Source of the DNA: Echinarachnius parma | Taxonomy: Eukaryota; Echinodermata; Echinoidea; Clypeasteroida; Echinarachniidae | Assembly: GCA_037951105.1 (NCBI GenBank) | Contig: JBAMJV010001298.1 | Location: 1-64,000, forward strand | DNA length: 64,000 bases | Reading direction: 5' to 3' | Shown here: positions 1 through 64,000 of the stretch, piece after piece | Numbering within the stretch: the stretch's first letter is position 1 | Layout of the letters: each line of letters begins with the position of its first letter | Made by a program: the position numbers and the translations under genes | The notes under the pieces: model-generated | Told to the model about the DNA's origin: nothing | Databases searched by the model: none | The model's input: only the letters and a program-made list of their open reading frames with translations

Positions 1-156
1 CTGTCTTTGATTCAAGCAAAAAATTCTGCCTTCAGAGCTATAATGGATCAAAGGCATTCATTCAAAACACCAAAAAGACATTACATTTTGCACCTAGATG
101 CCATAAAAGCATTAGTTTGGACTTTGGACCCACAACTTCCTCTTTGTGCGCCATAC

Positions 157-3100
157 CTTGTTTCCTCTCCTCAAATTGCTTGAGCATCTTCTCCTTCTCG
201 TCCTGGATGTTGCGGATCTCCTGCTGGTTCTGATCGCTCAGCGTCACGATGGTCGACTGCCGCTTGTGGGCCTTCTTCGACATGTACGACATGTACTCAT
301 GCTGTTTAACAATAAGATAGAAATAAAATATTAAAATAATACAAATTATGATAGCATACTTTTTATTTTAACCCTTGATGGAAAGAATTGAGACTCTCCT
401 GCTGGTTCTGATCACTCAGCGTCACGATGGTCGACTGCCGCTTGTGGGCCTTCTTCGACATGTACGACATGTACTCATGCTGATTATTGAAACAATAATA
501 GAAATAAAATATTAAAATAATACAAATTATGATAGCATACTTTTTATTTTAACCCTGTTTGATGGAAAGAATTAAGACTCTCCTGCTGGTTCTGATCACT
601 CAGCGTCACGATGGTCGACTGCCGCTTGTGGGCCTTCTTCGACATGTACGACATGTACTCATGCTGATTATTGAAACAATAATAGAAATAAAGTATTAAA
701 ATAATACAAATTATGATAGCATACTTTTTATTTTAACCCTGTTTAACAGAGAGAATTGAGACTATCCGGCTTGTTTTACTCATGCTGTGTATTAGATAAC
801 AATTAAAACAAACAAACTGTTGATAGGCTACTGTATTTCCCATCACTCTTGCCCTTGTGGGCCTTCCGGGACAATTAAGATAAAAGTTTCAACATTTTAA
901 ATAAAAATCGCAATGAAAAGTCGTGTTCAAGAAAATATCTGAATACAGTAAAACTTTAATAACTATTACATTTGTTTTCCTTCTAAACCTGAAGGTTACC
1001 AAATCCAAAATAAATGTGAAGGTTTCACTGGAAAAATGCACACATTGTAATCTTATAAATTGTTTTGGAAATAAGCCAGATTTATAACTGTATATTACAA
1101 ACAAACCAACATTTAAAGGGATATCTAGTAACTTTGTTGACAGGTGCAAAAAGTGATAAATGGTTGATACAATTGATATTGTTATTATCTTATATCGTCG
1201 GTGATATCCCGTACCGGCGAATGTTTGATTCTGCGCGCTAACGTGATTTCGAGAAAAACGCGTTTAAAGTTTCCCAACTTCTTCTATCATAAAATAAACA
1301 GTTTTAAACAATCAAATTGCAATAAAAGTTCGAAGGTGACAAGAGAGGAATATTCTCTTCAATATATGACCCTGAAAATAACCTACCTTAGGCTCTCGAT
1401 TCTGTGTAATATCACTGCATAGATCGTTCGTCGGTATGTAGAGGCACTCGCATTGAGCAGTTTGAATCCAGGACTCTACGTACCGACGAACGATCTATGC
1501 AGTGATATTACACAGAATCGAGAGCCTAAGGTAGGTTATTTTCAGGGTCATATATTGAAGAGAATATTCCTCTCTCGTCACCTTCGAACTTTTATTGCAA
1601 TTTGATTGTTTAAAACTGTTTATTTTATGATAGAAGAAGTTGGGAAACTTTAAACACGTTTTTCTCGAAATTTCATTAGCGCGCAGAATCAAACATTAGC
1701 CGGTACGTGATATCACCGACGATATGTCTACTGGATACTGTGTGAAAATTTCAGGTTAAATGGACGTTATATGGCCGAGTAAAGAGCATGAATGCAAAGT
1801 GATATTCGCTAACTCATTGCACTGACTTTGTACACGGTTACAACGATCCAGGGGATAATTTAACATCTGAAAACTTCAATCGCAAATATCTTTTTAACGA
1901 AAGGGAAAAACCAAAACCGGTCCCATGATTTGTATGTTAATCTGAGTACAAGAAGGTATAAAGGAACCGCTAGCATTCCAGTTGGATTTTGAGGATTTGG
2001 ACAATGTTACTAAGCCCCTTTAAGAATTACGTGACAATACTCACACTTTCAATTCTTGTTTGTTGTGCCTCTTGCTGAAGCCATTCATTCTCTCGCCGAC
2101 TGTTTAATATTTGGGTAATTAAGGAAGTATTTAAAAAAAATAATTTGTCACAGATATTTATCAAGTTCAAATCAATTTCTAAACTAAAATAATTGTTTTG
2201 TTTCATTACAATGTTATTGATTTTCTTAGTGGAGATGATTTAATTGAGCTCTTTATAACAGAAATTAATTATAAATGCTGCCTTGTTGCTAGCATACATG
2301 TTATACAAAATTCTTCTCTCAGCCTTACACTCTCATCACATTTTCTTTGACTGCAGCCACTTAAGGACCCTCCCATGCCTGTTTGACCTGATTGGTCAAG
2401 CAGTCCTGACACTCACCCACTCACAGTTGCTTTCATTGTTTTGTGTCTCCGCCTCCTTTCCTCTTTCCAGCCCCCCTTCCACACATGTGTTTATGTTGGT
2501 ATATATTCTGTGTTTTTTCTGTAGTAACTGTCATTTGTGCCCTGACGAAGATTCTGCTAGGATCGAAAGCTAGGCTGTATACGACTCTCAAAATTCAAGT
2601 AAGTTAGTAGGAACTGCATATTTTGGAAGATTGCACCGATAAGTGTTACTAGGAGTATACTAACCACCCCTACAAGTCAAGGGGTTAACTGCATATAGTG
2701 CAGAAATGGAGTATAACCTAATTTAAATTAGTACAAAACTAGACTCTAAATCCCTTGGGAATAATTATTTCAAGGATACAGTTCTTCCACCTTCTTCTTC
2801 AAATTGGCAAGCTCGTCTGTGAGTGTCTCCAATCTGGAATGAAAAGAACAAACTTTAGAATCTGGAAGAAATCTTTGTGCAATCAATGAATGAATAGGAT
2901 CCGATTAACTGAATTTCTCAGATGGAGATCAGTGCTCAAGAGTCAAGTCACTTCCGAGGAGTATCTTAGTTAGACTTAAGTTATGGGAATTTAATTTTGT
3001 GCTCATAGTTAGCCTATATTGCCTTGCCCTTGCCACTTGGTCCTGGAGTTGGAATTGCATGGTGGAAACAAATTTAAATTTAGTAAAAAAGACAAAATTT

Positions 3101-3642
3101 ATTGCTCACAGAGTCACAGTCACACACACACACCGATACACCCGTCAGGCCACATCTATCTACAAATGTATTGTAAATGGTCCTGCGTCAGGCGTCAACT
3201 CAAGACCAACCACGGCATAGCATAGTGACATATGTAATGTGACTAACTAAGCATATCTTACTAATTAAGACTTAAACTAGTGAATTTATTAATCTACTTC
3301 TAATGTGCGTACGATGCCAAAATATAGCAAATCATAATGTACAAAACAATCGCAACGCCAACGACAACGCGCTATGTCAGCGTGTTCTAGTATCAAAAGG
3401 CTACATCTACGAGACAGGGAAGCCAGCGCATAGGGCGGTAATTCACTTGAGCTACCGTACATCATCAGCGCAACCGGATCGAACGACCAGCAATTGGTCG
3501 GACAATTTGACACACGAAATACTCACTCTGTTTTCAAAATAATTTCTTTTTCAGTTGGTTCAGGTGGTTCAACAGGTCCTCCATCGCCTTCTGCTTTCTT
3601 AGCTTTACCCTTTCCTTTCCCTTTTCCCTTTTTTGGAGGCAT
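157..3642 (-). CDS. CCDC166-like (DUF4515) coiled-coil protein, N-terminal four exons, continues beyond the left edge
   Basis: I assembled four coding exons on the minus strand: 3642-3527, 2833-2780, 2099-2045 and 301-157. Each has AG/GT borders and the phases fit (2, 2, 0, 1). The start ATG at 3642 opens a lysine/glycine-rich head (MPPKKGKGKGKGK). A coiled coil follows, with pieces such as ELETLTDELANLKKKVEEL, RRENEWLQQEAQQTRIES and EYMSYMSKKAHKRQSTIVTL. The order and spacing of these pieces resemble vertebrate CCDC166 as I recall it (a Leu/Glu heptad, then an EN-x-x-L-x-x-EA motif, then a Y-x-S-x-x-x-x-R segment), so DUF4515 is the best match. Members of this group are poorly studied and no enzyme motif is present. 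The donor of exon 2 (CT|GTATCC) is weak; reading through it gives an immediate stop, which supports splicing there. Exon 4 ends at GTATGG and the rest lies outside the window. Partial copies of exon 4 sit just upstream (see the repeat at 217-763). Confidence 0.72.
217..763. repeat. three tandem ~180-bp units, each carrying the acceptor and 5' part of CCDC166-like exon 4
   Basis: Units start at about 217, 395 and 579 (periods 178 and 184). Each holds, on the minus strand, a T-rich tract, the acceptor CAG and the first part of exon 4 up to LSDQNQQE. Only the unit at 217 continues into the full exon; the other two break off into intron sequence. They keep reading frame and near-identical sequence, so the duplication looks recent. 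Confidence 0.9.
1113..2023. mobile_element. TTAA-flanked MITE, family A, split by a foldback insertion
   Basis: The element lies between TTTAA flanks and has related ends (AAGGGATATCTAGTAAC at the left, GTTACTAAGCCCCTT at the right). It matches the copy at 20817-21175 along its length. The foldback at 1192-1725 interrupts it. It lies in intron 3 of the CCDC166-like gene. Confidence 0.8.
1192..1725. mobile_element. large foldback palindrome with ~252-bp arms inserted in MITE A
   Basis: Arms 1192-1443 and 1474-1725 are reverse complements with few mismatches, around a 30-bp spacer. The outer ends read ATATCGTCGG and CCGACGATAT. No coding capacity beyond the short mirrored frames. Near-identical arms suggest recent origin or conversion between arms. 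Confidence 0.88.
2290..2600. repeat. dispersed repeat family T (possible retroelement 3' end)
   Basis: This stretch has an inverted relative at about 25868-26110; both share a segment around GATTCTGCTAGGATCGAAA and a GATTGGxCAAG-type region. An open frame spans it but shows no recognisable domain. It lies in intron 2 of the CCDC166-like gene. Confidence 0.5.
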
Positions 3643-3917
3643 TTTCTTCACTTCGTCGCGATACAGGTTTTCAATAGGTGAGCGTCTTCGTTGTCAGGCG
3701 ACTAGTCTCATTCGCAGACGTTTTCTAGTTTTGAAAATGCTATTGATAAATAATTGATTATGAAGAAAGTGTTGTTTTATGTTTGATTATAATCATGGAT
3801 AATTATAATATATGACAAATTCACACGGGGGTGGGGGAGCAAAATTAGAGGACGAGAGATGGGGCTGGGTGGGACCAGGGCTGGGGGGTGTGGGGCTAGG
3901 TCATGGACGTCGATCAT

Positions 3918-3919
<2 letters not shown>

Positions 3920-3952
<33 letters not shown>

Positions 3953-3976
3953 GGGGGGGGGGGGGCGGGGGGGTGG
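3920..3976. repeat. poly-G tract upstream of the CCDC166-like gene
   Basis: A nearly uninterrupted G run of about 50 bases lies 280 bp upstream of the start codon. It is G-quadruplex-capable in principle. The short frames across it are low-complexity artefacts. The 3.65-4.7 kb interval otherwise shows no gene. Confidence 0.85.
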
Positions 3977-4743
3977 GTGTGGGCGCGTGGGGGACGCGTA
4001 TAATTAGAGTTGTATTTTTCCTATACAGCCTACACTTTAGGGGCCTAGGTTGCTTGCCCGCGATCCTTAATTTAGTGGCTATGTTAGATTTGGTATATAA
4101 TAGGTCAGATTTGGGGGATATGGTTAGATTTAGTGGATATAAGTTGGCTAGTATGAAAATTGAAGTTAGAACCAAAAATAACATATCCCCCTAAAGTGTA
4201 GAATTATCCCCCCCCCCCCCCCAAAAAAAAAAACACCAAACAAACAAACAAACAAACACACAAAATAATAATTGATTATTTCAAATTGTTACAAAATAAT
4301 AGTAAACAAATCAATAAAGAAATATATAGGCCGTCTATTTGGGGTTTAGAAATGTGATTCCATTCCGGTTCCATGAGGGTGCTTGAAATTATTTTGAACG
4401 TTATAATCTTAACTATTCTAAACAGCCAAATCAGAAATCGTTATTTGGCCCTTAAATCATGATACAAAACAATGTTCGACATTATTTTATTTTATTATAA
4501 ATGATAGTAGGGATGGATTCTGGTCTAATGGAATGAGATCTACTCTTATCCAAAACCTAGCTATAGCCTGTGTCACCGGATGGAAAGGATAAACTGTAAA
4601 ATAATGTAGCCAGGATTATTGTTGGCGGGGATCCAGGGGGCGGTGCCTCCACGATTAGCTAGTATGTTCCCAACTTCCCAGTCGTAAATAATCATAACTG
4701 ATTACATAAGCATGCATGTCTGTAAAAAGGGGATAAACAACAA

Positions 4744-4931
4744 TGATGGTGGTTTTTTAGTTGTGGTGATCGGTGGTGGTGGTGATAGTGTTGGTGTTGC
4801 TGCTTTTGGTGGTGGTGTATGGTGATTGTGGTGGTGATAATTGAACATTCATGCCCTATCCATGATGGACCATCAAAATCATCATCATCATCCTCCTCCT
4901 CCATCTCCTCCTCCTCCTCCTCCTCCTCCTC
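4744..4931. repeat. GGT-rich and CTC-rich microsatellites
   Basis: Imperfect (GGT)n from about 4744 to 4835, then (ATC)n and (CTC)n to 4931, directly abutting the left end of the transposon-like block. The acidic frame across it is a repeat artefact. Confidence 0.8.
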
Positions 4932-7660
4932 GGGGGGCATTCTGAAAATCCTAGGGAGTTACGTGTCGTAACTTGAAAAGATAAGACGGCGCTATGACAC
5001 GTAACTATTTGTATTCTGAAAGCAGACTTAAGACCGTCTTAAGTCCATATCATGCATATTAATGAGCGTACAAGAAACGCGCATATCATAACGCGCAACC
5101 AATGACAAACTTTGTTTTATAACCAAATCCTGCATAAATGCATATCAATGAATCACAACATCGTGAGACACCCATGCATGCACGTGCGTGATTGCATTTG
5201 CAAATCAATCTCATAAACATTGTGCATTCTTTGTAGTTTTGTACAAGGAAGTCGCAGTATTTTGATGAGTTAACAAAATAACGAAGACCTAAACTGATAG
5301 CTTTATATGAACTTTGTTTATAATGAAAATTAATTGTGTCTTTATAAATTTCATTTCATTTCATTTCAAATTTCATTTCATTTCAAACCAATTTTGTCGG
5401 GTCATGCAGTCGATCGACTGCCTACAATTGGATTTATTATATATTTATTTGTTTATGTATTTCCTCTCGTACTCATAGGGTTGAATAGCCCATTGATTTT
5501 GTTTTATTTTATTAAAATTAACTTAATGTCTGAATTGTTCAGTTTACCAATCATAACAAATGTACATAATGATATCCAGCGTTCGAAATTGAAATAATAT
5601 ACACTGTCACTGTTGAATGACACTGAACAAATAAAATAATACCTGTTAACAATAATTGATACATCACATAAACTTATTTGGCTGTCGTAATTGGCCGACA
5701 CAGTACTTACACTAACCAATTATTTTACAGCTATATCACTTTTAAATGTAATTAATGTAATTTACAAATGTAAACCAAATAATGTCTTTCTCTTGCACAG
5801 TAAACAATTAATTTTGTTTTGTTTCCGTGAAGGCCTATCAATAACATTAACAAGTATGAACATTTTGCAGTCTTTTGGTTGAGTGGCAAAGATCGAAGAG
5901 GCCGAGAGCGCATGAAAGATAACTTTCAAGCGTACCTTTTCAGTCAACGCGCTCAATCTTTGTTATCACGCGCAACTACTCGCAATAAATGTATGTTCTT
6001 ATTTGGTTACACTTTCGGACTCTCATTGCAGTTTGATAATGTCTTGTTCATGTCATAATTACTATCGTAAATCGTGCGATTGCATAGTTAAGACCGAGTT
6101 AGGACACCTCGGAGGCAGACTTAAGTTTTATCCTAAGTTGTGGCTTTCAGGGGGGGCATTCTGAAAATCCTAGGGAGTTACGTGTCGTAACTTGAAAAGA
6201 TAAGACGGCGCTATGACACGTAACTATTTGTATTCTGAAAGCAGACTTAAGACCGTCTTAAGTCCATATCATGCATATTAATGAGCGTACAAGAAACGCG
6301 CATATCATAACGCGCAACCAATGACAAACTTTGTTTTAAACCAAATCCTGCATAAATGCATATCAATGAATCACACATCGTGAGAGCTAGACGCATGCAT
6401 GATGCACGTGCGTGATTGCATTTGCAAATCAATCTCATAAACATTGTGCATTCTTTGTAGTTTTGTACAAGGAAGTCGCAGTATTTTGATGAGTTAACAA
6501 AATAACGAAGACCTAAACTGATAGCTTTATGAACTTTGTTTATAATGAAAATTAATTGTATTCGTCTTTATAAATCTCATTTCATTTCATTTCAAATTTC
6601 ATTTAATTTCAAACCAATTTTGTCGGGTCATGCAGTCGATCGACTCAGGATTCCTACGTCCCTGGCAGTATGAGTATACTTGGTAGGCCTACAATTTGAT
6701 TTATTATATATTTATTTGTTTATTTATGTATTTCCTCTCGTACTCATATGGTTGAATGCCCCATTGATTTTTTTTTATTTTATTAAAATTAACTTAATGT
6801 CTGAATTGTTCTGTTTACCAATCATAACAAATACACTAACATAATGATATCCAGCGTTCGAGATTGAAATAATATACACTGTCACTGTTGAATGACACTG
6901 AACAAATCAAATAATACTTGTTGGAGACACTCAAACTACACTATTGATACATCCCATAAACTTATTTGGCTGTCGTAATTGGCTGACACAGTACTTACAC
7001 TAACCAATTATTTTACAGCTATATCACTTTTAAATAATGAATGTAATTAATGTAATTTACAAATGTAAACCAAATAATGTCTTTCTCTTGCACAGTAAAC
7101 AATTAGTTTTGTTTTGTTTCCGTGAAGGCCTATCAATAACATTAACAAGTATGAACAGTTTGCAGTCTTTTGGTTGAGTGGCAAAGATCGAAGATGCCGA
7201 GAGCGCATGAAACTTTAAGATAACTTTCAAGCCTACTTTTTCAGTCAACGCGCTCAATCTTTGTTATCACGCGCAACTACTCGCAATTCTTATTTGGTTA
7301 CACTTTCGGACGCTCATTGCAGTTTGATAATGTCGTGTTCATGTCATAATTAATATCGTAAATCGTGCGAGTGCATAGTTAAGACCGAGTTAGGACACCT
7401 CGGAGGCAGACTTAAGTTTTATCTTAAGTTGTGGCTTTCAGAATACAAATTAGCTCATTTGCATACGTGTCGTAACTTTTTAGCTCATTTGCATACGTGT
7501 CTTAACTTTTTAGCTCATTTGCATACGTGTCGTAACTTTAGGATGTCCTAAGTTAGGACATGTCCTAAGTCCTGTTTTCAGAATACAAATATAGTTACGA
7601 CTCGTAACTTATGACAAAATCCATGACTTAGGACATGTCTTATCTTTTCAGAATGCCCCC
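4932..7660. mobile_element. composite transposon-like block with GGGGGGCATTCTGAAAA ends and a 1.2-kb internal direct duplication
   Basis: The left end at 4932 (GGGGGGCATTCTGAAAA) is mirrored at the right end near 7660 (TTTTCAGAATGCCCCCC). Inside are two direct copies, 4932-6150 and 6151-7441, which match through most of their length including the GACTTAAGACCGTCTTAAGTC-type palindrome. No transposase frame is visible, so this looks non-autonomous. Short palindromes containing TAAGTC/GACTTA recur. A lone fragment of the same right end lies at 52803-52857. Confidence 0.75.
7451..7540. promoter_or_regulatory. three tandem 30-bp units each with a perfect ATTTGCAT octamer
   Basis: Octamers lie at 7457-7464, 7487-7494 and 7517-7524, exactly 30 bp apart, within repeats of TAGCTCATTTGCATACGTGT. 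They lie 314-381 bp upstream of the LSM11 start. ATTTGCAT is the binding site of POU/Oct factors and an element of many snRNA and H2B promoters. Function here is inferred only from position. Confidence 0.45.
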
Positions 7661-7683
7661 CATCATCATCATCATCATCATCG

Positions 7684-7750
<67 letters not shown>

Positions 7751-7770
7751 TCATCATCATCTTCTTCATC
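7661..7770. repeat. (CAT)n microsatellite before LSM11
   Basis: About 110 bp of CAT/ATC repeats, ending about 70 bp before the LSM11 ATG. The opposite strand encodes only a poly-Asp artefact. Confidence 0.92.
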
Positions 7771-7837
7771 ATCAAATTCGTCTTGTCCCTATTACAACGT
7801 GAGAGGGCGTGCGCGCGGCAAATATAAAAATGGGAAA

Positions 7838-10800
7838 ATGGCAGCCTCCAGCGAACGAAACGTGAACGAGGGAGACAACGAAGTTGAAGACGAACTGAAC
7901 GTTTTGTCTGCAAGTTTCAACCCTCTTAAAGCGCTCTACTCTTCCAAAACACGTCTCCCTGTCGTTGACGCATCGTGCTTCAATAATATAGCTGAATATG
8001 AGAGTTTTATGGCAAGATCGAAAGCCGCAGCAAAAGCAGCAGGAGCATCAGCGGCAACTGAAGGAGAGCAACCCCAGCCGGCTGGCCGGGGGAGAGGACA
8101 AGCTTCTGGGCGTGGTCGTGGAGCTAGAGCGGGCGCTGCTGTTACAAAGCCGACGGGCTCGTCGACGACGACGTTGTTGGCATCATCTTCGTCATCGATA
8201 TCGGATATGTCGCCTCGCGATATTGAGAGGGTAGGATGGTGATCATTTTGTTGGTAGAGAGTAAAAATCATTCATAAACAATAGTCAATAACATTAACAT
8301 TAACACAAATGAGAGATATTAATTATTATATTGCAATTTTTTTACTTGATTTAAAATTATAACAATTTATTTTGTGTTACTACTATTTTCATGTTTACCA
8401 ACAAGAAGTTTTGTTTGAAACTACGTTAATCGTTATTTGAAAAATATATAATAATTATGTTGCATATTAAACATTCTAGCTTAAAGGGGAATTCCACCCC
8501 AGAAATGTGATGTTTGCTATAAAATGAGGTGAATATGAAGAATCATGATCGAAAATCTGAGCCAAAACGATAGAGCAATAAAAAAGTTATGACAGGATGA
8601 ACTTTGCTCCGATTCTTAGTATGGTTCGCAATTGCTACCAATCGTGACGTCACGTGCGAGCTGCAGCCATTTTGACTTCTACATGGAAATTTTACAAAAT
8701 TTCAATTTTCTTCATAACAAAGCAAATTTATGAGCTTAAAAATTCCAATGAGGGTGGCCTATCGATATTCTTCTATGAATTCGTGAAAACAAGCAGAGAA
8801 AAATTATTTTTTAGCAACGAAAATGAGAAATAAGTGTATTTTCATGTACTAAAGCCATGGCGAGTTGCTCGTGAATGATGTAGCATATAGCGGCAATTTT
8901 GAAACCATCGCTCATTACTACAGGATGTTCAAATAAGTATAACTCCCGTGTTTCTTGTCCGATTTTGATCAAATTTTCACCAATTATTCCTCTTGTTCTG
9001 CTTATTCAAATAACGAATAGTTTTATCAGGCCCGGATTACCCCTTTAAACTTAAAGTTATATCTGTTCCACTTGTTTTGTTGCCGCTGTGTCAAAAGAAA
9101 TGTCTGTGTGTTTGTGGGGCTTGAGGCTGAGGCTAGCCTTGATGAAAAGGGTTAAGAAGTCAAAGTTGAAGTTGTAACACTTTTCAGTTTCTAATTTTCT
9201 ACAAAATACTGAAAAGATCATCTATGAAGCCTGAAGGAATTCCAGAGAAAACAATTACATGAAACTCTCGGGGCTAACTAAAATGCCAAAAAGAGCACCC
9301 CCCCCCCCCCCCCGACAGAAACAAAAACAACAACAAAACGTTTTTATTAGGTCCCGTAGGTCTTCGTCTTTAATGAACCTTTACAAAACGTTTACAAAAC
9401 GTTTTTATTAGGTCCCGTAGGTCTTCGTCTTTAATGAACCTTTACAAAACGTTTACAAAACGTTTTTATTAGGTCCCGTAGGTCTTCGTCTTTAATGAAC
9501 GTTTAAAAAACGTTCTGCTGGTCCTTGCACTTGAAAGCAAATACATGAAAGGTTTTTTATTGGTTTTTCTAACGTTTAAACAACGTTCTAAAAACATCCA
9601 TTTGGAACGTTCTATTAAAAAACGTTTTCAACCTTCCACAAATAAACGTTTTTAAATCGTTTTCACAGAACGTCCAAATAACCAACTTTGAACCTGTTTA
9701 GAACGTTCAGAAAACGTCCAATTGTTAGTTGGGTAGAGCACCATGCATTTCTAAATAAAGCCAGGGGTGGAAGAGAGCTCACTTCATTGGACATTTTTGC
9801 CATCAAAATCTTGAAAGACTAAAATATTGTATAATATAATTTGTATCTTTTAAAGTATGTCATACTATCATAGTCATATTCTATTCCTCTTCTCTGTTTT
9901 TAGCTTCAAGAGAAGCAAATCCGAGAGAAGATGACAGAATTTCAGGTCTCTTTCCACTCCATTCCAGAAGAAGAGATTCATGAAATCATGGAAATGTTAA
10001 CTTCTTTTATTTTTTTGTTTGTTACCATGTTAACCTTTGAAAACTATGAGCTTGTATTTGATTGGACGAGACCTGTGTCTTTATTTACATTTACATTCTT
10101 TTCCTCTTTCAGCTCCGAGAGAAGCAAAACCGTGAGAAGACGAAGGAGCTGCCTCTCTCTACTCGATTCCAGAAGAGCAGATTCATGGGGAACGTGTTGA
10201 GTCACATGTATGGTAAGGCAAGGCTCCATACTAACCATTTTCTCTACTGGCCCGTTCGGGCAAGTGAAATAATGGATTTTTAAGTTTTACTTGCCCAAAA
10301 CAGAAAATTTACTTGCCCGCTTAATACTTCTAGATGATATTTACGACCTAACGAATTACAGTATTCTCTCATAATCATAGTTGATAAATTATTTAGTTGC
10401 CTGGTCAGGCAACCAAACTAGGCCATTTACCAAATTTTACTTGCTCGACAAAGTGTGAAGATGGCACTTTCAACAAGATCACAAGGAGGCGTCATACTGT
10501 GTGCTGTCACCGCTCTAATAATTATTATGTCTGTTTATAACGCACATTTCACATATATATGTCTACATAAACTGGGCTCCAAAAGAAACTTATCACTTCT
10601 TCAGAGCGACACACATTAAAATCTAAAGCATAACAATTAATCATAATTGGGCATAGATTAGCTATAATACCCCTTGGCAAGCTCATCTAAAAAAAAATTA
10701 TGTTTGATTTAGTCAACAAAGAATAAAATAAGGTGAAATCGCAAGAGGTCATTTTTCAGAAATCACAGAAACTGCTCGCCTTCCGGGCACAGAGCTCGGT

Positions 10801-13800
10801 ACTGACAATAGCCAGTCTAGTGGTTACATAACCCGCTTTGAAGTTGAATGAATAGCTATTGAAAGCTCTGAATAGACCGCCTTTCGTGGAGGTTCGCAGC
10901 GAGCAGTTTCTGTGATTTTTAAAAAGTGACCTGTAGTGATTCCATCGCATTTTTCTATTTTTTGGCAAAAGCAAACTTTTAATTTTTAAGATATGCTTTA
11001 TAAGGAGAATGATAGCTTATCTGTGTCTAAATATGATTCAATTTGATGCTATAGATTTTAGTGAGCATCGCTCTGAAAAAGTGATAAGTTTCTTTTGGAG
11101 CCCAGTTTATATATGCGCTGTTAGAAATTGAAAATAAAAGGAAGGTTCAGCATACTATATTGCGGAGTAAATTTAAATAACAGAATGCAGTCTATTATAC
11201 GTACATCTGAAAGATGCCATCCCAAAAGTGTGGAAATAAAAGGATGCAAAAACAGCATGTTTTGTAAATAAAAGTCTAGGTACAGGTGTCTGATAGCTTG
11301 TATAGCTTGCACATTATGCAAAAGAGTCAAATGTCACGCTTGCACATAAAGAAATAAAACCAGCACTAATAGTTAAATGATTATTATTGGAATTTGGAAA
11401 TGAATCTGTTAAATTATGTCCAGTATGTCGTCTTTTATTTGTATCACATAAATAAAAAAATGATTTACAAAATATGCATAATGATGTAATAGCCTGGTAA
11501 TGACAGTATAACTGTTCTCATGAAGATGACAAGAAAATGGTAATCAGAAAGAGAAAATGTGACCGGCCATAGCAAAACCCAGCACTTGTCTGTAATTCAT
11601 GTTTTGAAGAAATGGGCATTTTAAGTTCACACAATGTGTATAGAAGACCTATGATTGAAAAATTTTAACAATCATATCTTTGCCAATTGTTGACCAATTA
11701 GTTAGAACAAAGCATCAAATGAAAGCTTGTGATGAGGCCTTTGTAATGGTATGAAAATCTTCATTTTGATTTTTACCGACAAATGCCAGGTTTTGCTATA
11801 GCCGGTCACAAATAGTATTGAATGACTTGAAGTTGAATCTCTTGTTTGTTTTTCTTTCAGATGCTACCGGGCCACTGGACTTGCTTCGGCAGTGTGTTGA
11901 GAAGCGATGTAAGATCAGAGTCTGCATCCGTAGCTTCAAGGGACTCCGCAGCATCTGCATCGGCTATCTGGTGGCATTCGACAAACAGATGAACCTGGTA
12001 AAATAGACAATAATTGTCTAACATCTGTTGATTACATTTTTGATTGAGTTATTTTAGTTAAACAAAAAAATACTATATGCCATGGCACACCCGAAGCAGT
12101 TGGTTAAAGAATGTGGCCAAGTATCCCTTAGTATGTGAATGTGGTGTGGCAACATTGGTAGAGCGCGCGCTTTCCAATCCTGAGATCCCGGGTTCAAACC
12201 CTGCCCACCGCGTTTGTCCTTCGGCAAGACAATTTATCCACTATTGCTGCTCTCTACCCAGGAGTATAAATGGGTACTTGGTCGGGTGTTATTTAGCCTG
12301 GGCGCTATCATATGGCTGCCATTGGCTAGTATGCTCCCCGGGGAGTTGAGATGGTGCGCAAGATAATTGTGCGGGTTTGACCTGTACCTGATGACCAAGG
12401 GTAATAATAAGCGCATAGGGACATGCTTGTGCTTATGTGTTATGCGCTATATAAAAGTGGTTAATTATTATTAGTATACTTTTGGTGATTGGTCTATTTT
12501 TTATAATATATTATTTTTCAAGGGACAGGTTTCTGTAATTTGGTAAGAATGCAACTTAGCAGGCTTAACACTAGCACCAGCCTGATGGCCAAGGGCCAGT
12601 GGAAAGTGATGTTGGGCACAAGTCCAAAAGAACATTTTCAAATAGTCAAATTTGAGCGCCCTTATCGGGCAACTAGATTTTCAAATGTACAATGATAGAC
12701 TGAGAAAACTGAATATACAATTATATAATCGCTTTTTTAATACTAAACAGTTTACAGTTATCATAATTGTAGGGCCATTTAAAAATGTATTTTAGGCCAC
12801 CAACAATCGAGAGAAATGATTTTTACTGGACCCACTGGGCCACTAGCAATAGAGATAATGTTTTGCCCTGCTTACAGTTTATTGTTGTTGTTGTTGATGT
12901 TCTTGTTATCCAGGCAATGATGGATGTAGATGAAATCTACAAGAGGCCTTCTACGGGGAAGAGATTCCATCATGAAGAAAAGGTTACGTACTCAATGGTA
13001 GGTGCTATTCCGTTTCATTATTGCATGAAATGTACGCTCTATCAAGCACCTTACATAACTCTCTTTTAAAGGGATAGTTGAGCTTTGGTCAAACTTGATT
13101 TTAGTAACCAAAACCTGCACCATTACGGTACAAACTAATAGTTATAACTCTACCATGCTCGAAAGGTATACTCAATTACAAACGACTAAGTAAAAACCCT
13201 GTTATCATTCAAAAAGAGCTGTTACAACTCAAGAGGGTGCTCTCTAAAAAAATCATTGGTTTTGACCATTTTTCATACAAAATTGTGCATGTGATTTTTT
13301 TTTTTAATAATTATTAAATAGAGATATCAAAAACCTATTTTGATTTTTTTCAAAGAAGTCTATGAGCATTTTTTTCTTTTTTTTCTTCTAAAAAGTAAAA
13401 ATGTCCCCCAGCCGGTAGACTTATTAATAAAATATTTTGAAATCAAATTTTACAACTATGAGAGCATTCGAAAGGGAATGATTGTCATTTCACATGTTTT
13501 ATTCAATGAACTTTCAAATGGAATTAAAACCAACCAATTTGGTGTCAAGGGGCATTTTGGGAAGTACCAGTACTCCAGTGTACCTTAAAGTGTATTTCTT
13601 TGATTTAATTATTCTGGGTTCATAGCTTTACCCATTTTCATTTATCAGACTTTATCATTGCTCAGCTCTGACCAATATCTTCAAACTAACTTTGTCTTTA
13701 GTTTGTTGTTATTAAGTCACATTTGTGTAATGATGTCCTGTATTACTGTATATGTTTGTAGCTTGTGTGTATATCCTTGAAGGGATATAGAAAGAAATTC

Positions 13801-15750
13801 TCAAGGAGACAGGAGGTTCAGTTTTTTTCTCCTTTCCCTATTGGTACCACTCACTGAATAACTCACGTAGTACCTGCTTTATAAATAGTTGTGAATTTAC
13901 AAGGATCAATAAGATGAATTTTAATTTCAATGAAATATATTTAGTTTAAATATATACCTAGTAATCTAGATTGAATGTTGAATATGCCAATACATGTATA
14001 TTGCTTATTGTAATCTATTTGGATGTCTCTGGTTTGAATCTCGGAGAAACCCTATTTTCTTTGCTCATTTGTTATTTATATTATTTCCCTATATGTTTCC
14101 CTATATTTCCATTGATTTAGGCCCGATACAGAAGTTGTATAATATCTAAAGTACATACAGTGGAACCTCGTTATAACAAGGTCCTTGGGACCATGGAAAT
14201 TACCTTGTAACATCAGGTTTCTCATTATATCAGGGTAAAAAAAACAAAGAAATACAAAGAGCTGGGACCAGCAAAATAACCATGTTATAAGAGGGTTTTG
14301 TTATATCTGACCTCTTTATAACGAGGTTCCACTGTATTATTAAATGTTTTATTTATCAGACTTTTATCGATGGAAAAAAAGAAAAGGTCAATAGCATCTT
14401 TATAATATGGAGTTTTTTGTAATCCCTTTCCTCTCTTTTTCACAGATTCTGGCCAGTCTGAACCCTCAGAAGAAGGAAAAACAAGAACCAGCCCGCAAGG
14501 AGAAGTCAAAGAAAGAAATCAGAAAAGCAGAAGAAAAGAAGGTCTGCAAATTCTGCCAGATCATGCACGAGGCCATCCTGGAACAGGAGGTTGCCATGGT
14601 AACCAAACACCATGGCAACAAGTCATCGTTCAGTGACACTGAGGAGGGTAGCTTCACTGACACCAGCAGCGATGGCAGCAGCTGTAGCTCGCTGAGTGAC
14701 AGTGAGAGCATGACCAGTACATCAGGAGATCAGAGGTCAAAGGTCAAAAGCAGGGGTAGCACATCCAGTTCAAAGGGTGATCGAGGGTCAAAGGTGAAAG
14801 GGAAAGACAGTAAAGAGAGAATCACAAGAGTTGCTGTGAGGCGAATGACGGAATGTCCGAACGGTCATAAGAGAGAAGAGTCCGGGAAGAAAGCAGAGTC
14901 GGGACGCGCAGAAATGGGAAAGGACCAGAAGGGGTCATCACACATGAGGAACAAAAGTCATATTACTGATCTTGCCATGCAAGGGAGCCATGCTAGAGAG
15001 GAAAGCATGGAAACAGATAATACTGGGGAAAACTCAGGGATGAGAAGTACGAAGGATCCAGTGTTCAAGCAAACTACCTCAACCGCTTCCAGGAAAGACT
15101 CATCAGGGTTGTTGTCATCTTCACGACTCAAATCAGATGAAACGGACGCCAAAACAATGCCCTCTAGAATCACCCCCATAGTGCCTACCACTGTGTCTTC
15201 TGCACATGAATCCGTTGCAAGTAGTAAAGAAATGCCAATATCAGCAAGATCATCTTCCGGAGCAACAGAATTCAAGAAACCTGCTGCACAGTCTGTAGCA
15301 ACAAAGTCTTCCTCTGTAGTCCCACCTAAAGGTAAATCTGTTGGTGCATCTTCTGGTAGTGCTGGTGAAACAGCCCCATCAACATCTAGTCTGCATTCAG
15401 CATTCTCAAAAAGTCTAACGCTGAATCCCATGGCAAAGAGGGTTGGAGATAAGCCAAAGAATTCTGATGATAAGCCAAAAGTAGGTCCTAAGGGTCAACA
15501 GCAGGAGAAGATTGCTGGAAACAAGCCAAAGGAGGCTGATGTCAAGCCAAAGAAGTCTGAAGATAAGCCCAAGAAGGAGAAGGTCCACCTAGACCCAGTG
15601 ACTGGTAACAGGCTGATCCAGCCAGAGGAATTCAAGCGGCGCCATGTCAACCAACTCTTTGTCCGTGGAGACAACGTGGTCCTGGTTTCAGTGGAGAGTA
15701 GTCTGGTCACAACAGAAATTCCAAAACCAGGTTCAGTGACAGAAACTTGA
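7838..15750 (+). CDS. LSM11: LSM11, U7 snRNP-specific Sm-like protein (complete, 5 exons, 672 aa)
   Basis: Exons: 7838-8230, 10113-10212, 11861-11997, 12914-12997 and 14446-15750. All borders are AG/GT and all phases fit. LSm11 replaces an SmD protein in the U7 snRNP ring and helps recruit the histone pre-mRNA 3'-end cleavage machinery in the nucleus; its N-terminus contacts FLASH in known systems. Residues 1-60 hold the conserved SASFNPLKALY and CFNNIAEYESF blocks, followed by an Ala/Gly/Arg-rich (GRGRGQASGRGRGARAG) stretch. The Sm1 motif is at about 172-225 (KIRVCIRSFKGLRSICIGYLVAFD, interrupted by an intron just after QMNL, then AMMDVDEIYKRP). Sm2 is near the C-terminus at about 637-655 (HVNQLFVRGDNVVLVSVES). 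A long Sm1-Sm2 spacer is a hallmark of LSm11; here it is about 410 residues, Ser/Lys-rich, and makes the protein far longer than the 360-residue human form. The ATG at 7838 is preferred because the conserved N-terminal block follows it; an in-frame upstream ATG at 7799 would add 13 basic residues. Confidence 0.95.
8481..9048. mobile_element. TTAA-flanked MITE, family C (LSM11 intron 1)
   Basis: Bounded by TTAA on both sides with ends AAGGGGAATTCCACCCC and CCGGATTACCCCTT. It is 568 bp and AT-rich with no frame. A second, truncated copy is at 24576-25045. Confidence 0.7.
9334..9515. repeat. three tandem 61-bp units followed by an AACGTT-rich zone
   Basis: The phrase TTAGGTCCCGTAGGTCTTCG recurs at 61-bp spacing three times. 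From 9500 to 9740 the motif AACGTT/ACGTTT recurs many times and looks like a decayed element. A poly-C run precedes it. Confidence 0.85.
9904..9990 (+). pseudogene. diverged duplicate of LSM11 exon 2 (acceptor plus 5' part)
   Basis: After a T-rich tract and TTTTTAG, the sequence reads LQEKQIREKM..., aligning with true exon 2 (LREKQNREKT...). Further on, ATTCCAGAAGAAGAG parallels ATTCCAGAAGAGCAG in the exon, but indels shift the frame. It lies about 200 bp upstream of the real exon. A possible donor CAG|GTCTCT would make it a 42-nt in-frame mini-exon of 14 residues; the donor is weak, so decay is more likely. Confidence 0.7.
10567..11110. mobile_element. inverted-repeat element G with a nested inverted repeat (LSM11 intron 2)
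   Basis: Ends are ATAAACTGGGCTCCAAAAG and its reverse complement, continuing through AACTTATCACTT and the CAGAGCGA block (about 40 bp). A second inverted pair inside (about 10747-10931) is built on CACAGAAACTGCTCGC. No coding capacity. Confidence 0.82.
11558..11810. mobile_element. MITE family H
   Basis: Ends TGTGACCGGCCATAGCAAAA and the mirrored TTTTGCTATAGCCGGTCACA give an obvious ~20-bp terminal inverted repeat. The element is 253 bp. A related decayed end is at 33780-34015. Confidence 0.85.
12139..12475 (+). mobile_element. tRNA-derived SINE (LSM11 intron 3)
   Basis: The head has a box A-like TTGGTAGAGCGCG and a box B-like GGGTTCAAACCC about 45 bp apart, the RNA polymerase III promoter pair. 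The body ends in GCGCTATATAAAAG followed by a TTATTA tail, as in many marine invertebrate SINEs. The tRNA head is degenerate, so it is not a tRNA gene. Confidence 0.85.
13066..13390. mobile_element. truncated TTAA MITE, family B (LSM11 intron 4)
   Basis: Starts TTAAAGGGATAGTTGAG and runs collinear with the reverse strand of the complete copy at 30068-30630 for about 320 bp, then homology stops. No mirrored right end is present. Confidence 0.72.
14157..14334. mobile_element. MITE family E, CAGTGGAACCTCGTTATAA ends
   Basis: About 178 bp between TA dinucleotides, with terminal inverted repeat CAGTGGAACCTCGTTATAA. The TA flanks and AC-rich ends fit a Tc1/mariner-type superfamily (inference). Further copies are at 18412-18540 and 34656-34832. 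The minisatellite at 31805-33608 contains this terminus. Confidence 0.82.
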
Positions 15751-15975
15751 AATATTATGTTTGGTTTGAATAATTTGCGAAATGTAAACTCAATATAAAG
15801 AAGTTTAGTTATAATACTCGTGAAATTTTGTCATGTCAAAACCAGATAAGCGGATATTAACTTCATACAAATGCCAAAACCTGATGTACTATGTAAAAAT
15901 GTACTATTGAAACTTGTTTTTTTGTATATATTTTACCTTTTTGGGGCGGGGTGGGGGCTTGTGACATTATTTCTT

Positions 15976-15991
15976 AATAAAAGCAATAAAA
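15976..15991 (+). terminator. LSM11 polyadenylation signal
   Basis: AATAAAAGCAATAAAA lies about 225 bp after the LSM11 stop, giving two overlapping AATAAA signals, followed by a T-rich/TG-rich stretch (TTGTATTTTGTTTTATGTG). Confidence 0.6.
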
Positions 15992-16271
15992 AAGACTTGT
16001 ATTTTGTTTTATGTGAAATTTATACAAGAAGACCCTAAGATTACACCCTGAGCAGAATCTTTTTTTAGAAGATTTTTTTTTTTTTTAATGCAAGATATTG
16101 ACATAGGTGGCAATGCTAAATGGAAGCATGGAATTTTGAAACTTTTGATTTGAGCAATTCATTAGAGGAGAACTTATGCCATGCTTCTTATTTGTGGCTT
16201 TCTTCTAGATCTTCCAAAGGGATAAAGAAATGATTAACTTTCACTTTCATCTTGTTTAACTTGATAAGCTT

Positions 16272-17051
16272 TTAACCCTAAAAGGGCCGGGCTATTTGAG
16301 GTCTTCAGCAGGCCGGGGGGGGGGGGGGCCATTATGGCCCCCCCCCTAAGATCTCGGCCGCGGAGCGGCTGATCGCCGTGAAAATTTGCACGCATGATAA
16401 GTGAAGTGTATAGAATACAATGGTAATTTTTTTAAAATTTGAAAAATTCATTAATTTGCATATTTATGGTAATTAATGCAAATAAGTCATGAAATTCATA
16501 TTTTTACCCATAAATCATATATTATTCATAATTAAACTCTGGTTTTCACTACATATATTCTTTAGAGTATGTGGAATAATAATACGACAAAAAAATTAGG
16601 AAGAGCCAGGTTCTTCCTTATGTTTTCTATTGTTTTGATAATTTCTTATGTATTTCTTTGTTTTTTTAAACTTATGTATTTTATTGTTTTTGTTGTTTAT
16701 TTTATTTCTAACTATAATTTAAGTATTTTGAACCCCCAAAACAACATATAAATGTAAACAACACTGAATAACCAATGATAAACCTCATTTTACGAAAATT
16801 GATATTTCCATATGTTTTGTACACAAATCACGAAATTGAGCGATTTTCGGGCTGACATGCATAGACAAAAGGTCACGTGACTTTGTAACGGTATGTCCGA
16901 TTTTCGAAATTTTTGTTTTAAAATGTGCGCAAGACCCGAAAGAAAAATGTCACGGAGCAGCGGCGCGTCATCTTACAGCGTTTTGGAGCAATACAAAAAA
17001 TCGTGGAGGGGGGGCCATTATGGCCCCCCCCCCCCCGGCCCTATTAGGGTT
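16272..17051. mobile_element. element I with AACCCTAAAAGGGCCGG ends and inner poly-G/C hairpins
   Basis: Ends TAACCCTAAAAGGGCCGG and GGCCCTATTAGGGTTGA mirror each other. Just inside each end is a poly-G run, GGCCATTATGGCC and a poly-C run, making strong local hairpins. No transposase is seen. Confidence 0.72.
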
Positions 17052-17535
17052 GATTCAATACAATTTTGCAGAAAAATTACTATGAATAAATTGTTGATCT
17101 GTTTTCCTGTTTTGGGTAAGTGCACCTGTATGGGCGTGCACATTTTTGTTTAGGGATGTCTGTATTTTGAAAATACTAATTTATTACAATTGAGAATTCA
17201 ATACAAAAAATAAATACAAAGAAAGTGAAGTTATTACTCATCGTGAATGAAAATATAGCTAAGCTCTGTTAGGACAATCAATTACACCTTATTTATGCCA
17301 TGAAGTTAAAAAACAAAGAGTAATTTGTATTCTTTTCAGTTTAATGGGAGTTTACTTGAAAGCCTAAAAGAATACATTTTTTTTAAATTTAATTTATACA
17401 GATTATATCTTTTTAAGACATGTTAGTATTTCTCAAGAAACAACCTGTCAAAAATGTTTTAATCTGAACCAGAATTCATACCTTTTTCAATTGTATCTTT
17501 AAAATAGTTCATGAAAATATATTTTTACAGTTAAA
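17052..17535. other. AT-rich intergenic stretch, no feature seen
   Basis: No credible exon, RNA gene or clear repeat structure was recognised here. Confidence 0.5.
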
Positions 17536-18155
17536 GAAATAATTGTTATCATTATAATGTTTTATCTAATTTTAACAATTTTTTCTGAAGATGTATAAGA
17601 AATGTGATAATGGTTCTATTATGTTATAAGAATGGGACGAAAACCATTCTAAACTAATGTACACCCAAAGAAACTAATGTACATGAATATTTTATGATAG
17701 TTATTTTCCATATGAGATTATTACATTTGTAAAGTGTATCACTTAGTCTTACAAGATGGGTCTTGGTAGAAATATATGTCCTTGTATCCTGGGGGAGTTG
17801 CATAAAGACTTTCAATTAATCGCAAAGTTGAGATTGATTGCAAGTAATAAAATATGTACATTTGAGCCAATCAGGTTCGCGCCTTTAGACGCATTTTCAG
17901 GCTTGCAACTGATTGCAACTCTTTTTATGGAACACCCCTCCCCTGGCCCCATAACATAAAGATATACAATTAATTGTATATTTAATTGTAAATCTATATG
18001 CTATGGGGCCCCGATTCAAATCAAATGTTTTTATTTGATGGAGGTTTGTTACATGGGCATTCTGTATAAAAATTCACTTTTATTAATTCAAAGTCGAAAG
18101 AAATATATTATGTACAATGCATTTAGTTTTATGTATATGTACATCAAAACTTCCC

Positions 18156-18303
18156 GGCCCCATTGCAGAAAGAGATTCAATCGATAGTAAGTTAAAATTA
18201 ATTGTAAATCAGATCATGTGTTCTACATGCACCAATCTGATTGGTTGAAACGCGCAAAGTTTCTGACTTACAATCAAGTTTATCTCTTTCTGCAACGGGA
18301 CCC
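18156..18303. mobile_element. MITE family D (GGCCCCATTGCAGAAAGAGAT ends)
   Basis: Near-palindromic 148-bp element with ends GGCCCCATTGCAGAAAGAGA and TCTCTTTCTGCAACGGGACC. The second copy is at 35858-36023. The inner CAATCTGATTGGTTGAAACGCG block is shared. Confidence 0.85.
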
Positions 18304-18411
18304 TTATGTCATTAAATTCAAACCTGTCTACGAAGACCGCCAAAGTGTCATATAAGAGGTAGTTTTTACATACAGGTGGTACTTTCATGGTCGAAAGAAG
18401 ACTATTAAAAC

Positions 18412-18540
18412 CAGTGGAACCTCGTTATGATGAGGCCATGAGTTATATTAGGGTGAAAATACAGAATTTGTACCAGTAAAATTACCTTGTTATAAGAGGG
18501 ATTTCCTATATCAAAGGTTGTTTTAGTTAGGTTCCACTGT
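18412..18540. mobile_element. MITE family E, second copy
   Basis: CAGTGGAACCTCGTTATGA at the left and GTTAGGTTCCACTGT at the right, 129 bp, in segmental duplication copy 1. Confidence 0.8.
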
Positions 18541-18762
18541 AGTAAAGATATGGATTGGAACCTGAAGTAATTTGGTGTATTTAAATGAAGGCACCAATAC
18601 ATACCAACATCAAGAAATAATTTTGTCTATTTGTCTCCTTATTCTAGTATTGACTAATTCAATTATGTCAGCTTCACTAAAATTTTCAACACCATTGTTC
18701 ACATAAACCTCATCAAAATTTACTCACACAATACACATGCACACAACGAGTGGAATGCACAC

Positions 18763-19034
18763 TAAAAGAGTGGTCGCATTGAACACGACTCCCCACGAAT
18801 GCAGTACGCATTGGTACAAATCTATGGCAAGCCGTTTTGACATTTATTCCTATTTCTTGATATCAATTTTTTTGCATTTTTTTCAAGAATGCATTTCTTG
18901 ATATCAAGAATTTGATTTCTTGATATCAAGAAATAGGAATAATTGTTAAAAACGGCTTGCCATTATATTTGTACCAATGCGTACTGCATTCGCGGGTCTA
19001 GTCGTGGGGTCGTGTCCAATGTGACCACTCCTTA
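18763..19034. mobile_element. foldback element S with ~75-bp arms
   Basis: Long inverted arms start at AGAGTGGTCGCATTGAACAC and mirror to GTGTCCAATGTGACCACTC, passing through ATGGCAAGCCGTTTT. The centre holds three TTCTTGATATCAAGAA-like palindromes. It is absent from the paralogous segment near 34.0 kb, so it inserted after duplication. Confidence 0.8.
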
Positions 19035-19900
19035 AATAACGAGTATTCTAAACAAAAAAGCTTTTATTTTGTAGCACTTTAATCATGAAAAGTGGAAATC
19101 AGTTAACTTTTCATCAAGCATAAAGAAAAATGGTTTCAAAATATAATTCAGCTCACAAATATTACACAAAATCTGTCATCTCATTTTAGAGCACTCGTTG
19201 ACAATACCAGTCATACAAACATGTAATATTAAATAATATTGATAATAAAGTGACCCATATAAATAATCTTTAAAGCGGATATTTTAACTTTCATTTCTCA
19301 TTTTCCCAAACATAATAAAATAGAGTAAACAACAATGAGTTTTCACTGTATATGCTTTTAAGTTTAGGCTTTCCATGTTTTCACAGATATCAGTGAATAA
19401 GGCAAACTGAAAGTATTATGTCATTATTTTATATTGCGCTAACAAATAAATGATATGAGATAAAAACATATTTTCATGTTGCTTGTAAACAAAAATTGGG
19501 CCGCCATCGCAAGTATACAGATAAATTATTTCAGTAAAAAAATGCAATGAATATAAATACAAATTTTAAAAAAAAAAAATTCTTCAAGTCTGCCCTTTTT
19601 TTACATACAAAGTGTATAATTTTAATTTTGAAAGCTATGTTATTGCATAATCAGATCTTAAAAATTGACTAAGCCTGCAATTGCTTGCATATTACAACTC
19701 GCATATTAAATGGCATAATAAAATGTATGTACATGTAAATATATATAAATCGGCAAGAATTAAACCAAACAATACAAAAGTTGCCATTTCAACTTGACAT
19801 AATACATACAATTGTAGAAAGTAAAACAATAATGACATTTTGTTCAATCAGCATATTATTTTCTTAAAGAAAACAAAATAAAAGTATGAAATAACTTCTT

Positions 19901-20660
19901 ATGAAAGTAATGTTCTATAAATTATTCATGATATTCAAATGAAATCACTTTGGTCTCATGTTTGCTTAGTTCCTAGAGCATGCAAAACCCATGTCTTTTT
20001 ACCCGCACAGTGTTACCATAGATATTGATGTTCATAATTTGATTGATTTTTTTCTTTCCAATTGTAAATATTGGTAGAATACTGGTTTGAGACAAGTTTG
20101 TTCTGAACATTTATATTTCATTTTGAACTTTCATATTGAAAAACACCCTCCGACTGTCACGGTGTTACCTTGGAATTGTCCAGTAGCGTTATTTTCGTAC
20201 ACGAAAATGAATGAACTAAAATTAGTTAATAAACTTGCTCATCTAATCAATGTTTTCAATCAAATTTTAACGTTTGCTGCAAATTCTCCATTTCCAATAC
20301 ATTTTTTGAAAATAATCCACAGGATAAGAGCTTATCTTTTTACATAGTTTATAAATGTAACATTTTTGTTCTCGAAATTACGGGAAAAATGCTGATTACT
20401 AAAGTGCAGATTAAAATATAGACAATCCCACTTGATATGTAAAAACTGAACAAGAAATTGTATTCTTTATAAAGCTAATTGAAATAAATCAGATTGAAGA
20501 GTTATTTCTACCAAAGGAAATACATACTGTGAACAATTATTTCACTATTATTTTTTTTTTTCTTCAATATTTCTTGTCTTCATGAAAACCATTCATAATG
20601 TAATTAAAGGGATCTAGATGGTAAGTTTGTTGACTTGTACAAAAATGAAGGGTTGATAAA
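19901..20660. other. AT-rich intergenic stretch, no gene seen
   Basis: A MITE A terminal fragment (AAAGGGATCTAGATGGTAAG) lies near 20607. An 86-residue open frame at 20087-20347 shows no domain and is probably chance. Confidence 0.5.
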
Positions 20661-20667
20661 ATCGGGG

Positions 20668-21471
20668 GGGGGGGGGGGGGGGGGGGGGGGCACTCAAATT
20701 ATTTTTTGACGGGGGTGTGCTGCACGGATATCTAAATAGGGGTCTTAGGGTCTTAGGAGCTGACTACAAGCACAAAATATTGGGTCTTTGGAGCTACAAA
20801 AACCCTGAAACGGGAGTTAAAGGGATCTAGTAACTTTGTTGACATGTGCAAAAAGTGATGAATGGTTGACGCAATGGGCATTGTGTGAAAATTTCAAGTC
20901 AAATGGGACATTGCATGGCCAAGTAATGAGCGAAAATGCAAAGTGATATTCGCTAACTCACTGCACTTACTTTGTACACGATTTCAAAACTCCACCTGAG
21001 TTTTTCTTATCTGAATACTTCGATCGTACATATCTTTGTAACGAAACAGAAATTTGAAAAACCGAAACCTGTCCCATGATTTTATTGTTAATACAAATAC
21101 AACAAGGTATGAGGGAACCGCAAGAATTACAATTTTTATTTTGAGGATTTGGACAATGTTACTAAGTCCCTTTAAGGGGTCTAAGGAGCAGACTAAAACT
21201 ACAAAATACAGGTAAAATACATGAACTTGGAGCTACCAAAGACCTACGGAAACCCTCAAATAGTGGTCGCGGAGCTGACTAGAAGAAGAATAATGGACTT
21301 GGCGCTACACAACTACCTAACCAAGTCATTCCGGGGGTCTATGGAGCAGCAATTTTTGAAAATCTGGTATCTTGAGAGCGGCAATCGGGTATGGAAACGG
21401 GGGTCTTGTAAGCGGCACATACCCGTCTTACATTATACATGAGTGCCCCCCCCCCCCCCCCCCCCCCCTGG
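20668..21471. mobile_element. element Q with poly-G/poly-C ends, interrupted by MITE A
   Basis: Starts at a long G run followed by GCACTCAAATTATTTTTTGA and ends ACATGAGTGCCCCC plus a C run. The opposite-orientation copy at 55656-56065 is uninterrupted and matches both halves. Confidence 0.8.
20817..21175. mobile_element. MITE family A inserted in element Q with TTAA target duplication
   Basis: TTAA at 20817-20820 and 21172-21175 flank the element. Left end AGGGATCTAGTAACTTTG, right end CAATGTTACTAAGTCCCT. Comparison with the empty site in element Q near 55938 shows one TTAA there, so the duplication is demonstrated within the window. Confidence 0.9.
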
Positions 21472-21589
21472 ATGCCCCTGCTATCACATGATTTTAATAA
21501 CAAGCCCAAATTAACATGCACATAATTAATTCTGTGTTCACTCAATTACAACCAGATCTTGAGATATCACCATTACAAGCTATTTTGTG

Positions 21590-22345
21590 CATATGAAATG
21601 AGTCCTGTGACCTTGACCTTTCACATCATGACCCCCAAGCCATACGGCTACATTGGCTCGATTCAGGTACCAAGTTTGGTTGAAATCTGACATTCAGTTC
21701 TTGAGTTTTTACAATTACAAGCTATTTATGCAATCCTGTGACCTTGACCTCTGACCTCATGACCCCAGAATTGTATGGCTACATTGGCTCCCTATGATTC
21801 GGGTACCAAGTGTGATTAAAATCTGACGTTCAATTTTTGGGTTTATACAATTACAAGCGATTTTTGCATATATATATAATGAGTCCTGTGACCTTGACCT
21901 ATGACCACATGACCCCCAAATTGTACATGACTACATTGGCTCTATAATACATTTAGGTATTGATTGAAATATGGCATTCAGTTCTTGAGATTGAAATATG
22001 GCATTCAGTTCTTGAGATTACAAGCGATTTTTGCATATATATATAATGAGTCCTGTGACCTTGACCTATGACCACATGACCCCCAAATTGTACATGACTA
22101 CATTGGCTCTATAATACATTTAGGTATTGATTGAAATATGGCATTCAGTTCTTGAGATTATGCCATTACAAGCTACTTTTGCATATATAATGATCCATGT
22201 GACCTTGACCTTTGACCTCATGACCCCCAAAATCTAATCAGATTATTGTCACCCCGATATGTATACTTCAAGTAAGTTTGAAATTGATCCGTCAAGAGAA
22301 AGGGACGGCAGGACAGACGGACTTGTAACCCAAAACATAATGCTT
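21590..22345. repeat. tandem ~140-bp repeat family U with TGACCTTGACCTTTGACC motifs
   Basis: About five units, each carrying TGTGACCTTGACCT[T/A]TGACC and CATGACCCCCAAA, then TTGGCTC and a GAAATCTGACATTCAGTTCTTGAG segment. The array ends in GGGACGGCAGGACAGACGG and abuts the stop codon of the TPR gene, so it probably lies in its 3' region. A second array is at 51255-52145. Confidence 0.85.
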
Positions 22346-22354
22346 AATACCCCG

Positions 22355-25267
22355 TTAATGATACCTTGAATTTTGAACCAAAAGTGCATGCACCCTCTCT
22401 TTAAATGCAATTTGGTCTCTTACATATTTCCAATTGCTCATGTCCTCAAGGGTCTCCTGTAGCATGCCTCTTGACAGATCATTCACATCATCAGACATGA
22501 CTGCAATGTTGTCAAGGATGTATTCAATGGCTTCTAGTATTTCGGAAGCATAGCACTTCGGCAGGAGGTGGAACTGAAACTTGCAGGAACATAGTGCAAA
22601 TCGATTGTGGATATGCACAAACTGGTGAGCAATGCACTCCAGCAGTCCGGGTGGCTTGTGTTCTTGTCTGAAGTTATCAAACATAGCACACAAGAGATCT
22701 CTGCCTAACATCATTGAAAAAGATTCATATGAATCTTCTAACGCCGAGTCAAAAGCTATCTTGTATTTCCTGATAGCCGATGGGAGGTCGTTCTTATCTG
22801 TGAGGCATCTTGCCCACTTGAAGTGTGTGTTGCAGGTGGCCCTTGGATCTTGCGAGGCAGATGCCTCCTCAAACTTCTCTAGGGCCTCATCCATGAGTTT
22901 GTCAGCATCCCTTCTTTCAGTCAGGCTATGCATTGCCATCCGATGGTACACTTCACCCATATAAGCAATGACACTGGCGTCATATACATACTCTGCTGCT
23001 CGCTCTAGGTCAGCTTTTGCTCTGGTCAGGAACTCCAAAGATTCTCTTGCTCGACCCCGATTTCTTTTTGCTCTGTTAAATTTCTTGACCCATATTTTTG
23101 CTCTGTGATAGAGGGCATTACAGCAGGTGATTTTCTGGAGATGGTTCTCTGGTGACTCTGCCACATCGATGGCTCTGTCAAGCCAGTAGAGTGCATTATC
23201 TAGCTCCCCAATCTTGAAGTGGTAAGTGCCCAGCCTTCCCAAGATCCACACACAGTCAGGGTGTAACCCATTTGATGTGAGGTAGCACCGTAATGGGTCC
23301 TTCCATTCTTCTAGATAGATGTCTGAGATGAGCCCAGAGGGAATATCTAGTTTATTATTGCACTCTGCAATGGCTTTTCCCATCCTATACCAGACATGTG
23401 CTTGGTATGCTGTGCTCTGTTCAGACAGTTGGAGGCATTGGTGGAAGTCATCAACTGCCTTTACGATGAATGCAGAAGACATCTCTTTGTCGTCAACTTT
23501 CAAGTAGAAAAGACTTAGAACTCCATACATTTTTCCTCTGAACTGAAGCCAGTCTCTCTTTTCTTCCTCAAACTGTTCCCTCTCAATAGAATCTCCAGCA
23601 ATGCTGAAGGCATCTTCACACCACTGCACGTGGAGCCTGCGAAGATCAATGCCACGTAGTTCTGTGTTCATGTCCTTACGTAATGCATGTGCCTGTTCCA
23701 TTTTGCACCTTGCGTAGATCATCTTTGTGTCATCCGGGGAATTTTCACCACCAGTTGCTTGCTGGCATAGTGCTTCATAGCGCTCTGCCTCAGGGTCGTT
23801 TCCCTGTTCAGAGTAGGCTGTGGCCAAGTCTCGTAGGGCATTGATGTTTGCAGGGTCGTGTTCCAGTGCTTCTTTCCAGAGTTTGATTGCTCCAGCCTTC
23901 CTGTCGGAGCGGTAAAGCATCAAACCTAGGAAGGAGATGAATGTAGGGGAGATCTGGGTATAATTGGAGGGTTTGTGTATTCAAAGAATGATAACTGTAG
24001 CACAAGGACATTGAGAAGCATTTCAGAATAAAACCAATTTGTTGATGGAATAAACACACATTTACTCTGTTCTGCTATTTAATATAGTGCAAGCGCAACA
24101 CCTTTCCACAACAAATCTTTCATGAATATGCTAGTATAGGAGCAATTGCATGTCCAAAAGCTTGCTGTACATGCATTATTAAAGGGATAGTTTTTGTTGT
24201 TTTTGTTTTTAGTTGAGTTTTGATATAGAAGGCTCTACACAAAAACAATTTTTTTGTGAGATAATGAAAAACTGAGTGTCAAATATGAAAGAGCATACAA
24301 TTTTGTTATGAATAAACTTTATTTGATCAAAATCGGTTCAGAAATGGCTGAAATATCCATAATCATAACTATTTGTAATAATTGTGAGGCCTATAAATTA
24401 TTATAATTTGGAACAACCGTTAATTTTTTTTTTAATGCTTCCTCTTTTCAAAAATTTACAAATGAGGTTTTTAAATAATTGTTGATTATCTGTGTATCTA
24501 ATCACTATTACAACAAAACATAACATGCACAATATTTTATTTTAAATGGTTGAAACAATGAGTTTTTGGAGAGCGCCTGATGTGATGTTTGCTATAAAAG
24601 GACTTCAGTGAATATAAAGAATCATGAGCAAAAATCTGAGCCAAAACGGTAGAGCAATAAAAAAAAGTTCTGACAGGATGAACTTTGCTCAGATTTTGTG
24701 TATCGTTTGCAATTGCTATTGATCCTGACGTCACTTGCGAGCTGCTGCATTTTGACTTAGAAGTACATGAAAATAACAAATATATATTCAAATATTCTGA
24801 ATAACCAAGCAAATGTATGAGCTTACAAATTTCCTAAGTGGTTGACCTATTGATATTTTAGATAATTTTGTGAAAACAAGCAGAGAGATATTTATTTTTA
24901 GCAACAAAATGAGAAATTATTCATGTATACTAAAGCCATGGCGAGTTGCTTGTCAATTATGCTGCATTTGGCAGCAATTTTGAAACAATAGCTCATTAGT
25001 TACTACATGATGTTCAATTAATTACGCCATGCAGTATTTCTTGTCCGATTATGATATATATTCTGTTACTTTACCTTTGAGGTTCCTGGCAGCATTCAAA
25101 AAATGTTGGCTGTTATTGATCTTCGTCTCGAACATGGCATCCTGGCCAGCAATAATCTTAGCGATTTGCTTCTCTTCTGTCTGGCCATTATTGACTGCAA
25201 GCGAGGTGCAGCTAAGAAGACCTGGCACCGGCATTGTAGGCTCACCTGTCTCATCTGGGGCAGCCAT
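22355..25267 (-). CDS. tetratricopeptide-repeat protein (2 exons, 587 aa), family not resolved
   Basis: Exon 1 is 25267-25075 and exon 2 is 23925-22355; the junction (AAAG|GTAAAG ... CCTAG|GTTTG) keeps frame and yields NLKGLMLYRSDRKAG. The protein is helical with TPR-type 34-residue signatures: GAIKLWKEALEHDPANINALRDLATAYSEQG-like at about 75-105, VWYRMGKAIAE, CVWILGRLGTYHFKIGELDNALYWLDRAID at about 270-300, YMGEVYHRMAMH, and THFKWARCLTDKNDLPSAIRKYKIAF. No signal peptide, membrane span or catalytic motif is seen. TPRs are protein-interaction scaffolds. The overall plan recalls TTC22- or IFIT-type animal TPR proteins, but I cannot assign one. The ATG at 25267 follows a stop-containing region and starts MAAPDETGEP. 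The intron contains a MITE B/C chimera. Confidence 0.82.
24179..25045. mobile_element. MITE B/C chimera in the TPR-gene intron
   Basis: 24179-24575 follows family B from its TTAAAGGGATAG end to GAGAGCGCC. At about 24576 it switches to the interior of family C (TGATGTGATGTTTGCTATAAAA) and follows C to about 25045. Neither part has its other end. Confidence 0.7.
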
Positions 25268-25299
25268 GGTGGCTATAGTATAGCACTGTAGGCTAGCGC

Positions 25300-25860
25300 T
25301 AGCAGGGCCAGGGGGAAAAATAGAGGGATATGGTCACATAGTATATCGGCTCATGTAAAACAGTTTTTCATATATAATCTTTGCAAGAGTTTTAATTTGA
25401 TCTAAATACATCACTGATGAGAAAAAGTGTTGTTGCCATTTTTTAATTTTTGGTCCCAGGGTGCATTTTAGCAATTATAAAGATAATTAGCTAATTTTCA
25501 TATTTCTGAAATAAGGTCAGGGGTCATTTTCCATCTACGAATAGTACAGTAGTAATCAAAACAATCATGACAGGGTAATTTGGGGCAAGGAATCCACATT
25601 CCCAGTGCTCATTTTCATGTGCCGTATGAGCAACACCCTGAAATCCAAGATGGCTTCCCCAGGGTTGCCACCTTTGAGCTAGAGGTAAGAGTGAGACATT
25701 GCATAATTATGAAAATATCCTATCTGAAATCACCATCCTGATAAAAAATTCCATAAAACTCAACATATTGAATCAATAATGTAGGCTACAGATTGCGTAT
25801 TTTTAACAATTAAAATTATAATGTCAGTTTAATGAGTCCGGCTTCTTTAATTCTTTAATT
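25300..25860. other. upstream flank of the TPR gene, no feature seen
   Basis: No TATA box, exon or repeat structure recognised. An AT-rich stretch leads into repeat family T. Confidence 0.45.
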
Positions 25861-25867
25861 GTATTCT

Positions 25868-26520
25868 ATGATATTTTGAGAGTCAATATAGGGCCTAAAT
25901 TTTCGATCCTAGCAGAATCTTCTTCAGAGGCTAAAGTGACGATAATACAAACAGAAACAACATATACTGTATATACACATATAGGTACACATGCTAAGAA
26001 ACTGAGGAAGGGGGTGGAGACATGGAACAATGAAAGGGCTGTGAGTGGCCAATCAGACTATATAGGCTGGGATTGGAGGAAATACACACAAAGAGGATGT
26101 TATGTAACAAGGGTTGGAGTGTGGGTCATAGAAAGATAGAAGGAGGCATGATCAAAGAAGTACCATACAGGATGGTAATTAAGAACATGAATAGTGAATG
26201 GAGGCAAGATGTGAATGTAGGCGAGATGAAAGGGCTTATAGTAAAGGAGGCCAGAGTGGCCACAGAAGAGGGAGGTGTGGGGGGGGGGGGGGGGGGGGGG
26301 GGTGGGGGGTAAACAAAGGGGAGCTTAAGTGGAGGAGGTGGGATTAATGAAGAGTGGTGGTAGGATGAAAAAGAATGCTGATGGGGAGGGGGGGGGGGGG
26401 GGGGATAAGAATGCGTGATGATCAATGGAAAGATGAAGAATGAACAAGAGAAAGAAGGATGTACACAAATCAGACAATGCTTATGTACACAAAATGAAAC
26501 CCTGTAGAAAAATGGAAAAT
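25868..26520. repeat. repeat family T (inverted copy) plus G-rich minisatellite
   Basis: 25868-26110 is the reverse complement of the family at 2290-2600. 26270-26405 holds two long G runs flanked by purine-rich GGAGG/GATGAA sequence. Frames across it are artefacts. Confidence 0.6.
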
Positions 26521-26710
26521 GAGAGTGTAATGTCAGTTAATTAAATTAGTTAGCAAGATAATATACATGATATATAAATAAGTATATTGGGATATAAACA
26601 GTACATGAAAATAATTACAACATGACAAATAAATAAATCTTATGAAACTAATTTGCAGCTGGCTGATAATTAGAGTCCTGTGGGAAAACAGAAGGTGGGA
26701 GAAATGTAGA

Positions 26711-27127
26711 TTAAAGGGTACCACCACTCAAAACTAATATTCGTATTATAGAAAGGTAACATCTTTAGTATTCCTTTCCATCAACAAGTTCACAAAAATA
26801 TGTTTTCAGAAAAAAATATATAATTGGAAAATGCATGATACCATTCTAAAGCATGCGTTCATGCGGTCTGAATTGCGAAGACTACATGCGTGCGGAGCAA
26901 ACGAATCGCCCGGGATTCCATTGCCTACAAACGTACGCGTAAATAGCATTGGCGCACTCGCAAACAAGGAACCAGGAAATAGTAGTGGTTCCGTAAGTGG
27001 TGGAAATTAATTGTTTTGTTTATGAATTACACAACCCTTTGCAAAATGTTGGGTATCTATTTGATATCACAAAACAGTACCAAAACATATAATAATGTGT
27101 TGTTATTTGCCCGGTGGTCCCCTTTAA
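26711..27127. mobile_element. TTAA-flanked MITE, family V
   Basis: TTAA at both borders with ends AGGGTACCACC and GGTGGTCCCCT. It is 417 bp with no coding capacity. Confidence 0.68.
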
Positions 27128-27849
27128 ACATACCGGTACTTAAAAATTAGTGGTGCATGTGATATATCAATAAACGGATGAGTATATCTATAATATGTAC
27201 AACTATATACAGTATCAAACTATAACAAATGATAATCTAGCTATATGGAGAAAAAGTGAGAGAAGTGACTATAGTTGAAAATCGAGCAAAATAATGCATG
27301 GAAAAGGATGGAGAATTAAAGCTCCTGCTAATGAATGAGAGGGAAGCCTGTGGGAAAACAAGAGAATAATCAATGTCAGTTAAACATATACAAGGTGTAA
27401 ATGTGATACAACAAAAACATGCGAGTATACAAGTTATAATACAAATCATACCAAGAGATATCATATATAAATGTGCAAAGCTTAGTAAATGTGAATACAA
27501 CAATTTATCTAAAATGGAGCGTGGAGAGGAGGTAAATAATTTAAAAAACAAAACAAGTATGGAGTAGTGTGATGGTAAATGCATGGACATCTGTTGAGAA
27601 AAGATAATGGAAGCAAAACAAAACAAATCAAATATAGCAAGCATATTAGGAGAATGTGTAGGATGAAGCTAAACACTGCCTTCTTGAATGTTGAGCCCAC
27701 GGGGTTGGATGGTGCAGAGACATCTCATCCAGTGTTTCTCCCTACTGGAGCGTAGTGAATCTGGACGGTTACCTAGAGATTCACATGTCAGAAATGGAAT
27801 GGTAATGTAGGTTGAAATGATGCCAAAGCTGGGGTGTCGAGCTTGGATG

Positions 27850-28320
27850 TGTGGACGGTGGATATGATATTTTGAAAGATAATATTACTCACTTTCTTTA
27901 TGATGGCTGTGTCTGTGAGAATTTGAATTTGAATGTACCATTGATGTTCAAAATACAAAATGGACTTGTTGCTATCGACCCAACCGCATTCATTATGCCG
28001 ATGGCGCCTAATAACACTCGTCAATATCACGAAAATAAGTACCAGCTACTCCAATGTCGAACTGAAGTATACAAGAACTCCTTCTTCCCGCGGACAGTCC
28101 TGTCTTGGAATGCTCTTCCAACAAATGCATTAGGTGCCAACTCGCTGGCGACCTTCAGAAGAGCATTTCCCGCCCTCGGCAATTAGGCCGAGGTCACACA
28201 CTATATGTTTACTGTTCTGTTTTGTGTTGTCTTGTTTTGTTTTGTTTATTCGTTCCTCGGCATTATATCCGGACTTTTGGATCCTGCTGAGTATCGACGT
28301 AGAAGTAGAAGTAGAAGTTG
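27850..28320 (+). pseudogene. 3' end of a non-LTR retrotransposon (reverse-transcriptase C-terminus)
   Basis: The frame ending at 28186 encodes FKIQNGLVAIDP...SFFPRTVLSWNALP...FRRAF. The K-I-x-N-G-L and S-F-F-P-R-T-x-x-x-W-N-x-L-P motifs are typical of CR1/L2/Jockey-type reverse-transcriptase tails. The 5' part of the element is missing. The 3' end runs into a GTAGAA repeat (28298-28320), a common tail type. It is a dead fragment. Confidence 0.8.
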
Positions 28321-28403
28321 GAATGAGTAGCTCACACCGGCGCGCGCGGCACCAGGGAAATGGGAGTTTCCCTGCTCACACATTGGCTGAAAGTGCAGTC
28401 ATG

Positions 28404-28501
28404 AAATGGTCCATGCAGAATGTTCATGCTGCGCTGCACGTCATGATTGTACACTCATGACGTGCAGCGCGCGCAGCATGAACATTCTGCATGGACCATT
28501 T
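28404..28501. repeat. near-perfect hairpin, 43-bp left arm, 8-nt loop
   Basis: Left arm 28404-28446 and right arm 28455-28501 pair fully except for four extra bases (GCGC) in the right arm; the loop is TTGTACAC. GC content exceeds the surroundings. It could be a small foldback or a source of a hairpin RNA. Confidence 0.85.
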
Positions 28502-28549
28502 GGACAGCTGGCTAAAGCCAAACCAGAACGCAGCGCTCATCCGCCATCT

Positions 28550-28721
28550 CGCAACATCAAATTTCATGTGGTACACTTTTCAACTGGTCAAAAAAAATAA
28601 AAATTGGATGCCCTAGAAGGGACATAAAAATTTAAAAATTAAAATTAGAGTGAAAAAAATTTTAATTTGACGCCCCGGAAGCTATAAGGGACATGGAAAA
28701 AAACAAAAAGAAAAAACAAAC

Positions 28722-28761
<40 letters not shown>

Positions 28762-29230
28762 CAAACAAACAAAAAACAATAAAAAACAACATTTAAAAAA
28801 AATTAAAATTAAAAAAAATTAAAATAAAATTTAAAAAATTTGAAAACAATTTTTAAAAAATAAAAATTACCATAATTAATGAATGGAGAACATTTTTAAA
28901 ATTCTGTGTAGAAGTTAGTGTACCAAAGTTAGCTATACCAGATAAAGCAAACCAAATCAAATCGGTCGAGAAATGAAGGAGAAGAAGCATTTTTTGTGAT
29001 TTCAAATAAATTTGCATAATTACCATAGATAATGAATTTCACGATTCTGTGTAGAAGTTTTAAATCCCCCTCCTAGCTGCTATCTTATGAAACAATCAGA
29101 ATCAAAATCGGTTGAAAAATAACGAAGAAGAAGCATTTTGAAAACTGGACGGAGGGAAGGACGGACGGACGACGGACGCCACGCCATGGCATAAGCTCAT
29201 CGGGCCCTTCGGGCCGGATGAGCTAAACGG
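28550..29230. repeat. A-rich AAAAC tracts and a retroelement-like tail
   Basis: Multiple AAAAC/AAACA tracts lie at 28700-28860. The end reads GACGGACGGACGACGG and then a short hairpin GGGCCCTTCGGGCC with GAGCT flanks (29190-29226). No coding potential. Confidence 0.55.
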
Positions 29231-29242
29231 AAAAACGCTCTA

Positions 29243-30815
29243 GGGGTGTTTCACAAAGATCCTAAGTTGAACTTAACTCAACCCAAAATAGCCAGAAACC
29301 GAAGGGGCCATTCTCTACAGCAACAGCAACACGACCACTGAATGGAATAAGCTACTTCAAAGCAGTAAACCAGTCCTCACTTCATACATTCCAGAATGCG
29401 CTTGCTATATAGACCCTTCTGTCCTTAGGGGCTAACCCCCTCTCCGTTTTGAGGATTAAACTACCAAGTACCAAGTACCAACTCTAAGTTGGACTTTAAA
29501 ATGATGGAAAGCCGCCAAGTTTCTTGAAAATCTTTTGTAAAAGTTCTTATAAATAAGGCATAAAATAGGCCAGTTTTGGAAACGCCCCCCTCTCAAAAAA
29601 TGAAATGGCTCTTATTACCAATAATGTGAAAGAATATAATTTGTACTAATATAGGATTATCCAAATTTGGCCAAGAAACCGCCTACTAATTGATATATTT
29701 GGTAAATTATCATATCATATCGCCAACGCGGAATCGCTTTGGTAAATTATCATATCATATCGCCAACGCGGAATCGCTCATACGCTACGTGTATTACGAC
29801 CACGAGGTGTACACGAGGTGTCGCGCTATATTACGGGCTTGTCCCTAGCTTGTCGATATCTCCCCCAGAGCTAGCGGCGCTGACAGGTCTGAACGGGCGG
29901 TGGATTTATGAATTTCACAGGCGGATATTGGATTTCTTCCGATATTTCTGTATTTAACGATGCTTAGGTTCGGATTTTACCACACAAGCCCTATTTCAAT
30001 ACATATTCAACAATATTGATCATGTATCGATGTATATTCGGCTACTTTCCCGAAACTGGACTTGGCTTTAAAGGGATAGTTGAGTTTTGGTATAGAGGGC
30101 GCTACACAAAATAATTTTTTTTGTAAGATAATGAAAAACTGAGTGTCAAATTCGAAAAGGCAGAATAAACTTTATTTGATCAAGATCGGTTCAGAAATGG
30201 CTGAAATATCCATAAACATAAAACCATTTGTAATACTTGTGGGGCCCCACAATTATTAGATAATTTTGAACCAGCCGTTAATTATTTTTTTTAATGCTTC
30301 CTCTTTTCAAAAATTTACAAAAGAGGTTTTTAAATAGTTGTTGATTATCTCTCTATCTAATAACTATTTCAACAAAACATCAAATGCACAATATTTAATT
30401 TAAAATGGTTGAAACAGATGAGGGTTTAGAGAGCGCCCTCTTGAGTTTTAACGGCTATATTTTTAATGATAACAGGCTTTTTACTTAGTCATTAGTAATT
30501 TTGTATTCCTTTCGAGCATGGTGGAGTTATAACTATCAGTTTGTAATGTAATGGTGCAGGTTTTGGTTACTAAAATTCAGTTTGACCAAAACTGTACTCT
30601 CTTTTTACCAGAACTCAACTATCCCTTTAATTAAAATCATGAACATTTTCTTTTATCCAGGAGATTTCATGTTCTTGATGTACAATTTATAAAAAGTCTA
30701 AAATACTTGCATTTTTGCTTTTAAATATTTTTTATTCCAAGGCTACAAATGGCTGACCATAATTTTTAAGTCCAACTTTTTTAAAGTCCAACTCAGTATC
30801 TTTTCAGGTTCCACA
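29243..30815. mobile_element. element P broken up by nested insertions
   Basis: Starts GGGGTGTTTCACAAAGATCC like the intact element at 45367-45638; matching interior pieces occur at 29490-29580 and 30640-30810. Between them lie a retrotransposon-tail-like piece (about 29312-29480), a 40-bp tandem duplication at about 29700-29778 (GCCAACGCGGAATCGCT twice), and a complete MITE B. Confidence 0.6.
30068..30630. mobile_element. complete TTAA-flanked MITE, family B
   Basis: TTAA borders with ends AGGGATAGTTGAGTTTTGG and AGAACTCAACTATCCCT. It is 563 bp without a frame. Other copies are at 13066, 24179, 36098 and 38068. Confidence 0.85.
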
Positions 30816-31092
30816 GACCGCTACTTTCTTCTCGAGTATCAAGCGGCTGGAGATCGAGACACATCATTTTAAAATTGCAATAACTTCAGTTTGCAATGAC
30901 GTTTTGTAAAAAAGTTATATATATATGAAAAGATCAACAATATTTAACTCTTTGTTTCCATATGATTATATTTTAAATTTGACAAAGTTAAAAAGATGAA
31001 AATCAAGTTCAATAAGATGACAATTTTGTGTTGTTTTAGTTCTGGTACATTCTGCTTGAAAACTAAAAAAATGTATTTGCAATATTTGATTT

Positions 31093-31302
31093 CAGTGGCG
31101 TAGCGACGGGGGGGGGGGGGGGCACGGGGAGGCACGTGCCCCCCCCCCCCCCCCCCCCAATAATTTGGAACAAAATACAATAGAAAACATAAGGGGACAT
31201 TTTTTGAAAAAACAAAGAAATACATAAGGTGTGCCCCCAATAATTTTGCGAGCCCCCCCCCCCCCCCCCACCCCCAATCAGTCCGACCACGCTACGCCAC
31301 TG
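31093..31302. mobile_element. MITE family J (CAGTGGCGTAGC ends) with poly-G/C interior
   Basis: CAGTGGCGTAGCGACGG at the left and GACCACGCTACGCCACTG at the right. The inside holds paired poly-G and poly-C runs. A related copy is at 58672-58948. Frames across it are low-complexity. Confidence 0.78.
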
Positions 31303-31804
31303 CTTGATTTAATATTATAGACATAAAATATGATCCTTCCTCTAACTTTTGATACCATATTTATTTATTAAGAACTACGGGAAATAATTTGTATCATTAG
31401 AATGTTTTAATTTGAACACTTTCTTTTTCTGAAGATGTAATACAACTGTGATGATGGTTCTATAATGTAATATGAATGGAAAGTATAACATTATAAAATA
31501 ATGTACTACACCCAAAGAAAATGATTTACATTATTGCTTTATTAAGTGGGTTATAACATATTTATGATAGTTATTGTCAATATGACTAGGGATGTTCTTG
31601 ATAGAAAAATATAACCTTGAATCCTGGTCAATATTCTAATCCAATAGATCAGTCCATTCACTTATAGAAACATGAAATGTGGGGGGGGGGGGGGGGGGGG
31701 GGGGGTGTTGCAAACAGAGTTGCAATCAATCGCAGAGTTGCGATTAATCACCAGTCAGAAAATATGTGCATTTGAACCAATCAGATTTGCGCATATAGCA
31801 GCTC

Positions 31805-33608
31805 TTGGTGCAACACCCCCAGACCTGATTATAACAAGGTTCCACTGTCTTGGTGCAACACCCCTGGACCTGATTATAACAAGGTTTCCACTGTCTTGGT
31901 GCAACACCCCTGGACCTGATTATAACAAGGTTCCACTGTCTTGGTGCAACACCCCCAGACCTGATTATAACAAGGTTCCACTGTCTTGGTGCAAAACCCC
32001 TGGACCTGATTATAACAAGGTTCCACTGTCTTGGTGCAACACCCCCAGACCTGATTATAACAAGGTTCCACTGTCTTGGTGCAACACCCCCGGACCTGAT
32101 TATAACAAGGTTCCACTGTCTTGGTGCAACACCCCCGGACCTGATTATAACAAGGTTCCACTGTCTTGGTGCAAAACCCCCGGACCTGATTATAACAAGG
32201 TTCCACTGTCTTGGTGCAAAACCCCCAGACCTGATTATAACAAGGTTCCACTGTCTTGGTGCAACACCCCCAGACCTGATTATAACAAGGTTCCACTGTC
32301 TTGGTGCAACACCCCCAGACCTGATTATAACAAGGTTCCACTGTCTTGGTGCAACACCCCCGGACCTGATTATAACAAGCTTCCACTGTCTTGGTGCAAC
32401 ACCCGGCCCAGACCTGATTATAACAAGGTTCCACTGTCTTGGTGCAACACCCCCGGACCTGATTATAACAAGGTTCCACTGTCTTGGTGCAACACCCCCA
32501 GACCTGATTATAACAAGGTTCCACTGTCTTGGTGCAACACCCCCAGACCTGATTATAACAAGGTTCCACTGTCTTGGTGCAAAACCCCTGGACCTGATTA
32601 TAACAAGGTTCCACTGTCTTGGTGCAACACCCCCAGACCTGATTATAACAAGGTTCCACTGTCTTGGTGCAACACCCCCGGACCTGATTATAACAAGGTT
32701 CCAATGTCTTGGTGCAACACCCCCGGACCTGATTATAACAAGGTTCCACTGTCTTGGTGCAACACCCCCAGACCTGATTATAACAAGGTTCCACTGTCTT
32801 GGTGCAACACCCCCGGACCTGATTATAACAAGGTTCCACTGTCTTGGTGCAACACCCCCAGACCTGATTATAACAAGGTTCCACTGTCTTGGTGCAACAC
32901 CCCCAGACCTGATTATAACAAGATTCCACTGTCTTGGTGCAACACCCCCAGACCTGATTATAACAAGGTTCCACTGTCTTGGTGCAAAACCCCTGGACCT
33001 GATTATAACAAGGTTCCACTGTCTTGGTGCAACACCCCCAGACCTGATTATAACAAGGTTCCACTGTCTTGGTGCAACACCCCCGGACCTGATTATAACA
33101 AGGTTCCAATGTCTTGGTGCAACACCCCCGGACCTGATTATAACAAGGTTCCACTGTCTTGGTGCAACACCCCCAGACCTGATTATAACAAGGTTCCACT
33201 GTCTTGGTGCAACACCCCCGGACCTGATTATAAGAAGGTTCCACTGTCTTGGTGCAAAACCCCCGGACCTGATTATAACAAGGTTCCACTGTCTTGGTGC
33301 AAAACCCCCAGACCTGATTATAACAAGGTTCCACTGTCTTGGTGCAAAACCCCCGGACCTGATTATAACAAGGTTCCACTGTCTTGGTGCAAAACCCCTG
33401 GACCTGATTATAACAAGGTTCCACTGTCTTGGTGCAAAACCCCCAGACCTGATTATAACAAGGTTCCACTGTCTTGGTGCAAAACCCCCGGACCTGATTA
33501 TAACAAGGTTCCACTGTATTGGTGCAACACCCCCGGACCTGATTATAACAAGGTTCCACTGTCTTGGTGCAAAACCCCTGGACCTGATTATAACAAGGTT
33601 CCACTGTA
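31805..33608. repeat. 45-bp minisatellite, about 40 tandem copies
   Basis: The unit begins TTGGTGCAACACCCCC and ends TTATAACAAGGTTCCACTGTC. Sites vary mainly at C/A in the AACACC/AAACC position and G/A/T before GACC. Variants are shared by groups of adjacent units (for example the AATGTC change recurs about 405 bp apart), pointing to multi-unit duplications. Because 45 is a multiple of three, long frames appear on both strands; I do not regard them as genes. Confidence 0.95.
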
Positions 33609-34655
33609 CTATGCAAATGATGTATTGGAAGCTCAAATCATTTGGTGTAGGTATTCAAATAAAGACACCAATACATGCCCTTATGAAGAATATGTTTGTG
33701 TATTTGTCTCCTTATTCTAGTATTGTCTCAAAATGATTTTCAACAGCATTTCAGCATTTTCAACATATTTCACAGTATAATTTTCCACTGGAAAACTGCA
33801 CTTGTTGGTAATTTTGTGAAAAAATTGGCATTTGAAGTTCACATTATGTATGTTAAAGACTTATGTTGGTAAATTGGGACAATCATATATTTGCCAAATA
33901 TTGTCTGATATTTTAGAAGAAGGCATCAAATAAAAGTTTGTAATGAGGCCTTTCTCAGAGCTTTTGATTTTTTTTCCCAGACAAGTGCAGGGTTTTGCTA
34001 TATCCAGTCACAATTATTAACACATCAACATTTTCTCACACAATATACTGTACACATGCATGCAATTGCATTTAAATAATGAGTATTCCACAGACAAATG
34101 TTTATTTGATAGCAATTTAATCATGTAAAGTTAAAATCAATAACTTTTCATCAAGCATAATGAAAAAATGGTTTCAAAAATATATAATTCAGCTCACAAA
34201 TATTTCACAAAAACTGTCACCTCATTTTAGATCGTTGCTTAATACCAGTCATACAATATTGAATAATATTGATAATAATGTGACCCATAATCAATAATCC
34301 TTAAAACTTACATTTTAACTTATTCTCACTTGCAGTAACTGCAATTTTCCCCAACATAAAATAAAGTAAACAACAATTATTCTTCCAATATGGATAATTT
34401 TAACTTATATTCCAACTGAATCTCCTGTGAATTAACACCATTTTTAACTCCCACCACTAAATTAAAAATATTTGTTCTCCAAAATACAAAATTCACTCCT
34501 AGTTGACAATTCAACTTTGGTATGACATTCATTTTTCGTATTAAAACCAAGCTAGATGTTTGGGGTTTGAGTAAAAAGTTATAATGAAACATGGTTATCC
34601 AATGACCAATTTACCAGACACAGCTACATCATCCCACACTCCATTTTTTTCTGAA

Positions 34656-34832
34656 TAATGGAACCTCTTTATAACAAGCTATGTTATAACGAGGTACCCG
34701 ATATAGCTGGATAATTTCACAGGTCCAGGTTTTATGTATTTTATTATCTTTAAGCCCTGGTACACCAAGATGTCTGATTTAATGAAGTAAATTCAATGGA
34801 CCCAATGTGCTTGTTAAAATGAGGTTTCACTG
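34656..34832. mobile_element. MITE family E, diverged third copy
   Basis: AATGGAACCTCTTTATAACAAG at the left and ATGAGGTTTCACTGTAAA at the right, 177 bp. Confidence 0.65.
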
Positions 34833-35857
34833 TAAATGTTTTAGTTTATGCTTTCCATGTTTTCACAAAGATCATTAAATAAGGCAAAAGTATTATGTCA
34901 TTGTTTTATATTGTGCTAAAAATGATACGCGATCAAACATTTGTATGATGCTTGTAAAAGAATTGGCCAACGTACATCACATAAAAGTATACACACAAAT
35001 TATTTCAGTAAAAAATTGCAATAAATCATATAGGTTCAGATTTTCTTCTAAAAACAGTTTTCAAATAATCTGCCCATTTCTTTTACACACAAAGTGTATT
35101 ATTTAACTTTTAAAGCTATGTTATTGCATAATCAGATCCTACACATTGACTATACCCTGCAATTACTTGCATATCAAAGTTCATATAAATGGCATAATCA
35201 AATGTGTGTTAATCCATCGATTGGCAAGAATTAAACCAAACCAAAACAAATAAATTAAAACAGTTACCATTTGAGAAGTTTAAACTTGACATATACATAA
35301 AAATGAAGAAAGAAAAACATACTATTATGTTTTACTAGCAATCAAATAAAAAAATTAACTTTAGCCACATGCTTAAATAATGGTTTGTTGTATTAAATCT
35401 AACATTCACCATATTTGTAAGATACAATTTAGAAATGAATAGCAAGAATACTGATTTATCAAATACATGTAGTACTAAAGTAAATATTCCCTTCATTCAA
35501 GTCCACAACACAAGACGACAAGGCAAGATACAGTATATTAATATCAAATAACAACATTAGTTTCCATGAAAATTTAGCAACTTAACAAATATGGAAAATA
35601 CAAATCCACCCGTGATAAATACCATCACTTTTTCATATCATTCAGGGTAACAAGTAAATAAATGGGGACGAAAACGCTGATATCTTGAAAATATCACGAT
35701 CACAACAAATGACAAGATTCATTTGAAAGATGTGACTGCATTCATAACCCTAAACAAAAGGTGTAGACAATACACTGTACTGCTAAGATGGGTGAATGAA
35801 TTAAGACAAGAGTTTTGTTTCATGTTTTTTTCATCACTGCTATCAGCTTGAGTCCTT

Positions 35858-36023
35858 GGCCCCGTTGCAGAAAGAGATACAATCGATTGTAAGTTGTAAT
35901 TAAACGTAAATCAGATCACGTGTTCTAGATGCGCAAATCTGATTGGTTGAAACGCGTAAATTTTCAGACTTACGATCAATCGTAACTTACAATCGATTGT
36001 ATCTCTTTCTGCAATGGGGCCCT
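35858..36023. mobile_element. MITE family D, second copy
   Basis: Ends GGCCCCGTTGCAGAAAGAGA and TCTCTTTCTGCAATGGGGCC; both arms carry CAATCGATTG, making it almost fully palindromic (166 bp). Confidence 0.88.
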
Positions 36024-36097
36024 GGATATTCATTGACCCGTTCCCATTCTAGTGGCCAGAAACCTGAATCTGGTTGCCCCATACAAAGACAAGCATG

Positions 36098-36601
36098 TAA
36101 AGTGGTAGTACAGTTACCAAAACCTGCACAATAACACTACAAACTAATAGTTATAACTCCACCATGCTCGAAAGGTATAGAAAATTACAAACGACTAAGT
36201 AAAAAGCCTGTTATCATTCAAAAAGAGCCATTAAAACACAAGAGGGCGCTCTCTAAGAAAGCATTGGTTTCAACCATTTTCATACTAAATTATGCATGTG
36301 ATGTTTCGTTGAAATAATGATTAAATTGAGAGATCATCAACTATTTTAAAACCTCTTGAAAATTTTTGAAAAAGTGTAAGCATTTTATAAAAATCATCGA
36401 ATATTTCTGGGCCCCAGATTTATTACGATCGGATATATTTATAGATATTTTAGCCGTTTCTGAACCGATTTTGATCAAATAAAGTTTATTCTGCCATTCA
36501 AATTGTATGCTCTTTCAAATTTTACACTCAGTTTTTTATTATCTCACAAAAAAATTATTTTGTGCAGCGCCCTCTATACCAAAACTGAACTACCCCTTTA
36601 A
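36098..36601. mobile_element. MITE family B just downstream of the DAGL stop codon
   Basis: Collinear with family B; the right end is ACTGAACTACCCCTTTAA. It begins 122 bp beyond the DAGL stop. On the minus strand it supplies AATAAA at 36490-36485, the nearest such signal I see, so the element may provide the lipase mRNA's 3' end (inference). Confidence 0.7.
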
Positions 36602-36722
36602 ATTCTGTTTGATTTGGTTGCCCATTTGAGCCAGTGGATTTTAGTAGCATTTACATTTTGCGGCTGAAGCTAATTTTTAGTCGACCCGGGCCAGCGGGCC
36701 TGTGCTAATGTTGATCATTGAC

Positions 36723-39700
36723 CTAGTCGACCAGGTCTGGGTGGACCACGCGTCCATTCTTGACCCGGTCCACGAGCCAGGCCAGAGCGTTGTTGATGTC
36801 CAGAGGCAGGTGGTCCTTGATCATCCCGGGCCGGACTGCAATGTGGTCAAACTGTCTATGGGGCACCCACTGCGCACAGTACTCCTCTTGGCTCCCACAG
36901 CATTTCCTGAAAAATACAAAAGAGAGAAAATACAAAATAAAACATCCTCCATCATCGAATTAAAAAACAAACAAAAAACATTTTAAAATAAGGATTTGTG
37001 TTCCTTGACTATCCTGAGCATGACTGCAAGGTGTTCTATGGGGCACCCACTGCACACAGTACTCTTCTTGACAATCCTGAGCCTGACTGCAAGGTGTTCT
37101 ATGGGGCACCCACTGCGCACAGTACTCTTCTTGACTACCGCAACATTTTCTGTAATATACAAACAAATATACGGTCGTGAATGTTATATTAGATGGAAAG
37201 GGGAAAGAGAAAGGCAGAAAATGTATATTAATCATAATCAAAAATGAAAAAGCAATAAGAAAGTAGGACTAGATGTGGTCAAACTGTCTATGGGGCACCC
37301 ACTGTGCACAGTACTCGATCCTCTTGGCTCCCACAGCATTTGCTGTAGATAAAAAAAGAGAGATAAACAATATCAACCATCATCCGACTAAAAACATTGT
37401 CAGATTTTCAAACAAGATAATAAACAAAAAGGACACAATATGAGTGTTCCTTGACTATCCCGTGCTGGACCACAATAAAAGAGAGAACAACAATATTAAC
37501 AAATTTTCCAACAATTAACTAACAAACAACAATGAACAAAACATATAAGAAAGAAAGCTATTTGGAGTACGTATTTATGAGTAGGATCCCATCATTATGA
37601 CACTGATTCAAACAAATATTAAAAAGCAATCTTGTTCATGAAACAAACAAAAGCAAGAGAAAGCATTAGAGAACCATAGAGCTTACCCAGAATGCATCTC
37701 TCTGCGCTGGATCCAGATCATGTGACCCGGCGTGAAGAGCGGCATGAACTCCTTGCACCCTCTACGACTCGTGGGGGCGCCATTGCTGGACGGACCTGGC
37801 TCATCGATGTCCACATCAATGCATGCTATGCCACCTTCTGGAAGCCGCCCATTACCTGCTGCGATAAACAAAGATAAAAGAATTCAGAAGATTGGATTTG
37901 AGAAAAATAGCTGTTTTTCACGAGTATTTGATGATCTGACAAGCAAACTAATGCCTTCATGAATATAGGCAAGGATAAGCTAACTCAGATAAAGGTTATA
38001 AAAAAAGCTGTTTGGACTCCTACTAAAACAGCTCACAACTTTACAAAGGTATTAAAATCTTACCCCTTTAAAGGGGTAGTACAGTTTTGGTAAGGCTGAA
38101 CTTTAGTAACCAAACCTGGACAGTAACATTATAAACTAATAGTTATAACTCTACCATGCTCGAAAGGTATACAAAATTACAAACGACTAAGTAAAAAGCC
38201 TGTTATCACTAAAAAAAAGAGCCATTAAAACACAAGAGGGTGCTTTCTAAAAAGGCATTGGTTTAAACCATTTTTCATACAAAATTATGCATGTGATGTT
38301 TTATTGAAATAATGATTAAATAGAGAGATCATCAACAACTATTTAAAAAACGCTTTTGAAAATTTTTGAAAAAGTGCAAGCATTTTTTTAATTTTTGGAA
38401 AAAATCATCTAATTATTTGATATTTCAGCCGTTTCTTGGTCGATTTTGACCAAATAAAGTTTATTCTGCCATTAAAATTGCATGTTCTCTCAAATTCGAC
38501 ACTCAGTTTTTCATTACCTCACAAAAAAATTGTGATGTGCAGCGCCCTCTCTACCAAAACTAAACTACCCCTTTAAGATTGATAAAAACTAATCAAATTG
38601 ATATAAATGGAATAAGTACTTACCACCTTGGCTGATTAAAGGCTGGTCATCAGTATTGAGGAGGGCGTATCCAGCAGGCTGTGCCCCCCTCGGTGTGACA
38701 GAAGGGGATGTCTAGGATGGGACACCCCCCCCCCCCTCCCCCATGGTCAGAATCCATCCAATTAACGCTTGAAAAAAAATGATGACATTATCTATATATA
38801 TAAATGGAATAAGTACTTACCACCCTGGCTAATTATAGGCTGGTCATCAGTATTTGGGGAGGGCGTATCCAGCGGGCTGTGCCCCCCTCGGTGTGACAGT
38901 AGGGGCTGTCTAGGATGGAGCTCCCCCCCCCCCCCCATGGTCAGAATACATCCAACTGTGCTTAAAACAATGAAATTATCTATAGATATAAATGGAATAT
39001 ATACTCACCACCCTGGCTGATTATAGGCTGATCATCTGTATGTGGGGAGGGCGTATCCAGCGGGGTGTGCCCCCCTCGGTGTGACAGAAGGGGCTGTCTA
39101 GGATGAAACTCACCCCCCCCCCCCCCCATGGTCCGAATACATCCAATTTGTGCTTAAAACAATGAAATTATCTATAGATATAAAAGGAATTTATATCCCT
39201 TCTATGAATATTCATGAGTATTCTAGAAACGTGATTGGTCAATTGGGGCTCTCACAATAAAGATTATTTCCACTATAAATCTGAAATCGGGGAATATTTT
39301 TCACTATCTTTGCCGATAGCAGAAATAGCAAGCATATCATATTGCCCGTAGAGATGCGTGTAATAACAGCTTCTCTGCGAGGGGAGGTCTTGTTTTAGCT
39401 TGCGAAAAATGCTCGACGAGATTTCCCAAAGAGTAATTTATAACGAAATACAGAATATTTTCACCCGTGAATATCAACAAGTTCCACAAAATATTCTAGA
39501 GATGCATTTCATGTATAACATGGCGGTTTTCGAAGTAAACAATTTCGAAAATGGTGCACATTTTGCATCGTTGTCCTTCCATGGTCGTGACAGTAATTCA
39601 TTTCATTTAATTTCATTTCATGTAATGTATGCTGTACGTACGAATAGCTGTTTTCCCATATTCAATTACACACGTGTGACGTACGTGTATGTAAAGCGGG

Positions 39701-42700
39701 TTAATTATTCACTTTGATGCGCGCGTTTTGCATTTGTGTGCGCATTAGTTGTTAATGCGCGTAACCATGAATGGAAACATAGCGCAATACGCGCTATGTG
39801 CCAGGACTATTGCGCTAAGGGGGCCAGTGTCACAAACAGAACATAGTGCAGTGATGGTTCTGTCATCAATGGTTTGTTTTTCCTTTATAATACTTAAATT
39901 TAATTGAAATCATTTATTTGTGCGATGATTATAATCATGCGAAGGATATATAGCAAACAGAAGGGATATAAAACAAATATACCAAGCTTTTAGTTCAAAA
40001 GTATAGTGGAATTATATATCTTCGGAGGGACTGGCATAGTTACTATTTTTGTCCTCGGGGCTTCGCCCCTCGGAAAAAATAGTTCTATGCCAGTCCCTCC
40101 TCAGATATATAATTCCACTATACTTTCTCACAGCTTGGTATATTTGTATAATATACTAACCACCCAGGCTGATTATAGGCTGGTCATCAGTGTTTGGAGA
40201 AGGTGTTTCCAGCGGGCTGTGCCCCCCTCGGTGTGACAGTAAGGGTTGCCTGGGGTTGCAGCACATCCCCCCTTCAGTGTCAGAACCCTCCTCACCCACT
40301 GGAAGGTTCTCTGGAAGCCCTCGACAGGTGTACCACAGCCCCTGAAGCAGGACACGGTACTACAGAAGAAGAGATAATACATGTAATAGAATTAATTGAT
40401 ATAGCATACTTATTTTAATGTGTATGTGTACCGTATTTGCCGGTGTATAAACCGCACCCCCCTTTTTTTTGCAAGTTTTTTTGAAAAAAAGTGCGGTTAA
40501 TACGCTATAAACCGCACCCGTGTAATAACCGCACCCCCATTTTTAAAATTAATTTTTTGTTGAAAAAAGGTGCGGTTAATACACCAGCAACTACGGTATG
40601 TAAGTTTGATTTATAGGTTAATGTTAATGTTGTTATTGTAATTTGTTGCAATATATTTCTGTAAAGCGCATAGAGATGTTTGTTCATATTATGCACTATG
40701 TAAATGTAATTTATTATTATTATAATTATTATTATAAAACAGTTACATATTTTAATGCTTTACACCATCATGCACCAAGTCATAGGGTTGACAAATCAGT
40801 ACAATCTTCTAATACTGTAAACGTGGTAATGTTCACGGTGCATTCATTTTCGCGGATTTCGCGCTGAAGCCGTCGTCCGCGAATATTAAAACCCGAGAAT
40901 ATAAATGCGCGATTTGCAATGCGTGTGAACTCTTTCTCGGCAGCGATATTAAAAACCTGCGAATGTGTTTTTGTGTCGCTCAGCGCGAAATATTAATCGC
41001 GCGAAATTAACAACGTTTACAATATTAAATTGGACACAAAACATTTACTGATCATTTTCTGGACACAAGTTGAACATAATACATCAGAAATTGCAACGAA
41101 AGTAAAAAGCTTTTAACTTTACCTTAGGCACAGAACAACTTCTAAGCAGCTCCAAAATCTGGTCTCTGAGCTGTTGAAGATTACACATGGACATCCTAAA
41201 CATAAATCAAATGCAAACACAAAGTTAAAAAAGTAAAATATTTGCTGAAGACATGTAATGTTTACTACTACAAACAATGAACCCTAATGAAAAATATACA
41301 AATAGTTTTTCATGTAATACAAATATTTTGTACCTGATTGATTGTCAAAAAAAAAACAAATAAATTCAGGATGAGTATGTTTTTCCTACATCCAGGTATC
41401 AATGCAAAATTAGCTCATCCAAATATTGGATGAGTTCACATTTTCTTCTGATAATGACATGGATCATAATTAAATAGTCCGGAGATAATATGAACAAAAA
41501 AACATTAATGATTCACAGGTTACATGATGTAAGATTTCTTAATTCCGTGCTACATACACTTTAAGGGTGGAATTCTCATCAACGGGTTAAATTTAGCACG
41601 TGCTAAAACGCGTCATTCGCGTCATTTACGTCAGAAGTAGGTTAAATTTAACCCACTGTAGTATGGAAAGCCGGGTAGTTAACGCTTTGCCACCATGGTC
41701 TTCCTTGGCATTTATCTTATTTTTTTCTTCATTCAATTAGCGCTTTCTATACTCGGTTTCGACAACGGAGGTATGGAGGTTTTCCCGCAAGATGAGTTCA
41801 AATCATATAGATGAAAATTCAAATAAATCTAGCAAAATCAACGATAATTGTCAAGTTTCTTCATACTTTTTCATACTTTCTTCTTGCCAGTTTAGCGTAA
41901 AAAATAAGCGTCAGGCGCAAAGGTTTATTCATAGGTTTTGTGTGGCGTTTGTGAAGGATGAGCGCGCAATTAGCAACAGGCGCGCATTTAAAAATCATCG
42001 CGCAATGTTTACCATGCGGCGCTCCATACAGTAGTGGGTTAAATTAAACCCAGGCTAAATTTAACCCGTTGATGAGAATTCCACCCTAAAGCTCTCCTTT
42101 TTTTGGTATAAGATACAATAATGATCCACAGCCAACAAGAACATTACTACAACTAATAAGGCTTAACAAAACAGTTCACCGCAGCCAAAAAATGACGAGA
42201 AAAACATCATCAATGGTAAATGACTGTCTCTTTATATAATTAGCATGAAAGTTCATCTGTAGTGGCATTTCATAAGAAGTAACAATTATAACTTTTGATC
42301 TCAATACAACTATTTACCTCCAAATTGTTCTGCTCTCATCTACATCTGATGAAGACTGTAGATGACAGCAACCAAAGTTGAATATGCAGTGTTATCAAAA
42401 GTTTAAATTGTTACTTCTCGTCCATGTATATACTTTGCAGGTATTTGTGTTATTAGAAAGCTTACCTTGGAACAACATCCATTCCTAAGACTACAGCTGT
42501 GACAAAATCTTGAGTGTAAAGCACTCCCTCAGCACTGCAAGAAAGAGAAGTACATTGCAATGGAACACAGTTGGTATTTGGTAAAATACAAATGATAGAC
42601 AATGGCTGAGTGCTTCAGTACAATATTTTTGTTTGCCAAAGTTAACTTTGAAATTGCTCCCATAGCACTCACAATGCTAATAATGATGTACACATTCTAC

Positions 42701-42975
42701 AATCTTCTAAAATTGCAGTAACTACATTTAAATATAGTGTTTATTATTCTGAATAAAGGTTTATTTTCTTCATTTCTGGCAGTGGACCTGGGATTTCTGT
42801 GTTTTACATCTTGCGTTATTCTTCTGAATTTAATAAAGATGAAGTAATGTATCAATATTTTGTTCACATTTTCAAGAGCAAACTTTGTCTACTACTTTAT
42901 AAATTATAATACACTAACAGATTGACTGACAAACTAACAAGCACACATAGGGATATATAGAAATACAGGGATACA

Positions 42976-43035
<60 letters not shown>

Positions 43036-46000
43036 CGCACACACACACACACATACTTGTAATTGGTGCAAATCGGGGTCTGTAATTTTGAGTCTATTTA
43101 ACGGTACCCCCATCCGGGGATGGTTGTGTGTGGTATTTTAAATGCAAGTGGGGACACATAAATTTGAAACCGGGGACGCCCAATTTGTTTGTGACATGTA
43201 ATTTGCACCACTCTCCCTATGTCCACAAAATAGGGGACCGTCCTGTTCCGATACGTCCCCGGTTTGAATGTACGGTGTCATACTTACGTCCCCGTTTGGA
43301 GGTGATTACACATGCGCACACACACACACACACGCACACAGACAGATATTGGACCTACTTGACAAGGCCACCAGGAGGTGAGAAGGCAAAGGCTTTGATT
43401 TCTGGGTATTCTTCCCTGAGCAGGATGTACAAGATGGATAGACAGACACACATACACACAGACATACAGACACAGACAGACAGTCAGACAGACACACACA
43501 CATACAGACATACAGACAGACAGACAGATATTGGACCTACTTGACAAGGCCACCAGGAGGTGAGAAGGCAAAGGCTTTGATTTCTGGGTATTCTTCCCTG
43601 AGCAGGATGTACAAAATGGATAGACAAACACACATACACACAGACATACAGACACAGACACACAGTCAGACAGACACACACACATACAGACATACAGACA
43701 GACAGACAGATATTGGACCTACATGTACTTGACAAGGCCACCAGGAGGTGAGAAGGCAAAGGCTTTGATTTCTGGGTATTCTTCCCTGAGCAGGATGTAC
43801 AAGATGGATAGACAGACACACATACACACAGACATACAGACACAGACAGACAGTCAGACAGACACACACACATACAGACATACAGACAGACAGACAGATA
43901 TTGGACCTACTTGACAAGGCCACCAGGAGGTGAGAAGGCAAAGGCTTTGATTTCTGGGTATTCTTCCCTGAGCAGGATGTACAAAATGGATAGACAAACA
44001 CACATACACACAGACATACAGACACAGACACACAGTCAGACAGACACACACACATACAGACATACAGACAGACAGACAGATATTGGACCTACATGTACTT
44101 GACAAGGCCACCAGGAGGTGAGAAGGCAAAGGCTTTGATTTATGGGTATTCTTCCCTGAGCAGGATGTACAAGATGGATAGACAGACACACATACACACA
44201 GACATACAGACACAGACAGACAGTCAGACAGACACACACACATACAGACATACAGACAGACAGACAGATATTGGACCTACTTGACAAGGCCACCAGGAGG
44301 TGAGAAGGCAAAGGCTTTGATTTCTGGGTATTCTTCCCTGAGCAGGGTGTACAAGATGGATAGACAGACACACATACACACAGACATACAGACACAGACA
44401 CACAGTCAGACAGACACACACACATACAGACATACAGACAGACAGACAGATATTGGACCTACATGTACTTGACAAGGCCACCAGGAGGTGAGAAGGCAAA
44501 GGCTTTGATTTCTGGGTATTCTTCCCTGAGCAGGATGTACAAGATGGATAGACAGACACACATACACACAGACATACAGACACAGACAGACAGACAGTCA
44601 GACACATACACATACATACAGACAGACAGACAGACAGACAGATATTGGACCTACTTGACAAGGCCACCAGGAGGTGAGAAGGCAAAGGTTTTGATGTCTG
44701 GGTATTCTTCTCTGAGCAGGATGGACAAGATGGTCGCCACTCCAGCTCCTAGACTGTGCCCAACTATGACTAACTTGTAACTCTGCAGATAGATAGAACA
44801 AATCACAATTGATCAAAAGATAATTCACCTTCACAAGGCCTCAAAGATTCTTGACAATTCTCAAATCATCTCATTTTTGTAAATTTACATTTGATTTATT
44901 TTTTTTAATATCATTTGGTAACACATATATTTAAAAAAATCTAAAACGCTGTAAAATTGAAATCATGTTACTCAAAATCTTGAAGGACAGTGATATCAAG
45001 ATAAAACAATCAATTTAAATGTTACAACTAGAAATTCCATCTCACTGGGTATCTTTTGGAAGCATCTTCTAGCAGTTTTTCTCTAATTTCAGCGAGGATG
45101 GATTCCGATTCCGTTTTTAACTTACTTTAAAAAAATAAAAATCAGAGAGTCAATAATGAACTAAATCTTACAGGGTGTCTTTCGAAAGCATTTTCAAGTA
45201 GTTTTTCTTCTCGTAGCCGTGCAAGAATGTTCTTTGAGTTGTTGACGACACCGCGGTGGCCGTATATGTCGTGACCTTCCACATCCAGCTTCTCTGCAGC
45301 AGCAGAAATATCCGTCAGTATGTCCTGCAATTAAAGTTGGTTGGATGAATTGTGAATACAAATACCAGGGGGTGTTTCACAAAGATCCTAAGTTGATCTT
45401 AACTCTAAGTTAGACTTTAGAAGTATGGAAAGCCATTAGTTTCTTTGAAAATTGTTATAAAAATCCTTTTTCAAAGGCAGGAGTTTTCATGTTGCTGATG
45501 ATGAAAAGTTTAAAATTCTTGCTTTGTTGCTTTTGAATATACATTATATTGTATTCCAATGCTACAAATGGCTTTTCATAATAATTAAATCCAACTTGGA
45601 ATTAAGTTAAACTTAGAATCTTTGTGAAACACCCCCCTGATTTATTTGATTGAAATCATTATTATCATCACAACCTTCCACATCTAACTTCTCTGCTACA
45701 ACTGACTCATCTGTGAGCATGTCATACATGTCATACACAGTTGGATGAAGTGTGAATACAAATAGCTGATTTATTTGATTGAAATCATTATTATCATCAC
45801 AACCTCCCACATCTAACTTCTCTGCTACAACTGACTCATCTGTGAGCATGTCATACAATCACAGTTGGATGAAAAGTTTGAATAAGAATTATCTGATTAA
45901 TTTGATTTAAAAACATTGTTATTTGTTAACACATTACACTTTGAACCCCTTAACCCATTGAAGACTACATCATTTGAGTATAGTTACATGTGATGACACA

Positions 46001-49000
46001 CGCAGTACCCCGGGGTACCATTGTACCCCGGTATCCCGCGTTGTGTAGCGCCATCTTGTGTCCACCCGAAGTACAACCGTACCAAAGAGCAATCATGGAT
46101 GCCGCTGGTGTATTGCATTGTGCATGCAGCGCTTTTATGCACGCTACCCCGGCCGCAAAGAGAGCATTTTGAACGTAAATAAAGCATAACGAAAATAATT
46201 TTACACTCTTTGGTACCCCGGTGTACAGCCCTGAAAAATAAATAAATAATTAAACAAAAAGGCGGATTTTCATTTGGTACCCCAGGGTACCATTTATGTC
46301 ATGTATTGCCTATAGATCCCATGATCTCTAGATATGCTTGTAAAATAATTTATGGTTACATGAGATAGGGTGGAATGTGTGCTCTGCCACGTTATGTTGA
46401 TTTGCATGTTATTCTAGCATATTGACATCGATGAGTTAGAGCCAATGATGCTAATTACCATGGTAAATGTCGCTGGTCTGTAATCGAGCCCCTTGGCCCT
46501 GTTCTAGTTGGGTAAAATGGAAACAATCTTACCTTAGAATTATATCATGGTATAACTATCAAGTGATATCAGTTATCTAGTAGTCATGATATTCCTATCA
46601 AATCATCATTCCATCAGTGGAATTAAGCATCAATGAAATTTGGTGGACCATGGTTATTTTTAGTGGCCCAGTGGCCGAGAGCACGATCATGACCGATGAC
46701 CAGACCTGGTTCCACTGATCTTTAAATATGCTTGTGCAAGCCTTTATGGTTGAATGAGTAAGGGAGGTATGTACTATGTTTGCTCTGCTACGTTCTATCG
46801 AGTTTCATATTATTCAATATATTATTCTTGCATATTGACATCGATGAGATAGTGTCAATGATGCTAATCACCATGGTAAATGTCGCTGGTCTGTAATGTG
46901 GCCCCTGGGCCCGGGGCCACTGGGCCAGTTTTAATTTTGAGCACCGAGTATCATCTTACCTGGAATGAGAGTGTACCACGTATTGCAACAACCACAGATT
47001 TGTGTTCATGGTCCAGCACCACATAGAACGGACTCTGGAAAATCTGTACAGAGGAGAAAAGTTCAGTAATTTTTAATTAAGTTTATATATAAACACTGGA
47101 CATAAAGTTCATTAAAATACACAATATGTCAGTCAAAATGCGTCAAGCTATCAGACTTGTGTTTAAGGTCCAGCATCACATACTAAGGAACTGGCCATAG
47201 CTCTGACGGCTCTGTTATTACACCAACAACAGATAATCAGATATCAATCAATCCTCTACAATTTTTAAACTACATCTGTAAGGACCTATCCCTAGTGCAG
47301 ATAGGAAATTGAACCGTAAACATTCCTAGTGTAGGACTTGCCTTGTTGTGGAAGCTAAGGAAGAGAAGATCTTCCTCATCTGCACTGGCCATAGCTCTGA
47401 CGGCAGTGGTGTTGCATTGGCAGCAGTTATCCCCTCGAATATGTTCAGAACCCTTGCGACATGCACCACAGTACCTGCAAAATTCAATCAAAGTATAGTC
47501 ATTATTTCATGCAAGGCAATTCTTCCTATCAATACATGTGCTTCTAAAAGAATAAGAGCCTATAGGCAATAGTAGGATGGGGAATATGAAAATTGATTTA
47601 AGTGCAAACCCTACTTCCCATCAATTGATTCTGAAATGCCGGACATATCATGAATGGCCCATCAAATGTTTAATGTATGTTTAAAAGTCTGCAGCTTACT
47701 TCAGACTGAGCTATCAATGAAAGGGCTAAAAGCCCAAAACTATCTCTCCAGTCTGAACTAAACAGGGACTGTAAGAAGGGCCTGGTCCTTATATATACTA
47801 ACTTTCCTGAGCAGCACAGCTTACATAGCCAGCATCCCAGATCAGACTGGGCTAGGAGGGGCCAGCCGTTGGATGCCATAGAGTACTGGTAGTAGTGCTG
47901 GACCGTCTCTAGTCTAGTCTCGACAGGGTCACCTGGTAGGGCCACATCTGGTCCAGGATCCTTCGTAGGGAGGGCATTGGGCATCCTTTCCTGGATCCGG
48001 CGCTCCTGTTCTACCTGGGCTAGTATGAGTCCTGCAACTATGTCTGATAGCACCAAGTCATAGTTCTGTTGAAGGAACAATGAGCATTGATTTAAGGGGA
48101 TGTTTATCACTAAAAATCAATGACAGTGTTAGTGAAACGCCCTATGGATCTCTTTAAAAATTACAACAATTACTACAGGATGATTACAATCTGTGTTATG
48201 ATAAGTCCAGCTACTTTATCTGATAGCACCAAGTCATAGTTCTGTTGATGGAAAGATGGGAGGATAAGGACCAACTACTTAATCTGATCTCTATCAAAAT
48301 TGATACAATTACTACAAAAGTATTCCAACCTGTGCTAAGATGAGGCTGGTAACTATGTCTGATAGTACACCAAATCGTAGTTATGTTGATGGAAAAATGG
48401 GAGGATAAGTATCTGCCATTTAAATCAGAGGGTGTTTCAATAAAAAAGGGGGGGGGGGGGAATGCTGCTAAAAGTGATTCTTGTGTTAGTATTCATAAAA
48501 CATTTCAAACATTACGATTGCTACAAAATTATTACAACCTGTACTAGCAACTTAGCTATGTCTAATGGCACATCTCTAGTGGTTGTTTAATGTCTGTTTG
48601 TTTTCCTCTTACTAATAGTATGAAACCAGCTTGTCTTTGATTTCACAGGTTGAACTTGTGTAACATTCTACTCGCCATAACATCTCCCTGCATCAATTGT
48701 TACTGGCCCTGGGGCAAAGGGCAAGTGCTAGTATCAAACCCTGTGATTTAGCATTCACTAGCATTGAGCTTTCCATGTTATTTATTCTTATTATTTTACA
48801 AAAGACAAAGTTGATTTTTGGCTAAATGGAGATCTGGCCCCATATTCATGAACCCCGCTAGCTTTATTAGTTCCTTGCTAAGTGTATTTTAGATGTGCAG
48901 TTTATTGAGCAACAAACAGTTTTCCTAGTCCCCAACTAGAGTAAGCTGGTTAAGCAGTAGGTACCCACTGTTTACCCTAGTTAGCAACTAGCGGGCTTTC

Positions 49001-52000
49001 ATGAATATGAGCCCAGTATACCATCTTGTAGGTCGGAGCCTTGTGTGTTTGATGCTAATTTTTTCAGATAATAATTATCCTGAATATGGGTATATTTATC
49101 AAAATAAAAGAGAGCTGAATTTGGTTTCTACATGTTTAACTCCCAAATATTTAACTAGATTATCTCTGAAGTTCAAAAGACGACTACAGGTCCCCTCTCT
49201 ATCTCAACAAACAAAATTGAAGCAAATTTACCTGAAAAATTGTAGCGAAGACAGCTGCTGCTTCTGCATAGGCAATCTGAGAATTCTCATCTTTCCTTTC
49301 CGAACAGCAGCACAGCCGACATCTGCAACATGTTTGACAACATCAGAAATTAAACTGACTTTCTCAATAGACAATGTTTGATTTGGTTGAGAGGCATATA
49401 CCATCACTTTAATTAAAAATTGATATATAAAAAGAATGTAGATTATAATGATGATAACTTTAGTAATGGTAGAAAGCAAAAAGTAAGAGTTTTGGGGCCA
49501 CTAACATTTTTTAAATGATCTTGTTTTTGTTTGCCCAACTAGGCCACAAGAGAAAAGTTAACTTCCAGCGCAAATGTTTGAATATATTATACCTCTTCTC
49601 CCATCGATCATGGTTGTCAAACTGGTTGTGCTCTCGGCCATGCTTGCCGCCAAACAGGATGCAGACCCCGATGAAGACTACGACGAGAAGGAACCAGGCA
49701 AAGACCAGAGCCACCTGGACCAGACGGACCACGCTGATGTCACAACTATGATCTGTGGGGTCAAACTCCCAGTCCTTGAAGATCCACACAGCCCCAACCT
49801 GCACAAATATAATGGAACCTGTATTAGTGGTCACCTGTCTATAATGACCACCTTTCTATTGCAGCCATTGTTTCTAATGACCCCTAATCATTATAGTGGT
49901 AAAGTGGACACATTTAAGGACAGGTTGAAATATCATTTGTTTCAAACAGCATTTAAGTACTTAGACCTTTCTTCTTCTTCTTCCCTTCATTCTTGTTTGT
50001 TTCATTATTATAAACTTTTTCAATGCGCTTTGAGCCCCTTATTAGGTGGACATTGCGCAATATAAATATTCAATTTTATTATTTTATTATCATTATTATT
50101 ATATTATGTACTCAAATATCTACATAGTCCCAACCTGCAACAATTACAATTATTTTACTGCAATTCAAGCTTCTGTATTAAGCGCAATTCAGAACTATTT
50201 TTCCTTCAATTTAAAGCCATTTTTATTTTTTTGTCTCTCTTATCAAGAATAAATATAGAATTCATATAACAAAAGCTCTAATATCTATTAGGAATTATAA
50301 AGTAACAAGTTGGGCCCCTCACCATACTATTCCCAGTCCTATAAGATTTACACAACCTACAATAATACAATTTAACCTGTGTTAGTGGCCACCTTTCTAT
50401 AACAACCACTATCTATAATGACCACTTATTTTGCATCCCACAGTCATTATATTATGTCCTTGAAGATCCCCACAACCTCAACCTGCAAAAATACAATCAT
50501 TAAAACTGCGAAATAGCTTCCATCAGAGCAAATTATGTTGTAATCAAAACCATTTATGTTAAAAGAAATGGTTACATAATATCTGTTCATCTTATCTTCT
50601 CATCAAAATTAGTATATTTATCTCAAGTTAGAGTTTGTGATAGGGCTTTGATAAGGATTAAATATCTTTATTTCTTTATGAATAATAAAGCAATAATCAC
50701 CAAAGCAAATGTCATATACTGATAAAGCTTCAAAATCTCTAGCCATTTTTTAGTCTCAAGAAAAATATCTAAAATACTAACCACGCTAGCACCAATCTCT
50801 GCAAAGAAGACCAGAGTCCTAATGTAGAGCAGTTTTGGGAGCATCCGACGAGGCTCTGCATTGGTGATGGTTCCCCGTCCGCTGACCACACCCACCAGCG
50901 TCTCCAAGGTAACCGTGATGCTCAGTACTGAGATGAGACCAATCAGGAAGCCGGACAGAAGATGGCCGCCGGTGCAGGCATTAATTGCTGGACGCTGGAC
51001 AACAAAGATGGCCACCGCACAGGCCAAACTGAAAAGCAACAGGAAAAGCAATATAACCCATTAATGACGATTTGATTTTGGTATAACATTCAGGACCTAT
51101 CCTGAATGGATTTTAAAAATGAAAATGAATCGACTGCGCGCAGTCGAAAATGATGCCTCCGCCATTACGCGATTTATTTATATCAAATCAACATGTACAC
51201 TGAATTAATTCTGTCAACTCAATTTTGATGGTACTCTGTCTTTTAGATCTTGACGTATCACAATTATGAGCTATAAGTGACCTTGACCTTTGCCGTCATG
51301 ACCCAAAAATCTAATGACTACAATTGCTCCCTAAGATTCAGGTATCAAGTTGGATTGAAATCTGATATTCAGTTCTTGGGATTTCCAATCACAAGCTACT
51401 TTTACATATAATGAGCCCTCAGCCCTGTGACCTTTGACCTCATGACCACAAAATCAAATCAGTTCATTGGCTCCCCAAGAAACATACATGTACCATGTTT
51501 GGTCAGAATCCGTCAATTGATTCTTGAGATAACGTGATCATGAGCTGTTTCTTGCATATATAATAAGCTCTGTGACCTTTGATGTTTGACCTCATGACCC
51601 CAAAATCTAATCAGTTCATTGGCTCCCCAAGATACATACATGTACCATGTTTGGTCAGAATCCGTCAATCTGTTCTTTAGATAATGCGATCAGGAGGTAT
51701 TTTTGCATATATATAATGAGCTCTGTGACCTTTCACCTCATGACCCCAAAATCTAACCAGTTCATCGGCCCCCTAAGTTACATACATGTACCAAGTTTGA
51801 ACAGACTCCGACAATCCGTTCTTGAAATAACGCGATCACGAGCTATTTTTGCATATATAATGAGCTGTGACCTTTGACCTCATGACCCCAAAATCTAATC
51901 AGATCATCGGCCCCCGAAGATACATACATGTACCAAGTTTGGTCAGAATCTGTCAATCCGTTCTTGAGATAAAGCGATCACGAGCTATTTTTGCATTTAT

Positions 52001-52557
52001 AATGAGCTCTGTGACCTTTGACCTTTGACCTCATGACCCCGTCAATCCGTTCTTGAGATAACGCGATCACGAGAACGGGACGTACGGACGGACGGACGGA
52101 CAACCCGAAAACATAATATGCCTCCGGCAACTTTGTTACGGAGGCATAAAAATAATAATTGTCTAGCAACTGAATATGTAGGGCTCACCACTAGCACTTG
52201 ACAAATTGCCAAGGGCAAGTACAAATTTCTGTCAGGCAAGTAACATTTCTAGTTTGGTTTTCTTTTGACTATTAAGAGGAGAATGTTATTCCTTATGTGT
52301 AAATCTAATCTACAATTAAGCAAGCAAGAACATTTTCTGTTAGGCCAGGTATATATATATATCAGTATAATATTTTACTTGCCCAATCAGGGGAATAGAA
52401 TCAAAGTAAAGGATTGCTATATATTATTACTGTATTTCAAAAGTTTGTACTATTAAACTTACAATGCTAGTCTAACGATGACAGAGCCGAGGGCAGGAAA
52501 CACCAGGTCATCTCCCCCGACCTGCCAGCGTCTGTTGAAGAGGATTAGGGCCGGCAT
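36723..52557 (-). CDS. DAGLB: diacylglycerol lipase, DAGLB-like (complete coding region, 14 exons, 698 aa)
   Basis: Exons on the minus strand: 52557-52463, 51028-50782, 49798-49593, 49322-49232, 48065-47803, 47474-47342, 47043-46960, 45324-45172, 44782-44655, 42534-42466, 41195-41123, 40359-40161, 37858-37687, 36906-36723. All phases agree and the stop is TAG at 36725-36723. DAGL hydrolyses diacylglycerol at the sn-1 position to give 2-arachidonoylglycerol, at the plasma membrane. The N-terminus ([20 protein letters not shown]) matches DAGL family starts, and four hydrophobic spans follow (about 24-42, 50-75, 95-115, 140-165). Next come Cys-rich blocks and the class-3 lipase domain: [17 protein letters not shown], nucleophile motif GHSLGAG (Ser434), VVLGMDVVP (Asp486). 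Exon 12 starts [10 protein letters not shown]. The short C-terminus fits DAGLB rather than the long-tailed DAGLA. In the motif [10 protein letters not shown], Trp629 stands where family members have the catalytic His. Intron 6 has a GC donor. Confidence 0.93.
37000..37478 (-). pseudogene. partial copies of DAGL exon 14 (5' part) in intron 13
   Basis: At 37150-37093 an acceptor-like ATTACAG leads into [17 protein letters not shown]. At 37345-37262 another (ATCTACAG) leads into the same segment but with a four-base insertion that shifts the frame. 37075-37000 and 37478-37447 hold further fragments. The true exon 14 lies downstream at 36906. Confidence 0.85.
38068..38576. mobile_element. TTAA-flanked MITE family B in DAGL intron 12
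   Basis: TTAA borders with ends AGGGGTAGTACAGTTTTGG and AAAACTAAACTACCCCT, 509 bp. Confidence 0.82.
38620..39130 (-). pseudogene. three tandem partial copies of DAGL exon 12 (3' part plus donor) in intron 12
   Basis: Units of about 190 bp begin at roughly 38620, 38817 and 39006. Each encodes a version of [11 protein letters not shown][S/T]PLDTPSP followed by [10 protein letters not shown] and a donor (GTAAGT or GTGAGT). The lowest copy has a one-base loss that breaks the frame. A poly-G run on the minus strand precedes each. Confidence 0.88.
39191..40149. mobile_element. element K/L: AGAAGGGATATA ends and an adjacent hairpin
   Basis: 39191-39970 has mirrored ends TATATCCCTTCT and AGAAGGGATATA. 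Directly next, 39973-40149 is a long hairpin (AAATATACCAAGCTTTT... with GGGGCTTCGCCCC at its tip). They may be one composite. Both lie in DAGL intron 12. Confidence 0.7.
40429..40598. mobile_element. MITE family M (TACCGTATTTGCCGGTGTAT ends)
   Basis: Ends TACCGTATTTGCCGGTGTAT and ATACACCAGCAACTACGGTA; the interior repeats GTGCGGTTAATAC and ATAACCGCACCC. It lies in DAGL intron 11. Confidence 0.8.
40600..40735. mobile_element. SINE 3' tail fragment
   Basis: TTTCTGTAAAGCGCATAGAG, then TATGCACTATGTAAATGTAA and a TTATTA tail, the usual tail plan of marine invertebrate SINEs. The tRNA head is missing. Confidence 0.5.
40813..41026. mobile_element. MITE family N (TACTGTAAACG ends)
   Basis: TACTGTAAACGTGGTAATGTTC-type left end and mirrored AACAACGTTTACAATA right end. 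The interior repeats TCGCGG/CGCGAA motifs. Confidence 0.68.
41571..42090. mobile_element. MITE family O with ~30-bp terminal inverted repeats
   Basis: GGGTGGAATTCTCATCAACG at the left and CGTTGATGAGAATTCCACCC at the right are exact reverse complements, extending into GGGTTAAATTTA. The left flank is TTAA and the right flank TAAA. It lies in DAGL intron 10. Confidence 0.88.
42979..43055. repeat. (CA)n microsatellite
   Basis: About 75 bp of CA repeat in DAGL intron 9. Confidence 0.95.
43330..44640 (-). pseudogene. seven tandem partial copies of DAGL exon 9 (3' part plus donor) in intron 9
   Basis: Copies end (donor side) at about 43347, 43528, 43711, 43898, 44081, 44268 and 44451; the real exon's donor-side sequence is at 44643. 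Each encodes [19 protein letters not shown] followed by SPPGGLV and the donor GTAGGTCC, then CA/CAGA microsatellite. The copies resemble each other more than the exon (EIKAF against DIKTF). Spacings alternate 183 and 187 bp, with an ATGT insertion in alternate units, so a 370-bp dimer is the recent unit of spread. Confidence 0.93.
45046..45115 (-). pseudogene. diverged copy of DAGL exon 8 3' part with donor
   Basis: Encodes [19 protein letters not shown] before a GTGAGA donor, paralleling [19 protein letters not shown] and GTAAGA in exon 8. It lies just downstream of the exon in intron 8 and has no matching 5' part. Confidence 0.75.
45367..45638. mobile_element. element P, intact copy
   Basis: GGGGTGTTTCACAAAGATCC at the left, with mirrored GGATTTAAG...ATCTTTGTGAAACACCCCC at the right; 272 bp, in DAGL intron 7. 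Confidence 0.8.
45655..45860 (-). pseudogene. two partial copies of DAGL exon 8 5' part in intron 7
   Basis: Both encode [15 protein letters not shown] followed by [E/G]G, against [17 protein letters not shown] in the exon. The intron sequence in front (TTTGTATTCACACTTCATCCAAC) also matches that before exon 8, but the true acceptor TTGCAG is lost. Confidence 0.8.
45990..46290. repeat. GGTACC-rich repeat region
   Basis: GTACCCCGGGGTACC, GGTACCCCGGTGTAC and GGTACCCCAGGGTACC lie within 300 bp and can pair with each other. Nature unknown. Confidence 0.5.
46345..46915. repeat. two ~150-bp direct repeats in DAGL intron 7
   Basis: CATATTGACATCGATGAG and ATGCTAATxACCATGGTAAA with GTCGCTGGTCTGTAAT recur at about 46418-46495 and 46829-46905. 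Confidence 0.75.
47155..47215 (-). pseudogene. mosaic of DAGL exon 7 and exon 6 fragments in intron 6
   Basis: On the plus strand, CAGACTTGTGTTTAAGGTCC parallels exon 7 (CAGATTTGTGTTCATGGTCC), and AACTGGCCATAGCTCTGACGGC parallels exon 6 (CACTGGCCATAGCTCTGACGGC). The two are fused within 60 bp. Confidence 0.75.
48186..48575 (-). pseudogene. three partial copies of the DAGL exon 5 5' edge in intron 4
   Basis: 48186-48258 keeps AACAG|AACTATGACTTGGTGCTATC as in the exon. 48325-48405 keeps a more diverged version. 48535-48570 is a short remnant (TAGCTATGTCTAATGGCAC). All lie upstream of the real exon. Confidence 0.8.
49905..50095 (+). pseudogene. 3' end of a non-LTR retrotransposon in DAGL intron 2
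   Basis: Encodes [15 protein letters not shown], a typical C-terminal end of CR1/L2-type reverse transcriptases (F-K-x-x-L-K-x-x-L-F-x-x-A-F). The 3' region ends GCGCAATATAAATATTC and a TTATTA tail. Confidence 0.65.
50105..50495 (-). pseudogene. partial copies of the DAGL exon 3 5' edge in intron 2
   Basis: 50455-50494 matches the exon 3 start with its acceptor (GTCCTTGAAGATCC...CAACCTGCA). 50328-50385 is another copy that continues into the flanking GTTAGTGGCCACC intron sequence. 50118-50145 is a shorter one. Confidence 0.75.
51255..52145. repeat. repeat family U array with AGGTCA-type motifs (DAGL intron 1)
   Basis: About seven units of roughly 120-145 bp, most with TGACCTTTGACCTCATGACC, then AAAATCTAATCAGTTCAT, TACATGTACCAAGTTTGG and GAATCCGTCAATC. 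The array ends with a GGACGGACGG run and GGAGGCATAA. Confidence 0.87.
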
Positions 52558-52640
52558 GGCTCATAATCCTCACTGCAGTCAGCCTCCTAGGTGCAGCTCA
52601 GCAACGTAGTTGTAGTTAGATGATGATCTGCAAAAATAAG
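52463..52640 (-). other. DAGL exon 1 and 5'UTR acceptor
   Basis: Upstream of the ATG at 52557, the minus strand reads TATTTTTGCAG|ATCATCATC at about 52630, a good acceptor. This suggests that the coding start sits in a second exon and that a noncoding first exon lies farther right. That exon was not identified. Confidence 0.45.
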
Positions 52641-52802
52641 TGTCACAGGGCTAAAAGTGGATTTGTTTATCTGACCCTGGTGGCAAAATGCCAATTGAAA
52701 TCAAGCATTGCATATATTTCAATGGGTCAACACCAGACCTGCTCAAGTACAAGCATTGGTCTAGTTGCATTTGCCAAAACAACAACTGTGTTGTCTCAAA
52801 TA

Positions 52803-52857
52803 AAGATATAGGACTTAGGACTTAGGACTTAGGACATGTCTTATCTTTTCAGAATGC
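52803..52857. repeat. terminal fragment of the 4.9-7.7 kb element
   Basis: GGACTTA is repeated three times, then GGACATGTCTTATCTTTTCAGAATGCCCC, identical to the right end of that block. Confidence 0.8.
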
Positions 52858-53301
52858 CCCTCTGAATGCTTCTCGATTGTCGTCAATGACAATCACAATG
52901 TCAATGACAATGTACTGTCATTCACTAATTAATTGTAAACTCTCTCACAATAACTGATTTATGTCATGCTTTCTGTCGTCAAACAAAGTTATGTGACAAT
53001 AATGTGAACATATGTCCATATTATATAAATGTTACATGTCTCATACAAACGAACTTCTTCTGAACTACTTTGCATCCCATTTCTTCATCATACATACGTA
53101 AATTGGCAGGCCACTCACATAGCCAGCGAGCGGTACCTTTCGCGAACGATAATGTATGCATGACGTCATTGATCGTGTGCGCACGCATCTCATTACGAGA
53201 CTTGGCTGGCTTCTGGGTCGATTATGCATGCCATGAAAATGCACATGGTATCGGAGTGGTATCGGTCTGGACAAAGCACAGGGTTTACCCACATCTACAA
53301 A

Positions 53302-53331
53302 GTAAATGGTTCACTCAGGTGAACCATTTAC
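53302..53331. repeat. 13-bp perfect hairpin
   Basis: GTAAATGGTTCAC, TCAG, GTGAACCATTTAC. Short, no context. Confidence 0.6.
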
Positions 53332-53704
53332 ACGCAATATATGCAACTGCGCTGGAGATAACAATAACAGCCATTCGTACACTGTTGCCGGTTCAACAGT
53401 ATACCGGCGTGTTTTAGGATGCATCGGTAAGGAAAACGGACGGGAAATAATCATTTTATTTCTACATTTTGCGGTCTTCAAAACAACAAAGTCGGTAATT
53501 ATTATCAAAGTATATTAATTGTGGATCACATAAACGAAAGTTTTTTTGCATTTGCTGGTAAATTGAGGGAGAAATCGGCCGACAAAAAAAATTGTTTCCG
53601 TTGAATAGTGCAGCGGGCGGAAGAGGTTGATCTCCACACAACCCTATTGTAATGAACCTATGTGTGGGTTTACCCTTTTCGCTGCATTCTCTTCCCACAA
53701 TTCA

Positions 53705-53830
53705 TTTCGATGCTTACGTCATTGGCTTTCTGAACGCCCATTCTACACGTTGATACCAAATTCGATATGCGACTCTTTGGACAAAATCTTGTGAAAGAAG
53801 GTCTTTTTCACCTGCAGTTTTTTCGCCAAA
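53705..53830 (+). promoter_or_regulatory. candidate promoter with CRE and CCAAT-like sites
   Basis: TTACGTCATTGG at 53714-53725 overlaps a cAMP-response-element-like site and an inverted CCAAT box about 110 bp upstream of a Kozak-like ATG at 53831. It is about 1.15 kb from the DAGL start, so it could serve either direction. Confidence 0.3.
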
Positions 53831-54353
53831 ATGGATTTTGAGCTATTCGGGATGCCGTTTATAAGGTAAGTTTTCGATATTTCGAAAATTTTGTATGTGA
53901 AATATAAATTTTTTTCTGAATTCTACATACTTTTATCGATCGTTTCATAGTCATTTTCTTGTGTGCGAGTGTTGATAAAGTTGTTGACATGGGCAATATG
54001 CATGGTTTTGCAGTCCCGATATTTTTAGCCACACAGTAGCTATCGTCGTACTTTTTTGTGCATGCACAGTGGAGCGCTCTGGCACGTGTGCGTGGGGCTC
54101 GCCTCATAAATATTCATATGATTTTCATGCGCAAGCGCACTTTGGCTGTACCGGCGCTCAGCGAAGCCATATTGTTAATGGGAATACACGATGAATGGCA
54201 ATGGGACAGCGGGCTATACACTTTTACTCCAATAGAGCAGTTAATTATGCCCTGAAATTTGTTGCCTGAAAAGACAGTGTCTGCGCCAACTGTGGCATCT
54301 TTTACGAGAAGTCTGAGAGCCCTTCCCATAGGAAAAGAGTGTTAATCTACCAA
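53831..54353 (+). CDS. candidate two coding exons of an unidentified plus-strand gene
   Basis: 53831-53865 begins with GCCAAAATGG, encodes MDFELFGMPFI and ends in the strong donor AAG|GTAAGT. A phase-compatible exon could be 54278-54353 (acceptor ACAG, donor CAA|GTAAGTA), encoding SVCANCGIFYEKSESPS and a basic end, with a CxxC pair. The second acceptor has a poor pyrimidine tract and I found no further exons. I do not recognise the protein. Confidence 0.22.
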
Positions 54354-54899
54354 GTAAGTACTTGTAGTTGTACACGTACTTGTAGTTGTACACGTACGCG
54401 TAAAAGATCAATGCAAAGAAACCCAACACAAATTCAAACGCGTGGGACTGGCACTCACAATAGTAATCGCCAAAATAACATTTTAAAACCTCGCATTACA
54501 GATCTGTAAGACATATACAAGCAAATAAACCACACACACAAGTCATACTACTTATTCTTACCTTGGAATGGTATAAATTGTCGACACAAGTATTAGATTT
54601 AACTGCATTTTATGAGATTTGTTTACCTGTCTAACCGTTGGCAGATGTCCAATGAGCACGTCAACGGTACAGCCCCATTACGTCATATCTATTTTCGTAA
54701 AGCTAGAAACCCCGGCCCCAAGAAGTACTTTCACACAAATTATGCCCCGAAATTATGCTCAAGATAAAAACATTTTAAACAAAAAAATAAAAAGCGAATT
54801 GCACATCGTTCGGATTCCTGAGCCCTGCATTCTACTTTTGAACTTGGTGGGCGGGAAAAAAGAAGATGGTGGGGAGGCAAGATGAAAAGGAGGACTGGA

Positions 54900-55090
54900 G
54901 TAGAGGTGGGGTGGGGTGGGGTGGGGTGGGGTGCGGTGGTGGTGGTGGTGGTGGTGGTGGTGGTGGTGGTGGTGGTGGTGGTGGTGGTGGTGATGGTGGT
55001 GGTTAAAGTAGAGGTGAGGTAGGGTAGGGTGGTGGTGATGGTGGTGATGGCTAAATTGGAAGTGGTGATGGTGGTATTGTATGGGCGGTG
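54900..55090. repeat. (GGT)n / GGGGT microsatellite
   Basis: GTGGG then (GGT)n to about 54995, followed by GGTGATGGT variants to 55090. Frames across are repeat artefacts. Confidence 0.9.
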
Positions 55091-55439
55091 GTGGCGGAGT
55101 GAAAGCAATGAGGAAGAGGTTGGGGGACTGTGCTTTTTAAAAGGTGGAAGGTGGAGTGATGTTGTATTGCACAGAGCCGCATATACCGCAGCTCTGGGGG
55201 TCACACATTCTGTACGGAAAAGTTCAACTTTGGTATTCTGTAATGAACTTACTAGAATACCATCTCTGCATGGTATTGCAGTGTATTTTGCAAGGTGCTC
55301 AATGGGTTCGACGTGCTCAATGCGCTTTGTAATTTTACAGAGTGTACACAGCGCCATCTGTTGGTGATCATTTTTCTGATTGATTGCTTTTGTCGTTTAG
55401 TTGTTCAGTGGTTGTAATTGCTCTTCTTCAGGGTAGACC

Positions 55440-55535
55440 CATCAATCTTGAAGATTATTGTTGTTGTTAGTTTTGTTGTTGGTGGTGGTGTTGTTGTTGT
55501 TGGTGGTGGTGTTGTTGTTGTTGTTGCAGTTGTTT
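55440..55535. repeat. (GTT)n/(GGT)n microsatellite
   Basis: TTGTTGTTGG and GGTGGTGTTG alternate over about 95 bp. Confidence 0.85.
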
Positions 55536-55655
55536 TTTGTTGTTTCTTTCTTTTTACATGTTTTGTTTATTGGTTAAAGGTATATTTTGTGTCCTCTATA
55601 GGATTCTACTCCTTTAGCAGTGTGTTTCATATTGCTAGAGCGATGTGCGTGCCCG

Positions 55656-56075
55656 GGGGGGGGGGGGGGGGGGGGGGGGCACTCATGTATAATGTAAGAC
55701 GGGTATGTGCCGCTTACAAGACCCCCGTTTTTACACCCGATTGCCGGTCTCAAGATACCCTATTTTCAAAAATTTCCGCTCCAAAGACCTCCGGAATGAC
55801 TTGGCTAGGTAGTTGAGTAGCGCCACGTCCATTATTCTTCTTCTAGTCCACCATTTGAGGGTTTCCGTAGGTCTTTGGTAGCTCCAAGTCCATGTATTTT
55901 GTAGTTTTAGTCTGATCCTTAGGCCCCTTAACTCCCGTTTCAGGGTTTTTGTAGCTCCAAAGACCCTATATTTTGTGCTTGTAGTCAGCTCTTAAGACCC
56001 CCATTTCAGAGTTCCGTGAGGCACACCCCCGTCAAAAAATAATTCGAGTGCCCCCCCCCCCCCGGGGGTGCGACG
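55656..56075. mobile_element. element Q, uninterrupted copy
   Basis: A long G run, GCACTCATGTATAATGTAAG at the left, and AAATAATTCGAGTGCCCCC with a C run at the right. The target site of MITE A is empty here (CCTTAACTCCC near 55938). Confidence 0.85.
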
Positions 56076-57930
56076 CCCCCGGGGTGTGCATGTACCTACT
56101 AGTAATTCATGCTGTGTTCAAACTAATTATGTTTAGTATTCATTTAGCATTTTCATTGTGCCTGTTATCGGGAGAATTTCAAACATTATTACTGCATTCG
56201 TTGTTAACGAAATAAGTTTATTTTGAGCCGCACAATAAAAACAACTTTGACACGTTTCATGAATTTTGAAAACGAATCATTCAAGTGGCTAATCTCTGGA
56301 AATATGCAGTTATCGTAAACAAGCCTGGTGATAAACATGTTCTATAACCGACCAACTCGAGAGCAAAGAGGATGAAGGAAGGGGGGAGGGGGGGGGGGGT
56401 AGTGGGTAAGACACGATCGATACCAAGTTGGGCAAATTAATTAAACAACTTACTATTATAATAAAGTTTATTTCTTCCGTCATTTTTTGCGCACATGAAG
56501 CTCGGTCATGACAAATAGGAGGGGGCAGGGGGACACGGAGAGGGGGATGGGTGGGGGCAAAGGGGGATGCAAATAAAATGATTTGAAAAGGGGTTCAATA
56601 TCCCCTGTTTGCCCGCCCTCGTAATACGCCAATGTAATAATAATTATCTTTATATGCTGTACAACGACATTGTTCAAATATGAGTCTTTATATTAATGAA
56701 CCATTGTTATGCTTTTCGTAATCCGCCTTACAAACTGTTCAAATAGAAGTTTTTATAGTAATATCTCATTGTCATATTTTGCCATGTATTTCATAGTTAG
56801 GATGCAAGCCACGCCCACGGCACACGCTTGCCCGATTGTGTATGGAAAGCCAAGCGTGTCAAGAACGCGCACAGCGGGCCAATGGTTCACACCATTGACA
56901 TGAAACATTAGATAAGGTTTGTCCTAATAATTATGGTCGGTATTGAAACAGTTATAGCCACCACCAGCCATATTGACATGCATACGATACGATGTATTGT
57001 TCTTGGTTTCATTGCTGCTGCTGTTGAGCACACTCACGAGATAGTCACATGATTAATGATACGAATACTATTCATGATTCTGTTGTGATATGACAATACA
57101 AACGACAAAGATTGAAGCCACTCACACTCAACTCCACAGGAAGCTGTAATATATACATCCAATTATATACATCAGTGGCTCATAATCGTTCATTGTGATG
57201 ATATTATCTCCCAACCCTCCTCTTTCTACTTTTCACCATATTTAACCGTCTCTATTCTACGGATACAAAGGGCATACTACAAGCCTACAATTTATATGTA
57301 ATTATTTGGATTTATGGACACTTTGTGGACTGGGAGGGTTAAGGTTTGAGTGGGTTGTGTGGGAGGTGATTCAGGCTCCCCCTATGGCCCCAAAGAATAA
57401 TAGGCCACCTGCCGCAATCCAAGGATAGTCTGCCAATACAATTTCAGTCTATCCTGGTTTAATAGCTAGATTATGCTGGATTGGCAGAGTAATGATACAG
57501 AAGTATATTACACAGCAGTGGCAAAATATGAACGTTTACTTATCATGTTGAGCTATAGAAAATGCTGGAATGTCGGAAAAATTGTCAAGAATGATTTCAC
57601 AGCAATAGCAAATTATTATGGGTATAAATGCAAATCGAAAGTTTGCTTATCAAGCTGAGATAGATTATATCGGATTACTGTGGTAATGCAACAGACATGA
57701 TACCAATCATGAATTCTATTTGCGGAACAATGGATAAAATCCGTGTAGTAATGGACCTTGATTAATTTCCTACAGCGAATATAAGTAGGATTTATGTTTG
57801 TTACCAATCTTCAACAACATTGTGAGATAAATACGACGTTGACCAAATATTGTGCCATTGATGTCATACACCTTTGTCATGATTCATAACAAAAATGCAC
57901 AAATATAAAATGATATTCATGCACATAAAA
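56076..57930. other. intergenic stretch, no gene seen
   Basis: Contains a G run near 56380-56398 and several short frames without domains. Nothing else recognised. Confidence 0.45.
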
Positions 57931-57965
57931 TACGCCTTAAATTAAAGGGAAAACATAAAATAAAG

Positions 57966-58280
57966 ACCCCCCCCCCCCCCCCCCCCACCCCCCACACACA
58001 TCCCCCAATGAAGAAACGTCATGAGGTTTGAGCAAGAGCATGACAAGGCTATTTTGTATTTTGTGGTTTGCGGTGAAATTTGGATGAAAAGTTTTATTAT
58101 ATTTAGGTGTTTTTTCTGTCATAATCTGGTTCACCAGGTTCCTGTGCACCATTGCTCGGTGGTTTGCAGTGTTAGCACCTTCTCGGGAGAAAAGTGACGA
58201 CGCGAGGTGCCGAAGCAACCAAAACACCAGACCTTTGTATAGATGTATATTTGTTATGAATATTATTATTGCTTCAAACG

Positions 58281-58319
<39 letters not shown>

Positions 58320-58497
58320 GGGGGGGGGGGGATTTCACAAAATTGCATGGATAATACACATCATCGAATGTATACATACACACACGCACGGGCGCTAACG
58401 GGCCAACTTACATATACTATACACACACAAACAAACAAACATACAAAAACACACACACGTGTACATACAAACACATACGCGCACGCACAGACACACA

Positions 58498-58551
<54 letters not shown>

Positions 58552-58620
58552 AACAAACGAACGAACAAACACACACGTACACCCACACGCACACGAGCGC
58601 GTGCCTGTCTCGAGTGCCCT
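57966..58620. repeat. poly-C, (GT)n and (CA)n microsatellites
   Basis: C run at 57966-57992; (GT)n with a G run at 58285-58331; (CA)n at 58494-58546 with CAAACAAA variants to 58620. Frames across are artefacts. Confidence 0.92.
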
Positions 58621-58671
58621 CCTCCTCGCTCATATAAAATGGATAACCATAAACCCGACCTTTAATCTTTA

Positions 58672-58948
58672 CAGAGGCGTAGCCGGGGTTATCCATGGGG
58701 GTTCTGAGGAAGGGCGTCCATGGGGGCTCAGGGGAGGGGCGTTCATGGGGCTCTTGGAAATGGCGGGCGCTTCTTTGCCATGAGGATGGGGATGGGGGTG
58801 ACCTGTGACGAAAATGTTATAATTGTCTCATCTGTGTATTTTATTTGAATGTTATCCACGTGTGGTGGGGCAGTGAAAGGGGGACAATGGAGGAATGATG
58901 GGGGCCGGGATGAATTTTCCCCCTGCACCGATATAGCTACGCCATCCT
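58672..58948. mobile_element. MITE family J, second copy
   Basis: ACAGAGGCGTAGCCGGGGTT at the left and GATATAGCTACGCCATC at the right, with G-rich interior. Confidence 0.6.
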
Positions 58949-59186
58949 TAATGTTTGTTGTACAGGGTTATTTACTGCACATTTCCACAAAAGGCTATAT
59001 AATACACAAAAGACGCGTCCTTTTTTCAATAGCCTATATTTGATCAGGTCATATCTTCTTGATCAATGCCAGTTGGTCACATATATTCAACAATGCGATT
59101 TGATGATTATCTTGAATTTTGTATCAAATTGCTGCTATTCTTGATGAAATGAACACTATATTTATATGGATAGAAAGGTGATGATA

Positions 59187-59187
59187 T

Positions 59188-59256
<69 letters not shown>
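59187..59256. repeat. (GT)n microsatellite
   Basis: About 70 bp of GT repeat. Confidence 0.95.
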
Positions 59257-59258
<2 letters not shown>

Positions 59259-59259
59259 T

Positions 59260-60538
59260 TTTTTATTTGTTTATTTCGTTTGTGCGCGTGTGCATGTGTG
59301 TACAAAACATTTTGTATTCTATACAGTTATATCATGATTTCAAACATTCAGGGAAACTGACCAGAAATATAATATAAATAAAAAAAGAGCAAAGAAAATA
59401 GGGTTTGTCCGGGATAACTTCACGGATGTTACATTGTAAAGAAATATAGTGCGTATATAAATAATTTATTGTTTTGTTATATTTTTCAAAATTACATTTA
59501 TTTCTATTATGCGTTTGAAAGAGGGAGAAAATAAAAACATGACTAAAAAATTGTGTGTATTGCATTTTGGAAAAAATGATGTATGATGTCTGTAAAATTT
59601 AGACTACAGTAACTCGGCGGAGATAAGTTATCCATTTCAAACTTTGGACTTTAAAATGAACCTCTTTGTGGACTTATAGCGAAAATGTAAGGCCATTGCA
59701 AACAAAGTAAGTTGAGAAGCTGGCATTATTTAGCTGTATTTGCTCTAGATCCAGTTTAATTCTCTTTGTAATTCTTATCTTTCACATACCGTAGGGGCGT
59801 GTGTCATGTGCGTGCTTTATCGCATCATGAAAATCCACACGAGTCTTTATACCTTTATGGTATTTTATTTAGGACCCTGTCACATATCACCTTATAGCGT
59901 GAACGGATGCCCGACAGAGAGTACATTTTTGTATATCCGTTCGTCTCCGTTCGTACGCGTTTCATGTCCGTTTCTTGTCAGGCGATGTACGTTGTTCTAT
60001 CCGGCGGAATATTTTGTGCACGAAGCAATGGAGACGACTTGCACCACCAGATAATTTGCTTTCGCAAAGTTTCTATTCGTCGGGCATCCGTTTATGCTAT
60101 CCGGTGATATGTGACCGGGCCTTAACAATCTGTATTTACTTGGCGTTTTGGGCACGTACATAACTACATGCATGCATGCCCAAATTGTGATGGCCAACAA
60201 ATAATTATAAGAACAAAGTTGTTTGGATAAATATCTTGAGCAAAATGAATCTGGGTATTTTGCAGTAATACTATTATCAGAACAGCAAACCTTCTTTTGA
60301 TGGTTCCCCCTTTCAACAAGTTTGAGTGGGTTAGATGTTTATTCTTTCCAAAAAAGCACATAAAATACGAGAAAATATAGAGTATATAACTCTACTTCCG
60401 CCATCAAGTCCACTGAGTGACACCCTTCTCTATTTTCTCAATGTAGGATTTAGGTCCATTATTTCATTTACTTATAGATCATCCGATAAGACACCAGTAC
60501 CCCGCGAACACAATCTCTCACAAGCTCTACTTATTTTT
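59260..60538. other. intergenic stretch, no gene seen
   Basis: 59335-59415 contains a GAGCAAAGAAAATAGGG segment shared with the tRNA-related repeats near 61-62 kb. 59874-60122 has mirrored ends (GACCCTGTCACATATCACC and GGTGATATGTGACCGGGCC) and looks like another MITE. Confidence 0.5.
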
Positions 60539-60920
60539 TTAAGGGATCTAGATTGTCCGAATCCTCAAAATCCAAATATTGCAATTCTATAGCGGTTCCC
60601 CATACCTTGTATTCGTATTGCCAATAGAAGCATGTGACAGGTTTCGATTTTTCGAATTTTTTGTTCGTTATAAAAGGATATTTACGATTGAAGTGTTCAG
60701 ATGTTAAACTATCCACTGGATAGTCGTAATCGTGTACAAAGTCAGTCCAATGATTTAGTGAATATCACTTTGCATTTTTGCTCATTACTCGTCCTGTCGT
60801 CCATTCAACTTGAATTTTCCACAGAATACCCAATGGACATTATTATCAGATAACTACAATATACATTGTTTCAACCATTCAACACTTTTTGCACATATCA
60901 ACAAAGTTACTAGATCCCGT
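60539..60920. mobile_element. MITE family A, third copy (inverted, decayed right end)
   Basis: Begins TTAAGGGATCTAGATTGTCC and ends CAAAGTTACTAGATCCCGTG; it matches the reverse strand of 20817-21175. The right TTAA is lost. Confidence 0.75.
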
Positions 60921-61076
60921 GAACTTCTCCTTGATCGATTATACATATAATGTATATAGTCACGTCGTAGTTGTGTTTTTTGTTGTAAATATCTTGCTTT
61001 GTTTGATCATTTCATTATACAATATTTGTGATTGAGATGTATGGAAATAAATGACATCAAAAATGCAAAGAAAATG

Positions 61077-61170
61077 GGATTCCTCCGGGACTCGAACTCG
61101 ATAGCGCAGGCGGTATAGAGCGCCGGTCTAGCAATCCGGAGGACTTGGGTTCGAATCCCGGAGGAATCCC
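61077..61170 (+). pseudogene. tRNA-like sequence (AGC anticodon loop) with an inverted 5' duplication
   Basis: Box A-like TAGCGCAGGCGG, an anticodon arm CCGGT-CTAGCAA-TCCGG, and a T arm TTGGGTTCGAATCCCGG are present. The normal 5' acceptor arm is replaced by an inverted copy of the T arm and acceptor (GGGATTCCTCCGGGACTCGA), so the whole unit also folds as a hairpin. The stem has a T-T mismatch. A functional tRNA-Ala is unlikely; a tRNA-derived repeat is more likely. Confidence 0.6.
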
Positions 61171-61248
61171 ACTTTCTGTGCTCTTTTTCATTGAAATAAA
61201 TTACAAATACAATTACAACAATGACAAGAAAGATGTGCGAATGTTTTC

Positions 61249-61404
61249 CACCCTCATTAGGCTATAACCTCCCTCACTACCACCATCCACCCTCATTAGG
61301 CTATAACCTCCCTCACTACCACCATCCACCCTCATTAGGCTATAACCTCCCTCACTACCACCATCCACCCTCATTAGGCTATAACCTCCCTCACTACCAT
61401 GCAC
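61249..61404. repeat. four tandem 39-bp units
   Basis: Unit CCACCCTCATTAGGCTATAA... recurs exactly every 39 bp, four copies, almost identical. The open frames on both strands follow from the unit being a multiple of three. Confidence 0.93.
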
Positions 61405-61659
61405 CATGCGTCGAAATTAAAATCACCTGAACCGTAAGTTACCGTCACAACACCACATGACAAACATCGCCACCAAAACCACCAAAACATAATTACACAT
61501 TACTATAACAAATTCATCACGACCATCATCATCATTATCATCATTGTCGTCGTCGTCGTCATCCTCATCGTCTCAACCACTATCTATTACAATGTGTATA
61601 TATGAATGTTATATTATTTTTTTAGCATAGTATACTATATTAGAGGAAACTGACTATAA

Positions 61660-61790
61660 ATACTTTAAATGATTAAAAGTGAGCAAAGAAAAATAGGCTT
61701 CGCCGCCGAATCGAATCCGAGACCTCCGGATTGCTAGACCGCGGTGCTCATACCATTGAACCGCAAAGACCCTTGAATGGGGGACGTTCC
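61660..61790 (-). mobile_element. tRNA-derived repeat related to the 61.1 kb tRNA-like unit
   Basis: On the minus strand: GGTTCAATGGTATGAGCACCG, CGGTCTAGCAATCCGGAGG, TCTCGGATTCGATTC, then GCGAAGCCTATTTTTCTTTG. Box A and box B are degenerate. A truncated third copy is at 61925-62010. Confidence 0.65.
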
Positions 61791-62391
61791 CATTAAACTC
61801 TTTTCATTGCTCGATTATAAACCAGGCAATAACCCAAACATAATTAAATAAACTTTTCTAAAGAAAGTGCGCCGGAACACACGAAGTGATGCAGCTTTTT
61901 AATTTATTTATTGAATTCAAACATAGAGGAAACTGACTAGAAAATGATTGAAAATGAGCAAAGAAAAATAGGCTTCGCCGGAAATCGAATCCGAGACTAA
62001 TCGAGCTTCTGTAAATTAATTGTTTAATATTAAAACCAATGAATCGTTTACTAATCCTTTTCACCAAAGGAGATGCACGAAGTAATACATTATGTTCAAC
62101 GAATTGTATATAGTAAAGATAATAATTTCTAAAAAATGTCGATTATTTCTAGAAACTGGCAGCATGATGGTTCCTTTTAAGTATTCCTTTTAACATTTAC
62201 ATAATTATGATCAACAGTCTCGCACAGGCCGCACACGACTCGCGTGCGTGACGTTTTCTTGATAATAATCATGACTAACCTTGTAGATACAGTCAAAGCA
62301 CAAAGACAGCTGCACACAAAAACGAAACAAAAGTGAGAACACTAATATGATTTTAATATGGTAAATATCTGGCGGCTTAACATACTGAACA

Positions 62392-62790
62392 TTAAAGGTG
62401 CACCTGTAAAGTGTCTAAATCCACACAAATTAATTTGAGCTTCCACATTTCTCTTCTACCGTGTTGTTTGGCTTATGGTAAGAGAAGAATAAAATAGGGT
62501 TAGATTTGTTTTCAAATGCCCCTTTAGTATGACGAGATTTATCATTGTTTATCATTCAGCTGAAGAGCGTTTATGAACGTCATAAACCTCATACACGTCA
62601 TACAGTAATTACATAGTTGTAAAAGCTGACGAAAATGTTCGCTTTTTTAACCAGGAAAGCAGTGTTCTTTTTCAATGAAACTTTCACACATTATTCGGAC
62701 ATATCTTACAATGATTTTGGTATAGGATTGAAGTCTCAAATGTCATTTTGGGCAATATCTGACACTTTACAGGACTTGGTGCACCTTTAA
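62392..62790. mobile_element. TTAA-flanked MITE, family R
   Basis: TTAA borders with ends AGGTGCACCTGTAAAGTGTC and GACACTTTACAGGACTTGGTGCACCT-type mirror; 399 bp. The 10-bp CATACTGAAC flanks it on both sides. Confidence 0.82.
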
Positions 62791-62799
62791 CATACTGAA

Positions 62800-64000
62800 C
62801 AGAAATATAATGCAATTACATGGCATGATGGCAGTGAGGAAGGGAACATGGGCTTGGTTTCTTGGTTGTTTGCTCACGTTTGATTGTGACGGTGGATAAT
62901 GTGCCAACGGTTCGGGTTAATGATAAAGAACACAAATATGAGAAGGGAACAAAATGTCTTTGATCAATCTAAGGGTAGAGAAAGAAATTTGGGAAATAAA
63001 AGAAAGACAGACAGAACGGTGTTTATTTTGTTGCTGGGCGATATTGTATTGATCTGCTGCAGCACGCGACGCGACATGCGCAGTCGAGCGAGAAAAATGG
63101 ATATATGAAAGGAAAAACGAGGCCATAACAAAATGAATATTATATATAAGAGATAAGAGAGGAAGAAAGAGGAGACGAGAGAGGAGTGAAAGAATAAAAG
63201 AATTGACAGGAATTTCTGGGCGTGTGTGTGGTAATGCTCGCGCTTGGCACGCGCTGGTGAAGTGTTTTGTGAAGATGAAAAGAAAATATTGTATTGTTTG
63301 TAAAGTTGAAAACGAAAGAAGGTTATAAGTTACTAAGTATGGAAACCCGTTTATCCTGATAAACCTTGTTCATATATTGCGAAATGTATATGATTGTGTA
63401 CTGATATAAAGGAAGCCTTGGAAGAAGATATTTTCAAACTAATCAACTAAATATTGCCATGATTGCGCAGGCATGAAGTTGCATTTGAATTTAAAGTATA
63501 CTTGTATGATTGTTTTATTTTGGACAACATCAAAGGGGTAACATAATTATAATGATGCAATGATTTACTTTTAGACATCATCACGGCTAATACATTTACT
63601 ACATATTATCAGGGATGCATGCACAGTAATGACAGTACATTTAACTTGTGCAACTTTATTAATGTATTGCATTTTACATCCGTGCTTTATATCCTTGCAT
63701 GCATGTTGGATGGATTATGTACATTATGTCAACTTGATTTGATTGATTAAAGATTACATATTGTCATTGAAATATGCATATAATGTATTATCAATTCAAT
63801 TTTGAGAACTATTTTGCTACATAAACTGTTTATCAATACGCATACAGCTGAAATATGCAAGAAAACATGCAAGCTGCGACTGCTGCGGTTAACGTGCAAG
63901 CTGTGAAATTTCATACGTATGGGAAAGTGTATAACCACAAAAAAATGCCCAATTAAATAGTATAATTATGATATTGGCGGAAAACATATGTTCGGTATTT
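62800..64000. other. intergenic stretch, no gene seen
   Basis: AT-rich with a purine-rich GAGAGGA stretch at 63150-63195. No credible exon or repeat recognised. Confidence 0.45.

Follow-up and report, generated by a model that had tools for sequence, protein, structure and literature searches.

Partial copies of exon borders in a diacylglycerol lipase beta gene of Echinarachnius parma and their relation to local head-to-tail duplication

The diacylglycerol lipase beta gene and the partial copies of its exons

The window analysed here is a stretch of 64,000 nucleotides of the Echinarachnius parma genome (contig JBAMJV010001298.1, positions 1 to 64,000). A gene for a TPR protein occupies positions 22355-25312 on its minus strand, with a product that shares 34-37% identity with uncharacterised Diadema proteins and 41% with another, unnamed protein. 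The gene of main concern is a diacylglycerol lipase beta (DAGL-beta) gene:

36723..52557, minus strand: diacylglycerol lipase beta gene, 14 exons, 697 amino acids (open spliced frame, Lipase_3 domain, echinoid homologues)

The spliced model runs through 14 exons from 52557 to 36723 on the minus strand and comprises 697 codons and zero stops. All 13 acceptors are AG and the donors are GT at 12 introns and GC at one, that following exon 6. The product carries a Lipase_3 domain (E 2.7e-18). Along its whole length it shares 65-67% identity with the DAGL-beta proteins of Strongylocentrotus purpuratus, Lytechinus pictus and Diadema setosum, and identity with one further, unnamed protein is 68%. In a tree of 11 proteins it was placed among echinoids, within Diadema (support 87/86), on a long branch. 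An earlier reading of the sequence alone (the sequence-only reading) had proposed a 14-exon diacylglycerol lipase gene, and the intact frame, the Lipase_3 domain and the echinoid homologues bear this out. Intron 2 contains a dispersed repeat of about 200 bp (window positions 49893-50096).

Copies of exon parts were detected by self-BLAST, nhmmer, a per-exon test (E 1e-3) and alignments. The following features were recorded, in the order of the exons concerned:

50456..50497, minus strand: exon 3 copy 1, acceptor and 5' part, AG kept (nhmmer, self-BLAST, alignment)
50331..50450, minus strand: exon 3 copy 2, acceptor and 5' part, AG kept (nhmmer E 1.9e-7 over 50329-50423; alignment)
50108..50190, minus strand: exon 3 copy 3, weak, acceptor and 5' part, AG kept (73-74% identity; 50098-50154 matches 50446-50501)
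48328..48446, minus strand: exon 5 copy 2, acceptor and 5' part, AG lost (nhmmer, per-exon test, alignment)
48191..48328, minus strand: exon 5 copy 1, acceptor and 5' part, AG kept (self-BLAST, per-exon test, alignment)
48458..48542, minus strand: exon 5 region copy 3, weak, intron part alone aligned (alignment)
47150..47210, minus strand: composite of 21 bp of exon 6 (identical) beside 31 bp of exon 7 (87%) (self-BLAST, per-exon test, alignment)
45802..45930, minus strand: exon 8 copy 1, acceptor region and 5' part, AG lost (nhmmer, self-BLAST, alignment)
45673..45764, minus strand: exon 8 copy 2, acceptor region and 5' part, AG lost (nhmmer, self-BLAST, alignment)
45368..45636, no strand: 269-bp palindromic stretch lying between exon 8 and the copies upstream of it (inverted self-match)
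45039..45082, minus strand: exon 8 downstream copy, 3' part with donor, GT kept (44 bp at 81.8%, E 1.6e-4 in self-BLAST; alignment)
43308..44547, minus strand: exon 9 array, 3' part with donor in seven copies, units of 188 and 182 bp alternating (self-BLAST, nhmmer, per-exon test)
39966..40154, no strand: palindrome inside the DNA of about 1 kb lying between exon 12 and its array (self-BLAST)
38569..39137, minus strand: exon 12 array, 3' part with donor in three copies, with a unit of about 188-198 bp (nhmmer, per-exon test, alignments)
37266..37475, minus strand: exon 14 copy 1, acceptor and 5' part, AG kept, 4-bp insertion (nhmmer E 2.6e-24; alignment)
37004..37166, minus strand: exon 14 copy 2, acceptor and 5' part, AG kept, 63-bp internal tandem repeat (nhmmer, alignment)

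Direct partial copies thus adjoin six of the 14 exons (3, 5, 8, 9, 12 and 14), on which self-BLAST, nhmmer and the per-exon test agree, and the composite in intron 6 adds a weaker case for exons 6 and 7, each represented by one short piece (E 8e-6 each in the per-exon test). The same test found no local copy of exons 1, 2, 4, 10, 11 and 13 at E 1e-3. None of the 14 exons had an inverted local match, and none matched in the reversed-sequence control. The self-alignment that had been proposed as a check against chance similarity confirmed the direct copies. A whole-exon copy with both borders was sought by nhmmer, the per-exon test and alignments, and none was seen in the gene.

These results substantiate the proposal of partial copies beside at least six of the 14 exons, and most of the individual counts were matched: up to three copies had been named for exon 3, where three lie upstream, two upstream and one downstream for exon 8, and seven and three for exons 9 and 12, where all lie downstream. 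The exon 8 downstream copy was found by self-BLAST and missed by nhmmer. Three copies had been counted at exon 5, where two upstream copies include the junction and the third is the weak match of intron sequence; at exon 14 the proposed number of about four reduces to two upstream copies with an acceptor and one internal re-duplication of 63 bp. The statement that copies fill the introns was too strong, since they span about 3.1-3.6 of the 13.7 kb of intron in the gene (summed from the coordinates above), or about one quarter.

The sequence-only reading had also formulated a rule, according to which a copy lies upstream when it contains the exon's 5' part with an acceptor and downstream when it contains the 3' part with a donor, and this holds for every copy listed. 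The rule is forced by the geometry of tandem duplication; it is therefore evidence for tandem over dispersed copying and for nothing beyond that. The direct, head-to-tail layout, together with the lack of inverted copies in this gene, supports the further proposals that the copies stem from tandem duplications across exon-intron borders and that the sole usable copy is the one joined to the rest of the exon. Spacing is regular at exon 9 (182/188 bp), exon 12 (about 188-198 bp) and exon 8, where the acceptor copies would be 130 and 129 bp apart if the 269-bp palindromic stretch were omitted (measured by hand from the alignment). This stretch and the one of about 1 kb at exon 12 both appear to have been inserted into older arrays, and the alternation of 188- and 182-bp units at exon 9 points to recent growth by dimers.

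The adjacency of exon 6 and exon 7 pieces in intron 6 might suggest that some copies were made by RNA-templated copying of a spliced message. The composite lacks an exact exon 6-7 joint, however, and each of its pieces obeys the position rule; two border duplications followed by deletion of the sequence between them could yield the same arrangement. At the six other exons the copies include intron sequence, and we regard an RNA template as highly improbable.

An assembly artefact or unmerged haplotypes could in principle mimic local copies, and near-identical stretches of some myosin genes do occur on different contigs of this assembly (1.2 Gb, 14790 contigs). The units are short, however, and the junction-bearing copies have diverged from the corresponding exon part by about 3-26% of the bases aligned, which makes assembly error unlikely. 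With exon 5 as the query in a search for a second copy of the DAGL-beta gene, exon 5 occurred a single time in the assembly. When a longer query from the gene was used, 39 of the 40 matches scored were other copies of the intron 2 repeat, 84-90% identical. We consider an origin of the copies in the assembly barely credible.

Splice sites in the partial copies

Of the 20 copies that span a junction, 17 retain the AG or GT dinucleotide, as judged from the alignments: 3/3 at exon 3, 1/2 at exon 5, 0/2 at the exon 8 acceptor, 1/1 at the exon 8 donor, 7/7 at exon 9, 3/3 at exon 12 and 2/2 at exon 14. Identities flanking the junctions in the copies are roughly 70-98%. By our estimate from these alignments, 17 of 20 is about what drift would leave, and the numbers would accordingly give no sign that extra sites are either used or purged.

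Two of the arrays deserve attention with respect to a possible function. The donors of the three exon 12 copies read GTGAGT, GTAAGT and GTAAGT and are nearer to the consensus than the donor of exon 12 itself, GTTAGT. In all seven exon 9 copies, a cryptic AG derived from the exon lies behind a pyrimidine-rich stretch and is followed by GT, delimiting a potential segment of 57 nt, a multiple of three and in phase, that is open in six of the seven. Both features would suit copies used as cassette or decoy exons that tune splicing, and the exon 9 array could then add in-frame units of 19 residues. The remaining evidence argues against such use. One of the exon 9 segments holds a TAA, and AG has been lost in 3 of the 20 junction-bearing copies. 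Purifying selection on the exon 9 copies was sought by column variation and none was seen: across six of the array's copies, variable columns number 3 of 79 in the exon-derived part compared with 2 of 109 in the spacer, so the exon part is no better conserved than the spacer. Furthermore, the seven homologues aligned have no insertion at the exon 9-10 joint, and the added residues would adjoin the invariant PPGGL of the lipase domain. We judge the use of the copies as cassette or decoy exons to be quite improbable.

Myosin-head exons and the background of local duplication

A search of the same genome for myosin-head exons returned 82 matches, 30 of them as loci, and these were examined. Removal of seven near-duplicates (L023, L025, L032, L036, L042, L043 and L049) left 23 distinct exons. 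Direct partial copies were present within about 1.6 kb of 13 of the 23 and inverted local copies of none, and so the notion that the DAGL-beta gene is special finds no support. Exon bounds were here taken from the domain match and are not exact; copies reach or cross this bound in 8 of the 13 exons, and in the others (L028, L030, L031, L038 and L046) the aligned part lies inside the exon, with no spare splice site demonstrated. The position rule fits all 13 exons with copies, bar one 30-bp upstream fragment at L035, which corresponds to positions 97-126 of the 174-bp exon, past its middle, and shares its end base with the longer copy. The exons of L035 and L036, on contigs C1237 and C9272, are 97.7% alike while their upstream copies differ in spacing and length; the two are perhaps haplotypes.

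Pooling of the 14 DAGL-beta and 23 myosin exons, a sample of one gene and one domain family, gave direct copies at 21 of 37 exons, inverted copies at 0/37 and matches in the reversed control at 0/37; the DAGL-beta share of this count is 8 of 14, exons 6 and 7 included. In a hand count over the same 37 exons, again with exons 6 and 7, acceptor edges made up 16 of the 22 exon edges with copies (P 0.05). The TPR-protein gene was tried as a further sample and gave two matching stretches, too few for use.

Among 874 segments of 180 bp from random loci, 150 had a direct local match, 166 an inverted one and 17 a match in the reversed control. Beside the myosin exons the frequency of local duplicates was 67/253 (26%), about half the exon rate, and in the DAGL-beta introns it was 19/78 (24%) with the exon copies masked and 60/126 unmasked; the DAGL-beta segments share half their length with one another, and further exons may lie in the myosin flanks. 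Taken raw, the exon rate is significantly above that of the myosin-side segments (odds 3.6, P 0.0004). A duplicate pair that involves an exon diverges on one side and an intron pair on both, so one would expect the exon pair to be recognisable for about double the time. Doubled intron rates predict 53% (from 67/253) and 49% (from 19/78) against the 57% seen in exons (P 0.38 and 0.21). Restriction to stricter matches (at least 85% identity over at least 40 bp), found at 11 of 37 exons, led to the same outcome against doubled introns (P 0.15 and 0.22). As doubling removes the significance of the excess over genic introns, a hotspot at exon edges is not required, and exons may simply record a widespread process.

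Compared with random segments the picture is different: the exon excess over 150/874 persists after doubling (P 0.004), as it does for stricter matches (11/37 in exons, 57/874 in random segments; P 0.006 after doubling), which means that our inference rests on genic introns as background. Two further comparisons with random loci were made with sets of 26 myosin loci, from which only four of the seven near-duplicates had been dropped. Local duplicates were present at 16/26 loci and in 436/2508 random segments. When matches were divided by identity, every class below 95% was richer in exons than in random DNA, and the class above 95% contained 0/26 exons compared with 23/2508 random segments. 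Composition, young transposons and the freezing of the exon side confound all these comparisons with random loci, that with the 874 segments included. Intron flanks of 100 bp beside exons, for which the 26 loci were again used and in which both sides drift, had duplicates in 12/80 cases versus 103/988 in random DNA (P 0.19); a recount minus three near-duplicate loci gave 10/74.

Exon borders could themselves be mutational hotspots for tandem duplication, for example through exon-positioned nucleosomes or transcription-linked breakage. The contrast between 21/37 exons and 150/874 random segments speaks for this, as do the enrichment in all identity classes below 95% among the 26 myosin loci (near-duplicates partly removed) and the nucleosome length of many units; moreover, the doubled expectation from random loci falls short of the exon rate, and a roughly twofold hotspot is compatible with the sample. 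Against a hotspot speak the rates of 26% beside the very same exons and 24% in the DAGL-beta introns, the non-significant flank test, and the loss of significance over genic introns after correction for the longer memory of exons. On balance we hold a hotspot at exon borders to be unlikely.

The DAGL-beta gene is comparatively dense in local repeat families, with 6.95 per 10 kb versus 2.55 in 20 random loci. Circular shifting of the exon map over the footprints of all local repeats was tried as a basis for enrichment and revealed no excess: the shifted maps touched a mean of 5.98 junctions, compared with 5 observed, and 3.99 families, again compared with 5 observed. Because whole arrays are counted, this null is too lenient, and the test was set aside.

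Unit length and a proposed explanation

In 112 local repeat families collected from 327 kb, the smallest shift between copies lies at 120-220 bp in 53 families (median 170) and at 220-260 bp in one. The drop at 220 bp is sharp: of nine families at 200-260 bp, eight are below 220 (P 0.001). Tandem Repeats Finder reported 416 arrays, 377 of them with units shorter than 50 bp, and among the 39 longer arrays 18 have units of 120-219 bp, none of 100-119 bp, none of 220-279 bp and four of 288-370 bp. Locus L051, which overlaps L033, is omitted from both sets. The BLAST set has a lower peak near 60 bp as well, which its low-complexity filter may have produced. Overall, about half of the families, those at 120-220 bp, have units of roughly nucleosome length, for which about 145-220 bp was taken.

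We propose that frequent local head-to-tail duplication, in about half of the cases of 120-220 bp, together with the geometry of such events and the memory of the exon side, accounts for the partial exon copies, and we regard this explanation as probable. The genome would often duplicate local segments head-to-tail. Where the duplicated DNA includes an exon border, function would stay with the copy attached to the remainder of the exon, and the other would become a partial exon with one splice site on its outer side. Having an acceptor or a donor and usually not both, the partial copy would presumably be ignored in splicing and drift. The exon side of the pair would be held constant by selection, the duplication would remain recognisable for about twice as long, and exons would seem richer in copies than introns. 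The data directly show the copies and their tandem layout, the occurrence of such copies at other exons, the unit lengths and the rates. The neutrality of the copies, their being ignored in splicing and the factor of two are what we infer, and the factor of two is a model rather than a measurement. Against the explanation stand the acceptor-side bias (16/22 edges, P 0.05), which plain neutrality does not predict, the raw exon excess (P 0.0004), the excess over random segments that persists after doubling (P 0.004) and the denser repeat families of the DAGL-beta gene (6.95 vs 2.55).

The unit length is the most novel part of the finding. The ruler behind units of about 170 bp may be the nucleosome, the Okazaki fragment or something else. 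More tentatively, and with the odds somewhat against it in our assessment, tandem duplication might be measured by chromatin, in that replication or repair repeats about one nucleosome length genome-wide; about half of all exons would then have a fossil copy, many with a spare splice site, and exons would serve as frozen references from which rate and ruler can be read.

In tandem exon duplication and mutually exclusive exons, whole exons are copied with both splice sites. The copies described here resemble these in being exon-derived and within introns, but none of those in the DAGL-beta gene contains both borders of its exon, and the AG of the exon 9 copies is cryptic and of exonic origin. 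The human IFI6 (6-16) gene has a tandem repeat of a splice-donor-like sequence at an exon end, in one gene and with 12-bp units. As in IFI6 a donor site is multiplied by tandem repetition; unlike IFI6 several exons are affected and the units are longer. For 15 Drosophila lines, PMC2891723 cites 1901 duplications, mostly tandem, with a median of 367 nt, 624 of which included some exonic sequence. The duplications in E. parma agree with those described there in being small, local, tandem and inclusive of exonic sequence. They differ from the intron gain by tandem duplication treated there, in which a coding duplication gives rise to a new intron, in that an existing border is crossed and the frame stays intact, and also in that copies adjoin 21 of the 37 exons sampled. 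With regard to unit length they are comparable to satellite arrays: according to PMC8122249 the majority of satellite units have either nucleosomal length or 5-10 bp, and an accumulation of units around 160 and 190 bp was described for Daphnia pulex in PMC3152781. Unlike large satellite arrays, the exon-derived units form groups of two to eight copies within genes. In the open-access literature, we found no report of exon-edge copies at this density. In kind this is ordinary tandem duplication, whose density and unit length merit a count across the genome.

If about half of the exons in an animal genome adjoin partial copies, many of them with extra splice sites, splicing must routinely tolerate decoys, and exon definition could be tested on natural constructs. 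The copies would furthermore constitute raw material for new or extended exons, and exon fragments can enter gene predictions made for such genomes. A unit of nucleosome length at single loci would link chromatin or lagging-strand synthesis to the onset of tandem repeats.

Two further repeats were noted elsewhere in the window. Positions 4932-7440 contain a tandem duplication of about 1.2 kb, 90% identical, and positions 31803-33608 an array with a 91-bp step, 96.5% alike and open in several frames on both strands.
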